DNA from: a bacterium
GTDB taxonomy: Bacteria; Eisenbacteria; RBG-16-71-46; CAIMUX01
Assembly: GCA_030431975.1 (NCBI GenBank)
Contig: JAUIHP010000003.1
Coordinates: 124,001 to 188,000, forward strand
Reading direction: 5' to 3'
Length of the DNA stretch: 64,000 bases
Shown: piece by piece, positions 1 through 64,000 of the stretch
Numbering within the stretch: position 1 is the stretch's first letter
How the letters are laid out: every line of letters begins with the position of its first letter
Made by a program: the position numbers and the translations under genes
Notes under the pieces: generated by a model
Database searches by the model: none
The model's input: the letters and a program-made list of their open reading frames with translations, nothing else
What the model was told of the DNA's origin: nothing

Positions 1-2138
1 GCTACGCGAACACTCCCGCGGAGTTCTATCAGCATCGGGATGATGGCGTCATCACCATGAGCCATGCCCGTAATTGGGTTGAGTACGGAGTCATCGGCCC
101 TAATCCGTCGGGAGGTCGGCTTGAAGGATTCTCGGCCCCCGTTCAGTTCGCGCTGTCGGCCCTGGGCTACGCCCTGACGCGCGCCGGGTATGAGACTCAG
201 GCCCTCGTCCAAACCGTTGTTTTCACGCTTCTCCTGGGCGCGGTCTGGGTTGGATTGCTTGGACCGATCCGAAGATGGGGGTGGGCGTGGTTTCTGCTCG
301 TTCCCGTCTTGCTCGTCGATCAGACCTCATTTCTTCTTTGGCATGGTTCGGGACTCGAAAATCCGATCACGCATGTCGCAATCCTGTCCATGCTTTGGCA
401 GCTGGGGCGGATGCTGGAGATCGGCCGTTTTCACTGGCCTGCCGTCGTTCTGCCCGCCGTGGCCGCAGTCTCCCGTCTGGACGGTCTCTATCACGTCGGA
501 CCCGTCCTTGCCGTCTTCGCCGTCGCCTGGTGGGTCTCCCACCGCAACGGGGTCGGGCTCCTGACCGCCGCTGCAGCGCTGGGCGGAGCCTGCCTTGTTC
601 ACGTGGTGCGCTATCTTTACTTCGGAGACTGGTTGTCGAATACCGCTCACGCCCAGGCTCTCGGTCTGTCCGACCGTTTGGACCTGATCGCCGCCGGCAA
701 CTGGGGATTTCTCGAGTACTCCTGGCGGATCTCCGCTGAAGTGTTCCGGAGCCACGGTGGGTGGATGCTCCTGCCGTTCCTCTTCGGCCTGCCTTTCGTT
801 CGAAGGGGCCGTGAACGCGTCTTTCTCGTGTTGTCCTCGCTCCTGTTGGTTGTGACCGCGGTCGCCAACCCGCTCGTACTTGGACGGACCACTCTCGACC
901 CGACCCGGACCACGACACAGATGGCGTTGTGCGTCGTTCTCCTGATTGCCATCGTCGGTATGGACGTGTGGAGACGTCCGCGGGGACGCTGGGTCCTGAT
1001 CCCAGTCGCCCTTCTTGCCCTATCCGGCCATCTCGGAACCCGACAGGTCCCCTACGAGTTGTGCTGCCCGACCGAGGGCTTCGAAGCGTATCGAGCCGAG
1101 TTTCGGGAGGTGGCCGAGAGGGAGGGGCTGCGTCGGCCGACGGTAGCCAACGCGGATCTCGGGGCGATGAGCTGGCACAAGGACTTCAACGTCGTGGACA
1201 TCGGCGCGCTCGGCAATGTCTTCTTCGCCCATCTTCGCCACGGTCCTCTTCTATCCGAGTACTTCTTCGAATGGATGGCGCCGGATATCGTCGAAAGCCA
1301 CGAAGCCTGGTCCTGCCGCTACTTCGACGAGATCTTCAGTGACCCGAGATTCCGGGAGCGCTACCTCCCGATCCGTGAGGAATGGGTCGACTGGGACCGG
1401 TGCGCAAACGGCCCGCTCCCGGTCGGCGTCTGGGTCCGGCGCGACATGCTGCGGGCGGCGACCGGCGAAGAACGCCGCCTCACGGATCGGCTGGACCAGG
1501 AACTCTCCGTAGATGCAGTCAGGGAAAGTCTCCATAGAGTTCGGGACCGCTCTGAGGTTGAATCCGAAACCGGATGGGCAACGAGTGCGGCCGTGGCCCG
1601 CGCCGCCTACCGGTTTTTGCCCGAGTTTGTCGCAGCGGGACAAGGCGATGATTTGAGAACCGTGTTTGCGACGGGAAATGCTTCAGAGTTCGATCGATTC
1701 CTGATCTCACGTGGATCTGACACGGAGGCCTTTCCGGCACTGGCCGATCATCTTCTGGATGATTTCCTGGACCGCCGGATCGGACCGAAGCCCGAGCGTC
1801 CGCAACCCGACGCGGCGGGGACGTTGGACGTCTACGTGGTGGAGGATGACCTGATTCTCTACAAAGAGAGTTGTCCGCGGTCGGTGACGGATGGACGTCT
1901 GTTCCTGGCCGTACGCGGTCCGGCTTTCGAGGAGAATCAGGGGATCGTTTTCGACGAAGACTTTCACGAGGTGGGGTACCGGGTCGGCGAGTCCGCCCTC
2001 GCGGTCCTCGAGTTGCCTCCGGGGCGCATCGAGGACATCGTGGTCGGTCTTCGGAGCGGCTCGGAAACAGTATGGAAGGTTCGTTGCCCTCCGCCGTCGT
2101 CCCGAACGGGAACCGAGAGCGGAAGTGTGGATCGATAA
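1..2138 (+). CDS. GT-C-like polytopic membrane protein, 5' end outside window
   Basis: The reading frame is open from base 3, before the first ATG at 57, so the true start lies upstream of the window. The visible protein begins with a loop and then a pattern (ARNWVEYGVIGPNPSGGRLEGFSAPVQF region) resembling the start of GT-C/PMT-like glycosyltransferases ('ARN...V..NPG..VEGFS...'). About eight hydrophobic segments follow in residues 25-330 of the ATG-numbered protein. A soluble C-terminal region of about 350 residues follows, which I do not recognise. GT-C enzymes use lipid-linked sugars at the membrane, but the acidic catalytic residue of the first loop would be upstream or at the edge here, so activity is inferred only. 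It precedes the CoA-transferase by 18 bp. It could also be a non-enzymatic membrane protein of the same fold. Confidence 0.7.
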   Translation, partial: YANTPAEFYQHRDDGVITMSHARNWVEYGVIGPNPSGGRLEGFSAPVQFALSALGYALTRAGYETQALVQTVVFTLLLGAVWVGLLGPIRRWGWAWFLLVPVLLVDQTSFLLWHGSGLENPITHVAILSMLWQLGRMLEIGRFHWPAVVLPAVAAVSRLDGLYHVGPVLAVFAVAWWVSHRNGVGLLTAAAALGGACLVHVVRYLYFGDWLSNTAHAQALGLSDRLDLIAAGNWGFLEYSWRISAEVFRSHGGWMLLPFLFGLPFVRRGRERVFLVLSSLLLVVTAVANPLVLGRTTLDPTRTTTQMALCVVLLIAIVGMDVWRRPRGRWVLIPVALLALSGHLGTRQVPYELCCPTEGFEAYRAEFREVAEREGLRRPTVANADLGAMSWHKDFNVVDIGALGNVFFAHLRHGPLLSEYFFEWMAPDIVESHEAWSCRYFDEIFSDPRFRERYLPIREEWVDWDRCANGPLPVGVWVRRDMLRAATGEERRLTDRLDQELSVDAVRESLHRVRDRSEVESETGWATSAAVARAAYRFLPEFVAAGQGDDLRTVFATGNASEFDRFLISRGSDTEAFPALADHLLDDFLDRRIGPKPERPQPDAAGTLDVYVVEDDLILYKESCPRSVTDGRLFLAVRGPAFEENQGIVFDEDFHEVGYRVGESALAVLELPPGRIEDIVVGLRSGSETVWKVRCPPPSSRTGTESGSVDR

Positions 2139-2156
2139 GACGAGAGAAGGGAAGTC

Positions 2157-3458
2157 ATGGACATCAAGGACCAACTCATCACGATCGACGAGGCTCTGAG
2201 CCTGGTTCGGGACGACATGCGGATCGTGACCTCGATGGCGGCCGCGGAACCTCACTTGTTTCTGCGCAACATCCATCGAAGGGCCAAGGAACTCAAGCAA
2301 CTGCGGGTGTTCTGCGCCAATCCGAGCGAGCAGTATCCCTGCTTTGACGACCCGGACCTCGTGGGTCGGATGGAACTGGCGACGATGTTCCTGACTTCGG
2401 GCATGCGAAAGAAGCAGGAACGCGGAATCATCCGCTACATTCCGCAGCATCTCAGCCAGTGGGTGCGCAATCTCCAGCGGGAAGGTTCCATCGACATCTT
2501 CTGGGGTTCCTGCACGATTCCCGACGAACGCGGGTTCGTCAATCTCGGCCCGAACGCGTGCTACGAAACCGAAGCGCTTCGCATGGCCGACGTCATCATT
2601 CTCGAAGTGAATCCGAACTTGCCGACGACGATGGGAGCGACGACCGTGCCCATCAGTTGGGTGGATCACTTCATCGAGTCGGAGGCTCCCCTCGCTACGA
2701 TCTCCCGGCCTTCGATGCACGATGTCGACCGCAAGATCGCCGAGCACGTGGCGGAAATGGTTCCGGACCGGGCCACGATTCAGCTTGGGATTGGCTCGAT
2801 TCCCAACGCCATCGGCGAGGCCTTGCGAACGAAGAAGGATCTCGGCGTCCATACGGAAATGATCAACGACACGATCATGGACCTGTACGTGAGCGGCGCG
2901 ATCACGGGACGCTACAAGTCGATCTGGCCCGGAAAGATCGTCGGCTCTTTCGCGCTGGGAAGCGAAGAACTCTACGACTTCGTGGACAAGAACCCGGTCG
3001 TTGTCTTCGAACCTTCGTCGGTGGTCAACGATCCGTACCGAATCGGGCGCAATAGCAAGATGGTCTCGATCAACTCAGCCATCGAGATCGACATCACGGG
3101 TCAGGTCTGTTCCGAATCGGTCGGGCACCGGGAACTGAGCGGCGTCGGCGGCGCCACCGATACCCACACCGGAGCGCAGAGGTCGGAAGGCGGTCGCGGC
3201 ATCATTGCGATGCATTCGACAACGGCCGACGAGGCCACGAGCAAGATCGTCTTCGAGCTGAAGCCGGGAGCCAAGGTTTCGATCAGTCGCAACGACATCG
3301 ACACCATCGTCACCGAATACGGGGTGGCCGAACTAAAGGGCGCGACCGTCTGGGACCGGGTCACGCGGATGATTTCCGTTTCCCACCCGAAGTTCCGCGA
3401 CGAACTCCTTTCGCAAGCGCGGGAGGCCGGCTACATCAACGGCTCCGTGTCTGTCTGA
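2157..3458 (+). CDS. Acetyl-CoA hydrolase/4-hydroxybutyrate CoA-transferase family protein
   Basis: A cytosolic class I-type CoA-transferase of 433 residues, the usual length for the AbfT/Cat1 group. These enzymes move CoA between acyl-CoA and a carboxylate through a glutamyl-CoA thioester. The N-terminal half carries the RVFCANPSEQYP and FVNLGPNACYE segments. The C-terminal half carries 'NSAIEIDITGQV', whose first Glu aligns with the family's catalytic glutamate, followed by the glycine-rich 'GVGGATD' loop that binds CoA. An AAGGGA ribosome site lies just before the ATG. The acyl substrate cannot be read from the sequence; acetate, butyrate or 4-hydroxybutyrate are all possible. The next gene is convergent. 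Confidence 0.85.
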   Translation: MDIKDQLITIDEALSLVRDDMRIVTSMAAAEPHLFLRNIHRRAKELKQLRVFCANPSEQYPCFDDPDLVGRMELATMFLTSGMRKKQERGIIRYIPQHLSQWVRNLQREGSIDIFWGSCTIPDERGFVNLGPNACYETEALRMADVIILEVNPNLPTTMGATTVPISWVDHFIESEAPLATISRPSMHDVDRKIAEHVAEMVPDRATIQLGIGSIPNAIGEALRTKKDLGVHTEMINDTIMDLYVSGAITGRYKSIWPGKIVGSFALGSEELYDFVDKNPVVVFEPSSVVNDPYRIGRNSKMVSINSAIEIDITGQVCSESVGHRELSGVGGATDTHTGAQRSEGGRGIIAMHSTTADEATSKIVFELKPGAKVSISRNDIDTIVTEYGVAELKGATVWDRVTRMISVSHPKFRDELLSQAREAGYINGSVSV

Positions 3459-3490
3459 TGAGTCTGCATCTGATTGAGTCTGCACCGGCC

Positions 3491-3565
3491 GTGTTCGGTC
3501 CGGACGTGCCCGGTCCGGCCGTGTCCGAGTTGGCTGTGTCCGGTCCGGCCGTGTCCGGTCCAACG
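3491..3565. repeat. Minisatellite, five copies of a 15-bp unit
   Basis: Five head-to-tail 15-bp units of the form GTGTCCGGTCCGGCC (units 1, 3 and 5 are degenerate) fill the gap between two convergent genes. A partial copy precedes them. No gene or clear terminator is seen in this gap. Confidence 0.85.
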
Positions 3566-3591
3566 GCCTACAGTGTTCGAGCATCCCTCGG

Positions 3592-5091
3592 TTACTTGAT
3601 GTAGCCGAGGGATCGCAGCCGTTCCTTTTCTTCCCTGGACAAGGTGGCCCGCTGTCCTTTGGGCCGAACCTGTCCCGTCTTTTCCCAGGCGCGGCCCCGC
3701 GCTTCGAGGATCACCTGCAGGTGCTTCGAGGTCGTACCTTCGGGATCGTACAGGTTGCGCTTCTCGCCGGGGTCCAGGTCCAGGTCGTACAACTCGTAGG
3801 GTTCGAGGGCATCGGTATCATCCGGTCCCGGTCCCGGCCCCGATTTCACCCGGCGACGTGACTGCGGCGCCTCCTCGAGGTTTCGGATGAGCTTCCATCT
3901 GCCCTCCCGGATCATGTGCTTGCGAACGTTCCGCCCCCACGCCGTACTTCCTTCTGCGTAGACCGGTCGCGGTGCATCGGGATCGACGAACTCCACCAGA
4001 TTGTCTCCGGCGAAGGTGGCGTTGTCCGCTCCGGCCAGGTCGAGAAGGGTCCTGCCCAGGGAACGCACTTCAACCGGCGTTCGGACTCGGTTCGAGAGGG
4101 ACCGGTGCTTCGGCGCACCCGAGGAAATCAGACCCGGTGTTCGCGGATCGAAGAGAACGAGGGGAACGTGAACGAGTTCTTCGTAGAGCTTCTTTCCGTG
4201 TCCGAACTCTTGACGTTCGTAGAACTCCTCACCGTGGTCGGACGTCACCGCAACGATGGTGCGATCGGAGAGTCCGAGTGTTTCCACATGGGACAGAAGG
4301 CGCCCAAAGTGGAGGTCGGTCAGGTAGATCTCACTGCCGTAGACCCAGCTGAGGTAGTCCAGATCTGTTGCGTTCAAGTCTCCGCGCAGACGGTTGAGGT
4401 ATCCGACGTCGAGCGTCGAAGGCCACGGACCCGCATACTCGATGGGAACGGGAAACTCGGACTGGGCGATGTAGTCATGGTGAGGGTCGAAGTAATGGAC
4501 CCAGAGGAAGAAAGGGTCGGATCCATATGTCTCCATCAGTTCGATCGCGGTGTCCGTGATGGCGGGAGAGGAGGTTCCTTCGTGATCCTGAACATATCGT
4601 TGGTCGAACTCGTCGAAGCCCTGGTTGAAACCGTAGCTCGCGTTGACGAAGTTGTTCGAGATCACGGCCAGGGTCGTGTACCCGGCGTCACGAAAGGCTT
4701 CCGCGAGCATGTCCTGCTCGGAACCGAGTCGGTTCGAGGATCGGTTGGCACCGTGCTCTGCCGGGTAGAGGCCGGTGTGGATGCTGGCCATCGTTGGAAG
4801 AGTCCACGGTCCCTGGGCGACGCACGATTCGAAGAGAACACCGCGCTCGGCCAGGGCATCGATGTGCGGAGAGGTCCGGCGGGGATGGCCGTAGCAGCTG
4901 AGATGATCCGCGCGCACGGTATCAATGGTGACGAGGATGACGTTCGCTCGCGGGGTATCGACCGCCGCGTCACAATCGAGAATGGGCAGTGCTCCCACCA
5001 AGCCCGCTGTCGCAAGGATCGAGGTTGGGGCGAAACTCCGAAGCGCGCTGGCGCTTCCCTGTCCGATACGGACGGCGATTGCTCTGAACAT
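3592..5091 (-). CDS. Sulfatase-fold hydrolase lacking the formylglycine cysteine
   Basis: Alkaline-phosphatase/sulfatase superfamily, 499 residues from the ATG at 5091. The longer open frame to 5352 would run into the divergent kinase. After a hydrophobic export segment come the metal-binding 'VTIDTVRADHLSCYG' and 'TSDHGEEF' motifs. The activation motif C/S-x-P-S/T-R is replaced by W-T-L-P-T-M-A-S-I-H-T-G. A Thr therefore occupies the position of the Cys/Ser that becomes formylglycine, and the Arg is Met. Classical sulfatase chemistry is not expected; a phosphatase- or phosphotransferase-like activity with a Thr nucleophile is possible. The C-terminus ends 'LRSLGYIK', matching the paralogue at 47331-48845. 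Probably periplasmic or membrane-anchored; substrate unknown. Confidence 0.8.
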   Translation of the reverse strand: MFRAIAVRIGQGSASALRSFAPTSILATAGLVGALPILDCDAAVDTPRANVILVTIDTVRADHLSCYGHPRRTSPHIDALAERGVLFESCVAQGPWTLPTMASIHTGLYPAEHGANRSSNRLGSEQDMLAEAFRDAGYTTLAVISNNFVNASYGFNQGFDEFDQRYVQDHEGTSSPAITDTAIELMETYGSDPFFLWVHYFDPHHDYIAQSEFPVPIEYAGPWPSTLDVGYLNRLRGDLNATDLDYLSWVYGSEIYLTDLHFGRLLSHVETLGLSDRTIVAVTSDHGEEFYERQEFGHGKKLYEELVHVPLVLFDPRTPGLISSGAPKHRSLSNRVRTPVEVRSLGRTLLDLAGADNATFAGDNLVEFVDPDAPRPVYAEGSTAWGRNVRKHMIREGRWKLIRNLEEAPQSRRRVKSGPGPGPDDTDALEPYELYDLDLDPGEKRNLYDPEGTTSKHLQVILEARGRAWEKTGQVRPKGQRATLSREEKERLRSLGYIK

Positions 5092-5167
5092 GGATGAAGC
5101 CCCTCTCCCAAGGCTTGGTTCCGGCCGGTGAGTATACGCGAAAGGCGCCATCGAGAGAATCGGGGGT

Positions 5168-6847
5168 ATGATTCGCCCGAATAGTGCAGAATACGCAGAT
5201 GCCCGACGACGGCACGCGGCCACGGGTCGGGTGCAGACCTTGGACCTGCGGAGAGGTTTCTTGTTCCGTTTTCTCCAGCTCCTAAGCGTTTCAAATGACG
5301 TCGGGGAAACCGACCGTATTCGTGATCGGGTACGTCTGTATCTGCAGGTCATGCTCTTGATCGACGCCTTCGGCTACGCGAGTGACTTCCTCAGCCCGCT
5401 CTTCATCGAAGGCCTGAGCTCTCCCGACTACATGAATCGACCCGGGTTCCTTCGAACGATCACGACCGTCTTCGTGGCCGCAGAGTGGGCCTGGCTTCGC
5501 TTTCGGAAGCCTTCGCGCAACGTTGCCGTTGCCATGGAGACGGTGGCGACTCTCGTTCTCATCTTTCTCTACGTGCAGGTTTCCACCGCCTTCATGGTCG
5601 GCGACTCGGAGCCCTACGCCATGGTCTTTGCGATGTACGGGTTCACGCTGCTTCTCAGTGTTCGTGCCGCACTCGTTCCCAGCCCGGTCTGGCGCACCGC
5701 GCTTGTTGGAATCATCGGAATGGGAATCTTCCATCTCGCCGGGCGGGAAAGGATCGCCGAGCTCGCTCCCCAGACTTTGGACGGAGTCAACTTCATTGGC
5801 GTAGCCTTCGTCATCGTGACGTCGATCACTTCGTTCGTGATCTACGGTCTCCGTCGTGAGGTACGCGAAGCGCTGCAGCTCGGCCAGTACACGCTGGGTG
5901 AGCGACTCGGTGAGGGCGGGATGGGCGCGGTCTACCGGGCGCGTCACGCACTGCTCCGCCGTGAGGCTGCCATCAAGCTCATTCGCCCGGAGTTGATCGG
6001 TGGTTCGGCCGAACCGTCGAGAGCGTTTCAGCGATTCGAGCGGGAGGCGCAGGTCACGGCCGGCCTGCGTTCCCCTCACACGGTTCAGCTCTACGACTTC
6101 GGTGTCTCCGACGAGGGCGCCTTCTATTATGTGATGGAGATTCTGGAAGGCGTTGATCTGGAGAGTCTGGTTGCCAAACACGGGCCGCTCCCCGCATCGC
6201 GCGTGACTTTCCTCCTCCTACAGGTATGCGAATCCTTGCAGGAGGCACACCAGGTCGGTCTGGTGCATCGCGACATCAAGCCGGCCAACATCTTTCTGTG
6301 CCGGTACGGTCTGCGTTTTGACTTCGTGAAGGTCTTGGACTTCGGATTGGTCACGATGGGCGGCGACGATGACGAAACCGCCGCGAAGTTGACCGTCGAG
6401 GGGTTTGCGGGAGGAACTCCGGCCTACCTCGCTCCCGAAATGGTTGCGAGCCCGGGTGAAGTGGACGAACGGGCGGACATCTATGCCGTGGGATGTGTCG
6501 CCTATTGGCTGCTGACCGGCCAGGTGCCGTTTTCCCGAGAGACTCCGATGGCCACTGTGCTGGCCCACGTCAACGATACGCCCCTCCCGCCGTCTTCCGT
6601 TACGGAGCTGCCGATTCCTTCGGAGCTGGAAGCACTGGTCCTGCGCTGTTTGGCCAAGGACCCGAAGGATCGACCTCGTTCCGTGGAAGCACTGGCCGAA
6701 GAACTCGGGATCGCAGATCCGGTTTCGATCTGGACGCAGGACCAGGCGCGCCGGTGGTGGGAGACTCATCAGCCGGAGCTGGATTCGAACGAGACGTCAT
6801 GGGATGGCGATCAGACGATCAAGCTCAGTCGAGCCTTTCCGGGATGA
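5168..6847 (+). CDS. Membrane-anchored Ser/Thr protein kinase
   Basis: 559 residues. The N-terminal 230 residues hold about five or six hydrophobic segments (first near 55-75, last near 205-228) and look like a membrane sensor. The Hanks-type kinase domain spans roughly 238-515, with the glycine loop 'GEGGMGAVYRA', the beta3 'AAIKLI' lysine, catalytic 'HRDIKPAN' near 367, 'DFG', 'APE' and 'DIYAVGC'. All catalytic residues are present, so it should be an active cytoplasmic kinase. Here the membrane part precedes the kinase domain; the common bacterial order is kinase, TM, then sensor. It is divergent from the sulfatase-fold gene across a 76-bp gap and convergent with the esterase. Ligand and targets are unknown. 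The start is not certain because the ribosome site is poor. Confidence 0.85.
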   Translation: MIRPNSAEYADARRRHAATGRVQTLDLRRGFLFRFLQLLSVSNDVGETDRIRDRVRLYLQVMLLIDAFGYASDFLSPLFIEGLSSPDYMNRPGFLRTITTVFVAAEWAWLRFRKPSRNVAVAMETVATLVLIFLYVQVSTAFMVGDSEPYAMVFAMYGFTLLLSVRAALVPSPVWRTALVGIIGMGIFHLAGRERIAELAPQTLDGVNFIGVAFVIVTSITSFVIYGLRREVREALQLGQYTLGERLGEGGMGAVYRARHALLRREAAIKLIRPELIGGSAEPSRAFQRFEREAQVTAGLRSPHTVQLYDFGVSDEGAFYYVMEILEGVDLESLVAKHGPLPASRVTFLLLQVCESLQEAHQVGLVHRDIKPANIFLCRYGLRFDFVKVLDFGLVTMGGDDDETAAKLTVEGFAGGTPAYLAPEMVASPGEVDERADIYAVGCVAYWLLTGQVPFSRETPMATVLAHVNDTPLPPSSVTELPIPSELEALVLRCLAKDPKDRPRSVEALAEELGIADPVSIWTQDQARRWWETHQPELDSNETSWDGDQTIKLSRAFPG

Positions 6848-6884
6848 CGGGTCGGGGCGAGGCCTGATTTGGACTGACCGCGCC

Positions 6885-6908
6885 GCGAAGCCGGTGGAAC
6901 TGCTTCGC
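6885..6908. terminator. Terminator-like hairpin between convergent genes
   Basis: A perfect 7-bp stem GCGAAGC/GCTTCGC with a 10-nt loop lies between the kinase stop (6847) and the esterase stop (6910). There is no clear T tract, so it is a weak call. Confidence 0.4.
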
Positions 6909-6909
6909 C

Positions 6910-9834
6910 TCAGCGGTAGGCCGAGTCGTTGCCGACGCTCCAGGTTGCGTCGAAGAATCCCGCCGCCCGGACGCCGGCGTCTCCATGCTGCAGGACATCC
7001 GAACCAAACACGGTCCAGTCCGGATAGCCCGTTCCGGATACGAAGTAGGGCAGTTGTCGACAGGTTTGAAGTCCGAGGAGACCCGTGCCTGCGACGACAC
7101 CGACACTGCTTCTTGTGTCTCCGAAGCGGGGGTAGGTGAAGAGGCACGCCAGGTCCGGGCCGTCAAAGGATCGGATCGCACCGTCTGCAGACTCGACCAC
7201 GATACGGTCCCGTTCGACCCGGATGGGACAGTCTCGCAGCACCTGGTACCAAGCTCCGTTGTTGTTGGCATTGCCGTAGAGAATGACGTTCCGTCCACTC
7301 TCTCTTTCCGCATCGAACTCCAGGTCCAGAATCACCTCGAAGGCGCCGTTTCCGCGGTAGTAGAAGGTCTCTGCATCGAACAATGCCTTGTCGAGAAGGG
7401 CTTTGTTCACATCCGGAGTGCCGCCCGTCCCGACGACGAACAGGACTCGGTTCTGAAACGCGGCCTTGAACGGACCGGATCGGTGCGGCCCCTTTTCGTT
7501 CGCGTTGCTGGATCCAGTTTGGACCCAGGAGGCGCCGTCGTGTGCCAGATGAAGTTTGGAAGATCCAACGACGGGCGATGTCGCTCCGGAAGCGAATCCG
7601 AAAGCAGACTGCGAGGCTGAACCCTCTGCGACCGGGAAGTCGCAGCGAACGGATTGGGAGTCGGCCAGGATTTCGACCCGACCGTTGTGAAACGAGCTCG
7701 GCACCTCGATGGACAGTCGGGAAACGTTCTCGGTCTCGAGCGTGATCCGGATCGTATCCGGATCCGTCGACGACGAATCGGACGGGGCGAGTAGACGGTG
7801 CGCCTCGACTCGGCTTGGCGACATCCAGCGTTGCTGGCCTTCGACCTGAATCCAGAAACATTTGTCGGAAAGGCTCGGGTTGATCGTCGTGAAGTCGATC
7901 TCGGTGACATCCTTCGATTCCGGCAACGGGTTGCGTTCGAGAAACTCCATCAGCGGCGGCCAGTCCATGCACTCGTCTCCCCACCAGTGTCCGGCGCCTG
8001 GCTGCTCGTAGTAGGCGAAGTTGGGATGAAACCTGCCCAACCGTTCCCGCATGAATCGCGCCTGCTCCACCGGAACCGTCGCATCGGCGTCTCCGTGCAG
8101 GATGTAGACGGCACTGTGGCGATAGTTGTCTTCGAGCAGCAGCGTCCGGCTGCCGTTGGCGCTGCGCGAAAGGATCTCCTGGGTTGCGGAGAGTTCGTGG
8201 CTCTCCTCGGGAGGTTGGGCGGTGTAGGACCAGAAGTCCCGCCAGCCTGCGCTGGGGCCGATCGCACCAAAAAGGTCGGGGTAGTGCGCTCCGAAGTTCC
8301 AGGTTCCATGGCCACCCATCGAGTGACCGGTCAGCCAACGCCGCTGTTCATTCAGCGGGAAGACTCGTTCGATGTCCTGCAGAACTTCGAGTGCATCCAG
8401 TCGCCCCCAGTCTTCCCAATCAAAACCGAACTCCCGCCGGTTGGTCGGCGAGACGATGAAGGCGTCGGGTCGTTGGCGATAGTGATGCGCCTGCCGCGCC
8501 GGGACGCCGGCTCCGTGCAGGGTGAGGTAGAGGCCGTACGAGGAATCCGCGAGAACGGGCTCTGGGGGTGGCGTGACCCCGTAGTGCTGGACGCTGCCGT
8601 CGATGTGGCTGACGAACGATCGGAAGTGTTTTTCCTCCGGCCTTCGAACGTCGAGTTGCAATGCCAGGCGACTGAGAGTTTCGCTGGGGTTTCCTGGAGA
8701 CCGCAGCTCGAGTTCGATGACCACGGAGTCCGGAAACGATCCGCCATCGACAACAAACGATCCGCTGGGTGACGCGCCGTCCGGTGATGCGCCGTCTGGT
8801 GGTGCGCCGTCCGGTGACGCGCCCTCCGTTGACGCGCCGTCGAGTGACGAGCCGACGGGTGACGCGCCGTCGAGTGACGCGCTTCCTTGCGATGACCCGA
8901 CCCGTGAGGACCGGGCAGGGAAAGGAGACACGACACCAACGGCGACCTTGCGCGTCCGAAGCGGCGGAAGAGAGCCGACCGGGCTCACGAACTCTTCTCC
9001 GTTCGGGTTGCGACTGACGACGTAAAGGTCGTGGCGCCATTCTCGACTTGCGTTGCTCACGACTACGCCGGCGTGAGCCGTCGCGTCCGTTTCGCCGATG
9101 AGGACGGAGGGTAGGGTCAGGTCTCTTTCTTCGAGAAAGATCGGTGATGGAGATGGATACAGCGACGCTCGGATGGCACCCCACCCCTCCTTGAAGATCA
9201 GCTCGTTCGTCCCCTTGCGGAGCTCGACGGGGATGCGAAGAAAACCGCGATGGTAAACGTCTCCGATTCGCGGGACTCCGTTCACGTAGACATGCCGGTA
9301 ACCGGCCCCGTCCAGCAGGTAGATGCCCGCCTCGGGGACGTCGATACTGGCGACGGCGTAGCCGCCGGCGAGTTCACGGGATTCGATCCAACCGTCCTCG
9401 TTTGCTGAGAATCGCTTCCAGGTGACGGTCGGTGTGCTCGCTTCGGCCGGGTCGATACCCGATGTCGACGGTGCTTTGGAGACGACCGTGTCGCCTTCGG
9501 AGGGGCTCTCCCACCCTCCTCGAATGAGAGCTTCTTCGATCGGATCGACGATGAAAGGAACCCGCCCTCCGCGTCCCACGGCGGGGATGGCCAGGACGGT
9601 CCGGACGTGAAGGGTGTCGGACGCAACCATGCGCCCCGGAGTGGGGCCGTCCGTCGCCAAAGCCACAGAGGTCGTCGAAACCGGAAGGGATAGGGTAACC
9701 GCAAGAACCAGGGCCGCCACGACAAGAAGACTCGGCAGCGGCGCCTGGCTTTGGGAACCGGCGAGGGGGTTCAGCGAATGGAAGGTCAGCCTCCGATCCA
9801 TCTGAAGCCCGGAACGATCTCCAAGATCGATCAT
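6910..9834 (-). CDS. Large secreted alpha/beta-hydrolase (prolyl-oligopeptidase/esterase type)
   Basis: 974 residues with an N-terminal hydrophobic export segment (about residues 35-60). The hydrolase domain shows an oxyanion-region 'LYLTLHGAG', the nucleophile elbow 'LTGHSMGGHGTWNFG' (Ser in GHSMG), the acid-containing 'YILHGDADATVPV' and the His-containing 'GAGHWWGDE'. This is the order seen in S9-like peptidases and feruloyl/acetyl xylan esterases. A Ser-Gly-Asp-Ala linker made of about nine 5-residue repeats (DGASP type) precedes the hydrolase. The C-terminal region of about 300 residues is unassigned. The start is ambiguous: the ATG at 9834 lies inside a 13-bp repeat array, and an alternative ATG lies at 9801. 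Neither has a good ribosome site. Substrate is unknown. Confidence 0.75.
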   Translation of the reverse strand: MIDLGDRSGLQMDRRLTFHSLNPLAGSQSQAPLPSLLVVAALVLAVTLSLPVSTTSVALATDGPTPGRMVASDTLHVRTVLAIPAVGRGGRVPFIVDPIEEALIRGGWESPSEGDTVVSKAPSTSGIDPAEASTPTVTWKRFSANEDGWIESRELAGGYAVASIDVPEAGIYLLDGAGYRHVYVNGVPRIGDVYHRGFLRIPVELRKGTNELIFKEGWGAIRASLYPSPSPIFLEERDLTLPSVLIGETDATAHAGVVVSNASREWRHDLYVVSRNPNGEEFVSPVGSLPPLRTRKVAVGVVSPFPARSSRVGSSQGSASLDGASPVGSSLDGASTEGASPDGAPPDGASPDGASPSGSFVVDGGSFPDSVVIELELRSPGNPSETLSRLALQLDVRRPEEKHFRSFVSHIDGSVQHYGVTPPPEPVLADSSYGLYLTLHGAGVPARQAHHYRQRPDAFIVSPTNRREFGFDWEDWGRLDALEVLQDIERVFPLNEQRRWLTGHSMGGHGTWNFGAHYPDLFGAIGPSAGWRDFWSYTAQPPEESHELSATQEILSRSANGSRTLLLEDNYRHSAVYILHGDADATVPVEQARFMRERLGRFHPNFAYYEQPGAGHWWGDECMDWPPLMEFLERNPLPESKDVTEIDFTTINPSLSDKCFWIQVEGQQRWMSPSRVEAHRLLAPSDSSSTDPDTIRITLETENVSRLSIEVPSSFHNGRVEILADSQSVRCDFPVAEGSASQSAFGFASGATSPVVGSSKLHLAHDGASWVQTGSSNANEKGPHRSGPFKAAFQNRVLFVVGTGGTPDVNKALLDKALFDAETFYYRGNGAFEVILDLEFDAERESGRNVILYGNANNNGAWYQVLRDCPIRVERDRIVVESADGAIRSFDGPDLACLFTYPRFGDTRSSVGVVAGTGLLGLQTCRQLPYFVSGTGYPDWTVFGSDVLQHGDAGVRAAGFFDATWSVGNDSAYR
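8767..8895. repeat. In-frame 15-bp minisatellite (DGASP linker)
   Basis: About nine degenerate copies of a 15-bp unit (GACGCGCCGTCCGGT and variants) sit inside the esterase gene. On the coding strand they give a run of five-residue repeats such as DGASP, DGAPP and EGASP. The unit length keeps the frame, so copy-number change would alter only linker length. Confidence 0.85.
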
Positions 9835-9879
9835 GAAAACCGATCATGAAAACCGGTCATGAAAACCGGTCATGAAAAC
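9828..9879. repeat. 13-bp tandem repeat over the esterase start
   Basis: Four copies of a 13-bp unit (CGATCATGAAAAC or CGGTCATGAAAAC) and a fifth fragment. Read on the minus strand, each unit contains an ATG. The unit is not a multiple of three, so successive copies put ATG in different frames. The first in-frame start of the esterase (9834) is one of them. Confidence 0.9.
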
Positions 9880-9901
9880 CGATTGTGCTTACCGGGCTCG
9901 T

Positions 9902-11341
9902 CTAGAATTGGCTCCAAAGGTACTGGTTCGTCACTTCATGGTGGAACATGATTTCTGGTGACTTGATCCGGGTTCCGAGCGCCGCGGGACAGCGTTCCGC
10001 CGACGCCTGCTTCAGATCGCAGTACTTCTTGTGCACGACCTCACCGAGCAGCTCGGAAACGAACGTCGACCCTTTGCAGTGACGGAGCGAGTCGTAGATG
10101 TTGTCGGGCAGGAAGCGGGTCCGCGGGCGCTTGTTCTCGTCTGGTTCCTCACCCTTGGGGCCTTCCAGACCGGTCCGGAACAGAGAGTAGACGGCCATGT
10201 ACGGATTGGCGTCGGGAGCGATCGACCGTACCTCAACGCGCGCGCTGCGCTCGTTGCCGAGCGGGATCCGAATCATCGCGCCACGGTTGATCCCCGAAGC
10301 CTTGATCTGATTCGGAGCTTCGTAGGCCGGGTCGAGGCGGCGGTAGGAGTTCACGCTCGAATTCAGAATGAGGCAGAGCTCCTGCCCGCTGTTGAGGATG
10401 CGATCGATGAAGTCCCAGGCCAACGGTGACACGCCCTCCTCGCCGCCGGCGTCGTAGAACAGGTTCTTCCCGGAAGCGTCGGAGATCGACATGTTCGTAT
10501 GCATGCCGTTGCCGTTGACGCCGGTGACGGGCTTCGGGAGGAAGCTGGCCGTCATGTCCATCCGAGCGGCGACCTGGCGACACAAGAGCTTGTAGAGCTG
10601 CACCTGGTCGGCCGAGATAAGTGCTTCGCTGTAGGAGTAGTTCATCTCGAACTGGCTGGGCGCGACTTCAGGGTGATCCTTTTCGTTGGAGAACCCCATC
10701 GCGCGCTGTACTTCCGCGGCCCGATCGATGAACTCCCGAAGTGCGTCGCCTGGAAGAGAGTGGTAGTAGCCGCCAGTGGAGATGAATTCGAACTCTCTTG
10801 TCGCGTGGTAGCGACGTTCAGCGTCTCGACCCTTGAAGAGAAAACCCTCGATCTCGTTGGCCATGTTAAGGGTGTAACCCTTCTTGTCGCGGAGTTCCTC
10901 TGCGAAGAGGCGCAGCCGGGAGCGCATGTCAGCCGCGTAAGGTGCGCCGTCGCGGTCGTGTACTTCCGAGAAGAGCAGTACCTTGCCGGGACCGAAGACG
11001 TCGGACGGCAACCAGTAGAATGCGCTCCAGTCGACATAGAGCCGAAGATCGGACTCATCCTGATCCGAGAAGCCGCGAATCGAGGAACCGTCGAAAGTGA
11101 GGACGTCGCTGGACTTCAGAAGGAACTTCTTGTCGTAGTCCAGCATGTGCATCCGACCCTCGAGGTCGGTGAAGCAGACGGTGACCGCCTTGATCCGCTT
11201 CTCGTCGGCGAGGTAGCGCATCCGCTCTTCGCGGAGTTGATCCGGATCCACCCGGGCCATCCTCTTTTCTTTGACCGCCAGGTTCATCTCTTCCAACTGG
11301 TCGTACGGAATCTCCAGGAAGTCGCGGAGTGGCGTGGTCAC
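9902..11341 (-). CDS. glnA: Glutamine synthetase, type I
   Basis: ATP-dependent synthesis of glutamine from glutamate and ammonia in the cytosol. The chosen start is the GTG at 11341, with AAGGAG seven bases upstream, giving 479 residues. The longer frame to 11371 has no such site. Family motifs are intact: 'FDGSSIRGF', 'PSQFEMN' after 'DHPEVA', 'NGNGMHTNMSI' with the metal-binding His, 'NRGAMIRIP' and 'RVEVRSIAPDANPYM'. A Tyr is kept in 'DNIYDSL', roughly where GSI-beta enzymes are adenylylated, but the surrounding sequence differs, so that control is unproven. It is transcribed away from an AT-rich island (11400-11478) shared with the divergent kinase gene. Confidence 0.95.
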   Translation of the reverse strand: MTTPLRDFLEIPYDQLEEMNLAVKEKRMARVDPDQLREERMRYLADEKRIKAVTVCFTDLEGRMHMLDYDKKFLLKSSDVLTFDGSSIRGFSDQDESDLRLYVDWSAFYWLPSDVFGPGKVLLFSEVHDRDGAPYAADMRSRLRLFAEELRDKKGYTLNMANEIEGFLFKGRDAERRYHATREFEFISTGGYYHSLPGDALREFIDRAAEVQRAMGFSNEKDHPEVAPSQFEMNYSYSEALISADQVQLYKLLCRQVAARMDMTASFLPKPVTGVNGNGMHTNMSISDASGKNLFYDAGGEEGVSPLAWDFIDRILNSGQELCLILNSSVNSYRRLDPAYEAPNQIKASGINRGAMIRIPLGNERSARVEVRSIAPDANPYMAVYSLFRTGLEGPKGEEPDENKRPRTRFLPDNIYDSLRHCKGSTFVSELLGEVVHKKYCDLKQASAERCPAALGTRIKSPEIMFHHEVTNQYLWSQF

Positions 11342-11399
11342 GATCGGTCTCCTTGTTGCGAGCTGTCGCAAGTGGGGCAGTTGAAAGCGGGCCTACTCT

Positions 11400-11478
11400 G
11401 AAGTAGCTAAGTATGCGTTGATTTATTATAAATACAACGAATTTTACGTTAGTCAGTATCAATTTTATTCTTTGTCGT
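11400..11478. promoter_or_regulatory. AT-rich divergent promoter island
   Basis: An 80-bp stretch far richer in A/T than the rest of the window, between divergent glnA and the kinase-STAND gene. On the minus strand it contains TATAAT (plus-strand ATTATA at 11425-11430), a plausible -10 element for glnA. No matching consensus -35 was found at the right spacing. Position and composition argue for a promoter; the exact boxes are uncertain. Confidence 0.45.
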
Positions 11479-11602
11479 AGCCTGCGGGCCCCTATTGCAG
11501 TGCTCGGTCGGTTCGGGGAGGTGGTGGACTCACAAAGCCCCACCCTTGGCCGGGATCCGGTAGACTCAAGTCAATTCACGATTTCCACGGACAAAGGGTG
11601 GT

Positions 11603-14600
11603 ATGGGCGGAGCCGAGAAACCGAACCTCGTCGATATCGCGGCCAAAGTCGCAGACGGAGAGAAGGTCGAATGGGATCGCTTGGCGGCGGAGCATCCCGA
11701 GATGGCGGCTGCCCTTCGCAACCTCCGACTCCTGGGCGCCTTCTCCGATGTTTGCCGTTCCGGGACCGTTGAGGGCTCGTCCCTGGATGGGTCGTCCTTG
11801 GATGGCTCGTCCTCGGATAGCCCGGTGGAAAGTTCATCGGAAGCGCTGCTTCCAGACTCGCTGGAAGTCCCGTCATCCGGCCGCCGGTCGGCCGCTGAGG
11901 ACAACGATGAGCCGGACGGGCACGAGGGACGCTTGTCCGGAACGGTGTGGGGGCCTCTCCGTATCCTCGAAGCCGTCGGCGAAGGCAGCTTCGGCCAGGT
12001 GTTCCGTGCCTACGACAGCCTTCTGCAACGGGACGTCGCGCTCAAGCTTCGTCGACCTCTCCGGGAAGGGGAGCTTACGGCCTACCGTCGACACCTCGAC
12101 GAAGCCCGTCGTATGGCCCGCGTGCACCATCCCAACGTTCTCTCCATTCACGGAATCGAGACACATGACGATCGCCCCGGAATGTGGATGGAGTTCGTCG
12201 ACGGGCAGAGTTTTGAACAGATCCTGGAGTCGGACGGTCCACTCCCGGTCGCGGAACTCGTTCGGGTTTCGGTTTCTCTCAGTCGGGCCCTCCACGCAGT
12301 CCACTCCGCGGGAATCGTTCATGGCGATCTCAAGGTCGCCAACGTCATGCGCCGAAACGATGGAAGCCCTGTCCTCATGGATTTCGGAGCCGGTCGGGAG
12401 CTGCAGGCGGAGGTCGGCGCTGCCGCCGTTCCGGTCCTCGAAGGAACGCCTGTGGTCATGGCTCCCGAAGTACTGCTGGGGGGACTCGCGACGATCCGCT
12501 CGGATCTTTACTCCCTGGGAGTCGTGCTCTATCGCCTCGCAACCTCCACTCATCCCATTGAAGCCGCCAATTTGCCTGAGTTGATCGAGAAGTCGCAACA
12601 TGGCGTCCAGGTTCCGGTCGAGGAGGCTCGGCCGGGTCTGCCGCCGGCGTGGGCTCGCGTCGTCAATGTTTTGCTTTCGAGGGATCCCTCAGAACGTCCC
12701 GAGAACGCGGCGGTCGTGGAGACGGAACTTGCTTTGTCCCTGGAGGACGATGCGGAGTACCGCGGCGCGTTTGCCGGGCGTGGAACGGATGCCGCGAAGG
12801 TTCACGGGTTGGGATCCCCGCGGTCCAAGCTGATCGGACGCCGGTCCGAGTTGGAGAATCTCGTCCGGGGTCTCGGGAAGGGAAAGGTGCTCGTCCTGAC
12901 CGGTCCGGGCGGCGTTGGAAAAACCCGTGTCGCGCAGGAAGTGGCGTTCCGCACGGCCGCACACTATCGCGACGGTGCGTACTGGATCGACCTTTCCGCT
13001 GTGGCCAACGAGGAAGGGGTTTGGTTAGCCCTCGGGAGAAGTCTGGAACTGCGTGAGTCGTCTTCGCAGTCCGTTCGAGAGGTGTTGACCCAGCACCTGG
13101 CCGAAAGAAACGTCCTGATCGTGTTGGACAATGCAGAGCACGTCGAGGCGCCGCTGCGAGCGGTGCTGGACTCCCTGGTGCCCTCTGCACCGGAGTGTTG
13201 CTGGTTGGTGACGAGTCGTTCGCCGCTCCGATCGAAAGACGAAACGGTCCTTTCACTCACCCCGCTGGCCTTTCCAACGGGTGACACCGGCGCGGGGCTC
13301 GTCCGCGAAGCCCTGGCCTTCGATTCGGTTCGCCTTTTCGTGGATCGCGTTCACTCCCAGTTTCCGGGTTTCCTTCTGGGTCCCGAGAACGCGTCCCTTG
13401 CGATGGATATCTGTCGCCGCGTCGAAGGGATTCCATTCGCCGTCGAGTTGGCGGCGGCGCGTGTTCCAACCCTGGGGTTGGGAGAGGTGGCGCGGCGATT
13501 GCGGCAAGATCTCAAGGTCATCATGGGACGAGGGTCCCGTCCGACGGAGTCACCTCACGAAACCCTTCGACAGTCCATCGCTTGGAGCTACGAGCTTCTG
13601 GAGCCGGAGGAACAGGCACTCCTGAGAGGGCTCTCTGTGTTCCGGGGCGGATGCACGCTGGACGCAGCGGAACAGGTCCTGGGAGACGAGGTGGATGTCG
13701 TCGAGGCCATCTCCCGACTCGTTGAAAGCTCCCTCGTCGACTTCGAACCGGGCGACCCATCTTCCTCGACGCAGGCCCGGTACCGCCTGCTGGAGACGAC
13801 CCGGACGTTTTCCGCGGACGAACTCGAACGAGCCGGCCAACAGGGCGATCGTCGGGCGGCGCACCTGCGTTGTTACGCAGACCTTGCCGAGTCGGCGGAT
13901 GCGCACTTTCAAGGACCGGAGCAACAGGTCTGGTTCGAACGTGTTCGCGCGGAGCACGACAACTTCGATCACGCGCTCCGCTACTCGACCGGAGACGACG
14001 GGATGTCGGGTCGGGCCCCGGAGGCTCCTTCGTCCAGCGGCAATGACGACTCACTCCGCCTGGTCGCACACCTCGGCCGCTACTGGGATCGGCAAGGTCT
14101 CTACCACTATGGAATTCGCTGGACCGAAGCGGTGGTCTCCGGTCGTCCCGCCGATGAGGTGACGTTGGAACGGGCGGCAGCCTTCAACTGGCTGGGTACG
14201 CTGCGCTTCATCGTCGGACGATACAGCGAGTCCATCGCGGCTCACGAGGAGTCGCTTCGAGTTAGTCGCGCCATGGGCAGGAACGCGGGAATCGTTTCCT
14301 CCTCGATCAACATGGGGAACGTTTACTACCGCACCGGTGACCTGGATCGGGCGAGGGAGTTTCTCGAGCAGGCGACGAAGCTGGCCGAGCAGGAAAAGGA
14401 CTCTGTCCGCCTGGCTACGGCTCTCAATAGTCTCGGAGCCATCGAAGCGCGGTCTCGTCGTTTCGAATCGGCGCTCGAGCACTACGAACGAGGGCTGGTT
14501 CTGCAACGTGAACTCAAGGACGTCTACGGAGTGTCGTTGCTGACCCACAACATCGCGGAGTGCCTTCTCCGCTCCGGACGGCCGGTCGAAGCGATGCCCT

Positions 14601-15094
14601 ACGCCCGGGAAGCGCTGGCCCTGCGGCGGGATGTCGGACATCGACCGGGAATCGCTTCGGCCTTGGCTTTGCTGGGGCTCATATCGGCGCAACAGAAAGA
14701 CTATCCGGCTGCGATCGAATACGCGGGCGAGTCGATGAACCTTCGTCTCGAAGCAGGGCTCTCCCACGGCGTGATTCAACTTCTCGAACTCTGTGCGGAC
14801 GTCGCCCAGGAAACGGGGAACGCGGAGAAAACGACCGTCCTCTATGGTGCGGCTCACCGTTTTCGTGAAGAGAGTGACTCTCGTCTGGTTGGCGTGGAGT
14901 CGGAGGAGCTTGCCGCGGAACTGGCCGAGCTCAAGCGCAAACTCGGGCCGGAGTCGTTTTCCATCGCGTGGGAGCGGGGAAGGTTGCTTAGTCTGGAAGA
15001 GGCGGCAAGTCTTGCGGTCGATGTGCCAGGAAAGGCCGCGCCACAGGACGTTCCGGATTCTTTAGATCCGAATTCCCAACGGACCGACGGATGA
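11603..15094 (+). CDS. Ser/Thr kinase-STAND ATPase-TPR fusion regulator
   Basis: 1163 residues in three modules. The kinase domain is at about 117-385, with 'GEGSFGQVFRA', 'VALKL', the catalytic loop 'HGDLKVANV' (Gly instead of Arg before Asp) and 'MDFGAG'. A STAND/AfsR-like ATPase follows at about 409-800, with Walker A 'TGPGGVGKTR' near 432 and Walker B 'VLIVLDNAEHV'. TPR repeats run from about 855 to 1090. An acidic Ser-rich linker encoded by a 15-bp repeat lies near residues 55-80. This architecture is typical of large bacterial signalling proteins that switch on nucleotide binding. No DNA-binding domain is visible, so its output is probably phosphorylation or scaffolding. It overlaps the next gene by ATGA, implying co-translation. 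Confidence 0.85.
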   Translation: MGGAEKPNLVDIAAKVADGEKVEWDRLAAEHPEMAAALRNLRLLGAFSDVCRSGTVEGSSLDGSSLDGSSSDSPVESSSEALLPDSLEVPSSGRRSAAEDNDEPDGHEGRLSGTVWGPLRILEAVGEGSFGQVFRAYDSLLQRDVALKLRRPLREGELTAYRRHLDEARRMARVHHPNVLSIHGIETHDDRPGMWMEFVDGQSFEQILESDGPLPVAELVRVSVSLSRALHAVHSAGIVHGDLKVANVMRRNDGSPVLMDFGAGRELQAEVGAAAVPVLEGTPVVMAPEVLLGGLATIRSDLYSLGVVLYRLATSTHPIEAANLPELIEKSQHGVQVPVEEARPGLPPAWARVVNVLLSRDPSERPENAAVVETELALSLEDDAEYRGAFAGRGTDAAKVHGLGSPRSKLIGRRSELENLVRGLGKGKVLVLTGPGGVGKTRVAQEVAFRTAAHYRDGAYWIDLSAVANEEGVWLALGRSLELRESSSQSVREVLTQHLAERNVLIVLDNAEHVEAPLRAVLDSLVPSAPECCWLVTSRSPLRSKDETVLSLTPLAFPTGDTGAGLVREALAFDSVRLFVDRVHSQFPGFLLGPENASLAMDICRRVEGIPFAVELAAARVPTLGLGEVARRLRQDLKVIMGRGSRPTESPHETLRQSIAWSYELLEPEEQALLRGLSVFRGGCTLDAAEQVLGDEVDVVEAISRLVESSLVDFEPGDPSSSTQARYRLLETTRTFSADELERAGQQGDRRAAHLRCYADLAESADAHFQGPEQQVWFERVRAEHDNFDHALRYSTGDDGMSGRAPEAPSSSGNDDSLRLVAHLGRYWDRQGLYHYGIRWTEAVVSGRPADEVTLERAAAFNWLGTLRFIVGRYSESIAAHEESLRVSRAMGRNAGIVSSSINMGNVYYRTGDLDRAREFLEQATKLAEQEKDSVRLATALNSLGAIEARSRRFESALEHYERGLVLQRELKDVYGVSLLTHNIAECLLRSGRPVEAMPYAREALALRRDVGHRPGIASALALLGLISAQQKDYPAAIEYAGESMNLRLEAGLSHGVIQLLELCADVAQETGNAEKTTVLYGAAHRFREESDSRLVGVESEELAAELAELKRKLGPESFSIAWERGRLLSLEEAASLAVDVPGKAAPQDVPDSLDPNSQRTDG
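11771..11830. repeat. In-frame 15-bp minisatellite (GSSLD linker)
   Basis: Four 15-bp units of the type GATGGCTCGTCCTTG encode GSSLD-like repeats between the N-terminus and the kinase domain of the fusion protein. The encoded linker resembles the DGASP linker of the esterase, although that gene is on the other strand. Confidence 0.85.
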
Positions 15095-16875
15095 CGGAGA
15101 GTCCCGTCGGTTCGGTTCGATTCCGCGCCACCTTCTGGATGACAGCGATCGCGCTTCTCCTTCCTCCGGTTGTCGACCTGTTCATGAACGGTTTCGCGCG
15201 TGCCGGCCACTTCCTCGCATCCGACGCCTACTACTACCTGACGATCGGACGCAATGCGATCGATCTGGGGTACTTCACGTTCGACCGTGAGTATCCGACG
15301 AACGGATTCCATCCACTATGGCAGGGACTGCTGGCCGTTCTCTTTGGAGCGGCTCGGGTCGTCGGAATCGATCGTGTCCCGATGCTGACGGTGGTCCTTC
15401 TCTTTCAGTTGCTGGTCACGTCCGCCGCCTATCTTTGGCTCGCCGATTCGATCCATCGACTTAGGCACAGACTGACTCCGCTGTTTCCCCTCGTTCTCAT
15501 CGGATGTGTGGGGCTGATCACGATTCCGTTTCGGAGGAATGTCGGCTCCGCTTGGAGCTACGTCAACGGGATGGAAAGCCCGCTCCTGCTTCTTTCGTTC
15601 GCCTGGGTGGTTCGCGAGTTGCTCAGACCGGAGAGGGATCGGTCGACGCAGGATTATCTGCGGCTGGGACTGGCCTTGACGGCGGTCTTTCTTTCCCGCC
15701 TCGATCACGCGTTCCTCGTCGTGACGGTCCTGGGTTGGATCGCCTTCGAGTTCGTCGCCGTTCCCGAAAGAGGGCGCCGTTGGACTCGTCTTTGGCCGGC
15801 GTTCCTGGTTCCTGTGCTCGCGCTCGGACTCTTTCTCGTGACCAATCGGGTCTTCTTCGACACCTGGATGCCGGTCAGCGGCGCGGCCAAGTCGAGCTTT
15901 CCCATTCCCAGTCTCGACAACTGGCGTTACCTCTACTCTCTGGTCGAAGACCCGGACCAGCCTCTGCGCCAACGCCGTCTGTGGCGGGGAATTCAGCTCT
16001 TTTTTCCGTCCGCGGTTGCCGTGTTTTGCCTGATGCGACAGTTCTTTCGGCGACCGACGACACCGGCGGACGCGCGTTGGGCCCGTTGCATGGCGATCCT
16101 GTCGGTCTTCACGTTGATTCTCTCGTCGTACGACTTCTTCTTCGTACCTTTGATTGCGCACGGGCACTGGTACGTCCCGGCAACGGTGGTCTTCGCTTCG
16201 ATCTACCTTCTGGACCTGTTGGATGGCCGGCTTCCCGTTCGCCTTGACACGCGCTGGTTGGCGGGACTGAGCGCGGCCGTGGCTGTCGTGTTCTACATCG
16301 GAGTCTTCGCTCAGGGAAAGGTCCATCAGCGGTATGAGGTGTTTCTCGAACACGGACCGGGTGAGATTCAAGCCGCGAGCCTCGCGCCTTCGAAGATCGT
16401 CGAGTACGACGATGGAATCATTTCCTACGTCGCTGGGTGGCCGGCGTTGTCCGGATTCGGCTTCGCCATCGATTCCGACGGCCTGGAGGCTTTCCGCAAC
16501 GCGACGTTGCTGGACTTGGCCTACGAGCGGGGCTACCGACACTTCGCTTCCGTGGGTTACTTCAAGCTTGGCGGTCTGAATCCCGGATCCACATCATCCG
16601 AGATCGGAAAGGTTCTTCATTCGACGTTCCACTTTCCACAGGAACTCGTGGATGGGTGGCACTTCGAAGTGGTGGCGGTCCTTCCGAGAAGCTCACTCGT
16701 TCTCGTCGCGTTCTCGCCGCTGTCCTACGGCGACTCGCAGGCGTCAACAGCACCGACCCGTCCGCACGCTTTCGTCAGGCAGGGGGAATCCGGCTGCAAC
16801 ATGAACGAAACCTCGTCGCAGAAGAGCGGATCCTCGAAGAAATCGGACTCCGCCGGCTCGCACAGGAACGAATAG
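15091..16875 (+). CDS. GT-C-like polytopic membrane protein
   Basis: 594 residues starting in an ATGA overlap with the kinase-STAND gene. It has about nine or ten hydrophobic segments. The first loop reads 'SDAYYYLTIGRNAIDLGYF' then 'YPTNGFHPLWQGLLA', which resembles GT-C glycosyltransferases in having an acidic residue after TM1 and a G-x-x-P-L-W motif. It is related in style to the truncated gene at the window start. The last 50 residues are polar, low-complexity and lie over the conserved end of the convergent beta-helix gene; they may be a run-on extension after loss of an earlier stop. Function (sugar transfer to lipid or protein) is inferred from fold only. Confidence 0.7.
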   Translation: MTESPVGSVRFRATFWMTAIALLLPPVVDLFMNGFARAGHFLASDAYYYLTIGRNAIDLGYFTFDREYPTNGFHPLWQGLLAVLFGAARVVGIDRVPMLTVVLLFQLLVTSAAYLWLADSIHRLRHRLTPLFPLVLIGCVGLITIPFRRNVGSAWSYVNGMESPLLLLSFAWVVRELLRPERDRSTQDYLRLGLALTAVFLSRLDHAFLVVTVLGWIAFEFVAVPERGRRWTRLWPAFLVPVLALGLFLVTNRVFFDTWMPVSGAAKSSFPIPSLDNWRYLYSLVEDPDQPLRQRRLWRGIQLFFPSAVAVFCLMRQFFRRPTTPADARWARCMAILSVFTLILSSYDFFFVPLIAHGHWYVPATVVFASIYLLDLLDGRLPVRLDTRWLAGLSAAVAVVFYIGVFAQGKVHQRYEVFLEHGPGEIQAASLAPSKIVEYDDGIISYVAGWPALSGFGFAIDSDGLEAFRNATLLDLAYERGYRHFASVGYFKLGGLNPGSTSSEIGKVLHSTFHFPQELVDGWHFEVVAVLPRSSLVLVAFSPLSYGDSQASTAPTRPHAFVRQGESGCNMNETSSQKSGSSKKSDSAGSHRNE

Positions 16876-17738
16876 TTTGAGGTACCACTGTCGAAGACGT
16901 TGGAGCAGTCGAGGACCGGGCCACCGACCCCAAAGCAGGCGATGCCATACCTGACGCTGTGCGCGACCAGATTCCGCTCACAGCGGGGGCTGGCGTTGAG
17001 CGTGTAGATGCCGCAGTCGCCGGAGAAGGCGATGGTGTTGGCGACGACGACGGGCTCGCTGCCCCCAACGCAGTTGATCCCGAAAACGCCGGGTCGGATC
17101 AGAAGGTTCTCTTCGATGCGAACGTTCGCTGCGGGAAAGGTCGTCGAGATCGAATACGACCGGGCACCGTCGATGCGGCAGTCGCGGAGAAGGCCGTCGG
17201 GGCTGTTGAATTGGACTCCCGTGCTGAAGTTGCCGATCATTTCGATGCCTTCGATGGTGATGCCCACGGAGGACGTGTCCACGGTGATCCCTTGGCGTCC
17301 GGCCGTCGCGAGTCGCAGGACCGCACGTGGGGCGTCTTCCTGAACTCGCCCCCGCAAAGTGATCCCGTCGATCTCCTCGATCTCGATCGGCACACTGATT
17401 TCGAGCGTGTCCGCCGCAAGGACGATGACGTCCCCCGGCTCGGCCAAGGTCAGTGCCTCCTCGATCGACTCGGCGTCACCGGGTACCCGGATGCCGGGAT
17501 TTTCTTCCTGGGGGGGCGCCGCCGGGTCGTCTCCGCCGCAGGCGACGACTAGGAGTGACAGCAGAAGGGCGGACAGCAGCGCGATTCGCGATGTGTCCTG
17601 AAGTCCGGCACGATAAGGATGCTTCAACAGGTGACTCCGGTGCGGTTGATTCCGACTGCGGCTGCGCCTCGGCCCAAGGCTCGGTGAACTCTGGCCGTCC
17701 AGATCCGTCCAGATCCGTCCAGACCCGAATGAATCCAT
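16725..17738 (-). CDS. Right-handed beta-helix lipoprotein
   Basis: 337 residues. A hydrophobic segment ends in the lipobox-like 'LLVVACGGD' near residue 67, so the mature protein is probably a lipoprotein. It then shows parallel beta-helix repeats ('GITLRG', 'GITIEGIEMIGN', 'VRIEENLLI', 'VVVANTIA') as in pectate-lyase-like and NosD/CASH proteins. The C-terminus 'DPLFCDEVSFMLQPDSPCL...VGAVDAC' is typical for secreted beta-helix proteins of FCB lineages. The N-terminal 35 residues before the signal are encoded by a 10-bp repeat region and are unlikely to be real; a start closer to the signal (for example a TTG near 17627) is possible. The 3' end overlaps the convergent GT-C-like gene by 151 bp. 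No catalytic residues are recognised. Confidence 0.75.
   Translation of the reverse strand: MDSFGSGRIWTDLDGQSSPSLGPRRSRSRNQPHRSHLLKHPYRAGLQDTSRIALLSALLLSLLVVACGGDDPAAPPQEENPGIRVPGDAESIEEALTLAEPGDVIVLAADTLEISVPIEIEEIDGITLRGRVQEDAPRAVLRLATAGRQGITVDTSSVGITIEGIEMIGNFSTGVQFNSPDGLLRDCRIDGARSYSISTTFPAANVRIEENLLIRPGVFGINCVGGSEPVVVANTIAFSGDCGIYTLNASPRCERNLVAHSVRYGIACFGVGGPVLDCSNVFDSGTSNYSFLCEPAESDFFEDPLFCDEVSFMLQPDSPCLTKACGRVGAVDACESP
17691..17720. repeat. 10-bp tandem repeat
   Basis: Three copies of a 10-bp unit (AGATCCGTCC; the first is CTGGCCGTCC) at the 5' end of the beta-helix reading frame. Probably untranslated leader or spacer. Confidence 0.7.
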
Positions 17739-17828
17739 CAGCCATCCACGAGGTTCAAGCCTACCCGAACTCGCCGCAAAGCCGAACGCGGACTTGACCC
17801 GTCGCGGAAACGGCTGGATTCTTGCCTC

Positions 17829-17855
17829 GTTTCAACTGCCTTTCGCGGATGAAAC
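17829..17855. promoter_or_regulatory. Inverted repeat upstream of lanB
   Basis: GTTTCA and TGAAAC form a perfect 6-bp inverted repeat with a 15-bp spacer, 34 bp before the lanB start. It could be an operator or chance; no regulator gene lies beside the cluster. Confidence 0.2.
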
Positions 17856-17888
17856 CGCCTTCGACTCGTATCCTCTTTTTGAACACGA

Positions 17889-20800
17889 ATGTCGAATCCA
17901 GGCGGGCTTCCGGCGAGAGCGGGTTTCTTCATCACCGTCGGGGCCGTCCGGGGGAATCCATCGCTGTCCAGGCATGACTTCACTCCTTCCGGTGTGGCCG
18001 CCCTCCGCACTCCGACGCTTCCGTTCTCCGTGCTCGTAACGCCAGGTTCGTTCGGCGCTCCGATTTCGGAAGAGGCGTGGAAGGACCGACGGGCTGAAGA
18101 GCGGGACCTTCTCCTGGAACGACTCCGGGATCCGGTCATCCGGGAGGCCGTCTTCCTGGCCAGTCCGGACTTGGAAGAGCGCATTCCTTCCTGGGAAGAC
18201 GACCCCGAGAGCGAGTCGGGCCGGCGGGTGGAGGTCGCGCTCTACAAGTACGTGACCCGGATGGCGTCCCGCTGTACTCCCTTCGGTCTTTTCGCTGCCA
18301 ATACTGTGGCTCGAGTCGGGCGGACCACACACCTGGCTCTGGCTCCGAGAGCGAGCTGTGTTCGGTCGTCTCGGATCGACATGGAGTTCCTCGATGCGGC
18401 GATCGAGAAGATGGCGGACGACCCGGCGCTCCGGCCCGTTCTCCCGTTTCGAACGAATACCAGTCTCTACCGGTTGGGAGCCACGTTGCGCTATGCAGAG
18501 CCCCGCACGGTTCGCGGCCAGCGTGCCTACTTTCTTGTCGACGTCGAGGCCGATGACGTTCTGTTGAAGATGCTGGCGACGGCCCGGGGCGGAGCTTTGT
18601 TGGAAGACGTTGCCCGGGTGGCGGTCGATGCGGAGGTCTCGCTTGCCGACGCCTATGAGTTTGCCGAGGAGCTCGTGGCCGCTCGTTTACTGGTGCCGCA
18701 CCTCGGTCCGGTCGTGACCGGCGAGGACGCCACGGACTTCATTCTCCACGAACTCCGATCCCGTCCCGCGGCGCGGCCGATCGTCGACACTCTGGGACGG
18801 GTCCGTGACGCCCTGCGCTCGTTGGACAAGGAAGGTCTGGGACATTCGCCGCAGGTCTACCGCGAGCTCATGGATACGGCCAAGGCACTCGGTCCGGTCG
18901 AGCCGGCCCGATTTGTACAGGTCGATCTGATCCGGCCCGGAGACTCCGTGACCGTGGCCAACTCCGTGGTCGACGAGTTGCTGAAGGCCGCGCACGTTCT
19001 TCTGGATTTGTTCTCTTTCGGGCGCCGGGATCCTCTCTCCGACTTTCGAACCCGATTCGAAGAGCGGTATGGCGATGCGATGGTTCCCCTCGTCGAAGCC
19101 TTGGATGAAGAAACGGGAATCGGATACCAAACGGCACAGGGCCCGGCTGCCGATGCCTCTCCGCTGATTGCGGGACTTCCTTTTCCGGATGGGGAGGACG
19201 TGGAGGAGGTCGCCTGGGGCTCGCGAGGACGGTATCTCCTTCGCAAGACGGTCGAGACGTTGACGGAGAATCGCCCGGAGATGGTCCTCGAGCCGGCGGA
19301 GCTCCGTGTCTTCGAAGATCCGGACGTAACGTCGCTGGCGGACGCTATTCACGTTCATGCGTCGTTGTTGGAGCCGGACGGAGAAAACGGCGCCTGGGCT
19401 GTCTTCGATTCTGCGGGGGGGCCTTCGGGGGCCCGCCTTCTCGGCCGATTCAGCCACGCGGATCCGCTTCTTCGAGACGGCGTCGACGAGCATGTTCGTG
19501 ACGAGGAGGCCCTGGCTCCGGACGTCTGTTTCGTCGAACTCGTTCATCTTCCGGAAGGCCGAACCGGAAACATTTTGGCGCGGCCGCTCCTCCGCCGCTA
19601 TGAACTCGAGTATCTCGGAACGTCCGGCGCTCCCCGCGACCAGGTTCTCCACATCGACGACCTTTGGGTGCGTGTGCGTGACGGCGCCGTCGTGCTTTGG
19701 TCCAGGAGTCTGGGCTGCGAAGTTCGTCCAAGGCTGACCAGTGCCCACAACACGCAGTACCGAAGCCTCGGCCTTTATCGTTTCCTAAGCGCACTGCAGG
19801 CACAGGGGCGAGTCGAGGGAGTTTCCTGGAGTTGGGGGCCGCTCGAAAGTCTGCCGAAGTTGCCCCGCGTCCGCTTCGGTCGAGTCATCCTCACGCCGGC
19901 CGTCTGGCGGCTCCGAAAGCAAGAGATCGAGTCACTTCGCGGGAACGGAGGATTCGCAGCGTTCCGAAGGGTGCAGGAGTGGCGAAAGGACCACGAGCTA
20001 CCCAGGTGGATCGGTCTCGTCGACATGGACAATGTGCTGACCTGCGACCTTGATAGTCCGCTCTCCGTGGCTTCGTTCCTGCACGCGCTGCGGGGACAGT
20101 CCGAGGCACAGGTTCGAGAACTCTTTCCCGGAAGCACGACGGCCGTCGTAGAGGGACCGGAGGGAGTCTTCCTGAACGAAGTGGTCGTTCCCGTGGTTCG
20201 TTCCGGCAAGAATGCGGCGAAGCACCAGGCTGCAACGGGGAGCAGTGAGCCCACCGAACGTCGAGCCGTCGCCGACGGCAGGAAACACGGGGCAAAGGCG
20301 GACGACGTGGGTCGTACGGAGGAACTCGGGGGCACCGAAGGCGCGGTGCGTTCACCGGGAGGACTTTCATTCCTACCCGGGTCGGAATGGTTGAGTGCGA
20401 AGATATACAGCGGAGTCTCCACCAGCGACGTGCTGCTCACCGATTGGATCGCTCCGTTGACGTCGCAACTTCTGCAAGCCGGGGCGATCGAGAGTTGGTT
20501 TTTCCTTCGCTACGCCGATCCGGATTGGCACCTGAGAGTGCGTTTCCGAGGGAGCGCAGAACGCCTGCGGATGGAGGCTCTCTCCCGCCTCGAGGCGGCG
20601 ATGCGATCGGGCTTGGAGTTGGGGCTCGTCCATCGTGTCGAGATCGATACCTACCAGCCGGAAACTGCGAGGTACGGAGGAGAGTCCTACATCGTCGCGG
20701 CCGAGGAGATCTTTCACCACGACAGCGAGTTCGTTGCCGGTGTCGTCGCCGGGAATGCAGGTGACGACGGTCTTGACACCCGGTGGCGGGTTGCGGCGGT

Positions 20801-21338
20801 GGCGATGGATCGCCTGCTTCGGGATTTCGGTTACGGCGTGGACGAAAAGCTGCGTCTGACGCAGCAGCTGAGTGACCACTTTGCGCTGGAGTTTCGGGAG
20901 GACTCGGATCTGCGCAAAGCCCTGCGCGATCGCTATCGGCAGGAACGTCGTGCCATCGAGAGTTGGCTGGACGGCGCCTCGAAGTCGTCGGAGGAGTTCG
21001 CGGAGGCGATGGCCGGCGTCGAGGCGCGAAGTGAGTCGATGCGCCCTGCGATCGAACGGTACTTGGCAGGTGAACGGGCGGGTCGACTATCGACTTCGCT
21101 GGACGAAATCGTCGCCAGCTTTCTCCACATGCACGTCAATCGGGTGCTCCGGGGAGCGCAGCGGGCGCAGGAGATGGTGCTCTACCGTTTTCTCGCCAAG
21201 ACGTACGAATCACGCCAAGCCCGGGCGAGGGCGCAGGCCAAGGGTCGGGCACAGGGGCCCGCAAAAGAGGGGCGGGCAAAGAGCGAAGCAACGACGCAAG
21301 CGAAGGGCGGAGTGAAAGCACAGGACTCGAAGTCGTGA
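17889..21338 (+). CDS. lanB: Class I lanthipeptide dehydratase LanB (full length)
   Basis: 1149 residues, the length of single-chain LanB enzymes. These dehydrate Ser/Thr in a precursor using glutamyl-tRNA. The N-terminal glutamylation domain starts near 'FTPSGVAALRTPTLPFSVL' and includes 'YKYVTRMASRCTPFGLFA', the usual LanB hallmark. The elimination domain (SpaB_C type) begins near residue 828, with 'SEWLSAKIYSGVSTSDVLL', 'FFLRYADPDWHLRVRFRG' and 'RVEIDTYQPETARYGG'. A linker around 770-825 and a 35-residue Ala/Lys/Gly-rich tail are low-complexity. Unlike Bacteroidota pinensin-type systems, the two domains are not split. The ATG has no good ribosome site; a downstream GTG near 17994 is an alternative. 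It overlaps the next gene by GTGA and acts with lanC on the lanA precursor. Confidence 0.93.
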   Translation: MSNPGGLPARAGFFITVGAVRGNPSLSRHDFTPSGVAALRTPTLPFSVLVTPGSFGAPISEEAWKDRRAEERDLLLERLRDPVIREAVFLASPDLEERIPSWEDDPESESGRRVEVALYKYVTRMASRCTPFGLFAANTVARVGRTTHLALAPRASCVRSSRIDMEFLDAAIEKMADDPALRPVLPFRTNTSLYRLGATLRYAEPRTVRGQRAYFLVDVEADDVLLKMLATARGGALLEDVARVAVDAEVSLADAYEFAEELVAARLLVPHLGPVVTGEDATDFILHELRSRPAARPIVDTLGRVRDALRSLDKEGLGHSPQVYRELMDTAKALGPVEPARFVQVDLIRPGDSVTVANSVVDELLKAAHVLLDLFSFGRRDPLSDFRTRFEERYGDAMVPLVEALDEETGIGYQTAQGPAADASPLIAGLPFPDGEDVEEVAWGSRGRYLLRKTVETLTENRPEMVLEPAELRVFEDPDVTSLADAIHVHASLLEPDGENGAWAVFDSAGGPSGARLLGRFSHADPLLRDGVDEHVRDEEALAPDVCFVELVHLPEGRTGNILARPLLRRYELEYLGTSGAPRDQVLHIDDLWVRVRDGAVVLWSRSLGCEVRPRLTSAHNTQYRSLGLYRFLSALQAQGRVEGVSWSWGPLESLPKLPRVRFGRVILTPAVWRLRKQEIESLRGNGGFAAFRRVQEWRKDHELPRWIGLVDMDNVLTCDLDSPLSVASFLHALRGQSEAQVRELFPGSTTAVVEGPEGVFLNEVVVPVVRSGKNAAKHQAATGSSEPTERRAVADGRKHGAKADDVGRTEELGGTEGAVRSPGGLSFLPGSEWLSAKIYSGVSTSDVLLTDWIAPLTSQLLQAGAIESWFFLRYADPDWHLRVRFRGSAERLRMEALSRLEAAMRSGLELGLVHRVEIDTYQPETARYGGESYIVAAEEIFHHDSEFVAGVVAGNAGDDGLDTRWRVAAVAMDRLLRDFGYGVDEKLRLTQQLSDHFALEFREDSDLRKALRDRYRQERRAIESWLDGASKSSEEFAEAMAGVEARSESMRPAIERYLAGERAGRLSTSLDEIVASFLHMHVNRVLRGAQRAQEMVLYRFLAKTYESRQARARAQAKGRAQGPAKEGRAKSEATTQAKGGVKAQDSKS

Positions 21339-21886
21339 CGGAAGATCAGCAGAGTCCCCTCTTTCGGGAAGAAGCTCTTCAGCACTACGCCGAGTCTTCG
21401 GTGCGCGGCCGACTCCTTCAGATCTCGCCGAGTTGGAACCGTTGGGTTTTCTGGCTGCTCTTGGCGGCTCTGGTCGGCGGAGTAGTGTTTGTCTTCGTCG
21501 TACAAATCGATCGTTGGGTGTCCGGCCCTGTTGTGGCTCTGACTCGTTCCACCGCTGTCGCCGCGTTTCCGCGATCGCTGGTCCAGGACGCATCGCGTGC
21601 GTCAGGCGTCGTGCCGGGGCAATCCATATGGGTTCAGTTCTCCGGCGGGCAGGATCGGGTTGCATTCGAGATCACGGAGACGGATCCGGCGGGCGCGCTT
21701 CCGCAGGGACTCCTTCAACGCTTGAAGGTGGTGACCGTCGAGGAAGCCCACGCGGCCTTTCTCGTCGTGATGGCAGAGAACCCGTCAATGCATGACTCTT
21801 CCGCGGCGGGCGAAGCTGAAGTCAACGTAGGGCGCCGAAGTCTGTATGAAGCCCTTCGTCCGGGCCGTAGCGAGAATTCGCCGTGA
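21335..21886 (+). CDS. Shortened HlyD-like membrane-fusion protein of the lanthipeptide exporter
   Basis: 183 residues starting with GTG in a GTGA overlap with lanB. The N-terminus 'LFREEALQHYAESSVRGRLLQISPSWN' and one membrane segment (about 37-60) look like the start of HlyD-family adaptors of bacteriocin exporters. The C-terminus 'GEAEVNVGRRSLYEALRPG' looks like the end of the same family. The long coiled-coil and lipoyl region in between is missing; usual HlyD adaptors exceed 380 residues. A short periplasmic beta-barrel-like domain may remain. It probably pairs with the downstream LanT. Whether it can span the periplasm is doubtful; it may be a reduced accessory subunit. Confidence 0.65.
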   Translation: MTEDQQSPLFREEALQHYAESSVRGRLLQISPSWNRWVFWLLLAALVGGVVFVFVVQIDRWVSGPVVALTRSTAVAAFPRSLVQDASRASGVVPGQSIWVQFSGGQDRVAFEITETDPAGALPQGLLQRLKVVTVEEAHAAFLVVMAENPSMHDSSAAGEAEVNVGRRSLYEALRPGRSENSP

Positions 21887-24090
21887 CGAGGCTTCGCGAA
21901 CGACTGCGTTCACTCGGGACTCGTCGCCGGGTACCTCATGTTTCCCAGTTGGAAATCGCCGACTGCGGGCCGGCCTGTTTGACCATGGTCCTGGGCTACT
22001 ACGGTTGCCACGTTCCCCTCGACGAGGTGCGGGATCGGTTCGAAGGAGGGCGGGACGGGGCTTCGGCGTTCGACATTCTCGAAGTGGCCAAGGCTTTCGG
22101 TTTGCAGGGGCGAGCTGTTCGTTTGGAGATGGAGGACTTCGACGCTCTCCCTCCGGGCGCGATTCTCCATTGGAGAATGAGTCACTTCATCGTTCTCGAG
22201 AAGACGCGGAAAGATGGAATCGATGTCGTTGATCCCGACGGGGGATCGCGCTATCACCCGATGCGCGAGGTCGAACGGCATTTCAGCGGCGTGGCCATTC
22301 TTCTGGAACCGTCAGAGTCGTTTCAGACTGCAGACGGACCGAGTTCGCCACTTTGGACCTATGCCAGAAGGTTCTCAGCGCACAGCGGGCACCTTTGGCG
22401 GACGGTCGTCCTTTCGATCCTGCTTCAGTTCCTGGCCATGGCCCTTCCTTTGGTCATGGGAATCGTGGTCGACCGTGTCGTCCCGCGGGCCGACACCTAC
22501 CTGCTCGGCGTTCTCTTCTCCGGCATCGCTATCGTTTCGGTCTACACCTTTTTCACCTCGTTCGTTCGGGCGCACGCATTGTTGGCGCTACGTACGCATC
22601 TCGATCTCGAGATGACGACCGGGTTCCTTCAACATCTTCTGCGCCTGCCCTTCTCGTTCTTCCAGCTTCGCCAAACCGGCGATCTCATGATGCGCCTGAA
22701 CTCGAATACCACGATTCGTGAGTTGTTGACGGCTGGAGTCATGAGCTCCCTCCTGGATGGTGTGCTGGTCGTCGGGTATCTCGCAGTCATTCTGTGGACT
22801 CATTGGGTGCTGGGCCTCGTTGTTGTCGCGCTCGGGGCCCTTCGAGTGGTTGTTTTTCTCGCAACGAAACGACGTTTCCGCATCCTCACCGGTGAGTCGT
22901 TACAGGCTCTGGCCGAGTCCTCCAACTATCAGGTCCAGATGATCGAAGGGATCGAGACTCTGAAAACGGCGGGCGCGGAAAGACGGGCTGAGGAAATCTG
23001 GTCCAACCTTTTTGTCGACGTACTCAATGTTTCCATTCGGCGTGGAAGACTGTCTGCCGTGGTCGAGTCCATTCTTCAGGTGTTGGAGGTGGCATCACCG
23101 CTGATCGTTCTGGCCTATGGTACGACTCTCGTTCTGGACGGCAGCATCTCCCTGGGAACGATGCTCGCCGTGACGACGTTGGCTTCCGGATTCCTACAGC
23201 CCCTCGGGTCGATGGTGTCGACCGCACTGCAACTTCAGCAACTCTGGAGCACCGTGGAGCGTGTCGATGACGTGCTTCGACAGGAGCCGGAGCAGAAGGG
23301 CCCTCATCCTGTTGCGCCAAGGCTGAAAGGCGGAGTGACTCTGCAGGGACTCTCCTTCAGGTACGGCGACCGGTCGCCCTGGGCCGTTGATGGTGTTGAC
23401 CTGCAGATCAGGCCGGGGATGCGGATCGCAATCGTCGGACCGAGTGGTTCGGGAAAGTCGACAGTGGCCCGGCTCATTTCCTCGCTCTACCTACCTGCCC
23501 TCGGACGCGTGCTCTTCGACGGGGAGGACTACACCGACTATGACCGGGCTACGCTTCGGAGGCAGCTCGGGTTCGTGCCTCAGCATCCGTTCCTGTTCGG
23601 GGCAACCATCCGTTCGAATATTGCCATGGCAGAAGTCGAGGCCCCGCTTTCCAAGGTGGAAGGGGCGGCTCGGCTGGCCGACATCTACGACGAGATCGAC
23701 GCGCTGCCGTTACGGTTCGAAACTCCCTTGGCGTCCACGGGGTCGAACCTGTCGGGAGGCCAACGGCAGCGAATCGCCATTGCGCGGGCTCTTCTCACGA
23801 AACCGCCCATCGTCGTTCTCGACGAAGCCACGAGTCATCTCGACACGCGATCCGAGCGGAAAGTCTACGAGAACCTGGCGTCCTTGGATTGCACGCGGAT
23901 CGTCATCGCGCACCGGCTCTCGACCATCGTCGATTCCGATCAGATCGTGGTCATGGATGCGGGGCGAATCGTGGGCGCCGGCCGGCACGAAGAGTTGCTG
24001 GAGACCTGCGACCTCTACGCGGAGCTCACCAATCCTGGTCGAGAAGCAGCGCGCGATCCCAGTTCGGAGTCGTCTCCGCAAGAGCGCTGA
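21883..24090 (+). CDS. lanT: Peptidase-containing ABC exporter (C39 family), LanT
   Basis: 735 residues starting with GTG in a GTGA overlap. The N-terminal C39 peptidase keeps its catalytic residues: Cys in 'EIADCGPACLTMVLGYYG', His in 'MSHFIVLE' and Asp in 'VVDPDGG'. Six transmembrane segments follow (about 170-450), then an ATPase with 'GPSGSGKST' (Walker A), 'LSGGQRQRIAIARALL' (signature) and 'IVVLDEATSHLDT' (Walker B). Such PCAT transporters remove double-glycine-type leaders while exporting the peptide. The lanA leader in this cluster fits that specificity, and no separate protease gene is present. The last 65 bp overlap the convergent lanC. Confidence 0.95.
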   Translation: MTRLRERLRSLGTRRRVPHVSQLEIADCGPACLTMVLGYYGCHVPLDEVRDRFEGGRDGASAFDILEVAKAFGLQGRAVRLEMEDFDALPPGAILHWRMSHFIVLEKTRKDGIDVVDPDGGSRYHPMREVERHFSGVAILLEPSESFQTADGPSSPLWTYARRFSAHSGHLWRTVVLSILLQFLAMALPLVMGIVVDRVVPRADTYLLGVLFSGIAIVSVYTFFTSFVRAHALLALRTHLDLEMTTGFLQHLLRLPFSFFQLRQTGDLMMRLNSNTTIRELLTAGVMSSLLDGVLVVGYLAVILWTHWVLGLVVVALGALRVVVFLATKRRFRILTGESLQALAESSNYQVQMIEGIETLKTAGAERRAEEIWSNLFVDVLNVSIRRGRLSAVVESILQVLEVASPLIVLAYGTTLVLDGSISLGTMLAVTTLASGFLQPLGSMVSTALQLQQLWSTVERVDDVLRQEPEQKGPHPVAPRLKGGVTLQGLSFRYGDRSPWAVDGVDLQIRPGMRIAIVGPSGSGKSTVARLISSLYLPALGRVLFDGEDYTDYDRATLRRQLGFVPQHPFLFGATIRSNIAMAEVEAPLSKVEGAARLADIYDEIDALPLRFETPLASTGSNLSGGQRQRIAIARALLTKPPIVVLDEATSHLDTRSERKVYENLASLDCTRIVIAHRLSTIVDSDQIVVMDAGRIVGAGRHEELLETCDLYAELTNPGREAARDPSSESSPQER

Positions 24091-25324
24091 TCAGGACGAG
24101 GCCGACTCCGGCGGCACCGGTCAGCCAGGCCGGATCCTCGATGAATTCTCCGTCGACCTTACGTTCATAGCAGTAGGTTCTGAAACCGGCGATGTTGGGC
24201 AAATCCACCTCACGCCGGAGAAGCTCACTGAACCAGTAGTCGGCAGCTTCACGTGCGTCGTTGTCGCCCGTGGCGGCGTGAAGTCCGGCGAAGACGTGGG
24301 CCACACCGGCAGTCCCATGGCAAAGTCCGTCGTCAGTGACCGAAGTGTTCTCGCCGCGGCGATGGGATGCAGCGTGAAGGGCTTCGAGAGCGAGGTCTCT
24401 CGATTCGCGGTCCTCGAGTGCGCGTGAGGCTGCGTAAAGAGCGGCCGCTACTCCCGGGTCCCCGTAGCACCAGGCGACTCTTGCAGGATCCGAGTCGTAG
24501 GCGGCAGAGACGAAGTCGGGGAAGAGCCCGGTTTCGGCCGTGCGACGGCTCTCGGGAAGCGTTTGCTCCCGGAACCAGTGGACGCAGGGTTCGAGCAGTG
24601 CCCGAGAGCGGTCCCGCAGCTCGGGAAAACGCATGAATCGCGCCAGCACAGCGATGACTCCGGGAATGCCGTGCGACATCCCCAGGTTGAAGTAGGTTTC
24701 GTCTATCTCGACGTCCTTCCCCTGCGCCGTGCGGGTCATCATTCCGCTGGGCCAGGAGTGTCCCACTTTCTGCTCGACGACGGTGCGTTCGAGCCGATCG
24801 AGGACGGCGGTGGCCAGGGGGAGAGCAAGCGGTCGGCCCCATCGCTCGATGGCGTAGACCCCGTGTCCGGCCAGTCCGTCGATGAGGTCATAGGCAGGAA
24901 CGAAAGTCGGGTCGTGCAGACCTTCCAGAAGCGCGTCGTCGATGTCGGCGCAAAGGTCGTCCTCGGTCTTCTCGTTCACAACCCGGAGCACGTGTTCGAC
25001 AGTCCAGGCCACGCTGGGGAAACCGCAGAGCGCAGACGCATCCATGTTCGACTCGGGCAACAACCCGATCGAGTCTTCGAGCAGAGAAAGGGCCCGGTCA
25101 CGGTCCTCGGGGATTCCAAGCCCGGCGCGATGGAGCCAGGCAAAGAAGACGGCGCTGCCTCCGCGTCCCAATGCGAGAGAAATCGAACGTAGACCCGTGT
25201 CGTCGGGACGTTGGGAGAGGACCCACTCATCGTGAGGTCGACGCAGTGCCTCTGCAATCTCTTGCAGTCGGGTGCCGGCTTCTTCGTGAAGTTCCGGAGG
25301 GAGTCGATAGGATGAGGGCTTCAT
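24026..25324 (-). CDS. lanC: Lanthionine synthetase C-like cyclase LanC
   Basis: 432 residues, the usual LanC length, forming an alpha/alpha-barrel zinc enzyme that adds Cys thiols to dehydrated Ser/Thr. The zinc ligands are visible as Cys in 'AWCYGDPG' and Cys-His in 'GLCHGTAG'. The active-site 'GMSHGIPGV' is also present. It lies just downstream of lanA on the same strand, after a strong hairpin, and converges on lanT with a 65-bp 3' overlap. The ATG at 25324 lacks a clear Shine-Dalgarno site. All key residues are present, so it should be active and make (methyl)lanthionine rings in the LanA core. Confidence 0.95.
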   Translation of the reverse strand: MKPSSYRLPPELHEEAGTRLQEIAEALRRPHDEWVLSQRPDDTGLRSISLALGRGGSAVFFAWLHRAGLGIPEDRDRALSLLEDSIGLLPESNMDASALCGFPSVAWTVEHVLRVVNEKTEDDLCADIDDALLEGLHDPTFVPAYDLIDGLAGHGVYAIERWGRPLALPLATAVLDRLERTVVEQKVGHSWPSGMMTRTAQGKDVEIDETYFNLGMSHGIPGVIAVLARFMRFPELRDRSRALLEPCVHWFREQTLPESRRTAETGLFPDFVSAAYDSDPARVAWCYGDPGVAAALYAASRALEDRESRDLALEALHAASHRRGENTSVTDDGLCHGTAGVAHVFAGLHAATGDNDAREAADYWFSELLRREVDLPNIAGFRTYCYERKVDGEFIEDPAWLTGAAGVGLVLISALAETTPNWDRALLLDQDW

Positions 25325-25345
25325 GGAGTTGTCGAGAAAGAAGAA

Positions 25346-25380
25346 CGGCAGCGCACGGGGTGAACCCGCGCGCGCTGCCG
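25346..25380 (-). terminator. Strong hairpin between lanA and lanC (leaky terminator/attenuator)
   Basis: A 9-bp perfect stem (CGGCAGCGC/GCGCTGCCG) is extended by an inner CGGG/CCCG stem with a short loop. In the transcript direction (minus strand) it is followed by TTCTTCTTTCT. It lies 17 bp after the lanA stop and 22 bp before the lanC start. Partial terminators at this place in lanthipeptide operons keep precursor mRNA in excess over the enzyme; that role is inferred here. Confidence 0.7.
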
Positions 25381-25397
25381 CATTCGAACATTTCGTC

Positions 25398-25544
25398 TTA
25401 GCAGAAAATCGGACAGGAGTTGTTCGGACGGGAGCTCGTGTGCGTGCACGGGCACTTCGTGGTCCGGGCAGCCCCTTCGACCTTCTTCGTCTCCGTCTCG
25501 GTCAGGCAGCGAATCGTCTTGCGATTGAGCGTGAGCTTCTTCAT
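25398..25544 (-). CDS. lanA: Class I lanthipeptide precursor peptide LanA
   Basis: 48 residues from the ATG at 25544, preceded by GGAGGG at good spacing; an upstream in-frame extension to 25598 lacks support. The leader starts MKKLTLNRKTIRCLTE, the K-L-x-L-x-K-x-T-I pattern of Bacteroidota/FCB class I lanthipeptide precursors. It ends ETETKKVEGA, which fits a double-glycine leader (Leu -12, Glu -8, Val -4, Gly -2, Ala -1) for the C39 domain of LanT. The predicted core is 23 residues with Cys at core positions 6, 8, 19 and 23. Thr/Ser at 3, 4, 9, 11, 12, 13 and 18 supply up to seven dehydratable sites. Up to four thioether rings are possible. The leader has a further Cys at residue 13. Ring pattern and activity are unknown. 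Confidence 0.9.
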   Translation of the reverse strand: MKKLTLNRKTIRCLTETETKKVEGAARTTKCPCTHTSSRPNNSCPIFC

Positions 25545-25727
25545 GGCAGTATCCCTCCATGGGACTTGAGTAGACGTTTCCAGTTCTCCGAGCTTCATGC
25601 CCGGAGCGGCCCTCGACAGACTAATTCAGCGTAGGTACGTCTACAACGCAGGCTTGCGGATTTCGATCGTTGAAACAGGTTTCTTCCGGCGGCGGACCGA
25701 ACCGACGGATCAGGTTCGTCCCCCGGA

Positions 25728-25749
25728 CTTGCCCGGCACGCCCGGCAAG
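25728..25749 (-). terminator. Weak hairpin downstream of the cytochrome gene
   Basis: CTTGCC and GGCAAG form a 6-bp stem around a 10-nt GC-rich loop about 90 bp after the cytochrome stop. It has no T tract and is a low-confidence terminator. The rest of 25545-25837 holds the lanA promoter region and a 13-bp repeat array, and no other gene. Confidence 0.25.
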
Positions 25750-25772
25750 TGTCCTCCGTGCGGATCGATCTT

Positions 25773-25841
25773 CCTCGTCGTTCCGCCTCGTCGTTCCGCT
25801 TTGTCGGCCTGCCCAGTCGGCCTGCTCACCGACCTGCCTAG
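25773..25841. repeat. 13-bp tandem repeats at the cytochrome 3' end
   Basis: Two perfect CCTCGTCGTTCCG units are followed by three 13-bp units of a second type (GTCGGCCTGCCCA and variants). The last one reaches over the cytochrome stop codon. The 13-bp period matches that at 9828-9879. Confidence 0.8.
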
Positions 25842-28159
25842 TCGATACGAACAACCTGCTTGACTAGTTGTTGGTCACCGACCTGGATTCGGAACCAGTA
25901 GACGCCGGCTCCGGTCGCTTCTCCGCGCCTGTCGTTTCCGTCCCAGTGGAGTCGGTGCGGTCCTGCGCCCAGCAGTCCGAGGTCCCGGTCCTGGAGTCGG
26001 CGGCCCGTGGCGTCGAAGACGGCCCAGCTCGCGGGTTGCGGTTTCGCCAGGTCGAGGCGGAGGTCGACGGCCCCGCGGAACGGGTTGGTCTCCGGGAAGA
26101 ACGCGAGGACAGCGTCACCGGTCTTGTCTTCGTTGTCCGGAAGGTCGACGGACGTCGGGGCGGTGTGCGCCGTGTCTGCGACCATCGGGAAGGGCGGCGC
26201 CTTTCCGTTGGTGGCCCAGGCGTTCGACAGGAAAGTTCCAGCGCCGTTGGTCACGTTCTCGTTCTGAAGGAAGTCGACGTGCTCTTTGGTCAGAGACTGG
26301 TAGTAGAGCGTGGCCCGGACGACGAAGGTCTCCGGGGGCAGCAGGTACGTCGCGGTGTCCCAGTTCTGCCCATCGGCATAACGCGGCACCGGCGCGTTCG
26401 GGTCCGAGTCGACCGGTTTACCACCAAATGCGTCAAAGGAGGCGTTGGTGAAACCCTGTGGAGGAATCCGGTTCTCTTTGTAGAAGGTGTCATTCAGTGC
26501 GAAGTGAAACGTGGGGCCGGGCTCCCGGTCGAGCTGTGCCGCAAGAGAGTGGGAGATTCCCATCTTGCCCTCGTAGACACGAACATCCTCGTCGAGGGTG
26601 AGGATGGCCGTTCCGAAGTCGTAGGCTCCGGATTCGTAGATCGTGTTTCCGAGATTGTCCTCGGCGACAAGGTGAATCCACATTCGGCGGCCTTCGGGGA
26701 ACCCGGTCGGTAGCTTGTGCCCGGTCCGGTTGGTCACCGTTACCGTGGCCGCCCAGACGGTATCCTGATCGGCGAGTTCGAGGTCGAGGAGCGCGGCCAA
26801 ACGAAGCATTCCCTCCGCCCGGGTGCTTGCGTCGTTCAACGCGTCAACGTCGACGGCAGCCGGGTAGAGAGTTCCCATGGTCTTGCTCAACCAAACGCTG
26901 CCTCCCATCATGTCGTGGAAGGCGAGATCCGACCGTTCTCCGCCGATGATAGCGCCCTTGCCGATGACATCGGCCATGTGACAGTCCTGACAGGTGGAGA
27001 CGAAGCCGTCCGGCTTGTTGCCGGCGAACTCGGGTGAAAAAACGCCGTCGCCGATTGCGAAGTCGCTGGCCTTCCATTCGCTGTAGGTCCGTTCCAACGG
27101 GAGGATGTCTGTCGAGGCCTGGCTGGCTGCCGGTGCGTCCAGGGGGCCGAGCTCATAGTCGGCGCCCGAGACACGGTCGTACATGGGGTTGGAAACGTCG
27201 TGGCAGGTTCCGCAGAAATCCGAAGACATGAAGAAGTCCGACTGCAACCAGTCGTGGGCCGGGTTGCCGTCGTCCCGAGGTCCGCGGCGACGCGGCTCGG
27301 GGTCGATGACCATCTGCCCGTTGGCATAAGTCACCGGAACGGCTTCCAGCGCGTTCAGAATGTCGAGGTCTTCGGCCGGACTTTGACCTTCGACGTAAAC
27401 CGGGTCGACGAGGCCGTGGCAGATCGCGCAGGAAACGCTCTCCTGATCACGATTCGTCAACAGCTCCCCGTCTGTGGGATTGCACCGGCCGGCGAACCAG
27501 GCGCCGGGCGCGTGACAGCGAAGGCAAAAATCCCCGGAGGACGGTGCGTCCTGTTCCGCGATGGCGAGTGAGGCCATGAAGAGCGGGTCGCGAACCGCAT
27601 GTCCCATCATCGTTCCCAGCCAGGCGTGACCCGGCTCCGCGTCGTCGTCGTAGCCTCCGTGGCAAATGCTGCACGCACTGTAGTCGTCGACTTCATCCAG
27701 AACATGGGCGGCGCTTCCCGGCATCTTGAAGTCACGTAGAGTCGAGGCGACCGTTCCGGCCTGCGCAATGATCTCGAAGGCGACGTCGTTGCTGTCGGCT
27801 GCAGAGTTCCCGGCGGCATCGAAGGCGGTGACCCGGACCCACGCCTGCGTCGACGGCGTGTTGTGCGTGTACCAGGAAAAGACCGGAGGATCGTTGCCGA
27901 GATTGCGCGCGATCGGAGTCCAGACGCCGTCTTCGATCGTCTTGTAGTCGATCTGTACGAGATTGACACCGACGTTGTCGGAGGCAGACCAGATGACGCT
28001 GTTGATGATGCCGGCCTGCAGCGAACCGCCGGCAGGAAGCACCAGGTTGACGGTCGGTGGGGTTGTGTCTCCCGCTTCGGCAACGCCGACCAGCAGACCG
28101 CCGACGGCCAGGCAGCCAACGAGGGCGCTGAGAGTGGAGACCGCGCCAAAACGCTTCAA
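25838..28159 (-). CDS. Secreted five-haem c-type cytochrome with C-terminal sorting-type domain
   Basis: 773 residues from a TTG start with GGAGGT at ideal spacing. A signal peptide (about 1-30) is followed by an Ig-like domain ('TPPTVNLVLPAGG', about 32-135). Five CXXCH haem sites follow: CSICH near 163, CLRCH near 211, CAICH near 243, CGTCH near 315 and CQDCH near 390. This resembles cytochrome c554/multihaem family proteins of uncertain reductase or electron-transfer function. The C-terminus has 'NPFRGAVDLRLDL', 'WAVFDATGRRL' and 'GAGVYWFRIQ', a FlgD-like domain used for outer-surface sorting in FCB bacteria. It is probably exported to the periplasm or cell surface. The electron partner cannot be inferred from the neighbours. 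Confidence 0.85.
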   Translation of the reverse strand: MKRFGAVSTLSALVGCLAVGGLLVGVAEAGDTTPPTVNLVLPAGGSLQAGIINSVIWSASDNVGVNLVQIDYKTIEDGVWTPIARNLGNDPPVFSWYTHNTPSTQAWVRVTAFDAAGNSAADSNDVAFEIIAQAGTVASTLRDFKMPGSAAHVLDEVDDYSACSICHGGYDDDAEPGHAWLGTMMGHAVRDPLFMASLAIAEQDAPSSGDFCLRCHAPGAWFAGRCNPTDGELLTNRDQESVSCAICHGLVDPVYVEGQSPAEDLDILNALEAVPVTYANGQMVIDPEPRRRGPRDDGNPAHDWLQSDFFMSSDFCGTCHDVSNPMYDRVSGADYELGPLDAPAASQASTDILPLERTYSEWKASDFAIGDGVFSPEFAGNKPDGFVSTCQDCHMADVIGKGAIIGGERSDLAFHDMMGGSVWLSKTMGTLYPAAVDVDALNDASTRAEGMLRLAALLDLELADQDTVWAATVTVTNRTGHKLPTGFPEGRRMWIHLVAEDNLGNTIYESGAYDFGTAILTLDEDVRVYEGKMGISHSLAAQLDREPGPTFHFALNDTFYKENRIPPQGFTNASFDAFGGKPVDSDPNAPVPRYADGQNWDTATYLLPPETFVVRATLYYQSLTKEHVDFLQNENVTNGAGTFLSNAWATNGKAPPFPMVADTAHTAPTSVDLPDNEDKTGDAVLAFFPETNPFRGAVDLRLDLAKPQPASWAVFDATGRRLQDRDLGLLGAGPHRLHWDGNDRRGEATGAGVYWFRIQVGDQQLVKQVVRID

Positions 28160-28385
28160 GGTGTTACCTCCGAGTCGCGGACTTGGGGATCAAGGTGCGC
28201 CTGTGATCATGGCGTACAATCCCGGTCTCAGTCCACCGTCTCGTAGGTTTGGTGAATCTCGGGTGTAAAACCCGGACTCACATAGGGGCGGGCCCGGGCC
28301 CCCAGGATTCCAGTCCTATCCTCGAGTCCCCGTCAAGGCTCCCCGGCTGGTCTGTCCTATCTCTTTGTCCTCGAAAGCGTTTGCT

Positions 28386-31300
28386 CTACTGCCCCGACCA
28401 CTTCTCGACCCTTGTCTGGACACCGTTCGAGTAGTGGAACTCCAAACGGCGACCGGCCGTGGAGATCTCCGCCAGACCGTTTCGACCCACTCCGATGAAG
28501 GTGTCGGCCTCCACGTCGCGAACCAGCACGGCGGGGGACACGGTGGCGTCCCAGCGGAGTTCCAGTCCATTCGCGGTGGGAGTCAGCTGAGCCGGTCGCG
28601 GGTTGGTGCGGAAGGCCGCTCCACTCGGTGCTTCGGAAGGCACGTCCCGGCGGACCTGTTCCGTGCCGTTGTGGGTCACGCGAAGCGTACGCGTCTGGTC
28701 GAGGAGTCCCTCGGTCATGGGCAACGAGAAACAGAAGCCTGCGGCGTCGGGGTCCGGCATGTGTGTGATGTTCCACATCCCGAACGGCTCAGACCAGAGG
28801 ACGGCGCCGTTTTCGTCCAGACCTTCGATTGCGTAAGGTCCATCAATCGGTGCGACGGGCCGCGAGTCGATGAGGAACGAAGGCTCGAGTTTGATCTCGC
28901 CGTAGGTCCGAAGGCCCCAGACGAGCAGACACGACTCCTTGGTCGTCATCATCTGTCTACCGATCGGACTCGACTCGCGGAAGTCGAGAACCTTCTTGTA
29001 GACGTAGTCGCTGATCCACTGCGGACCGCAGTAGCTCATGATGTCCTTGTAGGTGTCCTTGTCATACTGCGTACTTGCCCACAGGTCGTAGCCGTAGACA
29101 CCGATGTCTCCGCCGGAATATGGGTAGGCCGGATCCGTACCGGACTCGCCGGAGCATTGCGTGTGCGGCCGGTCGAAGTTGTGTCCGACCTCGTGGGCCA
29201 GGACCCAGCCTCCGCTCGGAAGGTAGTCCCAACCGATCGCCACCGGATAGCCGACCCAACCAAGTCCGGCCACGCCGGAGGAGTAGGTCACATCGACGAC
29301 GCCGTAGTAGTAGCGCGAGCTGGAGTCCGATGTACGCAGCAGCGTCACTTCGTTGAGGACGTCGTTCCATCCCGTTCCGTCGGAAAGCAGCGTCGTGCTG
29401 CTGCTCATGCTGGCTCGCACCGAGACGTCGTAATCGGACATGGGGAAGATGCGCCGTGTCGCGTCCATGAACGTGGCGGCGTTTCCTCCGGTCACGTTTC
29501 CGGTTCCGGACGGTCCGTCGACGGGGACCAGGGTCATATTGAAGACCGCAAGGTCACGCACATCCAGGTCGTGCGGCGTACCGGAAACCGGCCACGTGTT
29601 GTTGCTCTCGTTGCTTTCCGCAACCGAGCCCGAAGGATCGACGTCGACGAGAACGGAGTAGCCGGTCTGAAGCAGACTTCCCGGAATCAGTTGGTTCCAT
29701 GACGACCCGAGCGTGCCCTCGGCCATGGACGTTCGGACCGACGCCTCGGGTGCGGAGATGGTGTAGGTCTGAACGAGATCATCGCTCTCGTCGTAGATGC
29801 GAACGCGTACGTCCGGAGTGGCCGAGTTCGACTCGTTGGCGAGGGCGAAGACTCGAATCAGTCCGTCACGATCCTGGACCAACGGAACGTCGAAGTCCGT
29901 GGTCTGCGAGGCCTGCGTGATGTAGACGGTCGGAATCTCCAGGTCGAGAGACGTTCCGCATGGGTTCGGTGAGCAGTCGGTGCCGGCGCCCTGCCAGGTA
30001 CTGGAACCGGAGCAGGCCGCTTCGGTCGTCACGGTGCAGGAGTTGTTGGTGGCGCAGCAGGCGCCCGTCGGTTGCGGACACGGATTCGGGCTACAGTCGG
30101 TCTCTGCGCCCTCCCAGGAAGACGGCGCGGTGCAGGCCGCTTCGGTCGTCACGGTGCAGGATCCATCGTCTGCGCAACATGCGCCCGTCGGTTGCGGACA
30201 CGGGTTCGGGCTACAGTCGGTTTCTGCGCCTTCCCAGGAAGACGGCGCCGTGCAAGCCGCTTCCGTCGTTACGGTGCAGGAACCGTCGTCCGCGCAACAT
30301 GCACCGGTCGGTTGCGGACACGGGTTCGGGCTGCAGTCGGTTCCGCCGCCTTCCCACGCTCCCGAAGAGGAGGTGCAGGCCGCTTCGGATGTGACGGTGC
30401 AGGATCCGTCGTCGGCGCAACAGGCGCCGGTCGGCTGCGGGCAGGGGTTGGGATCGCAATCCGTACCGGCTCCTTCCCAGGACGAGGGGCCGGAGCAGCT
30501 GACTTCGGCGGTGACCGTGCAGGAACCATCCGTCGCGCAGCATGCCCCGGTCGGCTGATTGCAGGGATTGGGATCGCAGTCCGTGCCTGCGCCTTCCCAG
30601 GTCGAGGGACCGGAGCAGCTTGCTTCCGTCGTCACAGTGCAGGACCCGTCGTCGGCACAGCATGCTCCCGTCGGCTGCGGACACGGGTTCGGATCACAAT
30701 CCGTGTCTGCACCTTCCCAGTTCGACGGACCAGAGCAACTTGCTTCGGTGGTTACCGTGCAGGATCCGTTGGTCGCGCAACACGCGCCCGTCGGTTGCGG
30801 ACACGGGTTGGGATCGCAATCCGTACCGTCGCCTTCCCAGGTGGAGGGACCGGAGCAGTCGGCCTCTTCGGTGACCGCACAGGTTCCATCGGTGTCACAA
30901 CATGCGCCCTCCGGTTGCGGACACGGGTTCGGAGAACAGTCCGTTTCCGCTCCCTGCCAACTCGATGGCGCGTCGCAGTCCGCCTCCGTAGTGACCGTGC
31001 AGGAACCGTCGTCGGCACAGCATGCGCCTTCTGGTTGCGGACAGGGGTTGGGTGAGCAGTCGGTGCCTTCCCCTTCCCAAGCGGACGGAGCGTCGCAGTC
31101 GTCCTCTTCCGTGACGGCGCAGGTTCCGTCGTCGGCGCAGCAGGCGCCTTCCGGTTGCGGACAGGGATTCGGGGAACAGTCCGTTTCAGCGCCCTCCCAG
31201 CTGGAAGGGGCGTCGCAGTCGTCTTCGGTGGTGACGGTGCAGGATCCGTCGTCTGCGCAACACGCGCCCTCAGGTTGCGGGCACGGGTTTGGCGAACAAT

Positions 31301-34300
31301 CCGTCCCTTCGCCCTCCCAACTCGAAGGAGCGCTGCAGTCGTCCTCTTCCGTCACGGTGCAGGTTCCGTCCGTTGCGCAACAGGCGCCTTCCGGCTGCGG
31401 ACACGGGTTCGGATTGCAGTCCGTGGTCGGGCCCTGCCAGACGTTGGACCCGGTGCAGTTCACTTCCAGCTGGACGGAACAGATTCCCTCTGGAGTACAG
31501 CAGGCGCCGGAGGGTTGCGGGCACGGGTTCGGGGAACAATCCGTATCCGCGCCTTCCCAGGACGCCGGCGCGTCACAGTCCGCTTCTTCAGTCACGCTGC
31601 AGGTTCCGTCCGGGTCGCAACAGGCTCCCTCCGGCTGCGGGCACGGATTCGGGTCGCAATCGGTCGCGCCGCCCTGCCAGGCGTGATCACAGTCCGGCTG
31701 GGGTACGACGGTACAGCCTCCGTCCGGATCGCAGCACGCGCCGATGGGGACGCACGGGTTCGGAGAGCAAACGGTGAAGGCGCCCTGCCAGATACTCGGT
31801 TCGGCGCAGTCTGCTTCTTCTTTCACGGTGCAGCCGGCGTCGAGCGCACAACAGGCGCCGTCCGGTTGTGGGCAGGGATTCGGGCTGCAAACCGTTCCCG
31901 CTCCCAGCCAGGTGTCGTCACACGCATCATCGGAAACCAGCGTGCAGCCGCCGTCGTCGGCACAGCAGGCGCCGAAGGGTACGCACACCACTACGTCGCA
32001 TCCGGTGGAGGCCTGCTGCCAAATGCTTCCGCTTGGGCAGTCCGCTGCCGTGGTCACGGTGCATCCGCCGAAGGGATCACAGCACGCGCCGATTGGCTGC
32101 GGACATGGATTCGGTTGGCACTCCGTGGCCGCGCCTTCCCAGGTGCTTCCGACGGCGCAGTCGTCCGCAGTCGTCAGGTTGCAGTCACCGCCGGGTGTGC
32201 AGCAGGCGCCCGTCGGTTCGCACGGAACCGGGGAGCAGTCCGTGTCATCGCCCAGCCAGATGTTCGACCCGGAACAGTCGTCTTCGGTCGTGACCGTGCA
32301 GGAGCCGATCGGTGTACAGCAGGCGCCTTCCGGTTGAGGACACGGATTCGGGGAACAGTCGGTCGAGGCTCCCATCCACTCCGCCGATCCATCGCAACCG
32401 GCCTCCGTCGTGAGGGCGCACGTTCCGTCCTCTTCACAACACGCGCCTTCCGGTTGCGGACAGGGGTTGGGGAGGCAGACCGATTCTGCACCCTGCCAAG
32501 AACCGCTCGTGCACTCCGCCGCCACGATCAACGTACAACTGCCGTCGTCCATGCAGCACGCGCCCTGCGGTTGCGGACACGGATTCGGCTGGCAGATCGT
32601 CTCGCTGCCGAGCCAGTCGGACGGGAAGTCGCAGTCGTTTTCTGTGGTCAGGGAACAGAGTCCGTCCTGGGCGCAGCACGCTCCTGTCGGTTGCGGACAG
32701 GGATTGGGCAGGCAGTCGGTGAGAGCGCCCTGCCAGGATGCGGGAGACTGGCAGTCGGCTTCCAGCTTCAGGCTGCAGACTCCGTCGTCATTGCAGCAGG
32801 CGCCCGTCGGTTGCGAGCACGGATTGGGATCGCACGTCGTTCCCGCTCCCTGCCAGACATGGGGAAGGCAGGCCTGTGCGGAAGTTACGGTGCAGCTTCC
32901 GTCCGGTGTGCAGCACGCACCTTGGGGCTGGGGACAAGGATTCGGGGAACAGTTCTCGCCGGCTTCCCAAACGGAAGGGGCCGGACACGAGTCCGCGATC
33001 GTCACGCTGCAGGAACCGTTCTCAGCACAGCAGGCGCCGGTTTCGACTCCGCAGGGGTTGGGAGTACAGGTGCCGAAAAGAGTCCATTCGTCGTCGCACT
33101 CGGCCTCCGTCGTCAGCGTGCATTCGCCGCCGGTGTCGCAACAGGAGCCGCTCGGTTGCAGGCATGGATTCGGATCGCAGGACTGTCCGATCGTCCAGGT
33201 GCTCAGGCACTCCGATTCCGTGGTCACGACGCACGAACCTTCCGAGGCGCAGCACGATCCGGTAGGTTGCGGACACGGGTTCGGGGTGCAGTCTCCCTGG
33301 ACGGTCCAAACTCCGGAACACTCGGCTTCGAGTTCGATTTCGCACGAGCCGTCGGCGAGACAACACGCTCCGGTCGGCTGCGGGCACGGATTCGGTTGGC
33401 ACACGGCGAAGACGGTCCAGGTGTCCGGGCACTCGGCGGCGAGGGTGACGGTGCAGCTTCCGTCCGGGGCACAACAGGAACCGGTCGGTTGCGGACACGG
33501 GTTGGGCGTACAGGACTCACCCAGGGACCAACTGTCGTCGCAGTCGTCTTCGAAGGTGACGAGGCAGGAACCGCTCTCGTCACAGCAGGCGCCCGTGGGA
33601 CGGTCGCACGGATTCGGATCGCAGACACCGAAGGCGGTCCAGTCGAAGTTGCAGTTCGCCGCCAAGGTGACCGAGCAGGATCCGTCCTCCGCACAACACG
33701 CGCCGGTCGGTTGCGGACATGGATTGGGGGAACAGTCTGCGTTCTTCGTCCACTGGCCGGAGCAACTCGACTCGGTGGTCAAGGTGCAGGCGCCGTCTTC
33801 TGCACAACAGCTCCCGGTGGGTTGAGCGCATGGATTCGGGTCGCAGAACTCAGACTCTTCCCACGCGGAGTCGCAGTTCTGTTCGGTGGTCATGGAGCAG
33901 GACCCATCCTCGTTGCAGCAGGCTCCGCTGGGTGGTGGTGGGCCGTCGGAGCAGGGGTTCGGCATGCACGAACCGGTGGCGGTCCATCCCCCGCTACAGT
34001 CGTCCTCGGTGGTCAGGCTGCATTCCCCTCCCTCGGTGCAGCAAGGGCCCGTCGGAGCCGCACATGGGTTTGGAGAGCAGACGCCAGCTTCAATCCAGAT
34101 ACCAGCACAGTCGGCTGCGTTTGTAGTCGTGCAGTCATCAGAAACGCAGCATGCACCCGTCGGGGCACTGCAAGGGTCGGGAGTGCACTCTGTGTCGGCG
34201 CCTTGCCAACTTGACGGGTCGGAACACTCCGCTTCCGTGGTGATCGCGCATGCGCCGCCCGGTGAACAGCAGGCTCCGGACGAGGCCACGCTTACGCCGA

Positions 34301-34697
34301 TACCGTCGCAACTCACCGTGCCCAGTTCCTCGTTCCCCGTCGAGATGAGGCAGGACTTCGCGCCTTCCGAGCTGGGCTGAAAGCGAACCCTGACGACCCG
34401 CTCCTCGTCCTTTTCCAGTGAGTAGGACCCGCCGCCGGAGATGAGTGTGAACTCCCGGCACGACGATCCGACGGAGCCGTTCAATCGACCCGATCCGACA
34501 TTGGTGATCACGAATGTGAGGTCGGCCCACTCGCCGATCAGGACCTCTCCGAACTCCAGCCCGGTCTTGTCGATCTGCGGGATCGAAGGTTCGGTCGGAT
34601 CCTCGACCGTGCATCCGACCATCGGTCGCGTCGCCAGTACGAGGACGATGACCCAAAAGAAATGTCGAAGGGAGGAGAGGGTCGGGCGCGTGGTCAT
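28386..34697 (-). CDS. Giant cysteine-rich repeat lipoprotein with metzincin protease domain
   Basis: 2103 residues from the ATG at 34697 (GGAG five bases upstream). A signal ending in lipobox 'PMVGC' predicts a lipoprotein. An ASH/choice-of-anchor-like beta domain ('LEFGEVLIGEWADLTFVITN') follows. Then come 37 repeats of about 39 residues, each P-x-G-A-C-C-x4-5-C...C...W...C-x-P-N-P-C with six Cys. After the repeats are a CARDB-like domain ('VRIYDESDDLVQTY', 'NESNNTWPVSG') and a metalloprotease domain. The protease has zinc motif 'HEVGHNFDRPH' and Met-turn 'DIMSYCGPQ', as in reprolysin-like M12 enzymes. The repeats, with about 220 Cys, probably form a disulfide-locked stalk that presents the protease outside the cell. 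Substrate is unknown. PTGACC repeats are known from several environmental phyla; coupling to a metzincin is notable. Confidence 0.85.
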   Translation of the reverse strand: MTTRPTLSSLRHFFWVIVLVLATRPMVGCTVEDPTEPSIPQIDKTGLEFGEVLIGEWADLTFVITNVGSGRLNGSVGSSCREFTLISGGGSYSLEKDEERVVRVRFQPSSEGAKSCLISTGNEELGTVSCDGIGVSVASSGACCSPGGACAITTEAECSDPSSWQGADTECTPDPCSAPTGACCVSDDCTTTNAADCAGIWIEAGVCSPNPCAAPTGPCCTEGGECSLTTEDDCSGGWTATGSCMPNPCSDGPPPPSGACCNEDGSCSMTTEQNCDSAWEESEFCDPNPCAQPTGSCCAEDGACTLTTESSCSGQWTKNADCSPNPCPQPTGACCAEDGSCSVTLAANCNFDWTAFGVCDPNPCDRPTGACCDESGSCLVTFEDDCDDSWSLGESCTPNPCPQPTGSCCAPDGSCTVTLAAECPDTWTVFAVCQPNPCPQPTGACCLADGSCEIELEAECSGVWTVQGDCTPNPCPQPTGSCCASEGSCVVTTESECLSTWTIGQSCDPNPCLQPSGSCCDTGGECTLTTEAECDDEWTLFGTCTPNPCGVETGACCAENGSCSVTIADSCPAPSVWEAGENCSPNPCPQPQGACCTPDGSCTVTSAQACLPHVWQGAGTTCDPNPCSQPTGACCNDDGVCSLKLEADCQSPASWQGALTDCLPNPCPQPTGACCAQDGLCSLTTENDCDFPSDWLGSETICQPNPCPQPQGACCMDDGSCTLIVAAECTSGSWQGAESVCLPNPCPQPEGACCEEDGTCALTTEAGCDGSAEWMGASTDCSPNPCPQPEGACCTPIGSCTVTTEDDCSGSNIWLGDDTDCSPVPCEPTGACCTPGGDCNLTTADDCAVGSTWEGAATECQPNPCPQPIGACCDPFGGCTVTTAADCPSGSIWQQASTGCDVVVCVPFGACCADDGGCTLVSDDACDDTWLGAGTVCSPNPCPQPDGACCALDAGCTVKEEADCAEPSIWQGAFTVCSPNPCVPIGACCDPDGGCTVVPQPDCDHAWQGGATDCDPNPCPQPEGACCDPDGTCSVTEEADCDAPASWEGADTDCSPNPCPQPSGACCTPEGICSVQLEVNCTGSNVWQGPTTDCNPNPCPQPEGACCATDGTCTVTEEDDCSAPSSWEGEGTDCSPNPCPQPEGACCADDGSCTVTTEDDCDAPSSWEGAETDCSPNPCPQPEGACCADDGTCAVTEEDDCDAPSAWEGEGTDCSPNPCPQPEGACCADDGSCTVTTEADCDAPSSWQGAETDCSPNPCPQPEGACCDTDGTCAVTEEADCSGPSTWEGDGTDCDPNPCPQPTGACCATNGSCTVTTEASCSGPSNWEGADTDCDPNPCPQPTGACCADDGSCTVTTEASCSGPSTWEGAGTDCDPNPCNQPTGACCATDGSCTVTAEVSCSGPSSWEGAGTDCDPNPCPQPTGACCADDGSCTVTSEAACTSSSGAWEGGGTDCSPNPCPQPTGACCADDGSCTVTTEAACTAPSSWEGAETDCSPNPCPQPTGACCADDGSCTVTTEAACTAPSSWEGAETDCSPNPCPQPTGACCATNNSCTVTTEAACSGSSTWQGAGTDCSPNPCGTSLDLEIPTVYITQASQTTDFDVPLVQDRDGLIRVFALANESNSATPDVRVRIYDESDDLVQTYTISAPEASVRTSMAEGTLGSSWNQLIPGSLLQTGYSVLVDVDPSGSVAESNESNNTWPVSGTPHDLDVRDLAVFNMTLVPVDGPSGTGNVTGGNAATFMDATRRIFPMSDYDVSVRASMSSSTTLLSDGTGWNDVLNEVTLLRTSDSSSRYYYGVVDVTYSSGVAGLGWVGYPVAIGWDYLPSGGWVLAHEVGHNFDRPHTQCSGESGTDPAYPYSGGDIGVYGYDLWASTQYDKDTYKDIMSYCGPQWISDYVYKKVLDFRESSPIGRQMMTTKESCLLVWGLRTYGEIKLEPSFLIDSRPVAPIDGPYAIEGLDENGAVLWSEPFGMWNITHMPDPDAAGFCFSLPMTEGLLDQTRTLRVTHNGTEQVRRDVPSEAPSGAAFRTNPRPAQLTPTANGLELRWDATVSPAVLVRDVEADTFIGVGRNGLAEISTAGRRLEFHYSNGVQTRVEKWSGQ
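29958..34283 (-). repeat. 37 tandem coding repeats of about 117 bp (PTGACC type)
   Basis: A 4.3-kb array inside the giant lipoprotein gene. The unit is 34-41 codons with six cysteines. Units near the protein's N-terminus are diverse and lack a spacer ('W-x-x-x-G-x-C'). Units toward the C-terminal end are 40 codons, near-uniform and carry 'SSWEGA.TDC'. This suggests the array grew at the 3' end. Units 35 and 36 are identical in protein but differ at 10 of 120 bases. Confidence 0.95.
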
Positions 34698-35141
34698 GGT
34701 GACTCCGGTGTGGACCGTTCCCCTTTGGGGACGCTGTCGACGGGGTGAGTGGGCGTTGGCACTTTGTTCATGTAGATCGGGAGGAAAACCCGCCAACTTC
34801 AGCCGGAGCTGCGGTCGCCGAAGCGGGCCCTGCGGGTGCCGAGGACCACGTGTCCCAAGGGTGGGCCTGGCGCCCGGGTGTGCCCCCGAGCTTCAGGCAT
34901 AGTTGTGCGGATTCGGTAGAGAGGAGGGGTGAATAGGGGTGTCCGGCGGGGACTCCGGGGGGCGGTCTGGGGCAGAAGCCCCAAAGGCAGGCCCGGATCA
35001 CGGAGCAAATTCGGCGAACGAGTGTACAGGGAAAGGGAGGCTCCGCCGCTCGCCTCGAATGACCCGAAACGCTACAATCCGTGATCGTGCCGGGGCCGAC
35101 GGACCGGCGAAACCTACTGACAAACGAAGGAGCCCGAACGA
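34698..35141. other. 444-bp intergenic region with hairpins, no gene
   Basis: No supported coding frame. It contains the 5' leader of the giant lipoprotein gene (minus strand), with a CCCC-TTT-GGGG hairpin at 34717-34732. It also contains two larger possible stem structures (34755-34797 and 34802-34898) and the promoter region of the cyclophilin gene. No known riboswitch consensus was recognised. Confidence 0.5.
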
Positions 35142-35840
35142 ATGAAGCGACTCTTGATCCTCATGGCCGTTTGCGCGCTTGCGCTGAGCGCCCACCCCGC
35201 CGCCGCCGAGGACGCCGTCAAGGCCGAGGCCGCCGCTGCTGCGGCCATGGTCAAAGAGGACAAGGCCATCACCGCGATCGAGAAGCAGACCGCCGGTGTC
35301 AACACCTCCGTCGATGGCTGGAGGACGCAGATTGCGAAGCCGGAAGTGGTCGAGTTCGATGAGAACCACGAGTACTTCCTCAACATGAAGACGAACAAGG
35401 GGCCGGTCCTCATCAAGTTCATGCCCGAAACCGCGCCGATGCACGTGACCAGCATGATCTATCTGACCAAGCTCGGCTTCTATGACGGTCTGACGTTTCA
35501 CCGCGTCATCAATCAGTTCATGGCCCAGGGCGGTTGCCCGCTCCATAACGGCACCGGTGGCCCGGGCTACAAGTACGCGGGTGAGTTCGATCCGACGGTC
35601 AAGCATGACCGCCCGGGTCTGCTCTCCATGGCCAATGCCGGGCCGGGAACGGACGGCAGCCAGTTCTTCCTGACCTTCGTTCCGACGCCGTGGCTCGACG
35701 GAAAGCACACCATCTTCGGTGAGGTCGTCGAAGGCATGGAGACGCTGAAGGCGCTGGAAGCCGTGGGTTCCCGAAGTGGAAAGACGAGCGAGCCGGTGGG
35801 CATGGAAGTCGTGACCGTCGAGGTCCGGGCCAAGTCCTAG
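35142..35840 (+). CDS. Exported cyclophilin-type peptidyl-prolyl isomerase
   Basis: 232 residues with an N-terminal signal peptide ending near 'AHPAAAE' (residue 22) and AAGGAG before the ATG. A short helical, Ala/Lys-rich stretch precedes the cyclophilin domain (about 75-230). Active-site motifs '[13 protein letters not shown]', '[11 protein letters not shown]' and '[15 protein letters not shown]' are all present, including the catalytic Arg of FHR. It should catalyse proline cis-trans isomerisation during folding of periplasmic or secreted proteins. That would suit an organism exporting large, disulfide-rich and proline-rich proteins such as the one upstream. It ends before a strong bidirectional terminator. 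Confidence 0.92.
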
Positions 35841-35919
35841 TCCTGGCTGGAGGTGTCCTCGGTCACCTGTCCCGCGGATCAGCGTAGCCGGACTGGCATC
35901 GTCCCGTGGATTCTACGAG

Positions 35920-35951
35920 AACGGCGCGTCTCCGAAAGGGGACGCGCCGTT
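35920..35951. terminator. Strong bidirectional terminator
   Basis: A 14-bp stem (AACGGCGCGTCTCC with GGGGACGCGCCGTT, one G-T wobble) capped by a GAAA tetraloop and followed by TTCC. It lies between the convergent cyclophilin and GH9 genes, 79 bp past the cyclophilin stop, and can serve both. Confidence 0.85.
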
Positions 35952-35985
35952 TCCAATATGCGCGCCGGGGTTCCGAAACTACGGC

Positions 35986-38154
35986 CTACTCGAGAACGAT
36001 ACGCCCCGTTGCCTGGCCATTCCCGGATCGGACTCGATAGAAGTAGAGCCCGCGCGGTTCCTGTGATGTATCCCAGCCCAGCCTCACCGTTCCGGCCTCC
36101 GCGTGTTTTCGCGCAAGCGAGTGAACCCGTCGTCCGTGAATATCGAAGATGTCGACATTCAACTCTGCGGGTTCTTCAATACGAAGACGGAACTCGGTGC
36201 GATCTCCCGCAGGGTTCGGGAAGAAACCGCCGAGCCGAGTTTGGACCGGGGACTCGGGAACGGAAGTTGTGGATCCGGCGTCGACGAAACGCGAGAGCAA
36301 CTTGATGTAGGCGCACTGATAGGTAATGGAGTTCTCGGTGATCTCCCAGGAGTTCTCCGGCCAACTCGTGTTCCAGTCGCGATAGGACTTCTGCGCCGGT
36401 TGATTGAGCGGCGGCTCCAGCGGCGGGCCGTTGTAGGAAGGATCCGGGGAGAAGAACGGGTTGGGACCGCCGGGAAGAAAGCCTGGGGCCGGACCGTAGA
36501 GCGATGTCTCGCTGGAATCCCAGTCCGTCCCGTCGGAGAACCAGGAGTGGTAGAACTCGGTCGTGGAGGACTCGGCTCCGAAGTCGTCCATGTGCGTGAG
36601 ATAGACCAGACCCATCGGATTCACGCCGTGGAAGTAGTGAACGAATCGTTCGGTCGCCCGGTCGAGGAAGTCTTCATTGCCGGGATCGAGACCGTAGGTG
36701 CGCAGGTTCGCGAAGAGTCCGCCTTTGCGTGCCTTGACCGCGTTGCTTCCCCAGACATAGTGCCCGTCGGTGATCGGAGAACCGTAGGCGTCAACCTCGT
36801 TCTGTATCTCCGATGCGTAGCCGTTCGTTCCGTTGACGAACGCGTTTCGGATGTTGGCCGCAACCGATGGTGTTGCGTCGTCCAGGGACGAGTAGAAAAG
36901 CAGTCCGTCCTGAAAACCGGCCTCGAACTCGTAGGCATACTGCCAAGCCATAAGGTGGACGTCGTTGACGTTGGTGTCGACCCATTGGCGGAACGCGGTG
37001 TCGCCCGTCAAAGCAAAGAGATAGGCCGCAGCGATGACGCGGTTCGCGAACTGCTGATACTCCGTGTCTTCGGCTGGAGCACTGGAGAATCCGGCGTTGT
37101 CATAGAAGGACGGAACCGACGAAGGATTGGCCTCCAGCCAGTTCCACGCTGAAAGAGCTGCGGACTCGAGCAGGTCGGCGTAGTCCTGAGAGCCGCTGTC
37201 ACCCAGGGAGCGAAACACGCGCGCCGCGTGCGCAAAGGCCCCGCAGCCGGAGATCGTGGCCGACGCCGTCGCGGGAGCGTATCGCCTGACGGCGCCGTCC
37301 GCGCTCGGAGGGCTGGCCGCCTCGAAACCGGCCACCGAGACTTTGTGCAGCAACGATCCGTCCGGTTGTTGCATGCGTAGGAACCAGTCCAGCTCGACCC
37401 GAAGCTCATCGAGCAGGTCGGGAACACCGTTGCCGGACTCCGGAAGGTTCCAGTCGTCACCGAACGCGTTCGGACTTTCTTCGAATGCGAAGAGCAGCTC
37501 ATGGACGACCTCGTCGGCGAAGTTTACGTACTTGTTGTAGTCCCCGGCGTCGTGCCACCCGCCGTGGAGGTCACGCGAAGTCGCAGGAACCGGGTTGCCG
37601 ACGGCACGACAATCGAGATCCTGCTCCGATCCGAGGTGGCAGGCCCCGGCGTCCTGCCAGTCGTCGCCAGCGAACGGACTCGTCTTGGCGGCGCCACAGC
37701 GTTGGTAGAAGTAGGTCCGTCCGGCCTGCCGCAGGACTTCTGCGTAAACGTCGTCGTCGATCCGGAAGGGGAAGGAGGCCAGATCCTGGCCGGGATCGTA
37801 GACGTAGTAATCGTCTTCCGCCGTCAGCGCCGAGAAGTCGAAACGGTAGGCTCGGTCGCCGGACTGGACATGGACCGCGCCTCCGTTCCAGGCTACGACC
37901 GGTCCGGAAAAGACGAGGGTGTCGTCGGTAACGCGGCGGACTTCGTAGGTCGCACTCGGGTTGAAACTGTCGCCCGAGTTGAAGCCCACTTGCGGGTCGG
38001 AGATGACGGCAAACTTCTCAGCGTCGGTTCGGTAGCCGAACTGGTCGATCTTGATGTGTTCCGTCGATGGAGGAAGTGCCAGGGTGCAAGTCGCCGAGAG
38101 TATGAACGACAGTGTGACCGTGGCTGTGGCCGAAAGCTTCCACAAAAGGTGCAT
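35986..38154 (-). CDS. Secreted glycoside hydrolase family 9 (endoglucanase-like)
   Basis: 722 residues from the ATG at 38154, chosen because GAGGAGA lies upstream and a signal peptide ('LLWKLSATATVTLSFILSA') follows at once. The open frame continues to 38352 without support. An N-terminal Ig-like CelD_N domain ('IKIDQFGYRTDAEKFAVISD') comes first. The GH9 catalytic domain has the Asp pair in 'HGGWHDAGDYNKYVNF', 'GVNPMGLVYLT' and the acid Glu region 'SWEITENSITYQCAYI'. The C-terminus 'FFPNPAGDRTEFRLRI', 'VDIFDIHGRRV', 'PRGLYFYRV' is a FlgD-like/T9SS-like sorting domain. It probably cleaves beta-1,4-glucans at the cell surface or outside the cell. The usual His near the third motif lies in a diverged 'FYHSWFSDG' segment. 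Confidence 0.9.
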   Translation of the reverse strand: MHLLWKLSATATVTLSFILSATCTLALPPSTEHIKIDQFGYRTDAEKFAVISDPQVGFNSGDSFNPSATYEVRRVTDDTLVFSGPVVAWNGGAVHVQSGDRAYRFDFSALTAEDDYYVYDPGQDLASFPFRIDDDVYAEVLRQAGRTYFYQRCGAAKTSPFAGDDWQDAGACHLGSEQDLDCRAVGNPVPATSRDLHGGWHDAGDYNKYVNFADEVVHELLFAFEESPNAFGDDWNLPESGNGVPDLLDELRVELDWFLRMQQPDGSLLHKVSVAGFEAASPPSADGAVRRYAPATASATISGCGAFAHAARVFRSLGDSGSQDYADLLESAALSAWNWLEANPSSVPSFYDNAGFSSAPAEDTEYQQFANRVIAAAYLFALTGDTAFRQWVDTNVNDVHLMAWQYAYEFEAGFQDGLLFYSSLDDATPSVAANIRNAFVNGTNGYASEIQNEVDAYGSPITDGHYVWGSNAVKARKGGLFANLRTYGLDPGNEDFLDRATERFVHYFHGVNPMGLVYLTHMDDFGAESSTTEFYHSWFSDGTDWDSSETSLYGPAPGFLPGGPNPFFSPDPSYNGPPLEPPLNQPAQKSYRDWNTSWPENSWEITENSITYQCAYIKLLSRFVDAGSTTSVPESPVQTRLGGFFPNPAGDRTEFRLRIEEPAELNVDIFDIHGRRVHSLARKHAEAGTVRLGWDTSQEPRGLYFYRVRSGNGQATGRIVLE

Positions 38155-38570
38155 GAGACTTCTCCTCGCAGACGTCCTTGGGAAAGGTTCCCATGCCCCC
38201 TGGGAAGTGTCGGCGATTTCCGCAGAAGCTGCAGCGGAAAACATGTATCCGGTGCGGGGTTTCGTGCCCTTAGACCTGACCGGTGACATGCCGGCAACGC
38301 AAACCAACGAAACAGGCCAACTGCGTCCCCTTTTTCTGGGGAATGCAACCAAATGACCGTGGCTTCGAGTTCGACCCTTTCATCCGGGGGTCGGTCTGGA
38401 GGTCGGGGGAAAGGTTCGCCGTTCGGCTCGGGAGACCTCTCTCGGGTCGAGTCGGCGTTCTTCCGGGTTTCGATCTGCGTCGCGGTCTGCGTCGCGGTCT
38501 GGGCAGCGGTCTGCGCTGCGGTCCACTGCCTGCCCCGCCGGAAGCGAAAACGTACAGCTGAGACCGAACC
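38155..38570. other. 416-bp intergenic region with REP-like hairpin and a minisatellite
   Basis: No supported gene. On the minus strand it carries a CCCC-AGAAAAA-GGGG hairpin followed by ACGCAG (38321-38341), similar in style to the GGGGAC motif of REP elements. The leader and promoter of the GH9 gene and a 12-bp repeat array (38474-38521) are also here. I compared it with a cyclic-di-GMP riboswitch and found no match. Confidence 0.45.
38474..38521. repeat. 12-bp tandem repeat
   Basis: Four units of TCTGCGTCGCGG (the last two degenerate) between the GH9 promoter region and the 3' end of the GT4 gene. Confidence 0.85.
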
Positions 38571-39755
38571 CTAACGGGAAGCGCTGACCGCTTCCCGCGT
38601 CGTGGCCGGCTCTTTGGAACGAGCGACACGATGGTAGATCTCGGTCAGTCGCTCGACCGTCCGTTCGATCGAAAGATCCCGGGCAAAACTCAGGCTCGCG
38701 TCGGACAACGTGCGTCGCAGCTCCGGGTCTCCGCAAAGTCGGAGAAGAGCCTGTCCGAGCGCAGGTCCGTCGGCGGCAGGTACGACCAATGCGTTCTGGC
38801 CGTCGCTGAGCATTTCGCCCATGCCGTCGACGGCGGTCGCGACGATCGGACGGCTCATGGCCATCGCTTCGAGCATCGAGTTCGGAAACCCCTCGGAAAG
38901 AGAGGGCATGACGAAGACGTCAAGAGCGGAAAGAAACGCACGGACGTCATTCACCGAACCGGTCAGCGTGACGTTGTCCTGCAATCCCAGCCGTTCGATC
39001 TGCGCTCGAAGTGAAGGCTCTTCCGGTCCTTCGTTGGCGATGAGCAGATGAAACTCCGGGTGGCTCCCCACGACCTCAGCCACACCGTCCAAAAGGTAGC
39101 TGTGTCCTTTCGACGGATGTAGCCGGATGGTGGTTCCCGCGACGAGTGCTCGTTCATCAAGGTTGTACTCGGCGCGCACGCGATCCCGGTCTCCCGGACG
39201 GTCCCCGGCGAAAACGGACAGATCGACCCCGTGATAGAAGACGTCGATGTTCTCCATCGGGATGTAACGTTCTTTGTGGAGGTATTGCCGCACGGTCTCG
39301 CTGACGGCGAGGGCGTGCTTGGTTTGCGGTCCCAGCAGCCGGTCCAGGATGAGCATGGGGAGGTTGCGTTCCGCGATGCGATCCCGACCGTGGATGATGG
39401 TCGGTACTCCGGCGATCCGGCCCGCGATCCTTCCCAGGGTATCCGCTTTGAAGGCCTGGACGTGAACGACTTCGATTCGCTCTTCACGAATGATCCGAAC
39501 GAGGTCGGTCAAGGCTCGCGGATCGTTCTTGGAACGCCCGAGACAGCGAATCTGGATCCCTCGCTCCTCGAAGAACTGGGAAAGCCGCGGTTCGGGTCGC
39601 AGGATGACCGGGACGGGATGGACCCGGGCTCGATCGAAGCTCGTCGTGATGTTGAGCAGATACCGGCCGACGCCGTGGAGGGCATCGCCGTAGCCCAGGT
39701 GATCGTTACCAATAAGGACCCGGACGGGATCTTTAGACGCTGCGGTGTCGGGCAT
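38571..39755 (-). CDS. Glycosyltransferase family 4 (GT-B fold)
   Basis: 394 residues from an ATG with GGAAGGA upstream. The N-terminal domain shows 'GDALHGVGRYLLN' (acceptor side) and 'VVHVQAFKADTLGRIAG'. The C-terminal nucleotide-sugar domain has 'RLHPSKGHSYLLDGV' and the E-x7-E motif in 'SEGFPNSMLEAMAMSRPIVA'. It is a retaining cytosolic GT that probably builds surface polysaccharide, divergent from the polysaccharide operon. Sugar donor and acceptor cannot be told from the sequence. Confidence 0.9.
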   Translation of the reverse strand: MPDTAASKDPVRVLIGNDHLGYGDALHGVGRYLLNITTSFDRARVHPVPVILRPEPRLSQFFEERGIQIRCLGRSKNDPRALTDLVRIIREERIEVVHVQAFKADTLGRIAGRIAGVPTIIHGRDRIAERNLPMLILDRLLGPQTKHALAVSETVRQYLHKERYIPMENIDVFYHGVDLSVFAGDRPGDRDRVRAEYNLDERALVAGTTIRLHPSKGHSYLLDGVAEVVGSHPEFHLLIANEGPEEPSLRAQIERLGLQDNVTLTGSVNDVRAFLSALDVFVMPSLSEGFPNSMLEAMAMSRPIVATAVDGMGEMLSDGQNALVVPAADGPALGQALLRLCGDPELRRTLSDASLSFARDLSIERTVERLTEIYHRVARSKEPATTREAVSASR

Positions 39756-39931
39756 AGGTTCCTTCCGGATGAGTGTCGTCCCTTTCCATTGTCACCGCAG
39801 TCCGGCGCAGCCGCAAACGGCGTACTCTCATGGGTTTCGGTCGGGGAGACAAGCTCCCTGAGTGCTGCCGCGGGAACCGGCGCCCCCGCGGACTTCGCGC
39901 CGAAACGCGCGGATTCTCCTGGCTACCCAAC

Positions 39932-41395
39932 ATGTTGATTGGTATTTGGTTACGGATCCAGTGGAGGATTCGCGCCGCGAGCCGAACTTCCTACCTATAT
40001 GGTTGTCTATGGTGCCGTCCGGAAGAGTCGCGCCGACGGCGACACACAGGGTCGCGGTGGCGGCCAGCACAAGGAGAGAGTCCGTCGCAGCAGGGTTCTG
40101 TTTCCAACCTCCGAGTCTGTCTTCTGATCGGAGGCTATTTCCCTGTCGTGGGCGGCGGTGAGACGCAGATGCGACTGCTGATGCGCGCATTGTCCGAGCG
40201 TGGGCTCGAGTGTCACGTCGTTACCCAGCGGCGACCGGCCGACGCCTTGCCGCGGGAAGAGGTCGACGGAATCCCTGTGTCCCGGGTTTGGCCGCGGGGC
40301 AGGAACCGCACAGGCAAGTACCTGATGATGGGGCCGTCTCTTTGGAAGCTGTTCGCACTTCGTGACCGATACGACGTCATCCTCGTTTCCGGGATTCGAA
40401 CGCTCGGGGTTGTGGGCGTCACGGCCGCATCCTGGTTTGGCAAGAAGTGCGTTCTCCGAATGGCCAGTTGCGGCGAGATGTCGGGAGGCTACCTGGCCGC
40501 GGACGGGAAGTCCGTGCCCGGTTGGATGCGCCTCTTCGTCGACGCCAGAAACAAAGTTCTTCGTAGAGCCGATCGCTTTCTTGCGGTCAGTCGCGTCGTT
40601 CGAGAAGAGTACCTCGCCTGCGGAGTGGATCCGGCTCGGATCGAATGGATCCCCAACGGTACGGACGTGAACGTTTTCCGACCGGTCGACGTGGAGTCCC
40701 GGGCCGCGGTTCGCCGGAAGTTGGACCTTCCGGCAGATCGCTTCCTTTGTGTCTTCACGGGAAAGCTCAACCGCGGGAAGGGGCTTGAGATGTTGCTCCG
40801 GGCCTGCAAGCGGTGGGCCGAACGAACGACGCCGGTCGCATCCTCGGTTTCGGGCTCGGGATCCGATTCGACCCTGATCCCGGCCCCCGACCCCTCCTCC
40901 GCCTCTGCGGGAACCTTCCACCTCGTACTCGTCGGAGGCGGCGGCCAGCAGGCCACGTCCTGCGAGTCCGAGCTGCGCCGGTTCGTTCGCGATCACGACT
41001 TGGAGTCCCGAGTCACCTTCACCGGGTACCAGACGAACGTGGTTGAGTACCTGCAGGCCGCGGACCTCTTTGTGTTGCCGTCTGACAGCGAAGCGATGCC
41101 GAACTCGTTGATCGAGGCCATGGCCTGTGGGCTGCCGTGTATTGCGTCTGCTGTCGGCGGGGTTCTCGACATTCTCGAGGACGGTCGCAATGGCCGAACG
41201 CATGCGGCCGGCGACGAAGATCGGCTTCTCGAACTTCTCGTCGAACTCTATGGGGACGAAGCGCAGCGCGCCCGTCTCGCTGATGCGGCCCGTCGGGACG
41301 CCGAGCAGATCTACGGACGGGACGTCAACGTCGACAAGGTCGTGCAGTTGTTGCTTCAGGCTCACTCAGGTTCGGAGGGCGCCCTTGCTCTTTGA
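39932..41395 (+). CDS. Glycosyltransferase family 4 with unclear start
   Basis: The GT4 fold clearly begins at 'NLRVCLLIGGYFPVVGGGETQ' (about base 40103) and continues to 'SDSEAMPNSLIEAMACGLPC' with the E-x7-E motif. No ATG, GTG, TTG or CTG occurs in frame between base 39938 and the fold, although AAGGAG lies at about 40070. The nearest starts are ATG 39932 or TTG 39935, adding some 57 residues unlike any GT. The open frame reaches 39773. A rare start codon, a sequencing frameshift or a real N-terminal extension are possible. A Ser-rich insertion ('VASSVSGSGSDS') sits inside the second domain. First gene of a coupled polysaccharide operon. Confidence 0.8.
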   Translation: MLIGIWLRIQWRIRAASRTSYLYGCLWCRPEESRRRRHTGSRWRPAQGESPSQQGSVSNLRVCLLIGGYFPVVGGGETQMRLLMRALSERGLECHVVTQRRPADALPREEVDGIPVSRVWPRGRNRTGKYLMMGPSLWKLFALRDRYDVILVSGIRTLGVVGVTAASWFGKKCVLRMASCGEMSGGYLAADGKSVPGWMRLFVDARNKVLRRADRFLAVSRVVREEYLACGVDPARIEWIPNGTDVNVFRPVDVESRAAVRRKLDLPADRFLCVFTGKLNRGKGLEMLLRACKRWAERTTPVASSVSGSGSDSTLIPAPDPSSASAGTFHLVLVGGGGQQATSCESELRRFVRDHDLESRVTFTGYQTNVVEYLQAADLFVLPSDSEAMPNSLIEAMACGLPCIASAVGGVLDILEDGRNGRTHAAGDEDRLLELLVELYGDEAQRARLADAARRDAEQIYGRDVNVDKVVQLLLQAHSGSEGALAL

Positions 41396-42602
41396 GAACC
41401 GATTCGAATCCGGAAAGGCGGCCGGCCAAGTTGCGTTGGATCTCGCATTGCAGCGATACCCTGCGCCGATCTACGGCCGCAAGCCAGCCACGGGCCAGCT
41501 TCCGCCGATCTTTGGTTTCCATTCGGTGCGCGCCGAGCCCTTCGAAGCGTTGCTTCGCTTTCTTGCCGAGAACGAGTACCGGACTCTGACCTGCGACGAG
41601 TACCTGGAATTTCAGAAGAACGGCGTGCCTCCGGAAGCCGCCCGTAGCCTGCTCCTGACCTTCGACGATGGCATGGGACAGGTTTGGTCCGTGGCCTGGC
41701 CCCTGCTCAGGAAGTACGGGATGCACGCGGTCGTCTTTCTCATCCCCGGACTGATCGAGGACCGCGAAGGCGTCGGACCGTCCATGGAAGACGTGTGGGC
41801 GGGGCGCTCTACGCTCGAAGAGGTGGAGTCGCGGGATAAGAGCGAACCACCGCTCGCGACCTGGAACGAAATTCGTGTGATGGAGGAGAGCGGAGTTCTC
41901 GACTTTCAGGCCCACACGCTGAGCCACAATCTCGTTTTCACCGATACACGGGTCCTGGGTTATGTCCATCCGAAGCTCGTCCGTTCCGTTCACCCGAACC
42001 GGCTGACGATGTGGGAGGAGCGGAGATCGTCCTATCGGATCCAACCGCCGCTCGGGCTTCCTGTCTACGACGCGGCGCCGCGGATGTCGGACTCGGTCCA
42101 CGTTCCCGACGATCCGGAACTGCGCGAGCTTTGCGCGGGCTACGTGGCTGAGAACGGGGGCGCGCTTTTCTTTGACGGGGATGGTTGGCGGGACAAACTC
42201 GACCGTCTGGTCGAAGACCATCGTCGGAAGAGCACATGGAGGACCCGAGTCGAGTCCGAGCCGGAAAGCACGGAGCAGCGTTGTGACGCCATCCGGCGGG
42301 ACTTGCAGGAGACAAAGGAAAAGATCGAGAGCGAGATTCCGGGAAAGACGGTCCGGCACCTGGCCTATCCCTGGGGAGTCGGAAGCGAGGATGCAGTGCG
42401 CATCTCCCGGGAATTGGGCTATGCGAGTAACCACTGGGGCCGGGTCGACGGTCGTGTGACCAACTTTCAAGGTGGCGATCCGCTCTTGTTGGCGAGAATC
42501 GGCGAAGACTTCGTGCCTCTCCTTCGAGGCCGAGGTCGCCGAACGGTTTGGGACGTCGTGAGAAAGAAACTGCGCAAGAACATCGGTCGGTGGACGGCGT
42601 GA
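41385..42602 (+). CDS. Polysaccharide deacetylase (NodB/CE4-type)
   Basis: 405 residues from the TTG at 41385, chosen because GGAGGG lies six bases upstream and the start overlaps the GT4 stop by 11 bp; the open frame to 41127 is spurious. CE4 motifs are present: 'LLLTFDDGMGQV' (metal/base Asp pair), 'FQAHTLSHN' (H-x3-H) and 'HLAYPWG'. The protein has a long insertion between motif 2 and motif 3 (about 190-330). It should remove N- or O-acetyl groups from a glycan. No signal peptide is visible, so it may act in the cytosol on lipid-linked precursors or use another export route. Confidence 0.85.
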   Translation: MLFENRFESGKAAGQVALDLALQRYPAPIYGRKPATGQLPPIFGFHSVRAEPFEALLRFLAENEYRTLTCDEYLEFQKNGVPPEAARSLLLTFDDGMGQVWSVAWPLLRKYGMHAVVFLIPGLIEDREGVGPSMEDVWAGRSTLEEVESRDKSEPPLATWNEIRVMEESGVLDFQAHTLSHNLVFTDTRVLGYVHPKLVRSVHPNRLTMWEERRSSYRIQPPLGLPVYDAAPRMSDSVHVPDDPELRELCAGYVAENGGALFFDGDGWRDKLDRLVEDHRRKSTWRTRVESEPESTEQRCDAIRRDLQETKEKIESEIPGKTVRHLAYPWGVGSEDAVRISRELGYASNHWGRVDGRVTNFQGGDPLLLARIGEDFVPLLRGRGRRTVWDVVRKKLRKNIGRWTA

Positions 42603-44008
42603 CGATCCCCCCGAGACCCGAGGACACCGGCGGCGGTGGCTTGGTCGACACCCTTCGACGCGGCATCCGGTCCCGCTTTGCGAAAGATGCAGGTGTCTTG
42701 GCCGGCGGCCAGTTACTGGCTTCCGTCGCTGCTTTTGCGCAGGGGTTGGTCGTGGCCCGCGTCCTCGGACCAAAGGAGTACGGAGTTGCCCTTCTCATCA
42801 TCAGTGTTCCGACGATGATGTTCAGCCTCCTCGATGCGAGGACGAGCGCGGCTGCGGTCAAGTACCTCACCGAGTTCGATTCCGAAGGTACACCCGACCG
42901 GGTTCGGGCCATGACTCGACTGGGGTACAGCGTGGACTTGGGCATTGCCGTTTTGACCCTGGGGCTGGTGGCACTGGTGTCCTCGCTTGCTGCCGCGAAG
43001 GTCGTTCATGCGGAGGAGTACGCAGGTCTAATTGTCATCTACTCCACGGCGTTGATTCCCAAGTCCCTTTCCGGAACCTCGCAGTCCGTGCTCAGCGTTT
43101 GTGGACGTTTCCAGGCCATGGCCGTGATCCAGCTGGTGGCCAAAGCCGTTGGAGTGGTCGCGGTGCTCGGGCTGGTTCTCACCGGCTGGGGAATCGAAGG
43201 CGTCATCTACGGACGGATGGCCGAACTGGTCGTGATCGGATTGACCCTACTGGTCGTCGCCTCCCAGACCGTGCGGAGGAAGTGGGGAGGAAACTGGTTG
43301 CTGGCTCCGTTTCGTGCCCTTCGCGGCAAGCTCCGCGAGATCCTCCGGTTCCTGGCCTTCACGAATCTCACCGAATTGGTCAACGTACTGAGCAAACAGG
43401 CGGACATGAACCTTCTCGGATACTTTGCCGGCCCGACCGAAGCCGGTTTCTACGGGTTGGCCAAGCGCATGACCGGTGTCGTTGGAATGGTGGTACAGCC
43501 GCTGGAGTCCGTGCTGTACCCGCGTCTGGCCAAGTCGTGGGCCGAGGGAGACGCCGCGGCTCTGCGTCGAACCTTGAAGAAGTACGCCCTGGGAATGAGC
43601 GTGCCGTTGGGTGCGGCCGTTCTCATGGCCATTCCCCTTTGTTGGCTCTTCATACATTACATCGTGGGTGCAGAGTACGACCCGGCCGTCCCCGCCGCTC
43701 AGCTCATGTTTGCACTGATGGGAACCTGGGTCGCGACTTCATGGCAGCGTCCTCTTTTTCACGCGATGGGTGCGGTCCGTTACCTGCTTCTTGCGGCGAC
43801 GGTGACGAATGTCCTCTCGGTCATTGGCTTCTGTCTTTTCGCCGGGCCGGCGGGAGCAACCGGAGTTGCCGCGACGCGCTTTCTCATCGGCGGACTCTTC
43901 TTCCAGATCCTGGGACTGTTCTATGCAAGAAAACGCCTGAGGGAGTCGCACACACCCGACGGGACGGCAACCGGGACGATGACGACTGACGTGGGAGGTT
44001 CCGGATGA
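42599..44008 (+). CDS. Polysaccharide flippase (Wzx/MATE-like)
   Basis: 469 residues from the GTG at 42599, which overlaps the deacetylase stop as GTGA. An upstream in-frame start at 42548 would lie inside the deacetylase. It has about 12-14 transmembrane segments and the family's 'AGVLAGGQLLASVAAFAQGLVVARVLGP' opening and 'LLGYFAGPTEAGFYGLAKRM' helix. Such proteins flip undecaprenyl-linked oligosaccharides to the outer face of the inner membrane. It stands between the deacetylase and an SGNH protein in a tightly coupled operon. Confidence 0.9.
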   Translation: MTIPPRPEDTGGGGLVDTLRRGIRSRFAKDAGVLAGGQLLASVAAFAQGLVVARVLGPKEYGVALLIISVPTMMFSLLDARTSAAAVKYLTEFDSEGTPDRVRAMTRLGYSVDLGIAVLTLGLVALVSSLAAAKVVHAEEYAGLIVIYSTALIPKSLSGTSQSVLSVCGRFQAMAVIQLVAKAVGVVAVLGLVLTGWGIEGVIYGRMAELVVIGLTLLVVASQTVRRKWGGNWLLAPFRALRGKLREILRFLAFTNLTELVNVLSKQADMNLLGYFAGPTEAGFYGLAKRMTGVVGMVVQPLESVLYPRLAKSWAEGDAAALRRTLKKYALGMSVPLGAAVLMAIPLCWLFIHYIVGAEYDPAVPAAQLMFALMGTWVATSWQRPLFHAMGAVRYLLLAATVTNVLSVIGFCLFAGPAGATGVAATRFLIGGLFFQILGLFYARKRLRESHTPDGTATGTMTTDVGGSG

Positions 44009-45192
44009 CCGAAACAAGTTCGACGTCTGAAGGTTCGGTTCGTGCGGAGGACGGAGGGCGCGCCGCACTTTCCGGCAGAGCCAAGCGTTGGATGGTCGGC
44101 CTGGGACTGGTCCTGCCCTTGGTGCTCGCCGTGCTGGCCGGCGAGATCGCGGTACGCGTTCTTTCCAAGTCGGGGCACGTGACTCCGGAGAGTCGCAAAG
44201 CCGAGACCCTGCCCTACAAAGGGACGGCGGTCGCCCGTCACTGCTTCCAGCCCGGACCGAGGGAGGTACCGGGACCGGAAGCAGGTCAGGTTTATCGCAT
44301 CAACAACCATGGTTACCGCGGTCCGGACTTCGAGTGGCGAAAGCCGCAGGGCACGATTCGCATCGTGGTCTACGGAGGCTCCGCGGTCTTCGATATCGCC
44401 GCTTCCGAGGGAGAGGACTGGCCGCGCCAACTCGAGGTCGCGTTGCACGGGATGGGGCATTCCGAAGTCGAAGTGATCAACGCCGGCATTCCCGGGCATG
44501 CTTCCTTCGATTGCCTCGGGCGTTTCTACGCGGAAGGGCATCTGCTCGACCCCGACTTCGTCCTACTCTACAACACGTGGAACGACATCAAACACTTCAA
44601 GTCCGAAGAGAGTCTCCTTCATCACTACGGTGCGTTCAGCGACGCCGGTGACCCGCGCCTGAACTACCAGAACCGCGCGGATCAGTTCCTTTGCGAGACG
44701 TCACAGCTCTACGTGCGGCTTCGGGATCGCTACTACAAGAATTCCCTCGGCGCGGACTTGGAAGGTCGCACGGAAGAGAGTCCCATGAATTCGGCCTTCG
44801 GGGAGAAGGGTCCGCGGCAGTTCCGGCTCAACGTCGCGACCTTTGTCGATGCGGCACGGAACGCAGGCACGGTTCCGATCCTGGTCACTCAACCTCGCCT
44901 GATCACGGCATCGAACAACGATGAAGAACGGAGCCGCATCAACTACAAGTACCATCGCCTGACGCACGACGCCCTCGTCGATGCGTTCGCCGTCTGTGAT
45001 GCCACTCTGGAAGAGGTGGCGGGCGAGAAGAATGTTCGGTGTCTGAACAGCTCCGCGACCATGAACGGTCACGGAGAGTGGTTTCACGATTATATCCATC
45101 TCAACCCGGAAGGCTCGAAACGGCTGGCAGAAATCGTCGCTGCGGAGCTCGCTCCTCTTCTCGAGGCCGGGAACTCAACGCATGCGGGGTAG
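44005..45192 (+). CDS. Membrane-anchored SGNH-family protein
   Basis: 395 residues in ATGA overlap with the flippase. One N-terminal membrane anchor (about 30-50) precedes an SGNH/GDSL-like domain. Block I is 'VVYGGSAVFD' (GGS in place of GDS, Ser kept). Other blocks are 'NAGIPGHASFD', 'LYNTWNDIKH' (Asn) and 'DYIHLNPEG' (Asp-x-x-His). These residues are those of an esterase or O-acetyltransferase. Its place in a polysaccharide operon suggests it adds or removes acyl groups on the exported glycan in the periplasm. Confidence 0.8.
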   Translation: MTETSSTSEGSVRAEDGGRAALSGRAKRWMVGLGLVLPLVLAVLAGEIAVRVLSKSGHVTPESRKAETLPYKGTAVARHCFQPGPREVPGPEAGQVYRINNHGYRGPDFEWRKPQGTIRIVVYGGSAVFDIAASEGEDWPRQLEVALHGMGHSEVEVINAGIPGHASFDCLGRFYAEGHLLDPDFVLLYNTWNDIKHFKSEESLLHHYGAFSDAGDPRLNYQNRADQFLCETSQLYVRLRDRYYKNSLGADLEGRTEESPMNSAFGEKGPRQFRLNVATFVDAARNAGTVPILVTQPRLITASNNDEERSRINYKYHRLTHDALVDAFAVCDATLEEVAGEKNVRCLNSSATMNGHGEWFHDYIHLNPEGSKRLAEIVAAELAPLLEAGNSTHAG

Positions 45193-47334
45193 ATGTTGAG
45201 CTTCCGGGTCCAAATGGCCGCCCTCGGGGTGATTCTCGTCGCCGGATTCGTCATGCGCTGCTGGCAGCTGGATGCACTGGGTTTTTGGATCGATGAGGAC
45301 CTGACGGTTCTCGTCACGAAGTCGATCCGGGAGACGGGCTGGCCGCTGCTTCCGTCCGGTGAGGCCTACACGCGCGGTGCGCTCTACTCTTACCTGGCCG
45401 CAGGGTTCTCTTCGTTCTTCGGATCCGGCGAAGCGGCGCTGCGCTTTCCCAGTGTTCTGTTCTCGTGCGTTGGCGTGGCCGTCTCGTTCTTCTACGCGAG
45501 AAGTCTGGCCGGTCCCGGAGCGGGTCTTCTGGCGGCGACCATACTGGCCTTCTCTCCGTGGGATCAGCACTACGCCCGGATGGCCCGGATGTACGCTCTT
45601 CTTGGGGCCGTCATACTCCTCGCAACCTATCTCGTTCATCGGGGCGCCTTCTCGCAAGGGCGGGGAAGTCGGATCGGCGCCTGTATCGCCGCGGCAGTGG
45701 CCGTTCCTATTCATCAGATCGGGGCGATGACAGCTCTTCTCTTTTGGCTGCCTCACGCCATCCGCTTGCGACCCCATCGATTTGTGTGGAGCGCCACCGG
45801 TAGTGTGCTTGTTGTCGTCTCGATGCTTCTCTTCCGGCAGTGGCAGCGTGCGGCGCGAAGTGTCGGCGAAGATGGTCTGGACATCGTCGTCGCCGCCGGG
45901 TCAGATTCGGCCACTCTGTCACTCGGTTTCATCCCTCCGATTACCCTCAACCACTCACGCTTCCTTCTCGGCGACTGGTTTTCGTCGGATCCGATCGCAG
46001 GGTGGGCTGCTCTTGCGGGCGTTCTCATCGCGACCGGGCTGTCGATCCGTGGGGTGTCGACATTCATCGGTCGGAACCGAACGGAGAGTGGCGCGGCGGG
46101 GGGCGCGAAAGGTCACGCAAAGGATCGCGCGGCAGGTCCGACGGCAGGTCACGCGGCAGGTCAGAAGGCAGGAAAGACAGGTCCGGCAGGTCACCCAGAG
46201 GATCACGCGCAGGAGAACGAGGGAAGTTGGGTTGCGGGACTGCTTCTCTCACGGCCTGTCGAGATCGCGGTCGTCGCTCTGCTCACCGCCCTTTTCCTGG
46301 GCTGCCTCGCATTCAATCAGCTCGTCCTGGCGACCGTCTCCGGGCTGTTGCTCTGGGGGCGGATCGGTCACCCTCGGTTCGGGATCACTCTCGTCGCGGC
46401 GGGGATCGTGACCGTTCTGGGATTCTTCCTCGGGCAATTCCTGGCGGAGGGCGCGGGTGGAATCGCGGAACGCGGCTTTCTGCGGCTGTTCTTCGCTATC
46501 CCCGTTCCGTTCTACCGTCTGTTCTTCGTCCATCACCCGATTCTGGTCGGCGTCTGTGCACTTGGAGCGTCCTACTACTTCTTCCGAGTCCTGAGTCGTC
46601 GCGACGATGGGCGTTTCTTCCTCGCCTCGCTGGTCTTCGGGTTGTTGCTGATCATCGGGCTCTTCCGCTCGCCCTACGTCATCGATCGCTACACCTTCTT
46701 TTTGAACGGGATGTCGGTCGTACTTTTCGCGGTCGTCGTGGCCGACGCTGCCCGTTGGGTCGGTAGTCGTTTCACCGAAGCCGTCGGGCCACGGCTCACC
46801 TGGGTCGTCCTTCTCTCCGGCCTCTTGCTTTCCGGGCAGTTCGACCCGTTGGAAGCCTACCGAGCGACCGGGATCACATCCGGATACGGAAGTCCTCAGC
46901 TTCAGGATCCGGACCTGCTGTCGCACTACCGTTACGACTGGCGGGGAACGGCGCGATTCCTTCAGGAAAACATGAGTACGGGGGACGTTCTCGTGGCCAA
47001 GGATCCTGTCGAACTCTGGGCCTATGATGTCGAGAGTGACGTTCGAATCAACAGTCTGCATTCCGTCTACGCCAAGACCGAAACCGGGACGATCGAAGAC
47101 TGGTACCTTCGCATTCCCGTCTTTTCGACCCATGACGCGTTGCAGGACTATCTTCGCGAGCAGTCGGAAAAGGGACGGGTCGTCTGGATCGTCCATCCGG
47201 CCGAGATCGAGGGTGGCCCGGCAGTGCATTTGCCGAAGACGATGAAGGCGTTTCTGCGGGAACAGGATTCGGAAGTGTTTCGAGCCTCCGACGGCGTCAC
47301 CCGAGTACTGCGGCTCGACCCTGCAGGCCGCTAG
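45193..47334 (+). CDS. GT-C glycosyltransferase (ArnT/PMT-like)
   Basis: 713 residues whose ATG directly abuts the SGNH stop. It opens with a membrane helix and 'WQLDALGFWIDEDLTVL', giving the acidic residues expected in the first periplasmic loop of ArnT/PMT GT-C enzymes. Later come 'AFSPWDQHYARMARMYAL' (the R-x-Y motif of the family) and about 11 more helices. A 40-residue Gly/Ala/Lys/His-rich hydrophilic loop (about 300-345) is encoded by a degenerate 12-bp repeat. It should transfer a sugar from polyprenyl phosphate onto a glycan, lipid or protein in the periplasm. Last gene of the operon. Confidence 0.85.
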   Translation: MLSFRVQMAALGVILVAGFVMRCWQLDALGFWIDEDLTVLVTKSIRETGWPLLPSGEAYTRGALYSYLAAGFSSFFGSGEAALRFPSVLFSCVGVAVSFFYARSLAGPGAGLLAATILAFSPWDQHYARMARMYALLGAVILLATYLVHRGAFSQGRGSRIGACIAAAVAVPIHQIGAMTALLFWLPHAIRLRPHRFVWSATGSVLVVVSMLLFRQWQRAARSVGEDGLDIVVAAGSDSATLSLGFIPPITLNHSRFLLGDWFSSDPIAGWAALAGVLIATGLSIRGVSTFIGRNRTESGAAGGAKGHAKDRAAGPTAGHAAGQKAGKTGPAGHPEDHAQENEGSWVAGLLLSRPVEIAVVALLTALFLGCLAFNQLVLATVSGLLLWGRIGHPRFGITLVAAGIVTVLGFFLGQFLAEGAGGIAERGFLRLFFAIPVPFYRLFFVHHPILVGVCALGASYYFFRVLSRRDDGRFFLASLVFGLLLIIGLFRSPYVIDRYTFFLNGMSVVLFAVVVADAARWVGSRFTEAVGPRLTWVVLLSGLLLSGQFDPLEAYRATGITSGYGSPQLQDPDLLSHYRYDWRGTARFLQENMSTGDVLVAKDPVELWAYDVESDVRINSLHSVYAKTETGTIEDWYLRIPVFSTHDALQDYLREQSEKGRVVWIVHPAEIEGGPAVHLPKTMKAFLREQDSEVFRASDGVTRVLRLDPAGR
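46100..46210. repeat. In-frame degenerate 12-bp repeat
   Basis: Repeated GGCAGGTCACGC-like units in the GT-C gene encode a loop of four-residue repeats such as AGHA and AGPT. No stop or frame change is introduced. Confidence 0.7.
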
Positions 47335-48845
47335 TTGATGTAGCCAACACTCCGCAGCCGCTCGATCTCTTCCTCCGTCATCTCCGGGCTGTCACCGGCG
47401 ACGTCGGTGCCTTTCTCGAGAATCCACCCCTGCAGCTGAAGCTTGAGTGAGTCTGCGGTCGCGTTTCCTTCGGCAAACCTGTTGTCCTGTTCGGTCGGAT
47501 CCACCGCGAGTTCATAGAGCTCGAAGCCTGGGTGGATCGGTCCTGCGAACCTCGCTTCGGTGTCGGCCGTGAAGATGAGCTTGTGTTCCCTGGACCGCAG
47601 CGCCCACTTCTGGTTGTACCGCTTGATCTGGGAAAACGTCGTGGCGCGTTCCAGATCGGGCTTCCCGTCAAGGATCGGGCGCAGGCTTCGTCCCTCGAAC
47701 GTTTCCGGGGAGGGGATCCCGGCGAGGTCGAGCAAAGTCGGGGCGACGTCGATCGTCTGAACGATGGGGTCGAAACGGGTCCCCGCACCCCTTCCGTCCG
47801 GGAAGCAGATGATCAGGGGCACGTGGAGAACCTCGTCATACAACGTCCACTGGTGTCCCTCGATGGAACCGTGCTCCATGAACTCCTCTCCGTGGTCGGA
47901 AGTCAGCATGACGATGGTGTTCTCGAGCAGGCCTTGCGCGCGGAGTCGGCCGAAGAGCCGGGACAGCTGATCGTCAACGTGGCGAATCTCCCCATCATAG
48001 AGCGCGCGGATTTGTTCGAGGGCGCCGTCGGGAAGCTGTGGGACCTCCGCCGTTCGTCCCGCGATGTAGTTCTGAAGAAACTGAAACGAGCCTCTCTCCG
48101 TGCTTTCCAGGCTGGGGTCGAAGATCTGTGCATACTCGAGCGGAGGGTCGTAGTCGATGTGCGGATCGAAGATGTGCAGGAAAAGGTAGAACGGCGACTC
48201 CGTGCCCGGGGTCGGCTGGGCGTCGACGAAGTTCACAAGGACGCTGTCGACGAGGGTCGTGACATCCGGGTAGAACGGTTTCGGACGTCCGTCCACGATC
48301 TTCCGGCCTGGAACGATCTCGTCATAGCGATCGAAGCCGCGATCGAAGCCGAATCGCGAGGAAAGAAAGATCCAGGAGACGAATCCGTCGGTCGAGTATC
48401 CGGACTCGGAGAGCGCCTCGGCCGCTGTCGCGATTCCCTCGGCGAGAGACGCGCCCTGGTCTTCGACCTGATGAGTGTGCGGGTACATCGAGGTGAACAT
48501 GCTCATATGCGAGGGAAGAGTCCACGAAGCCTGGGCGAAGGCGTGATCGAAGACCACGCCACGTTGAGCCAGGGAGTCGATGGTGGCCGAGGTCGGTCGC
48601 TCATACCCGTAGCACCCGAGATGATCCGGGCGCAGGGTGTCAATGGAGATGAGAATCAGATTCGGTTGCGTAGCTTCGTTGCCTGGCGCTTCACCGGGCC
48701 CGTCCGACTGGCAACCGATCTGAGCGCAGGAAACGAGAATCGCGAGAACAATCGGCAGCACCGCGCTGCCGGCGACTTGATTCCTCGCCCCAGGACGGTT
48801 GATTCCACTTCGATAGCGGGTCGTCTCGTTCCAATGAGTGCGCAA
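47331..48845 (-). CDS. Sulfatase-fold lipoprotein lacking the formylglycine cysteine
   Basis: 504 residues from the TTG at 48845 (AAAGGA upstream). The longer frame to 49136 would overlap the divergent hydrolase. A signal with 'VSCAQIGCQSDGP' gives a lipobox-like Cys. Metal-binding motifs 'ISIDTLRPDHLGCYGYERPTS' and 'TSDHGEEFMEHGS' are present. The activation motif reads W-T-L-P-S-H-M-S-M-F-T-S, with Thr in place of Cys/Ser and no Arg. It shares that change and the C-terminal 'ERLRSVGYIN' ending with the gene at 3592-5091, so the two are paralogues of one non-canonical group. The stop codon shares CTAG with the convergent GT-C stop. Likely periplasmic; substrate unknown. Confidence 0.8.
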   Translation of the reverse strand: MRTHWNETTRYRSGINRPGARNQVAGSAVLPIVLAILVSCAQIGCQSDGPGEAPGNEATQPNLILISIDTLRPDHLGCYGYERPTSATIDSLAQRGVVFDHAFAQASWTLPSHMSMFTSMYPHTHQVEDQGASLAEGIATAAEALSESGYSTDGFVSWIFLSSRFGFDRGFDRYDEIVPGRKIVDGRPKPFYPDVTTLVDSVLVNFVDAQPTPGTESPFYLFLHIFDPHIDYDPPLEYAQIFDPSLESTERGSFQFLQNYIAGRTAEVPQLPDGALEQIRALYDGEIRHVDDQLSRLFGRLRAQGLLENTIVMLTSDHGEEFMEHGSIEGHQWTLYDEVLHVPLIICFPDGRGAGTRFDPIVQTIDVAPTLLDLAGIPSPETFEGRSLRPILDGKPDLERATTFSQIKRYNQKWALRSREHKLIFTADTEARFAGPIHPGFELYELAVDPTEQDNRFAEGNATADSLKLQLQGWILEKGTDVAGDSPEMTEEEIERLRSVGYIN

Positions 48846-49031
48846 TCCGGTGGTCCTTTCCCTTCGCCGACGGACAAACTTTCGAAGAGTGTAGCCCAAC
48901 GGTGCAGTGACAGCTTCAACTCCGTCCCGTAAACTTTTCTCGCCGCCAGACGGCCGCAACGAATGGAACGAAGGCGAACGATGGCGAACGAAGGTGCAAT
49001 CAAGGCGCAATGAAAACGGAATGAGGGCGGA

Positions 49032-50405
49032 ATGAAGAAAGCCTCGCTTCAGCATGCACTCGACTACCTGCCTCGATGGCTCGAGTTTCAGATGCGGCAG
49101 TCGGAACAGCCGGGTTGCGTTGTCGCAGTCGCTCACCGCGGCCAGGTCGTCCTCGAGAAAGCGCTCGGCTACGCCAATGCGGCTCGAAAGACCAAGCTAA
49201 CCCGGCGCCACCGGTTCCGGGTTGCCTCGCATTCCAAGTCGTTCACGGCGGCCGCGGTTATGAAGCTTCGGGAGAAGGACGCCCTTCGCCTCGATGATCC
49301 GGTCGGTCGCTACGTTTCCGGATTGGATCGTGCCGTCGCGGACGCAACCATCGCACAGCTGTTGTCGCACTCCGCCGGCCTGGTCCGTGACGGTTTGGAT
49401 TGCGGGCAGTGGACGGACCAGCGACCCTTCCTGTCCCGGGAAGAGATCCTCGCCGACCTTGCGCACGGCCCAATCATTGATCGCAACACGCGTTTCAAGT
49501 ACTCCAACCATGGGTTCGGTTTGGCCGGTCTGGTCATCGAGGCGGTGGTTGAGGAACCCTACGGTGACTGGATCCAACGGGAGATCGTGACGGCAGCCGG
49601 ACTCAAGGAGACGTTCCCGGATGTGCCGATTCCGCCCGGAACGGAGCTGGCTTCCGGACACACGGCCAAACACCCTGTCGGACGGCGACTGATCATTCCG
49701 GGGGACAACTGCACCCACGGACTCGCGCCGGCGACCGGATTCGTGAGCACCGCCCGCGATCTCGTTCGCTTCTACTCGCGACTCGATCCCGCGGCCCGCG
49801 GGGGAATCCTTCAGAAGGACAGTCGTCGCGAGATGACGCGGCGGCACTGGACAGAGGAGGGATCCTCGGCCGAGCGTCACTATGGTTTGGGGATCATCAG
49901 CGGAAAGATCGGAGAGTGGCACTGGTTCGGCCACAGCGGAGGATTCCAGGGGTTCATCACGAGGACGATCGTCCTGCCAAAACCGGAAGTGACGATCTCC
50001 GTTCTGACCAACGCGGCCGACGGGATGGCCGGATCCTGGATGGAGGGTGCGGTCCACATCCTGCAGGCTTACGAGAAGCGTGGAGCACCCCAGCGAAAAG
50101 TGAGTGGGTGGACGGGACGTTGGTGCAATCTGTGGGGCACCGTCGATTTCCTTCCGGCCGGAGACCGAGTCCTTCTGGCCAGTCCGGGCCAGCTCAACCC
50201 ACTGGCGGATGCCGGCATCGTCAAGGTGTTGGGCCGCGACCGGGGACAAATCGAGTCCGATGGAGGTTTCGGCAATCACGGGGAAGAGGTGCGGCTGGAG
50301 CGTACGCCGAAAGGTGCGGTCCGTTCCGTGATCCATGCGGGGACCAAACTGGTCTCAGAGCGGAAGCACAAAGCGGACCTTCAGCGTCGGTACCGGAAGC
50401 GCTAG
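49032..50405 (+). CDS. Serine beta-lactamase-fold hydrolase (class C/DD-peptidase-like)
   Basis: 457 residues. Penicillin-binding fold motifs are complete: S-x-x-K as 'ASHSKSF', Y-x-N as 'FKYSNHG', and HSG in 'FGHSGGFQG' in place of KTG. A C-terminal domain of about 110 residues follows the hydrolase domain. No clear signal peptide is seen, so it may be cytosolic, which would fit an esterase or peptidase better than a beta-lactamase. GAGG before the ATG supports the start. Substrate is unknown. Confidence 0.88.
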   Translation: MKKASLQHALDYLPRWLEFQMRQSEQPGCVVAVAHRGQVVLEKALGYANAARKTKLTRRHRFRVASHSKSFTAAAVMKLREKDALRLDDPVGRYVSGLDRAVADATIAQLLSHSAGLVRDGLDCGQWTDQRPFLSREEILADLAHGPIIDRNTRFKYSNHGFGLAGLVIEAVVEEPYGDWIQREIVTAAGLKETFPDVPIPPGTELASGHTAKHPVGRRLIIPGDNCTHGLAPATGFVSTARDLVRFYSRLDPAARGGILQKDSRREMTRRHWTEEGSSAERHYGLGIISGKIGEWHWFGHSGGFQGFITRTIVLPKPEVTISVLTNAADGMAGSWMEGAVHILQAYEKRGAPQRKVSGWTGRWCNLWGTVDFLPAGDRVLLASPGQLNPLADAGIVKVLGRDRGQIESDGGFGNHGEEVRLERTPKGAVRSVIHAGTKLVSERKHKADLQRRYRKR

Positions 50406-50441
50406 TCTCGGATCAATTGCGGCCAGGGAGGAGCCAGCCAG

Positions 50442-50924
50442 ATGTTCACCTCGGAAGCTTTGTCCGAAATCCACGAGCGGTCGCACCGGAACCTGTCCAA
50501 CCTGCTTGGACACTGTCGATCCTTCTCTCAGGACGAGCTCAATCGGGAGATCGACGGCTTTGGATATCCTTCGATCCGTCTCCAGTTCCACCATGAGATC
50601 GGAGCCGAGGAATACTGGATCGGAGTTCTTCTCGGGCGGATGGACGTGGATGAGGACGAACACCTCTATCCGACCATCGAGTCGCTCGAAGAGTACCGGG
50701 CCAAGGTAGCTGCACGAACGCAGAAGTATCTGAAGGATGCGTCCGCAGACGAACTGAACACCCCACGCGAGATGACGACCTGGGGCGGCAATCTTCGGGT
50801 ACTGACTCCGGCACTCGTATTTCTGAGGACGGCGACGCACCTATATCATCACCAAGGCCAGATCATGGCGATGAGCCGCCTCCTGGGAAAGCCGGCGGAA
50901 GGTATGGACTTCCCGATCGTCTGA
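50442..50924 (+). CDS. DinB-like four-helix protein
   Basis: 160 residues with GGAGG before the ATG. The metal-site histidines of DinB/YfiT-like proteins can be placed in 'LQFHHEIGAEEYWIG' and 'TATHLYHHQGQIM'. Many family members are thiol-dependent transferases or of unknown role. It lies 36 bp after the serine hydrolase and may be co-transcribed with it. Confidence 0.8.
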   Translation: MFTSEALSEIHERSHRNLSNLLGHCRSFSQDELNREIDGFGYPSIRLQFHHEIGAEEYWIGVLLGRMDVDEDEHLYPTIESLEEYRAKVAARTQKYLKDASADELNTPREMTTWGGNLRVLTPALVFLRTATHLYHHQGQIMAMSRLLGKPAEGMDFPIV

Positions 50925-51043
50925 TCGACCGGGTGAGGCATCGTTGATGGACGCCTGGGGAGTTTTGGCCATCGCTACTTCGTTTTGAGGCGCACACCTC
51001 GACACGGAGTTGAAACAAAGGAATCGTTCACGAGGAGAACAGG

Positions 51044-51910
51044 ATGGACTGGTTAGAAGTTGATGTTGCGAGCCTGGTCGAAAGGGTCCTGCTTTTCCTA
51101 CCCAAGTTCGTAGTCGCCATCCTTGTTTTCCTGGGGTTTCTGATCGTCTACCGGGTCACGGCCCGACCGCTCCGCGCGGCTTTGGACCGGGCCGGTCTCC
51201 ACAGCGCTCTCGTCGACCTTCTCGTCCAGAACATCTACCGGTTCGTCGTCCTCGCCTTCGGCCTCGTCATGGGTTTGGATCAGGTTGGGGTCGATGTCGG
51301 TGCGGCGTTGGCCGGCCTGGGAATCGCCGGTATCGCCATCGGCTTTGCCGCGCAGGACACGCTGGCGAACATCATCGCGGGGCTCGTCATTTTCTGGGAC
51401 AAGCCGTTTGAACAGAGAGACTGGGTCTCGGTTGCGGATCAGTATGGGCAGGTTCGAACGATCACGATGCGAACGACCCGCATTCAGACGAAGAAGAACA
51501 CCTACGTCGTCATTCCGAACAAGACGATCATCGACGAAGTTCTTGTCAATCACTCCAAGCATGGGGCGACGCGGGTCGACGTCCCCATCGGGATTGCCTA
51601 CAAGGAGAACATTCCTCAGGCACGCGAGGTCCTTCTGAAGGCGGTTGTCGGAATAGATGGAGTTGGTGAGGATCCTGCCCCGGACGTCGTGGTGGCAGAG
51701 TTGGGTGATTCCAGTGTCAACTTGAAGGTCCGGGTTTGGATCCCCGAGGCAGCAGATGAGATCCCGGTGTTCAATCGGGTGATGGAAGCTGGAAAGCTCG
51801 CGCTCGACGGCGCCGGGATCGAGATTCCATACCCGCACATGCAGCTGTTCGTCGAAAACGTCGAGGACCGGGTCTGGAATCAGGCTGCCCGCTTCCGTTC
51901 CGAGAACTGA
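51044..51910 (+). CDS. Small mechanosensitive channel (MscS family)
   Basis: 288 residues with GAGGAGAACAGG before the ATG. Three transmembrane segments are visible. The pore helix 'ALAGLGIAGIAIGFAAQDTLANIIAGLVIFW' region has the Gly/Ala pattern and 'AAQ' of MscS TM3. The cytoplasmic beta domain follows with 'DWVSVADQYGQV' and 'VVIPNKTIIDEVLVNHSKH'. It should open under membrane tension to release osmolytes. Confidence 0.93.
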   Translation: MDWLEVDVASLVERVLLFLPKFVVAILVFLGFLIVYRVTARPLRAALDRAGLHSALVDLLVQNIYRFVVLAFGLVMGLDQVGVDVGAALAGLGIAGIAIGFAAQDTLANIIAGLVIFWDKPFEQRDWVSVADQYGQVRTITMRTTRIQTKKNTYVVIPNKTIIDEVLVNHSKHGATRVDVPIGIAYKENIPQAREVLLKAVVGIDGVGEDPAPDVVVAELGDSSVNLKVRVWIPEAADEIPVFNRVMEAGKLALDGAGIEIPYPHMQLFVENVEDRVWNQAARFRSEN

Positions 51911-51931
51911 CCTGCGTCGAGCCTGCGGGTC
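51909..51931. terminator. Short hairpin at the mscS-type gene end
   Basis: GACCTGC/GCGGGTC (one wobble) with a 9-nt loop starts at the stop codon of the channel gene and lies before the convergent lamin-tail gene. No T tract. Confidence 0.35.
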
Positions 51932-51940
51932 GGCTGCTCC

Positions 51941-52849
51941 TCAGCGGACGATCTGGGTTTGCCCCCGGGCCCGAAGTCGGTCCGGGGATCGCAGCTCATA
52001 GAAGTAGATGCCGGAAGGTAGACGCTCACCGTCGTCGTCAACGCCGGTCCAGCGAACTTCGTTGGGCCCTGCCGGCATCCATGAGTCCAGGAGCTGGCAG
52101 ACGCGGCGTCCCGTGATGTCGAAGACGGCCAGCGTCGTTGCTCCGGACACTGCGTTCTCGAACGTGATGACCGTCCCTTCCCGGAATGGCGTGGGTGCGG
52201 AGCGCACTCTCTCCGTGGGGCGCGACGCATTCAGGGTCGTCGTGGCAGGGAAGTCGAGAACCTGCCCTACGTTCAAGCCTCCCGGAGTGGAGTGTCCGGG
52301 TGTGTTGGCGAACTCGAAGTCGAGGGCGGTGATACCTCGCCCGGTCTTGTAGAGAGTTTGGTCGAGTTCGAGGTTGGTGTCCTCGAGCGGGGTCATCTCC
52401 GTTTCCTGCGTGAACGGATTGACTCCTTCGTAGTCCAGAACATGAACCGGCGTTCCCCAGTGGAACCGAAGTTCGAAGGTATCGGCCGGGCCGTTCTGTA
52501 CCTCGTTGTCCGGCCATCCGGACGGGGTCCAGTCGGCGTCTCCCAGTTCCGGAGGTAGTTTGCCCAGAACGAAGAAGCCCCATCCGGTTCCGGTATCGTC
52601 ACCGAAGACGAAGTCCGCGTGCGAAAGCCGGAGAAACCGGTAGACGTCTCCGTCCTGATTGATGAGCTGCAGGTCGTAGCTGTCCAGCGAGGTGCCGGTG
52701 GGACCGGCGAGCTCGATCCACTCGAACTGATCGAGTCCCTCGTTGTCGTAGTCGACCTCGTTGATGAAGACTTCGGCGGCTGCCCCGCCTGCGAACGTGA
52801 TCCAGACGAGCCAGAGCAGAAACGTCCGGCCAAACCATCCCAATCCCAT
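51941..52849 (-). CDS. Secreted lamin-tail-domain protein with FlgD-like C-terminus
   Basis: 302 residues with GGGAGG before the ATG and a signal peptide ending near 'AGGAAAE'. The lamin-tail (LTD) domain opens 'VFINEVDYDNEGLDQFEWIELAGPT', a beta-sandwich common in secreted proteins. The C-terminal domain 'SAPTPFREGTVITFENA', 'LAVFDITGRRVCQL', 'LPSGIYFYELRS' is the sorting-type domain also seen on the cellulase and cytochrome. No enzyme motif is visible; it may bind surfaces or other proteins. Confidence 0.85.
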   Translation of the reverse strand: MGLGWFGRTFLLWLVWITFAGGAAAEVFINEVDYDNEGLDQFEWIELAGPTGTSLDSYDLQLINQDGDVYRFLRLSHADFVFGDDTGTGWGFFVLGKLPPELGDADWTPSGWPDNEVQNGPADTFELRFHWGTPVHVLDYEGVNPFTQETEMTPLEDTNLELDQTLYKTGRGITALDFEFANTPGHSTPGGLNVGQVLDFPATTTLNASRPTERVRSAPTPFREGTVITFENAVSGATTLAVFDITGRRVCQLLDSWMPAGPNEVRWTGVDDDGERLPSGIYFYELRSPDRLRARGQTQIVR

Positions 52850-52912
52850 CGTTGACCTCCCGTCGAGAATTCGTTCCGTCGGGAGGGAACTTGGAAGATC
52901 TGTGCCAGGGTG

Positions 52913-54595
52913 TCAGGGAAGCTGGATTTCCTGAGTCAGCGAACCGGCCCGGTCGCTTCGAACCTCCACGGTGCACGTGCTTCCGGATGCGCCGCAAACG
53001 ATCCATTCCGCGCGTCCCCGGTTGTCGGTGGGGCTGTACGAAAAGGTGACGTCCATCTTGTTCGACCGTCCCTCCAAGTGTCCCAGCTTTTGCCGGGGCT
53101 GCCCGTGCTCGAGGGTGACACCTTCGCCCGGACGTAGTCGAACCGCGACCTCTCTCGCACGTTTCGTCTTTCTGGCCTGTTCGGAGCCGCTGGTCGATAG
53201 GAAACCCACGTTCTCGACGACGGCTCGGACGAGGAAGCGGTCCTCTCCTTTCGGGCTGACGTCGATCGAGTGCCACTGCAGTCGGGGGGCCGCCGCCGTG
53301 AACTCGAGGACGAACTCGGTTTGGGGCGCGATCTCGGCTTCGAGCAATGTATGAGGCGGGTTGCGCCAGCTGTACATGTTGCTCCAGCCGCCGATCTCGA
53401 CCGGGCCCAGCTGCGGATGATCGAACGGCCGCCACGGCACGAGCGCATCGGGAGCATGCTCGTTGACGAAATCGAGCACTTTGTAGTCGTCCTCGATCGG
53501 GTGCTTACGGAACCACTCGATGAACTTGCGTTTCTCCGCCTTCTCGGTGATCCCGGAAGCGCCGGCCAGATCCCAGAGTTCCACGGTGAAGGCGAAGATG
53601 CCGAGGTGTTCGTAGGCCCAATCGTCAAAGGCTCCGCCGATGACTTCCTTCGGGTGGTAACGGAAGTCGTGGTTGACCGATGCATGCGGATAGCCGGAGA
53701 TCTCGGTGCCGCGGTCGCCCAGTGCCTGATAGATCCAGAGGTCGTTCGTGATCATCTCTTCGTCGGCTTTGCTCGAGAAGGGACGGAGGATGACCCGGCC
53801 GAAGGTGTGAAACGTGATGGCGCCGAAGATGTTCGGATGTCCGGAAACAAAGGACATGAGGGCATGGATCTCCGGCTCGCTTGCCGGGAATTCTCCCGCG
53901 CCTTTCTGTTCTCCTTCCGGCCTCCATCCCGAGGGGAAGTTTCGGTTGAAGTCGAGCCCTTCCAGTTGCGGAGCGAGCTGAATCGACGTCCCGTCGTAGT
54001 TCTCGATCACGCCTTCCGGAAGCAGGCGGTAGTACTCGCCGCCATAGTCATGGAACGACCGCTTTACAAGGAGCCGCGGGTCGCGATCCGAAACTTTCCA
54101 GTCTCCTGCCGGATCGGCTACCCGCATCTGAAGGATGCGATGGTCGCCGTCGATGTCCTCGGCATGAAGTCCGTCCTCGCGCTCGCCCTCCGGATACGGA
54201 CGGGTGCCGGACCGAATCATTCGCGGACGGTCGGCAAGGGCGAGGGCTGCTCCGTCCGGATTGAGTCGGGGAGCGACGTAGATCGCCTGCTCATCGACGA
54301 TGCGGGTAACTTGTTCGTCCTTCCCGTATCGCGTCGCAACCTGATCCAGAAGGTAGAGAGCGGCCATCGTTCCGGTGACCTCGGTCGCGTGGATGTTGGC
54401 GTCGACCCAGAACGCAGCTTTGGAGGTGTCCGGTCCGGTCTTTCGATTACAGACCACGACCAGGGGGATGTCCCGCCCCTCATGCGATTTCCCGAGAGAC
54501 CGGAGTTCCAGGATCTCCGGGTTTTGGTCGCAAAGATGCTTTAGCCGGGCGGCCAGATCTTCGTTGTCATAGTAGGTATCGAAACGGATTTCCAT
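52913..54595 (-). CDS. M14-family zinc carboxypeptidase
   Basis: 560 residues from the ATG at 54595, with GGGGAG six bases upstream; the frame to 54682 is unsupported. The opening 'YYDNEDLAARLKHLCDQNPEI...LGKSHEGRDIPL' is characteristic of M14. Zinc ligands appear in 'DANIHATEVTG' (H-x-x-E near 69-72), with a later His around 'EIHALMSFV'. The catalytic Glu is in 'FTVELWD' near 338. The C-terminal part is a beta domain. No signal peptide is seen, so it may be cytosolic or exported differently. It should trim peptides or amide-linked groups from a C-terminus. Confidence 0.88.
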   Translation of the reverse strand: MEIRFDTYYDNEDLAARLKHLCDQNPEILELRSLGKSHEGRDIPLVVVCNRKTGPDTSKAAFWVDANIHATEVTGTMAALYLLDQVATRYGKDEQVTRIVDEQAIYVAPRLNPDGAALALADRPRMIRSGTRPYPEGEREDGLHAEDIDGDHRILQMRVADPAGDWKVSDRDPRLLVKRSFHDYGGEYYRLLPEGVIENYDGTSIQLAPQLEGLDFNRNFPSGWRPEGEQKGAGEFPASEPEIHALMSFVSGHPNIFGAITFHTFGRVILRPFSSKADEEMITNDLWIYQALGDRGTEISGYPHASVNHDFRYHPKEVIGGAFDDWAYEHLGIFAFTVELWDLAGASGITEKAEKRKFIEWFRKHPIEDDYKVLDFVNEHAPDALVPWRPFDHPQLGPVEIGGWSNMYSWRNPPHTLLEAEIAPQTEFVLEFTAAAPRLQWHSIDVSPKGEDRFLVRAVVENVGFLSTSGSEQARKTKRAREVAVRLRPGEGVTLEHGQPRQKLGHLEGRSNKMDVTFSYSPTDNRGRAEWIVCGASGSTCTVEVRSDRAGSLTQEIQLP

Positions 54596-54804
54596 GATAT
54601 CTCCCCATAGCATCACAACCTCAGCCGCGCAGCGTAGCACGAATCCCTGTGAGAGAGATCCCGGCCCGAGTTCCCTCGGCAAAACTTCAGGGACCGATCA
54701 CCCCAACCGATAATGTAGCGAAGATGTAGGAGGGAACTTCTTGCCGGGTCGCAGCCCGGAACGGCGAGGCTCCCGGAAAAACAGCCGGCCGCGACGGAGT
54801 AGAG

Positions 54805-55524
54805 ATGAATCAGAACGGGGACCAAGAGAAGCAGAGTTCAGGGTCGGGTTGGCGCGGACCCTCTGGTGTTCGCACGACCTACCTGATCGACCGCCCCCTG
54901 CAAACCAAGCTCATCACGTACTCCTTTCGCCACATTCTCATCGTGGTGGCGGCCGTTGCCTTCGTTCTCTTTGCGCCCACTCTCAACATGCGCTTCGAAG
55001 ACAGCCCGCAAGCCAGGGCGGCGGTCGAGTCCGCAACCCGCTTGCTGCAGTTGCACAGTCGGTTTTGGATGACGGCGGTCCTCGTCGTGATGTTGGTTGC
55101 GGTCGACGCCCTTCGGCTTTCCCACAGAATTGCCGGTCCGCTCCATCGTTTCCGGGTCGCTCTTCGTCAGTGGCGTTCGGGAGAGATCCCCGATCGCATC
55201 CGGCTTCGGGATGGGGACCTTCTTCACGAGTTCTGTGAAGAGGTCAACGCGGCGCTGGATGAAGCGCGGGCCGTGCGCGATGTCCAGGTCCGCCGGAATC
55301 AGGAACTGCAAGACCTCGTTGGAGAGGCTCAGACGGTCTGTCGGGACTCCGGAGGTGAAGTGGCGATGGCCCGAGTCCGCGAGATCCTTGGTCAAATGGA
55401 CGAGATCGTTACGGTGGACTCCGTAGTGCGGTCCGCTTCGGGAACTCGCGGGGAGACCTCGGTGGCCGCCTCGGGGAACTCGGAGACGCCGGCCGACGCG
55501 GACGAGACGCGCCGCGCAGCCTAG
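54805..55524 (+). CDS. Two-helix membrane protein with HAMP-like linker
   Basis: 239 residues. Two membrane segments (about 43-60 and 88-105) enclose a short periplasmic loop. They are followed by 'SHRIAGPLHRFRVALRQWRSGEIPDRIRLRDGDLLHEF', which matches the pattern of a HAMP domain, and a coiled coil. No kinase, cyclase or methyl-accepting domain follows, so the output is unknown. Proteins of this shape occur widely as orphan HAMP proteins. Confidence 0.7.
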   Translation: MNQNGDQEKQSSGSGWRGPSGVRTTYLIDRPLQTKLITYSFRHILIVVAAVAFVLFAPTLNMRFEDSPQARAAVESATRLLQLHSRFWMTAVLVVMLVAVDALRLSHRIAGPLHRFRVALRQWRSGEIPDRIRLRDGDLLHEFCEEVNAALDEARAVRDVQVRRNQELQDLVGEAQTVCRDSGGEVAMARVREILGQMDEIVTVDSVVRSASGTRGETSVAASGNSETPADADETRRAA

Positions 55525-55547
55525 ACGTTGGCCACCTGCCTTCTGAG

Positions 55548-55622
55548 CCACGCGAAATAGCCGGTAGCCAACCAGCCTGTCGCGCCACGCGGTATAGCCG
55601 GTTAGCCAACCAGCCTGCCGCG
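55548..55622. repeat. Direct repeat, two copies of about 37 bp
   Basis: Units at 55548-55584 and 55585-55622 share CCACGCG..ATAGCCGG and TAGCCAACCAGCCTG, and differ by a few bases and one insertion. They lie in the spacer after the HAMP-like gene. Confidence 0.85.
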
Positions 55623-55717
55623 ACGTTCCTGATGTCCTGGCGGGACCGTCCGATTTGCAGGGTACGCGCTGGCGCATCGACGTGGGCCTTCGATAAACTC
55701 CACTCTTTTCCTACGGA

Positions 55718-56863
55718 GTGGAGGCTCCACTGGTCAGAAATCTGCTTCTCCTGGTGGCGAGTCTTCTCCTCGTTGCCGTTCTCGCCTTCGTCGGGCTCGA
55801 AGTCTATGTCCGATCGTTGGGTATCGAAGACCCGGAGTTTCGATACGAGAACCGTCTCGGGATGTGGATACCGGACGACATCGTCGGCTACCGCAATCGT
55901 CCCGAGTTTGTCGACTACGCGTGGGGATCCGTGCTCGTCGCGACCGATGCGCGCGGCTTTCGGACGAGCCATGTCGGTGCCGGGGCCGACTCCAGGGCTT
56001 CGGCGAACGACCGCGGCGAAGTTCAGCATCCACAGCACATCGTCGGCATGGGGGATTCTGTGGCGTGGGGAACCGGCGTCGATGAGTCCGACAGCTACCT
56101 CGGGCAACTGGCGACGACTGATTCGTATGTCGTGACCAACACCGGCGTCGTTGGCTACTCGGCCTACCAGGAACTTCTCTATCTTCAGACGACCGTCCTT
56201 CCGTTGAATCCCGACATTGTGCTCATCAACCACTGCGAGAACGACCGCCTGCCGACGGAAGACCCGTTCGGGCGAGCCCGTGAGATTCATGTTCGATACC
56301 TCGAGCGTCTTCTCGAAGCCCCGGATCTTTCTTTCACGGAATCAGAACGGACGCAGCTTCGCGAGCTCGCGGCGATCTTTGGTTCCGCGCCCGGGGTCTG
56401 GGCAGCGCTTCGCGACTGGGAAGACCGCTCGCCGGGCTCACATCGGAAGTTCCTGCATCGTGTCTTTGTCGAACTGCCGGTGCAGGGAATGTCCGAACTG
56501 TGCCGAAGCGCCGGCGTTCGCCTGATCTATCTCCTCATTCCTCCAGCTTCCCCGGGAACACATTACGCGGAGGACCTGACGCGACTGAAAGCGCACCTCG
56601 ACCAGTTGAGCGTTGAGTACGTGGACCTCGGTCGCGTCCTGGAAACCGCGAAAGGGGGAACGGAGTCGCGGGTCACGCCGTTCGAGCCTCCGAAACTCAG
56701 TCTGGCCACGGCGAGAATGAAAGAACTCGCCACCCACAGGGCGTTGGAGAGACGGCACCGAAACGCGGACTTCATCGATCAGCTTCACCCGTCGCGGCGC
56801 GGCAATCAGAAGATTGCAGATGCGGTCCTTCGCTACCTCGAGGCGAATCCCCAGCCGGAATGA
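55718..56863 (+). CDS. Membrane-anchored SGNH hydrolase-like protein
   Basis: 381 residues from a GTG start. An N-terminal anchor (about 7-27) is followed by an SGNH domain with block I 'VGMGDSVAWGTGVDE', 'NTGVVGYSAYQ', 'NHCENDR' (Asn) and 'FIDQLHPSRRG' (Asp-x-x-His). All catalytic positions are present. It is a second member of a group also at 44005-45192 and 59399-60757. Likely periplasmic esterase or acyltransferase; substrate unknown. Confidence 0.8.
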   Translation: MEAPLVRNLLLLVASLLLVAVLAFVGLEVYVRSLGIEDPEFRYENRLGMWIPDDIVGYRNRPEFVDYAWGSVLVATDARGFRTSHVGAGADSRASANDRGEVQHPQHIVGMGDSVAWGTGVDESDSYLGQLATTDSYVVTNTGVVGYSAYQELLYLQTTVLPLNPDIVLINHCENDRLPTEDPFGRAREIHVRYLERLLEAPDLSFTESERTQLRELAAIFGSAPGVWAALRDWEDRSPGSHRKFLHRVFVELPVQGMSELCRSAGVRLIYLLIPPASPGTHYAEDLTRLKAHLDQLSVEYVDLGRVLETAKGGTESRVTPFEPPKLSLATARMKELATHRALERRHRNADFIDQLHPSRRGNQKIADAVLRYLEANPQPE

Positions 56864-56869
56864 TTCATG

Positions 56870-56893
56870 AAGGTCGTCACTGCAAAAGACCTT
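56870..56893. terminator. Hairpin between convergent genes
   Basis: AAGGTC/GACCTT stem with a 12-nt loop, just after the SGNH gene (stop 56863) and before the convergent methyltransferase end (56909). Short stem, so tentative. Confidence 0.35.
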
Positions 56894-56908
56894 TGTCAAT
56901 AGCTCGGG

Positions 56909-57643
56909 CTAACCCTTCTCCAGCCAAAGGAAAAGGCTCATGTCCCCGGTCGCACCGTCACTGCGGAACGTGTCGACGATTCTGAGACCCGCCCGCTCGA
57001 CCATCGCTTCCAGCTCACTCGGATCAAAGTGATGCACATATCGCAGCCCGTGACCGCCCCGCCACCAGTCGAGAAGGAAGTCCCCAGGCTCCACGTCCGC
57101 CGCGTCGAGCTCCAACCGGGACCACGGGACGATCTTCCTTTTCAGTCGAGCGACGTGGAGAAACTGCCAAACCGAAAGGACGGCGCGCCCGCCCGGAGCC
57201 ATGACGAGACTCATCTCCTCCAGAAAGCGCGCGCGGCAGGCAGCCTGCGGCAGGTGGAAGAGAACCGCCAGACAGACGACTGCGTCGAACTTTCGGTCGT
57301 CGAGCCCGGCCCGGTGGCGCCAGTCCGGACTCCCGAGGTCAGCCTCTCGGAGTTCGAATCCCGGGGGGAGGGTGGCGTCCGGTTGGGCGGGCTGCCGGAG
57401 CAACTCTGCGCTGAAGTCGATCCCGACGTAGCTTCGCTCATTCGGGCTCTCACCGGCCCAGAGCCTTCCGATTCGTCCGTCCCCACAGCCGAGGTCGAGT
57501 AGGGCCCGGGACGAACGAAGCCACTGAAGCGACCTCTGGATGCCTGGAGGGATGGCCGCCCGGGACTCCGCGAAGGGAAGGGCGAACCGGTCGTAAAAGT
57601 CGCGATTGAGGCGATTCAGGCGATCTGCGGTGGAGTCATTCAC
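56909..57643 (-). CDS. Trm9/ALKBH8-type class I methyltransferase
   Basis: 244 residues from the GTG at 57643 (an ATG at 57703 would add 20 unconserved residues; neither has a good ribosome site). The SAM-binding motif is 'LLDLGCGDGRIGRLW'. The N-terminus 'NRDFYDRFALPFAESR' fits the Y-D-x-I-A-x-x-F-x-x-T-R opening of the Trm9/ALKBH8 group, and the C-terminal 'GLRYVHHFDPSELEAMVERAG' fits the 'RYYH.F...EL..L' segment. Those enzymes methylate cm5U34 of tRNA to mcm5U34. It is divergent from elp3, whose product makes cm5U, so a shared pathway is plausible. The assignment is by motif only; a general small-molecule methyltransferase is possible. Confidence 0.7.
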   Translation of the reverse strand: MNDSTADRLNRLNRDFYDRFALPFAESRAAIPPGIQRSLQWLRSSRALLDLGCGDGRIGRLWAGESPNERSYVGIDFSAELLRQPAQPDATLPPGFELREADLGSPDWRHRAGLDDRKFDAVVCLAVLFHLPQAACRARFLEEMSLVMAPGGRAVLSVWQFLHVARLKRKIVPWSRLELDAADVEPGDFLLDWWRGGHGLRYVHHFDPSELEAMVERAGLRIVDTFRSDGATGDMSLFLWLEKG

Positions 57644-57712
57644 AGGTGAAGGATAGCGGACCCGGTCATGGTCTGCCTTCCCTCCGTCGCTCCGTCCGGC
57701 CATACTGTGGCC

Positions 57713-59347
57713 ATGGATCTCTCTGACCCACCGACCTTCGAAGAGAAGGACCGGCGAGTGGCTGCCGAACTCCTGGCCGAACTATCCCGCTTCGTCCACT
57801 CCCGCGCGGATGACGCCGACCGCGAGCTGCTGCCGAACGAGGAACTTCGCGGTTTCCTGAGGCGGCACACCAAGTCGGATCAGAGATTCTTCAAGAAGGC
57901 GGAACTCATCGGGCTCTATCGCGAATTCGTCGAGACGGAACGCGTGCAGCCGGATCCCCGGCTCTTTCGCGCTTTGAGGGTCAAGCCCCGCCGTACGCTT
58001 TCCGGAGTGGCCACGGTCACGGTCCTGACCAAGCCCTATCCTTGCCCTGGAAAGTGCACGTTCTGCCCGACCGACGCTCGGATGCCGAAGAGTTACCTTC
58101 CCGACGAGCCCGGATGCATGCGCGCGGAGCGGCATCAGTTCGATCCGTTCGATCAGGTTGACGCGCGCATCCGCACACTTCACCGCAATGGGCATCCCGT
58201 CGACAAGATCGAGCTGCTCATTCTCGGCGGCACCTGGTCGTCCTACGCCAACGACTACCAGGAGACGTTCATTCGGCGCTGTCTCGACGCGATGAACGGG
58301 ACCGAATCGAAAACGGTGGCTGAGGCCCAACGTCGAAACGAAGACGCGCCCCACCGCAACGTCGGGCTCGTCATCGAGACTCGTCCGGATCACGTCCGGC
58401 CGCGAGAAGTGAGGCGACTTCGTGATCTCGGCGTGACCAAGGTGCAGATGGGGGCCCAGTCTCTCGACGACGAGGTCCTGCGTCTCAACCAACGCGGTCA
58501 CGATGTCGCGGCCACTCGTCGCGCCATGGACCTACTTCGTGCCGCAGGATTCAAATTGGTGCTTCACTGGATGCCGAACCTCCTCGGTTCTGATCCGCAA
58601 AAGGACCGCGCCGACTTCAGGGGACTCTGGAGCGACCCGTCGTTGCGACCGGATGAGATCAAGATCTATCCATGCTCGCTGCTCGAAAACGCCGAGCTCT
58701 ACGACTTCTGGAAGCGAGGTGAGTATCGTCCCTACGAGGACGACGAACTGATCGCACTCGTCGCGGACTGCAAGACACAGGTTCCTGAGTACTGCCGGAT
58801 CAACCGGGTCTACCGGGACATCCCATCGACCCACGTCGTCGCCGGAACAAGAATCAACAACCTTCGGCAGTGCGTGCAGGACGAGCTTCGCGCGAGTGGG
58901 CGGGAGTGTCGATGTCTTCGCTGCCGCGAAGTCGTCAAACACGAGGTCGTGGCTGAAGAGTTGGTTTTGCGTCAACTTCCGTATGAGACGGGCTGCGGCC
59001 GGGAATTGTTCCTCAGTTTCGAGACTTCGGATGATCGGGTCGCCGGCTACCTGCGCCTTTGGCTACCTGGAGACGCGGTTCCCGATCTGCAGATCCCGGA
59101 ACTGGAGGGTGCTGCCCTCGTGCGCGAGGTCCACGTCTACGGTCAGGCTCGTTCTCTGGGCAGTGAGGCCGCCGGTGCCGCCCAGCACGCCGGCCTGGGG
59201 CGCCGACTGTTGGAAGAGGCGGAACGCATCGCCGGCTCCGCAGGCTTCCGGCGTGTCGCCATCATCGCCTCGGTGGGAACCCGCGGTTACTACCGGAAGC
59301 GGGGTTACCGGTTGGACGGAACCTACATGGTCAAAGACGGAGTCTGA
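57713..59347 (+). CDS. elp3: Elp3: radical SAM/GNAT tRNA wobble-uridine enzyme
   Basis: 544 residues from the ATG at 57713. The frame opens at 57668, but the conserved protein starts later. The radical SAM domain carries the cluster motif 'PYPCPGKCTFCPTDARMPKSY' region (C-x3-C-x2-C), 'ILGGTWSSY' and 'GVTKVQMGAQSLDD'. A Cys/His-rich segment 'RECRCLRCREV' and a C-terminal GNAT domain ('LVREVHVYGQA', 'GLGRRLLEEAE', 'GYYRKRGYR') follow. Elp3 carboxymethylates U34 of tRNA (cm5U) using acetyl-CoA. Stand-alone Elp3 occurs in archaea and some bacteria without the other Elongator subunits. Confidence 0.93.
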   Translation: MDLSDPPTFEEKDRRVAAELLAELSRFVHSRADDADRELLPNEELRGFLRRHTKSDQRFFKKAELIGLYREFVETERVQPDPRLFRALRVKPRRTLSGVATVTVLTKPYPCPGKCTFCPTDARMPKSYLPDEPGCMRAERHQFDPFDQVDARIRTLHRNGHPVDKIELLILGGTWSSYANDYQETFIRRCLDAMNGTESKTVAEAQRRNEDAPHRNVGLVIETRPDHVRPREVRRLRDLGVTKVQMGAQSLDDEVLRLNQRGHDVAATRRAMDLLRAAGFKLVLHWMPNLLGSDPQKDRADFRGLWSDPSLRPDEIKIYPCSLLENAELYDFWKRGEYRPYEDDELIALVADCKTQVPEYCRINRVYRDIPSTHVVAGTRINNLRQCVQDELRASGRECRCLRCREVVKHEVVAEELVLRQLPYETGCGRELFLSFETSDDRVAGYLRLWLPGDAVPDLQIPELEGAALVREVHVYGQARSLGSEAAGAAQHAGLGRRLLEEAERIAGSAGFRRVAIIASVGTRGYYRKRGYRLDGTYMVKDGV

Positions 59348-59398
59348 GCGCGGATCCTGTAGTGTCTTCCGAACGGTTCCGGCGTGAGAGCCACCTCC

Positions 59399-60757
59399 TC
59401 ATGGCTTCGTCCGCGTCGCTGTCTGCGCCAGCGCTGACCATTCCTCACTGACTCTTCGGGCAAGTCGGAAGTATCCGTCCCCGGTCAGATGGACGACGTC
59501 AGCGAAGTCGGCCGGATCGGGGTTTTCGTCGAACCAGGCGGCCGTGTCGATCAGCTCGATCTCACCCCGAGAAGTGAGTTGCCGAAGCGTTTCGTTGTAG
59601 CGATCCATGCTGCGGCGCTCCGTGTCGTTTTGAAGCGAAAGCTGCAAGGCTTCCGCCGCCCGATCCGTCTGTCCCGCCACCTGAAGACAGTGGGCCAGAA
59701 GGTAGTGGAAGATGGAGAGGTTCGAGTGCGTTTCCGACAGTTCGAGAATACGCCCACAGTTCTCCGCATCCTGCGGAAGGTCCAAAGGAGCGCGTCCGAG
59801 AAAGTGCTCGGTCAGGTTTCGCTGCGCCGGCTCGGGAAGGCTTCCCAGGGCGAAGTCGAGCTCACGCATCCACACCGTCTGATCCGAGAACTCGATGGCC
59901 CGAAGGTTTTCGACCATCGGTACGTCCGGTCGGATCGGAGTCGTGAGAAAGCAGGGACGCGCGCCGGCTTCCAGAGACAGTTCGGCGATCGCGCGGATGT
60001 TTTCGCGAAAGTCGTCGACCGAGACTCGCGGTACCGGCTCGCGCTCGATCGGGTCCTCGGTGCGAGGCCGGATGCGTTGGAGCGCGGAATAGCTCTTCGT
60101 CTTTCGCATCCACCCGGAGACGAGATTCTGTGTTCCCCGCTGAGTCTTCTCCCGATCGGAAAGTTGGGCGTTGTGGTGGTCGTTGTATCCGAAGGTGACG
60201 ATGACCCAGTCCGGCTGGAATTCTCGTAGGCGTTGCTCCAAGAGAATCCGCCCCTGATGCGACGTGTACCCGATGACACCTGCATTCAGCACCTCGACTT
60301 CCTGGGCGTCGGGCCGGGAGTTCAGCATCTGCTCCAGGAAGAAGCCGAGCGTGTTTTCCCACGGTGTGCGAATGCCAAAGGTCACCGAGTCACCGACCAG
60401 GAGGATGCGGGTTCTTCCCGGCTCTTTCGGCCCTACGTCAGGACCGCGCAGTCCTGCGGAATTGATTCGGACGTACCCGCGCTCGAATCCTGGAACGGGC
60501 TTCCAGAGGAGTTCGGCATCTTCTTCGTGAAACGAGTTCCGCTCGTGCTCCCAGACCACCTGAGCGTCAAAGCGTCCGGGTTTCGCCTCGGGTTCCGGAA
60601 GCAACTGAAGCAGGATGAGCGCCAAACCCTCGATGACGAGAAAGGCGAACACGACGGCGGCAAGTGGGACGAGAAGACGAAGTCCAATACCGCTTCGTCC
60701 GCCTGACGGCGAAGGCGACGAGATCTCCCTCGGTTGATCGCTCGAATCCTTCTTCAC
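59399..60757 (-). CDS. Membrane-anchored SGNH hydrolase-like protein with C-terminal extension
   Basis: 452 residues from a GTG start without a clear ribosome site. An N-terminal anchor (about 25-50) is followed by an SGNH domain: 'LLVGDSVTFGIRT', 'NAGVIGYTSHQ', 'VTFGYNDHH' (Asn) and 'DVVHLTGDGYF' (Asp-x-x-His). A helical insertion with a TPR-like segment ('FHYLLAHCLQVAGQTDRAAEALQLSL') interrupts the second half. Third SGNH protein of the window, with a similar build to the one at 55718. Confidence 0.8.
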   Translation of the reverse strand: MKKDSSDQPREISSPSPSGGRSGIGLRLLVPLAAVVFAFLVIEGLALILLQLLPEPEAKPGRFDAQVVWEHERNSFHEEDAELLWKPVPGFERGYVRINSAGLRGPDVGPKEPGRTRILLVGDSVTFGIRTPWENTLGFFLEQMLNSRPDAQEVEVLNAGVIGYTSHQGRILLEQRLREFQPDWVIVTFGYNDHHNAQLSDREKTQRGTQNLVSGWMRKTKSYSALQRIRPRTEDPIEREPVPRVSVDDFRENIRAIAELSLEAGARPCFLTTPIRPDVPMVENLRAIEFSDQTVWMRELDFALGSLPEPAQRNLTEHFLGRAPLDLPQDAENCGRILELSETHSNLSIFHYLLAHCLQVAGQTDRAAEALQLSLQNDTERRSMDRYNETLRQLTSRGEIELIDTAAWFDENPDPADFADVVHLTGDGYFRLARRVSEEWSALAQTATRTKP

Positions 60758-60869
60758 GCAAAGAAACTACCGAAATCGGCTGGGGAAGTGAATCCGCTGA
60801 AGATTGCTCTTGCCTCTCACGTAGGGTGAGGGAGGAGGCTTCTTCCCGAGGGCGGACCCCTGGCTTCAG

Positions 60870-60949
60870 GCAGGAACGCAGGTAGGCAGGACCGCAGGCA
60901 GGCAGGACCGCAGGCGGGCAGGACCGCAGGCAGGCCGGAACGCAGGCAG
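60870..60949. repeat. 16-bp minisatellite in the leader of a MerR regulator
   Basis: Five copies of GCAGGACCGCAGGCAG (first and last degenerate) end five bases before the ATG of the regulator. They supply the purine-rich GGCAGGG upstream of the start. Confidence 0.9.
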
Positions 60950-60954
60950 GGTCG

Positions 60955-61698
60955 ATGATGAAGAATCTGAAAGTCGGAGCGCTCGCGGCGCGTGTCGGGA
61001 TCACGGTGCGGACTCTGCACCACTGGGACGAGATCGGGCTGCTGGTGCCGAGCCATCGAACGGACGCGGGCCATCGGGGCTACGGCACGGAGGACATCGT
61101 TCGTTTGCAGCACATCATGTCGCTGCGCGGACTCGGGCTCTCTCTCGAGGAGATCGGCCGGGTGCTCGACGACCCCCGAGCCTCGATCGTGGATGCCGTG
61201 GAGCGGCAACTGGAGCGGATCGACTCGTCGCTCCGCGAACTGTCCCGACTTCGGGATCGTCTCGAGCGTGTCCGGGAACTTGCCGGCAACACCGACGAAA
61301 CCGCGATCGAAGCGTTTCTGGACGCCATACAGGAGAGTGTCAAGGTGGAGAAGTACTACACGGAAGCGCAGCGCAATGAGCTGGAAGCGCGCGCAGCAGA
61401 GCTGGGCAAAGAGGGTCTACGTCAGGCCGAACGGGACTGGGCGGAAGTGATTGCGGCGTTCAAGGAGGCTCGCTCCTCCGGTGTCGATGCGGCGGATCCT
61501 ACGCTCGATCCATGGGTGGAGAAGTGGAACACCCTGATTCAGGCGTTCACCGGGGGTAACCCGGGAATAGAGCAGAGCCTCGGGCGGTTGTACCAGGAAG
61601 AGGGGTCTGAGCGGGCCAGCCGCGGAATGCTGGATGCGGAAGTCATGGCCTACGCTCAGGAGGCGATTGGACTCCGGCGGGAGAAGAGAGCCCAATGA
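60955..61698 (+). CDS. MerR-family regulator with TipAS-type ligand domain
   Basis: 247 residues. The N-terminal winged helix 'LKVGALAARVGITVRTLHHWDEIGLL' and 'HRGYGTEDIVRLQHI' are typical MerR. A dimer coiled coil follows (about 80-125). The C-terminal 100 residues ('KYYTEAQRNELEARAAELG', 'DPWVEKWNTLIQAFTGGNPGIEQSL') match the TipAS/antibiotic-binding helical domain. It may activate a promoter on binding a peptide-like or hydrophobic drug; target unknown. Either of two adjacent ATGs could start it. Confidence 0.88.
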   Translation: MMKNLKVGALAARVGITVRTLHHWDEIGLLVPSHRTDAGHRGYGTEDIVRLQHIMSLRGLGLSLEEIGRVLDDPRASIVDAVERQLERIDSSLRELSRLRDRLERVRELAGNTDETAIEAFLDAIQESVKVEKYYTEAQRNELEARAAELGKEGLRQAERDWAEVIAAFKEARSSGVDAADPTLDPWVEKWNTLIQAFTGGNPGIEQSLGRLYQEEGSERASRGMLDAEVMAYAQEAIGLRREKRAQ

Positions 61699-61701
61699 AA
61701 A

Positions 61702-61727
61702 CCGGGCCGCCCGATGGGGCCGCCCGG
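61702..61727. terminator. Hairpin between convergent genes
   Basis: CCGGGC-C-GCCC, loop GATG, then GGGC-C-GCCCGG: ten pairs with one C-C mismatch, three bases after the MerR stop. No T tract. Confidence 0.5.
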
Positions 61728-61815
61728 AAGGTCAACCGGAATGGGTTGTCGACAGAAGGTTGCGGATGGCCGGGCGAACTCGGCCCGATCCCGTCCGCAA
61801 CCCTCAGATCACAAC

Positions 61816-62238
61816 TTACATGTCGCTCGTCATCTTGACGTGGGCCTGGTCGCCGTCGTAGCTGACGATGCCCTTGAACGTGATCTCTTCCTGGTCGAAA
61901 CGGTTCTTGTAAAGGTCGTCATCGTGGCTGATTCCGTCGATGATGACCACGGTCCCGTCCGCGGTTTGCAGAGCGGCCGAACAACTGTTCCCAACCTGGT
62001 AGTTGCAGTGGCCGCAACCCATGGTTCCGGAAAGCTCGATCTCTCGACCTGCAGGAAGGATCTGGGCTGCCTGATCCGCAACCTTCCCGGTCACTTCAGC
62101 AGCCTTGTTCGTTGCGTGCTCCATCGTCTCTTCGGCGGACTTGGCCGCGTCCTGGGCGGCGGTCTTCGCATCGGACTGGGTCTCGCCCGAACAGGCGATG
62201 AGTCCCAGAGCCAGCCCCGCCAACAAGATTGTCTTCAT
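61816..62238 (-). CDS. Small lipoprotein with Cys-rich domain (DUF6370-like)
   Basis: 140 residues from the ATG at 62238, with GGGAGA upstream. Lipobox 'LALGLIACSGE' at about 13-18. An amphipathic Ala-rich helix follows (about 25-60). The rest contains 'MGCGHCNYQVGNSCSAALQTADGTVVIIDG', a C-x-x-C...C pattern similar to a small secreted domain of unknown function. Possible metal binding through the three Cys is inferred. Confidence 0.8.
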   Translation of the reverse strand: MKTILLAGLALGLIACSGETQSDAKTAAQDAAKSAEETMEHATNKAAEVTGKVADQAAQILPAGREIELSGTMGCGHCNYQVGNSCSAALQTADGTVVIIDGISHDDDLYKNRFDQEEITFKGIVSYDGDQAHVKMTSDM

Positions 62239-62444
62239 GGTCTTCTCCCGACTGGCCTGATGAGGCCGGGTGGTTTCAATCACGCCCGCCCGTCAGTGTG
62301 ACGGCAGGGGCGGGCAAGGGCAAGTCCGTGGGTAACGGAAACCTCGTATTGTCCGAATGCCCCGGCCGACCGATTGTATTACCGGTCCGAGAAAAGAGCC
62401 GCCACACAATGGAGTGTCCGGCCTCGGGGTGGGAGGTACTGGCG

Positions 62445-62555
62445 ATGTTGGCGAAAGCAAAGACCTTTCGGGAGAACATGAGCAAGCTGGAAACGGCGAC
62501 GTTCGTGCTCTTCCTGGCCACGGGTTTGGCCCTGCTCGCCTGGTGGGTCAACTAG
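62445..62555 (+). CDS. Small single-helix membrane peptide
   Basis: 36 residues. GGGAGG lies eight bases upstream of the ATG. The peptide has a charged N-terminus (MLAKAKTFREN) and one membrane helix (about 18-34) ending WWVN. It stands alone between two leftward genes. It could be a small membrane protein or chance. Confidence 0.45.
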   Translation: MLAKAKTFRENMSKLETATFVLFLATGLALLAWWVN

Positions 62556-62575
62556 ATCCACCTTGAAGATTTAGA

Positions 62576-63334
62576 CTAGAGGCCCAGGGACAGGGCCGTT
62601 CGATAGCTCCAGTCGGTCTCTTCGACGCCGGCGGGGGGACGGGCATCGTGTTCGACCGAGCCACGCAGCACGAGTTCCAGCGATCCGACGATGCCCAGCC
62701 GCAGGGTGGCCTGACTCGTAGCTCGAGAGTCTTCGAAGTCGCTCCAAAGCGGTTGGTAAAAGGCGACGACGTCGGCCGAGAGGTTCTCGGTCAGGTCGCC
62801 GGCGCAGGTCACGAAGACAGATAGCCGTTGATTGTCGGACGTGCCGCCGGCGCCGATCTCGTCGTCCTCGATTTCTTCTCTCTCGAACATGTGTGCCGCG
62901 CCCAATGAGAGCGCCCAGTCTTCGGCGTCGATGACGTCGACCCGAGCTCCGGCGCCAAGCAATCTGCGAAGTCGCAGTCGCTGGAACGGGTTCTCCTGCA
63001 CCTGGGCGAAGAGAAGGCTGGCCAGCCACGTCTGGAAATCGTAGTTGTGCCGCAAGTGAAGCATCGACGACTCGGCCGTCTTCTTTTCGTCGGACTCACT
63101 GCGGGTGGCAGCGCCCAGGGCGCGCACTCGCTGCCTCTCTCCCTGCCACTGGACCTGGGCGCCTGCTCCGAAAGTCAGGACGTCGGTGTTGCCGCCGCTT
63201 TGGGCAAAGCGGACCTCGAGTTCACCACTCCAACCGGACTCATCTTCGTCAAAGCCCCGAAGGGTGTTCACGATCTGAGCGTCGGCCGAGCCCGAGCCCA
63301 GCACGACGAGGACAAAGATGAGTATCCACTTCAT
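62576..63334 (-). CDS. DUF481-like outer-membrane beta-barrel protein
   Basis: 252 residues from the ATG at 63334, with GGTGGGGA upstream; the frame to 63430 is unsupported. A signal peptide ending near 'GSADAQ' is followed by alternating beta strands typical of YdiY/DUF481 proteins ('GWSGELEVRFAQSGGNTD', 'RHNYDFQTWLASLL', 'YRTALSLGL' at the end). Probably a small outer-membrane barrel of unknown role. Confidence 0.75.
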   Translation of the reverse strand: MKWILIFVLVVLGSGSADAQIVNTLRGFDEDESGWSGELEVRFAQSGGNTDVLTFGAGAQVQWQGERQRVRALGAATRSESDEKKTAESSMLHLRHNYDFQTWLASLLFAQVQENPFQRLRLRRLLGAGARVDVIDAEDWALSLGAAHMFEREEIEDDEIGAGGTSDNQRLSVFVTCAGDLTENLSADVVAFYQPLWSDFEDSRATSQATLRLGIVGSLELVLRGSVEHDARPPAGVEETDWSYRTALSLGL

Positions 63335-63485
63335 GTTGATCCCCACCAGTGGCCATTCGTGCGCCACCCGACCGATCGTTGAATCCTGATGCACGCGCGG
63401 ATTGTAGTCAGTCCTTCCTCCAAGTTCCACCCAGAGAGAAGACCTGTTCTAGCCGTGCCCTACAGACGCTGATAAGCTTCCCCGG

Positions 63486-64000
63486 ATGGCAAAGACACAT
63501 CTGGATTCTTACGATTTGGCCCCGGGCCGCACTCTGGCCGGGAAGTACGAAGTCGTTTCCCGGCTCGGTTCCGGCTATGAAGGCGAGGTCTACCTCCTCG
63601 TCGAGATCGAGACGGGAATTCCTCGGGCCGCCAAGTTCTTCTTTCCGCAGCGAAATCCGAAGAACAAAACCCTGCGCGACTACGCCCGCAAGATGCACAG
63701 CCTCAAAGACTGTCCCATCCTCATCCAGTACGTGACGCCGGAAACGGTCAAGCTGCGTGGGGAGAAGGTCTCGTTCCTGGTATCGGAGTACGTCGAGGGC
63801 AGTCTCCTGACCGACCTGCTGAAACGGCAACGCGGGAAGAGGCTCACTCCGTTTCAAGGACTGCATCTGCTCCACTCCCTGGCTAAAGGAATGGAAGCGA
63901 TCCACGATGCCGGCGACTACCACGGCGACCTTCACGTGGAGAACATCATCGTCGAGCGATTCGGACTCCGCTTCGATCTGAAGCTCTTTGATCTCTATCT
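63486..64000 (+). CDS. Protein kinase-like protein, 3' end outside window
   Basis: 171 codons are visible and the frame runs off the window. The kinase domain starts at once: 'KYEVVSRLGSGYEGEVYLL', 'RAAKFFF' (beta3 Lys), 'SEYVEGSLL', catalytic 'YHGDLHVENII' (His-Gly-Asp, not His-Arg-Asp), then 'KLFDLY' at the DFG position. The HGDLH..N pattern occurs in divergent Ser/Thr and aminoglycoside-type kinases. Active residues seem present; targets unknown. Confidence 0.8.
   Translation, partial: MAKTHLDSYDLAPGRTLAGKYEVVSRLGSGYEGEVYLLVEIETGIPRAAKFFFPQRNPKNKTLRDYARKMHSLKDCPILIQYVTPETVKLRGEKVSFLVSEYVEGSLLTDLLKRQRGKRLTPFQGLHLLHSLAKGMEAIHDAGDYHGDLHVENIIVERFGLRFDLKLFDLY

Follow-up and report, generated by a model that had tools for sequence, protein, structure and literature searches.

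The window, by which we mean the whole 64,000-nucleotide stretch of DNA analysed, carries a short gene, lanA, of 48 codons on its minus strand (25398-25544). Its product is the precursor peptide MKKLTLNRKTIRCLTETETKKVEGAARTTKCPCTHTSSRPNNSCPIFC, which can be written MKKLTLNRKTIRCLTETETKKVEGA|ARTTKCPCTHTSSRPNNSCPIFC, where the bar marks the predicted cut. The initial annotation had placed this open reading frame at exactly these coordinates and left the strand unstated; the plus strand over the same interval reads as an unrelated frame. The strong GGAGGG Shine-Dalgarno site that it described is found on the minus strand (25553-25558), 8 nt before the lanA ATG. A longer frame of 66 codons from an upstream ATG is also present, but the shorter start is favoured because of the placement of the Shine-Dalgarno site and because similarity between homologues is lost upstream of the KKL motif. 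A scan for sigma-70 promoters around lanA found nothing, and no Rfam families were found in the window.

On the same strand, 73 nt downstream of lanA, lies a gene for a stand-alone cyclase of 432 amino acids, lanC (24026-25324), with a LANC_like match far over the Pfam cut-off (PF05147, E 3.4e-38). Its zinc-ligand motifs SHG, CYG and CHG are in register with those of NisC, and it was also aligned to 8byk. Facing lanC is a plus-strand operon of lanB, a small gene and lanT, in which each gene shares 4 nt with the next; the 3' ends of lanT and lanC also overlap. LanB (17889-21338; 1149 amino acids) is a full-length dehydratase with both glutamylation and elimination domains (PF04738, E 4.6e-143; PF14028, E 8.5e-68; Lant_dehydr_N and Lant_dehydr_C far over cut-off). 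It was aligned to NisB, MibB and 9g04; in the elimination domain, the alignment with NisB and MibB runs through the stretches FFLRY..HLRVRF, E..RYGG and HMH.NR. It is encoded by the one LanB gene of the source genome. LanT (21883-24090; 735 amino acids) joins a C39 peptidase to an ABC exporter (Peptidase_C39, PF03412; ABC_membrane, PF00664; ABC_tran, PF00005) and shows full-length similarity to ComA and to 4ry2-type bacteriocin transporters. Near its N-terminus are the stretches QLEIADCGPAC and SHFIVLE...VVDPDGG, which we take to be the usual C39 catalytic motifs. The protein encoded between lanB and lanT (21335-21886; 183 amino acids) has one membrane segment by inspection and matches no Pfam or NCBIfam family. 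Although apparently too short for a full HlyD-type adaptor, it has an N-terminus similar to the beginning of such proteins, and it probably serves the exporter as a short HlyD-like adaptor. The cluster holds the genes expected of a class I lanthipeptide system, namely a LanB with both domains, a stand-alone LanC with zinc-ligand motifs and an adjacent LanA with a Ser/Thr/Cys-containing core; it also has the C39-ABC exporter expected for a class I LanA with a double-glycine leader.

Further features of the window lie outside the cluster. Upstream of it, at 11603-15094 on the plus strand, a protein kinase is fused to an NB-ARC-like ATPase and TPR repeats; this protein is a possible regulator. 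On the minus strand, 25838-28159 encodes a putative secreted, multihaem cytochrome-like protein with a C-terminal FlgD-type Ig domain, the cytochrome matches being weak. Also on the minus strand, 28386-34796 encodes a protein of 2136 residues in which dozens of Cys-rich repeats (GACC..DGSCTVTTEADC...PNPCPQPT) precede a metalloprotease-like HEVGHNFDRPH stretch.

Between lanA and lanC, the minus strand can form a strong stem-loop (25345-25381; MFE -35.1 kcal/mol). A strong hairpin is found at the same place in all four loci of this type (z -4.7 in the window and -3.1, -3.8 and -6.0 in the other three, against shuffles), with sequences that are unrelated. Attenuating stem-loops commonly follow lanA in lanthipeptide operons. 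The structure is probably an attenuator or a partial terminator, a role with which these data are consistent without proving it.

The three lanA homologues are found in uncultured Eisenbacteria/Krumholzibacteriota metagenome-assembled genomes, in each case just before lanC. A precursor in G002 matches at 88%, and searching a named collection gave matches in Candidatus Krumholzibacteriota OFTM315 (L017) and Candidatus Eisenbacteria HKST-UBA01 (L018); the latter and G002 are evidently the same record and were counted once. A fourth precursor, in a member of another family of the same class (G021), was recovered using a profile of the first members. Beyond the KKL motif, the alignment of the four peptides is free of gaps apart from two residues missing in G021, whose core is shorter by that amount. 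In OFTM315 the full gene order is as in the window, with lanA-lanC facing lanT-adaptor-lanB, and the partner of the 183-residue protein occupies the same place at 35% identity. In G002 and G021 the start of lanC follows lanA. The lanB gene of G002 is on a separate contig (C517), and contig C231 of G021 carries the end of lanB, the adaptor gene, lanT and the remainder of lanC. Across the phylum, LanB is present in 6 of 47 genomes, three of which carry this type of precursor; it was not found by pattern or profile in the others (G037, G038 and G046). A weak match in G022 (E 0.024) was rejected as due to chance, as it overlaps an unrelated coding sequence in a genome without LanB.

The leader of LanA is 25 residues long (25470-25544, minus strand) and ends in V-E-G-A. 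All four aligned leaders have the pattern L-x-L-x-R-x5-L, with Arg where the LxLxKx5L motif has Lys. Against the NF038153 model (lant_leader_L1a) the window leader scores 20 bits and the three homologous leaders 16.9, 15.3 and 15.3 bits; all are below the curated cut-off of 22, so they are not assigned to the model. Bacteroidetes have class I LanAs with LxLxKx5L leaders, many of which end in Gly-Gly, together with C39 proteases (Walker et al., 2020; PMC7268733). LanA shares with these the leader architecture, a double-glycine-type site, a C39 exporter and LanB plus LanC, but differs in the Arg of the motif, in a site that is Gly-Ala rather than Gly-Gly, in the sub-threshold scores (15-20 bits) and in coming from another phylum; its core is unrelated to any other that was found. 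It fits the class I, double-glycine/C39 kind already published for Bacteroidetes, with a divergent leader. The suggestion of a Bacteroidota/FCB-type class I leader is supported in this divergent form, and the cleavage pattern proposed with it (Leu-12, Glu-8, Val-4, Gly-2, Ala-1) is as described, Gly-Ala being suited to the neighbouring C39 exporter. The Cys at position 13 of the window precursor (R-C-L-T) is kept in every one of the four leaders.

Given a site of the double-glycine type and a C39 exporter nearby, cleavage is predicted after Gly-Ala and would release a core of 23 residues (ARTTKCPCTHTSSRPNNSCPIFC; 25401-25469, minus strand). As the initial annotation had it, this core has four Cys, at positions 6, 8, 19 and 23, together with seven Ser/Thr (T3, T4, T9, T11, S12, S13 and S18). 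All four cores keep the four Cys, T3, T9, T11, S12 and S13, as well as a Ser immediately preceding the third Cys (S18 in the window), and each also contains the C-terminal pattern S-C-[PL]-I-F-C. In G021, the most divergent of the homologues, T4 is replaced by Lys and there is an extra donor at S5, giving the block T3-K4-S5-C6-P7-C8; the details of the rings are therefore not fixed by conservation alone.

Rings D and E of nisin are intertwined and are formed from T-A-T-C-H-C (T23-C26 and T25-C28). The TKSCPC of G021 has the same spacing of donors and acceptors (T3-C6 and S5-C8), and the TTKCPC of the window is close to it, with T3-C6 and T4-C8 as the equivalent pairs. The CxC pair is thus a known arrangement. 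The block lies near the C-terminus of nisin, whereas here it is N-terminal in the core, and the leader, protease and remaining core also differ. By analogy, T3-C6 and T4-C8 likely form an intertwined pair like nisin rings D and E. S18-C23 is the likely C-terminal ring, which the S-C-[PL]-I-F-C pattern would suit, and the likely partner of C19 is S12, S13 or T11, the choice between them being uncertain. The earlier description of the ring topology as unrecognised was overstated, given this CxC spacing and the fact that a ring closed by a C-terminal Cys is ordinary in lanthipeptides. Formation of AviCys at the C-terminal Cys by a LanD was considered and rejected, since the flavoprotein-family genes of the genome are all on other contigs and the cluster has no LanD. 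The lipid II motif of nisin-type binders, SxxxCTP(G/S)C (PMC7268733), is absent from the core by inspection.

No match to the precursor was found among plasmids or solved structures, nor to its G021 homologue among phage records; a LanB query of the genome collection found no relatives, and the core string CPCTHTSS was not found in the one literature collection searched. The core has no match within the genomes, plasmids, solved structures and literature covered. The same literature collection yielded no paper on lanthipeptides with Eisenbacteria or Krumholzibacteriota. Gram-negative class I lanthipeptides made by LanB and LanC are known from Bacteroidota, namely ChmA of Chryseobacterium and RuiA of Runella, which have been produced in E. 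coli (PMC9993889). These come from another phylum and are set apart by their published description, with three rings compared with up to four possible for LanA. Within the phylum, G037 (L012) has two lanthipeptide-like precursors on the minus strand, at 9588-9836 and at the end of the frame 9791-11962, with tails ATCVTCYATCTC and CTATCYTCYGTCTC. They share with lanA a similar K-L-x-L-N/H leader, which in one of them matches the leader model weakly, and adjacent lanC and lanB. They differ in having no Gly-Gly or Gly-Ala site, an unrelated core and no leader Cys, and the ABC genes nearby have no C39 match, unlike the lanA cluster.

Taken together, we consider with high confidence that lanA is the structural gene of a class I lanthipeptide that would be modified by LanB and LanC and cut by the C39 domain on export. 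LanB would bind the leader and dehydrate Ser and Thr of the core using glutamyl-tRNA, after which as many as four thioether rings would be closed by LanC through addition of the four core Cys to dehydrated residues. During export, LanT would use its C39 domain to cut after Gly-Ala, releasing the 23-residue peptide. For this peptide without modification the computed [M+H]+ is 2524.13, which would fall to 2452.09, 2434.08, 2416.07 or 2398.06 on 4, 5, 6 or 7 dehydrations. The likely effect of the stem-loop after lanA is that substrate is made in greater amounts than LanC.

Least expected in this system is the conservation of the core, which exceeds that of its own enzymes. Between the window and OFTM315, LanB is 50%, LanC 56% and LanT 73% identical, whereas only positions 2 and 20 of the 23 differ between the two cores. 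At the codon level, lanA of the window and of G002 differ by about 19 synonymous and 7 non-synonymous changes (dS ~1.0, dN ~0.07), and the cores of G002 and OFTM315 by 11 synonymous and no non-synonymous changes. Pairwise Nei-Gojobori estimates over the whole peptide give dS of ~0.7-1.7 and dN of ~0.02-0.12, with dN/dS of ~0.02-0.13, ratios that are rough as there are few sites. The pattern indicates that lanA is translated and its core is under constraint, the direction being clear even though the ratios are rough. Conservation of the core beyond that of its enzymes suggests a fixed target or receptor; the most likely role for the product is that of an antibacterial or signalling peptide whose target is conserved.

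That the same lanthipeptide is a conserved signalling or developmental peptide, and not a bacteriocin, is a minority view to which we give some weight. It would explain near-identical cores alongside LanBs of about 50% identity, and no gene for immunity was recognised beside the cluster. The same conservation would, however, be expected of an antibiotic that acts on an invariant target. Slightly more tentative is the wider proposal that a near-constant core, served by enzymes at about 50% identity, forms a four-ring scaffold of two intertwined pairs that may act as a housekeeping signal or an invariant-target antibiotic, not as a fast-diversifying bacteriocin.

Of the readings that depart from a fully cyclised lanthipeptide, partial processing, in which some Cys stay free or form disulfides and the product is dehydrated or of mixed crosslinks instead of four-ringed, appears improbable. 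S18 stands directly before C19, for which no one partner is obvious, but a LanC with all its zinc-ligand motifs is encoded 73 nt downstream and every core Cys is kept in all four genomes. Strongly disfavoured is the idea that lanA is an untranslated or chance frame, with the true LanB/LanC substrate elsewhere in the genome: the frame is short and its leader scores below the curated cut-off, but it has a good Shine-Dalgarno site, is conserved in four genomes with codon-level purifying selection, and sits in a genome with a single LanB gene and a single leader-model hit. That hit, the only one at E<=0.01 in the whole 6.2-Mb genome, is at the lanA locus beside lanC. This unique match, the homologues before lanC in three further genomes and the overwhelmingly synonymous changes place lanA beyond chance, and it is very probably a real gene encoding a class I lanthipeptide precursor.

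LanA of the window is a short, fully specified target for heterologous production, and the four homologues, which differ at a few informative positions, constrain its likely ring pattern. The gene widens the range of class I lanthipeptides with leaders of the double-glycine type to include a candidate phylum on which the literature collection searched gave no lanthipeptide paper, and the unusual conservation of its core makes the biological role of the peptide in these little-studied, uncultured bacteria a testable question.
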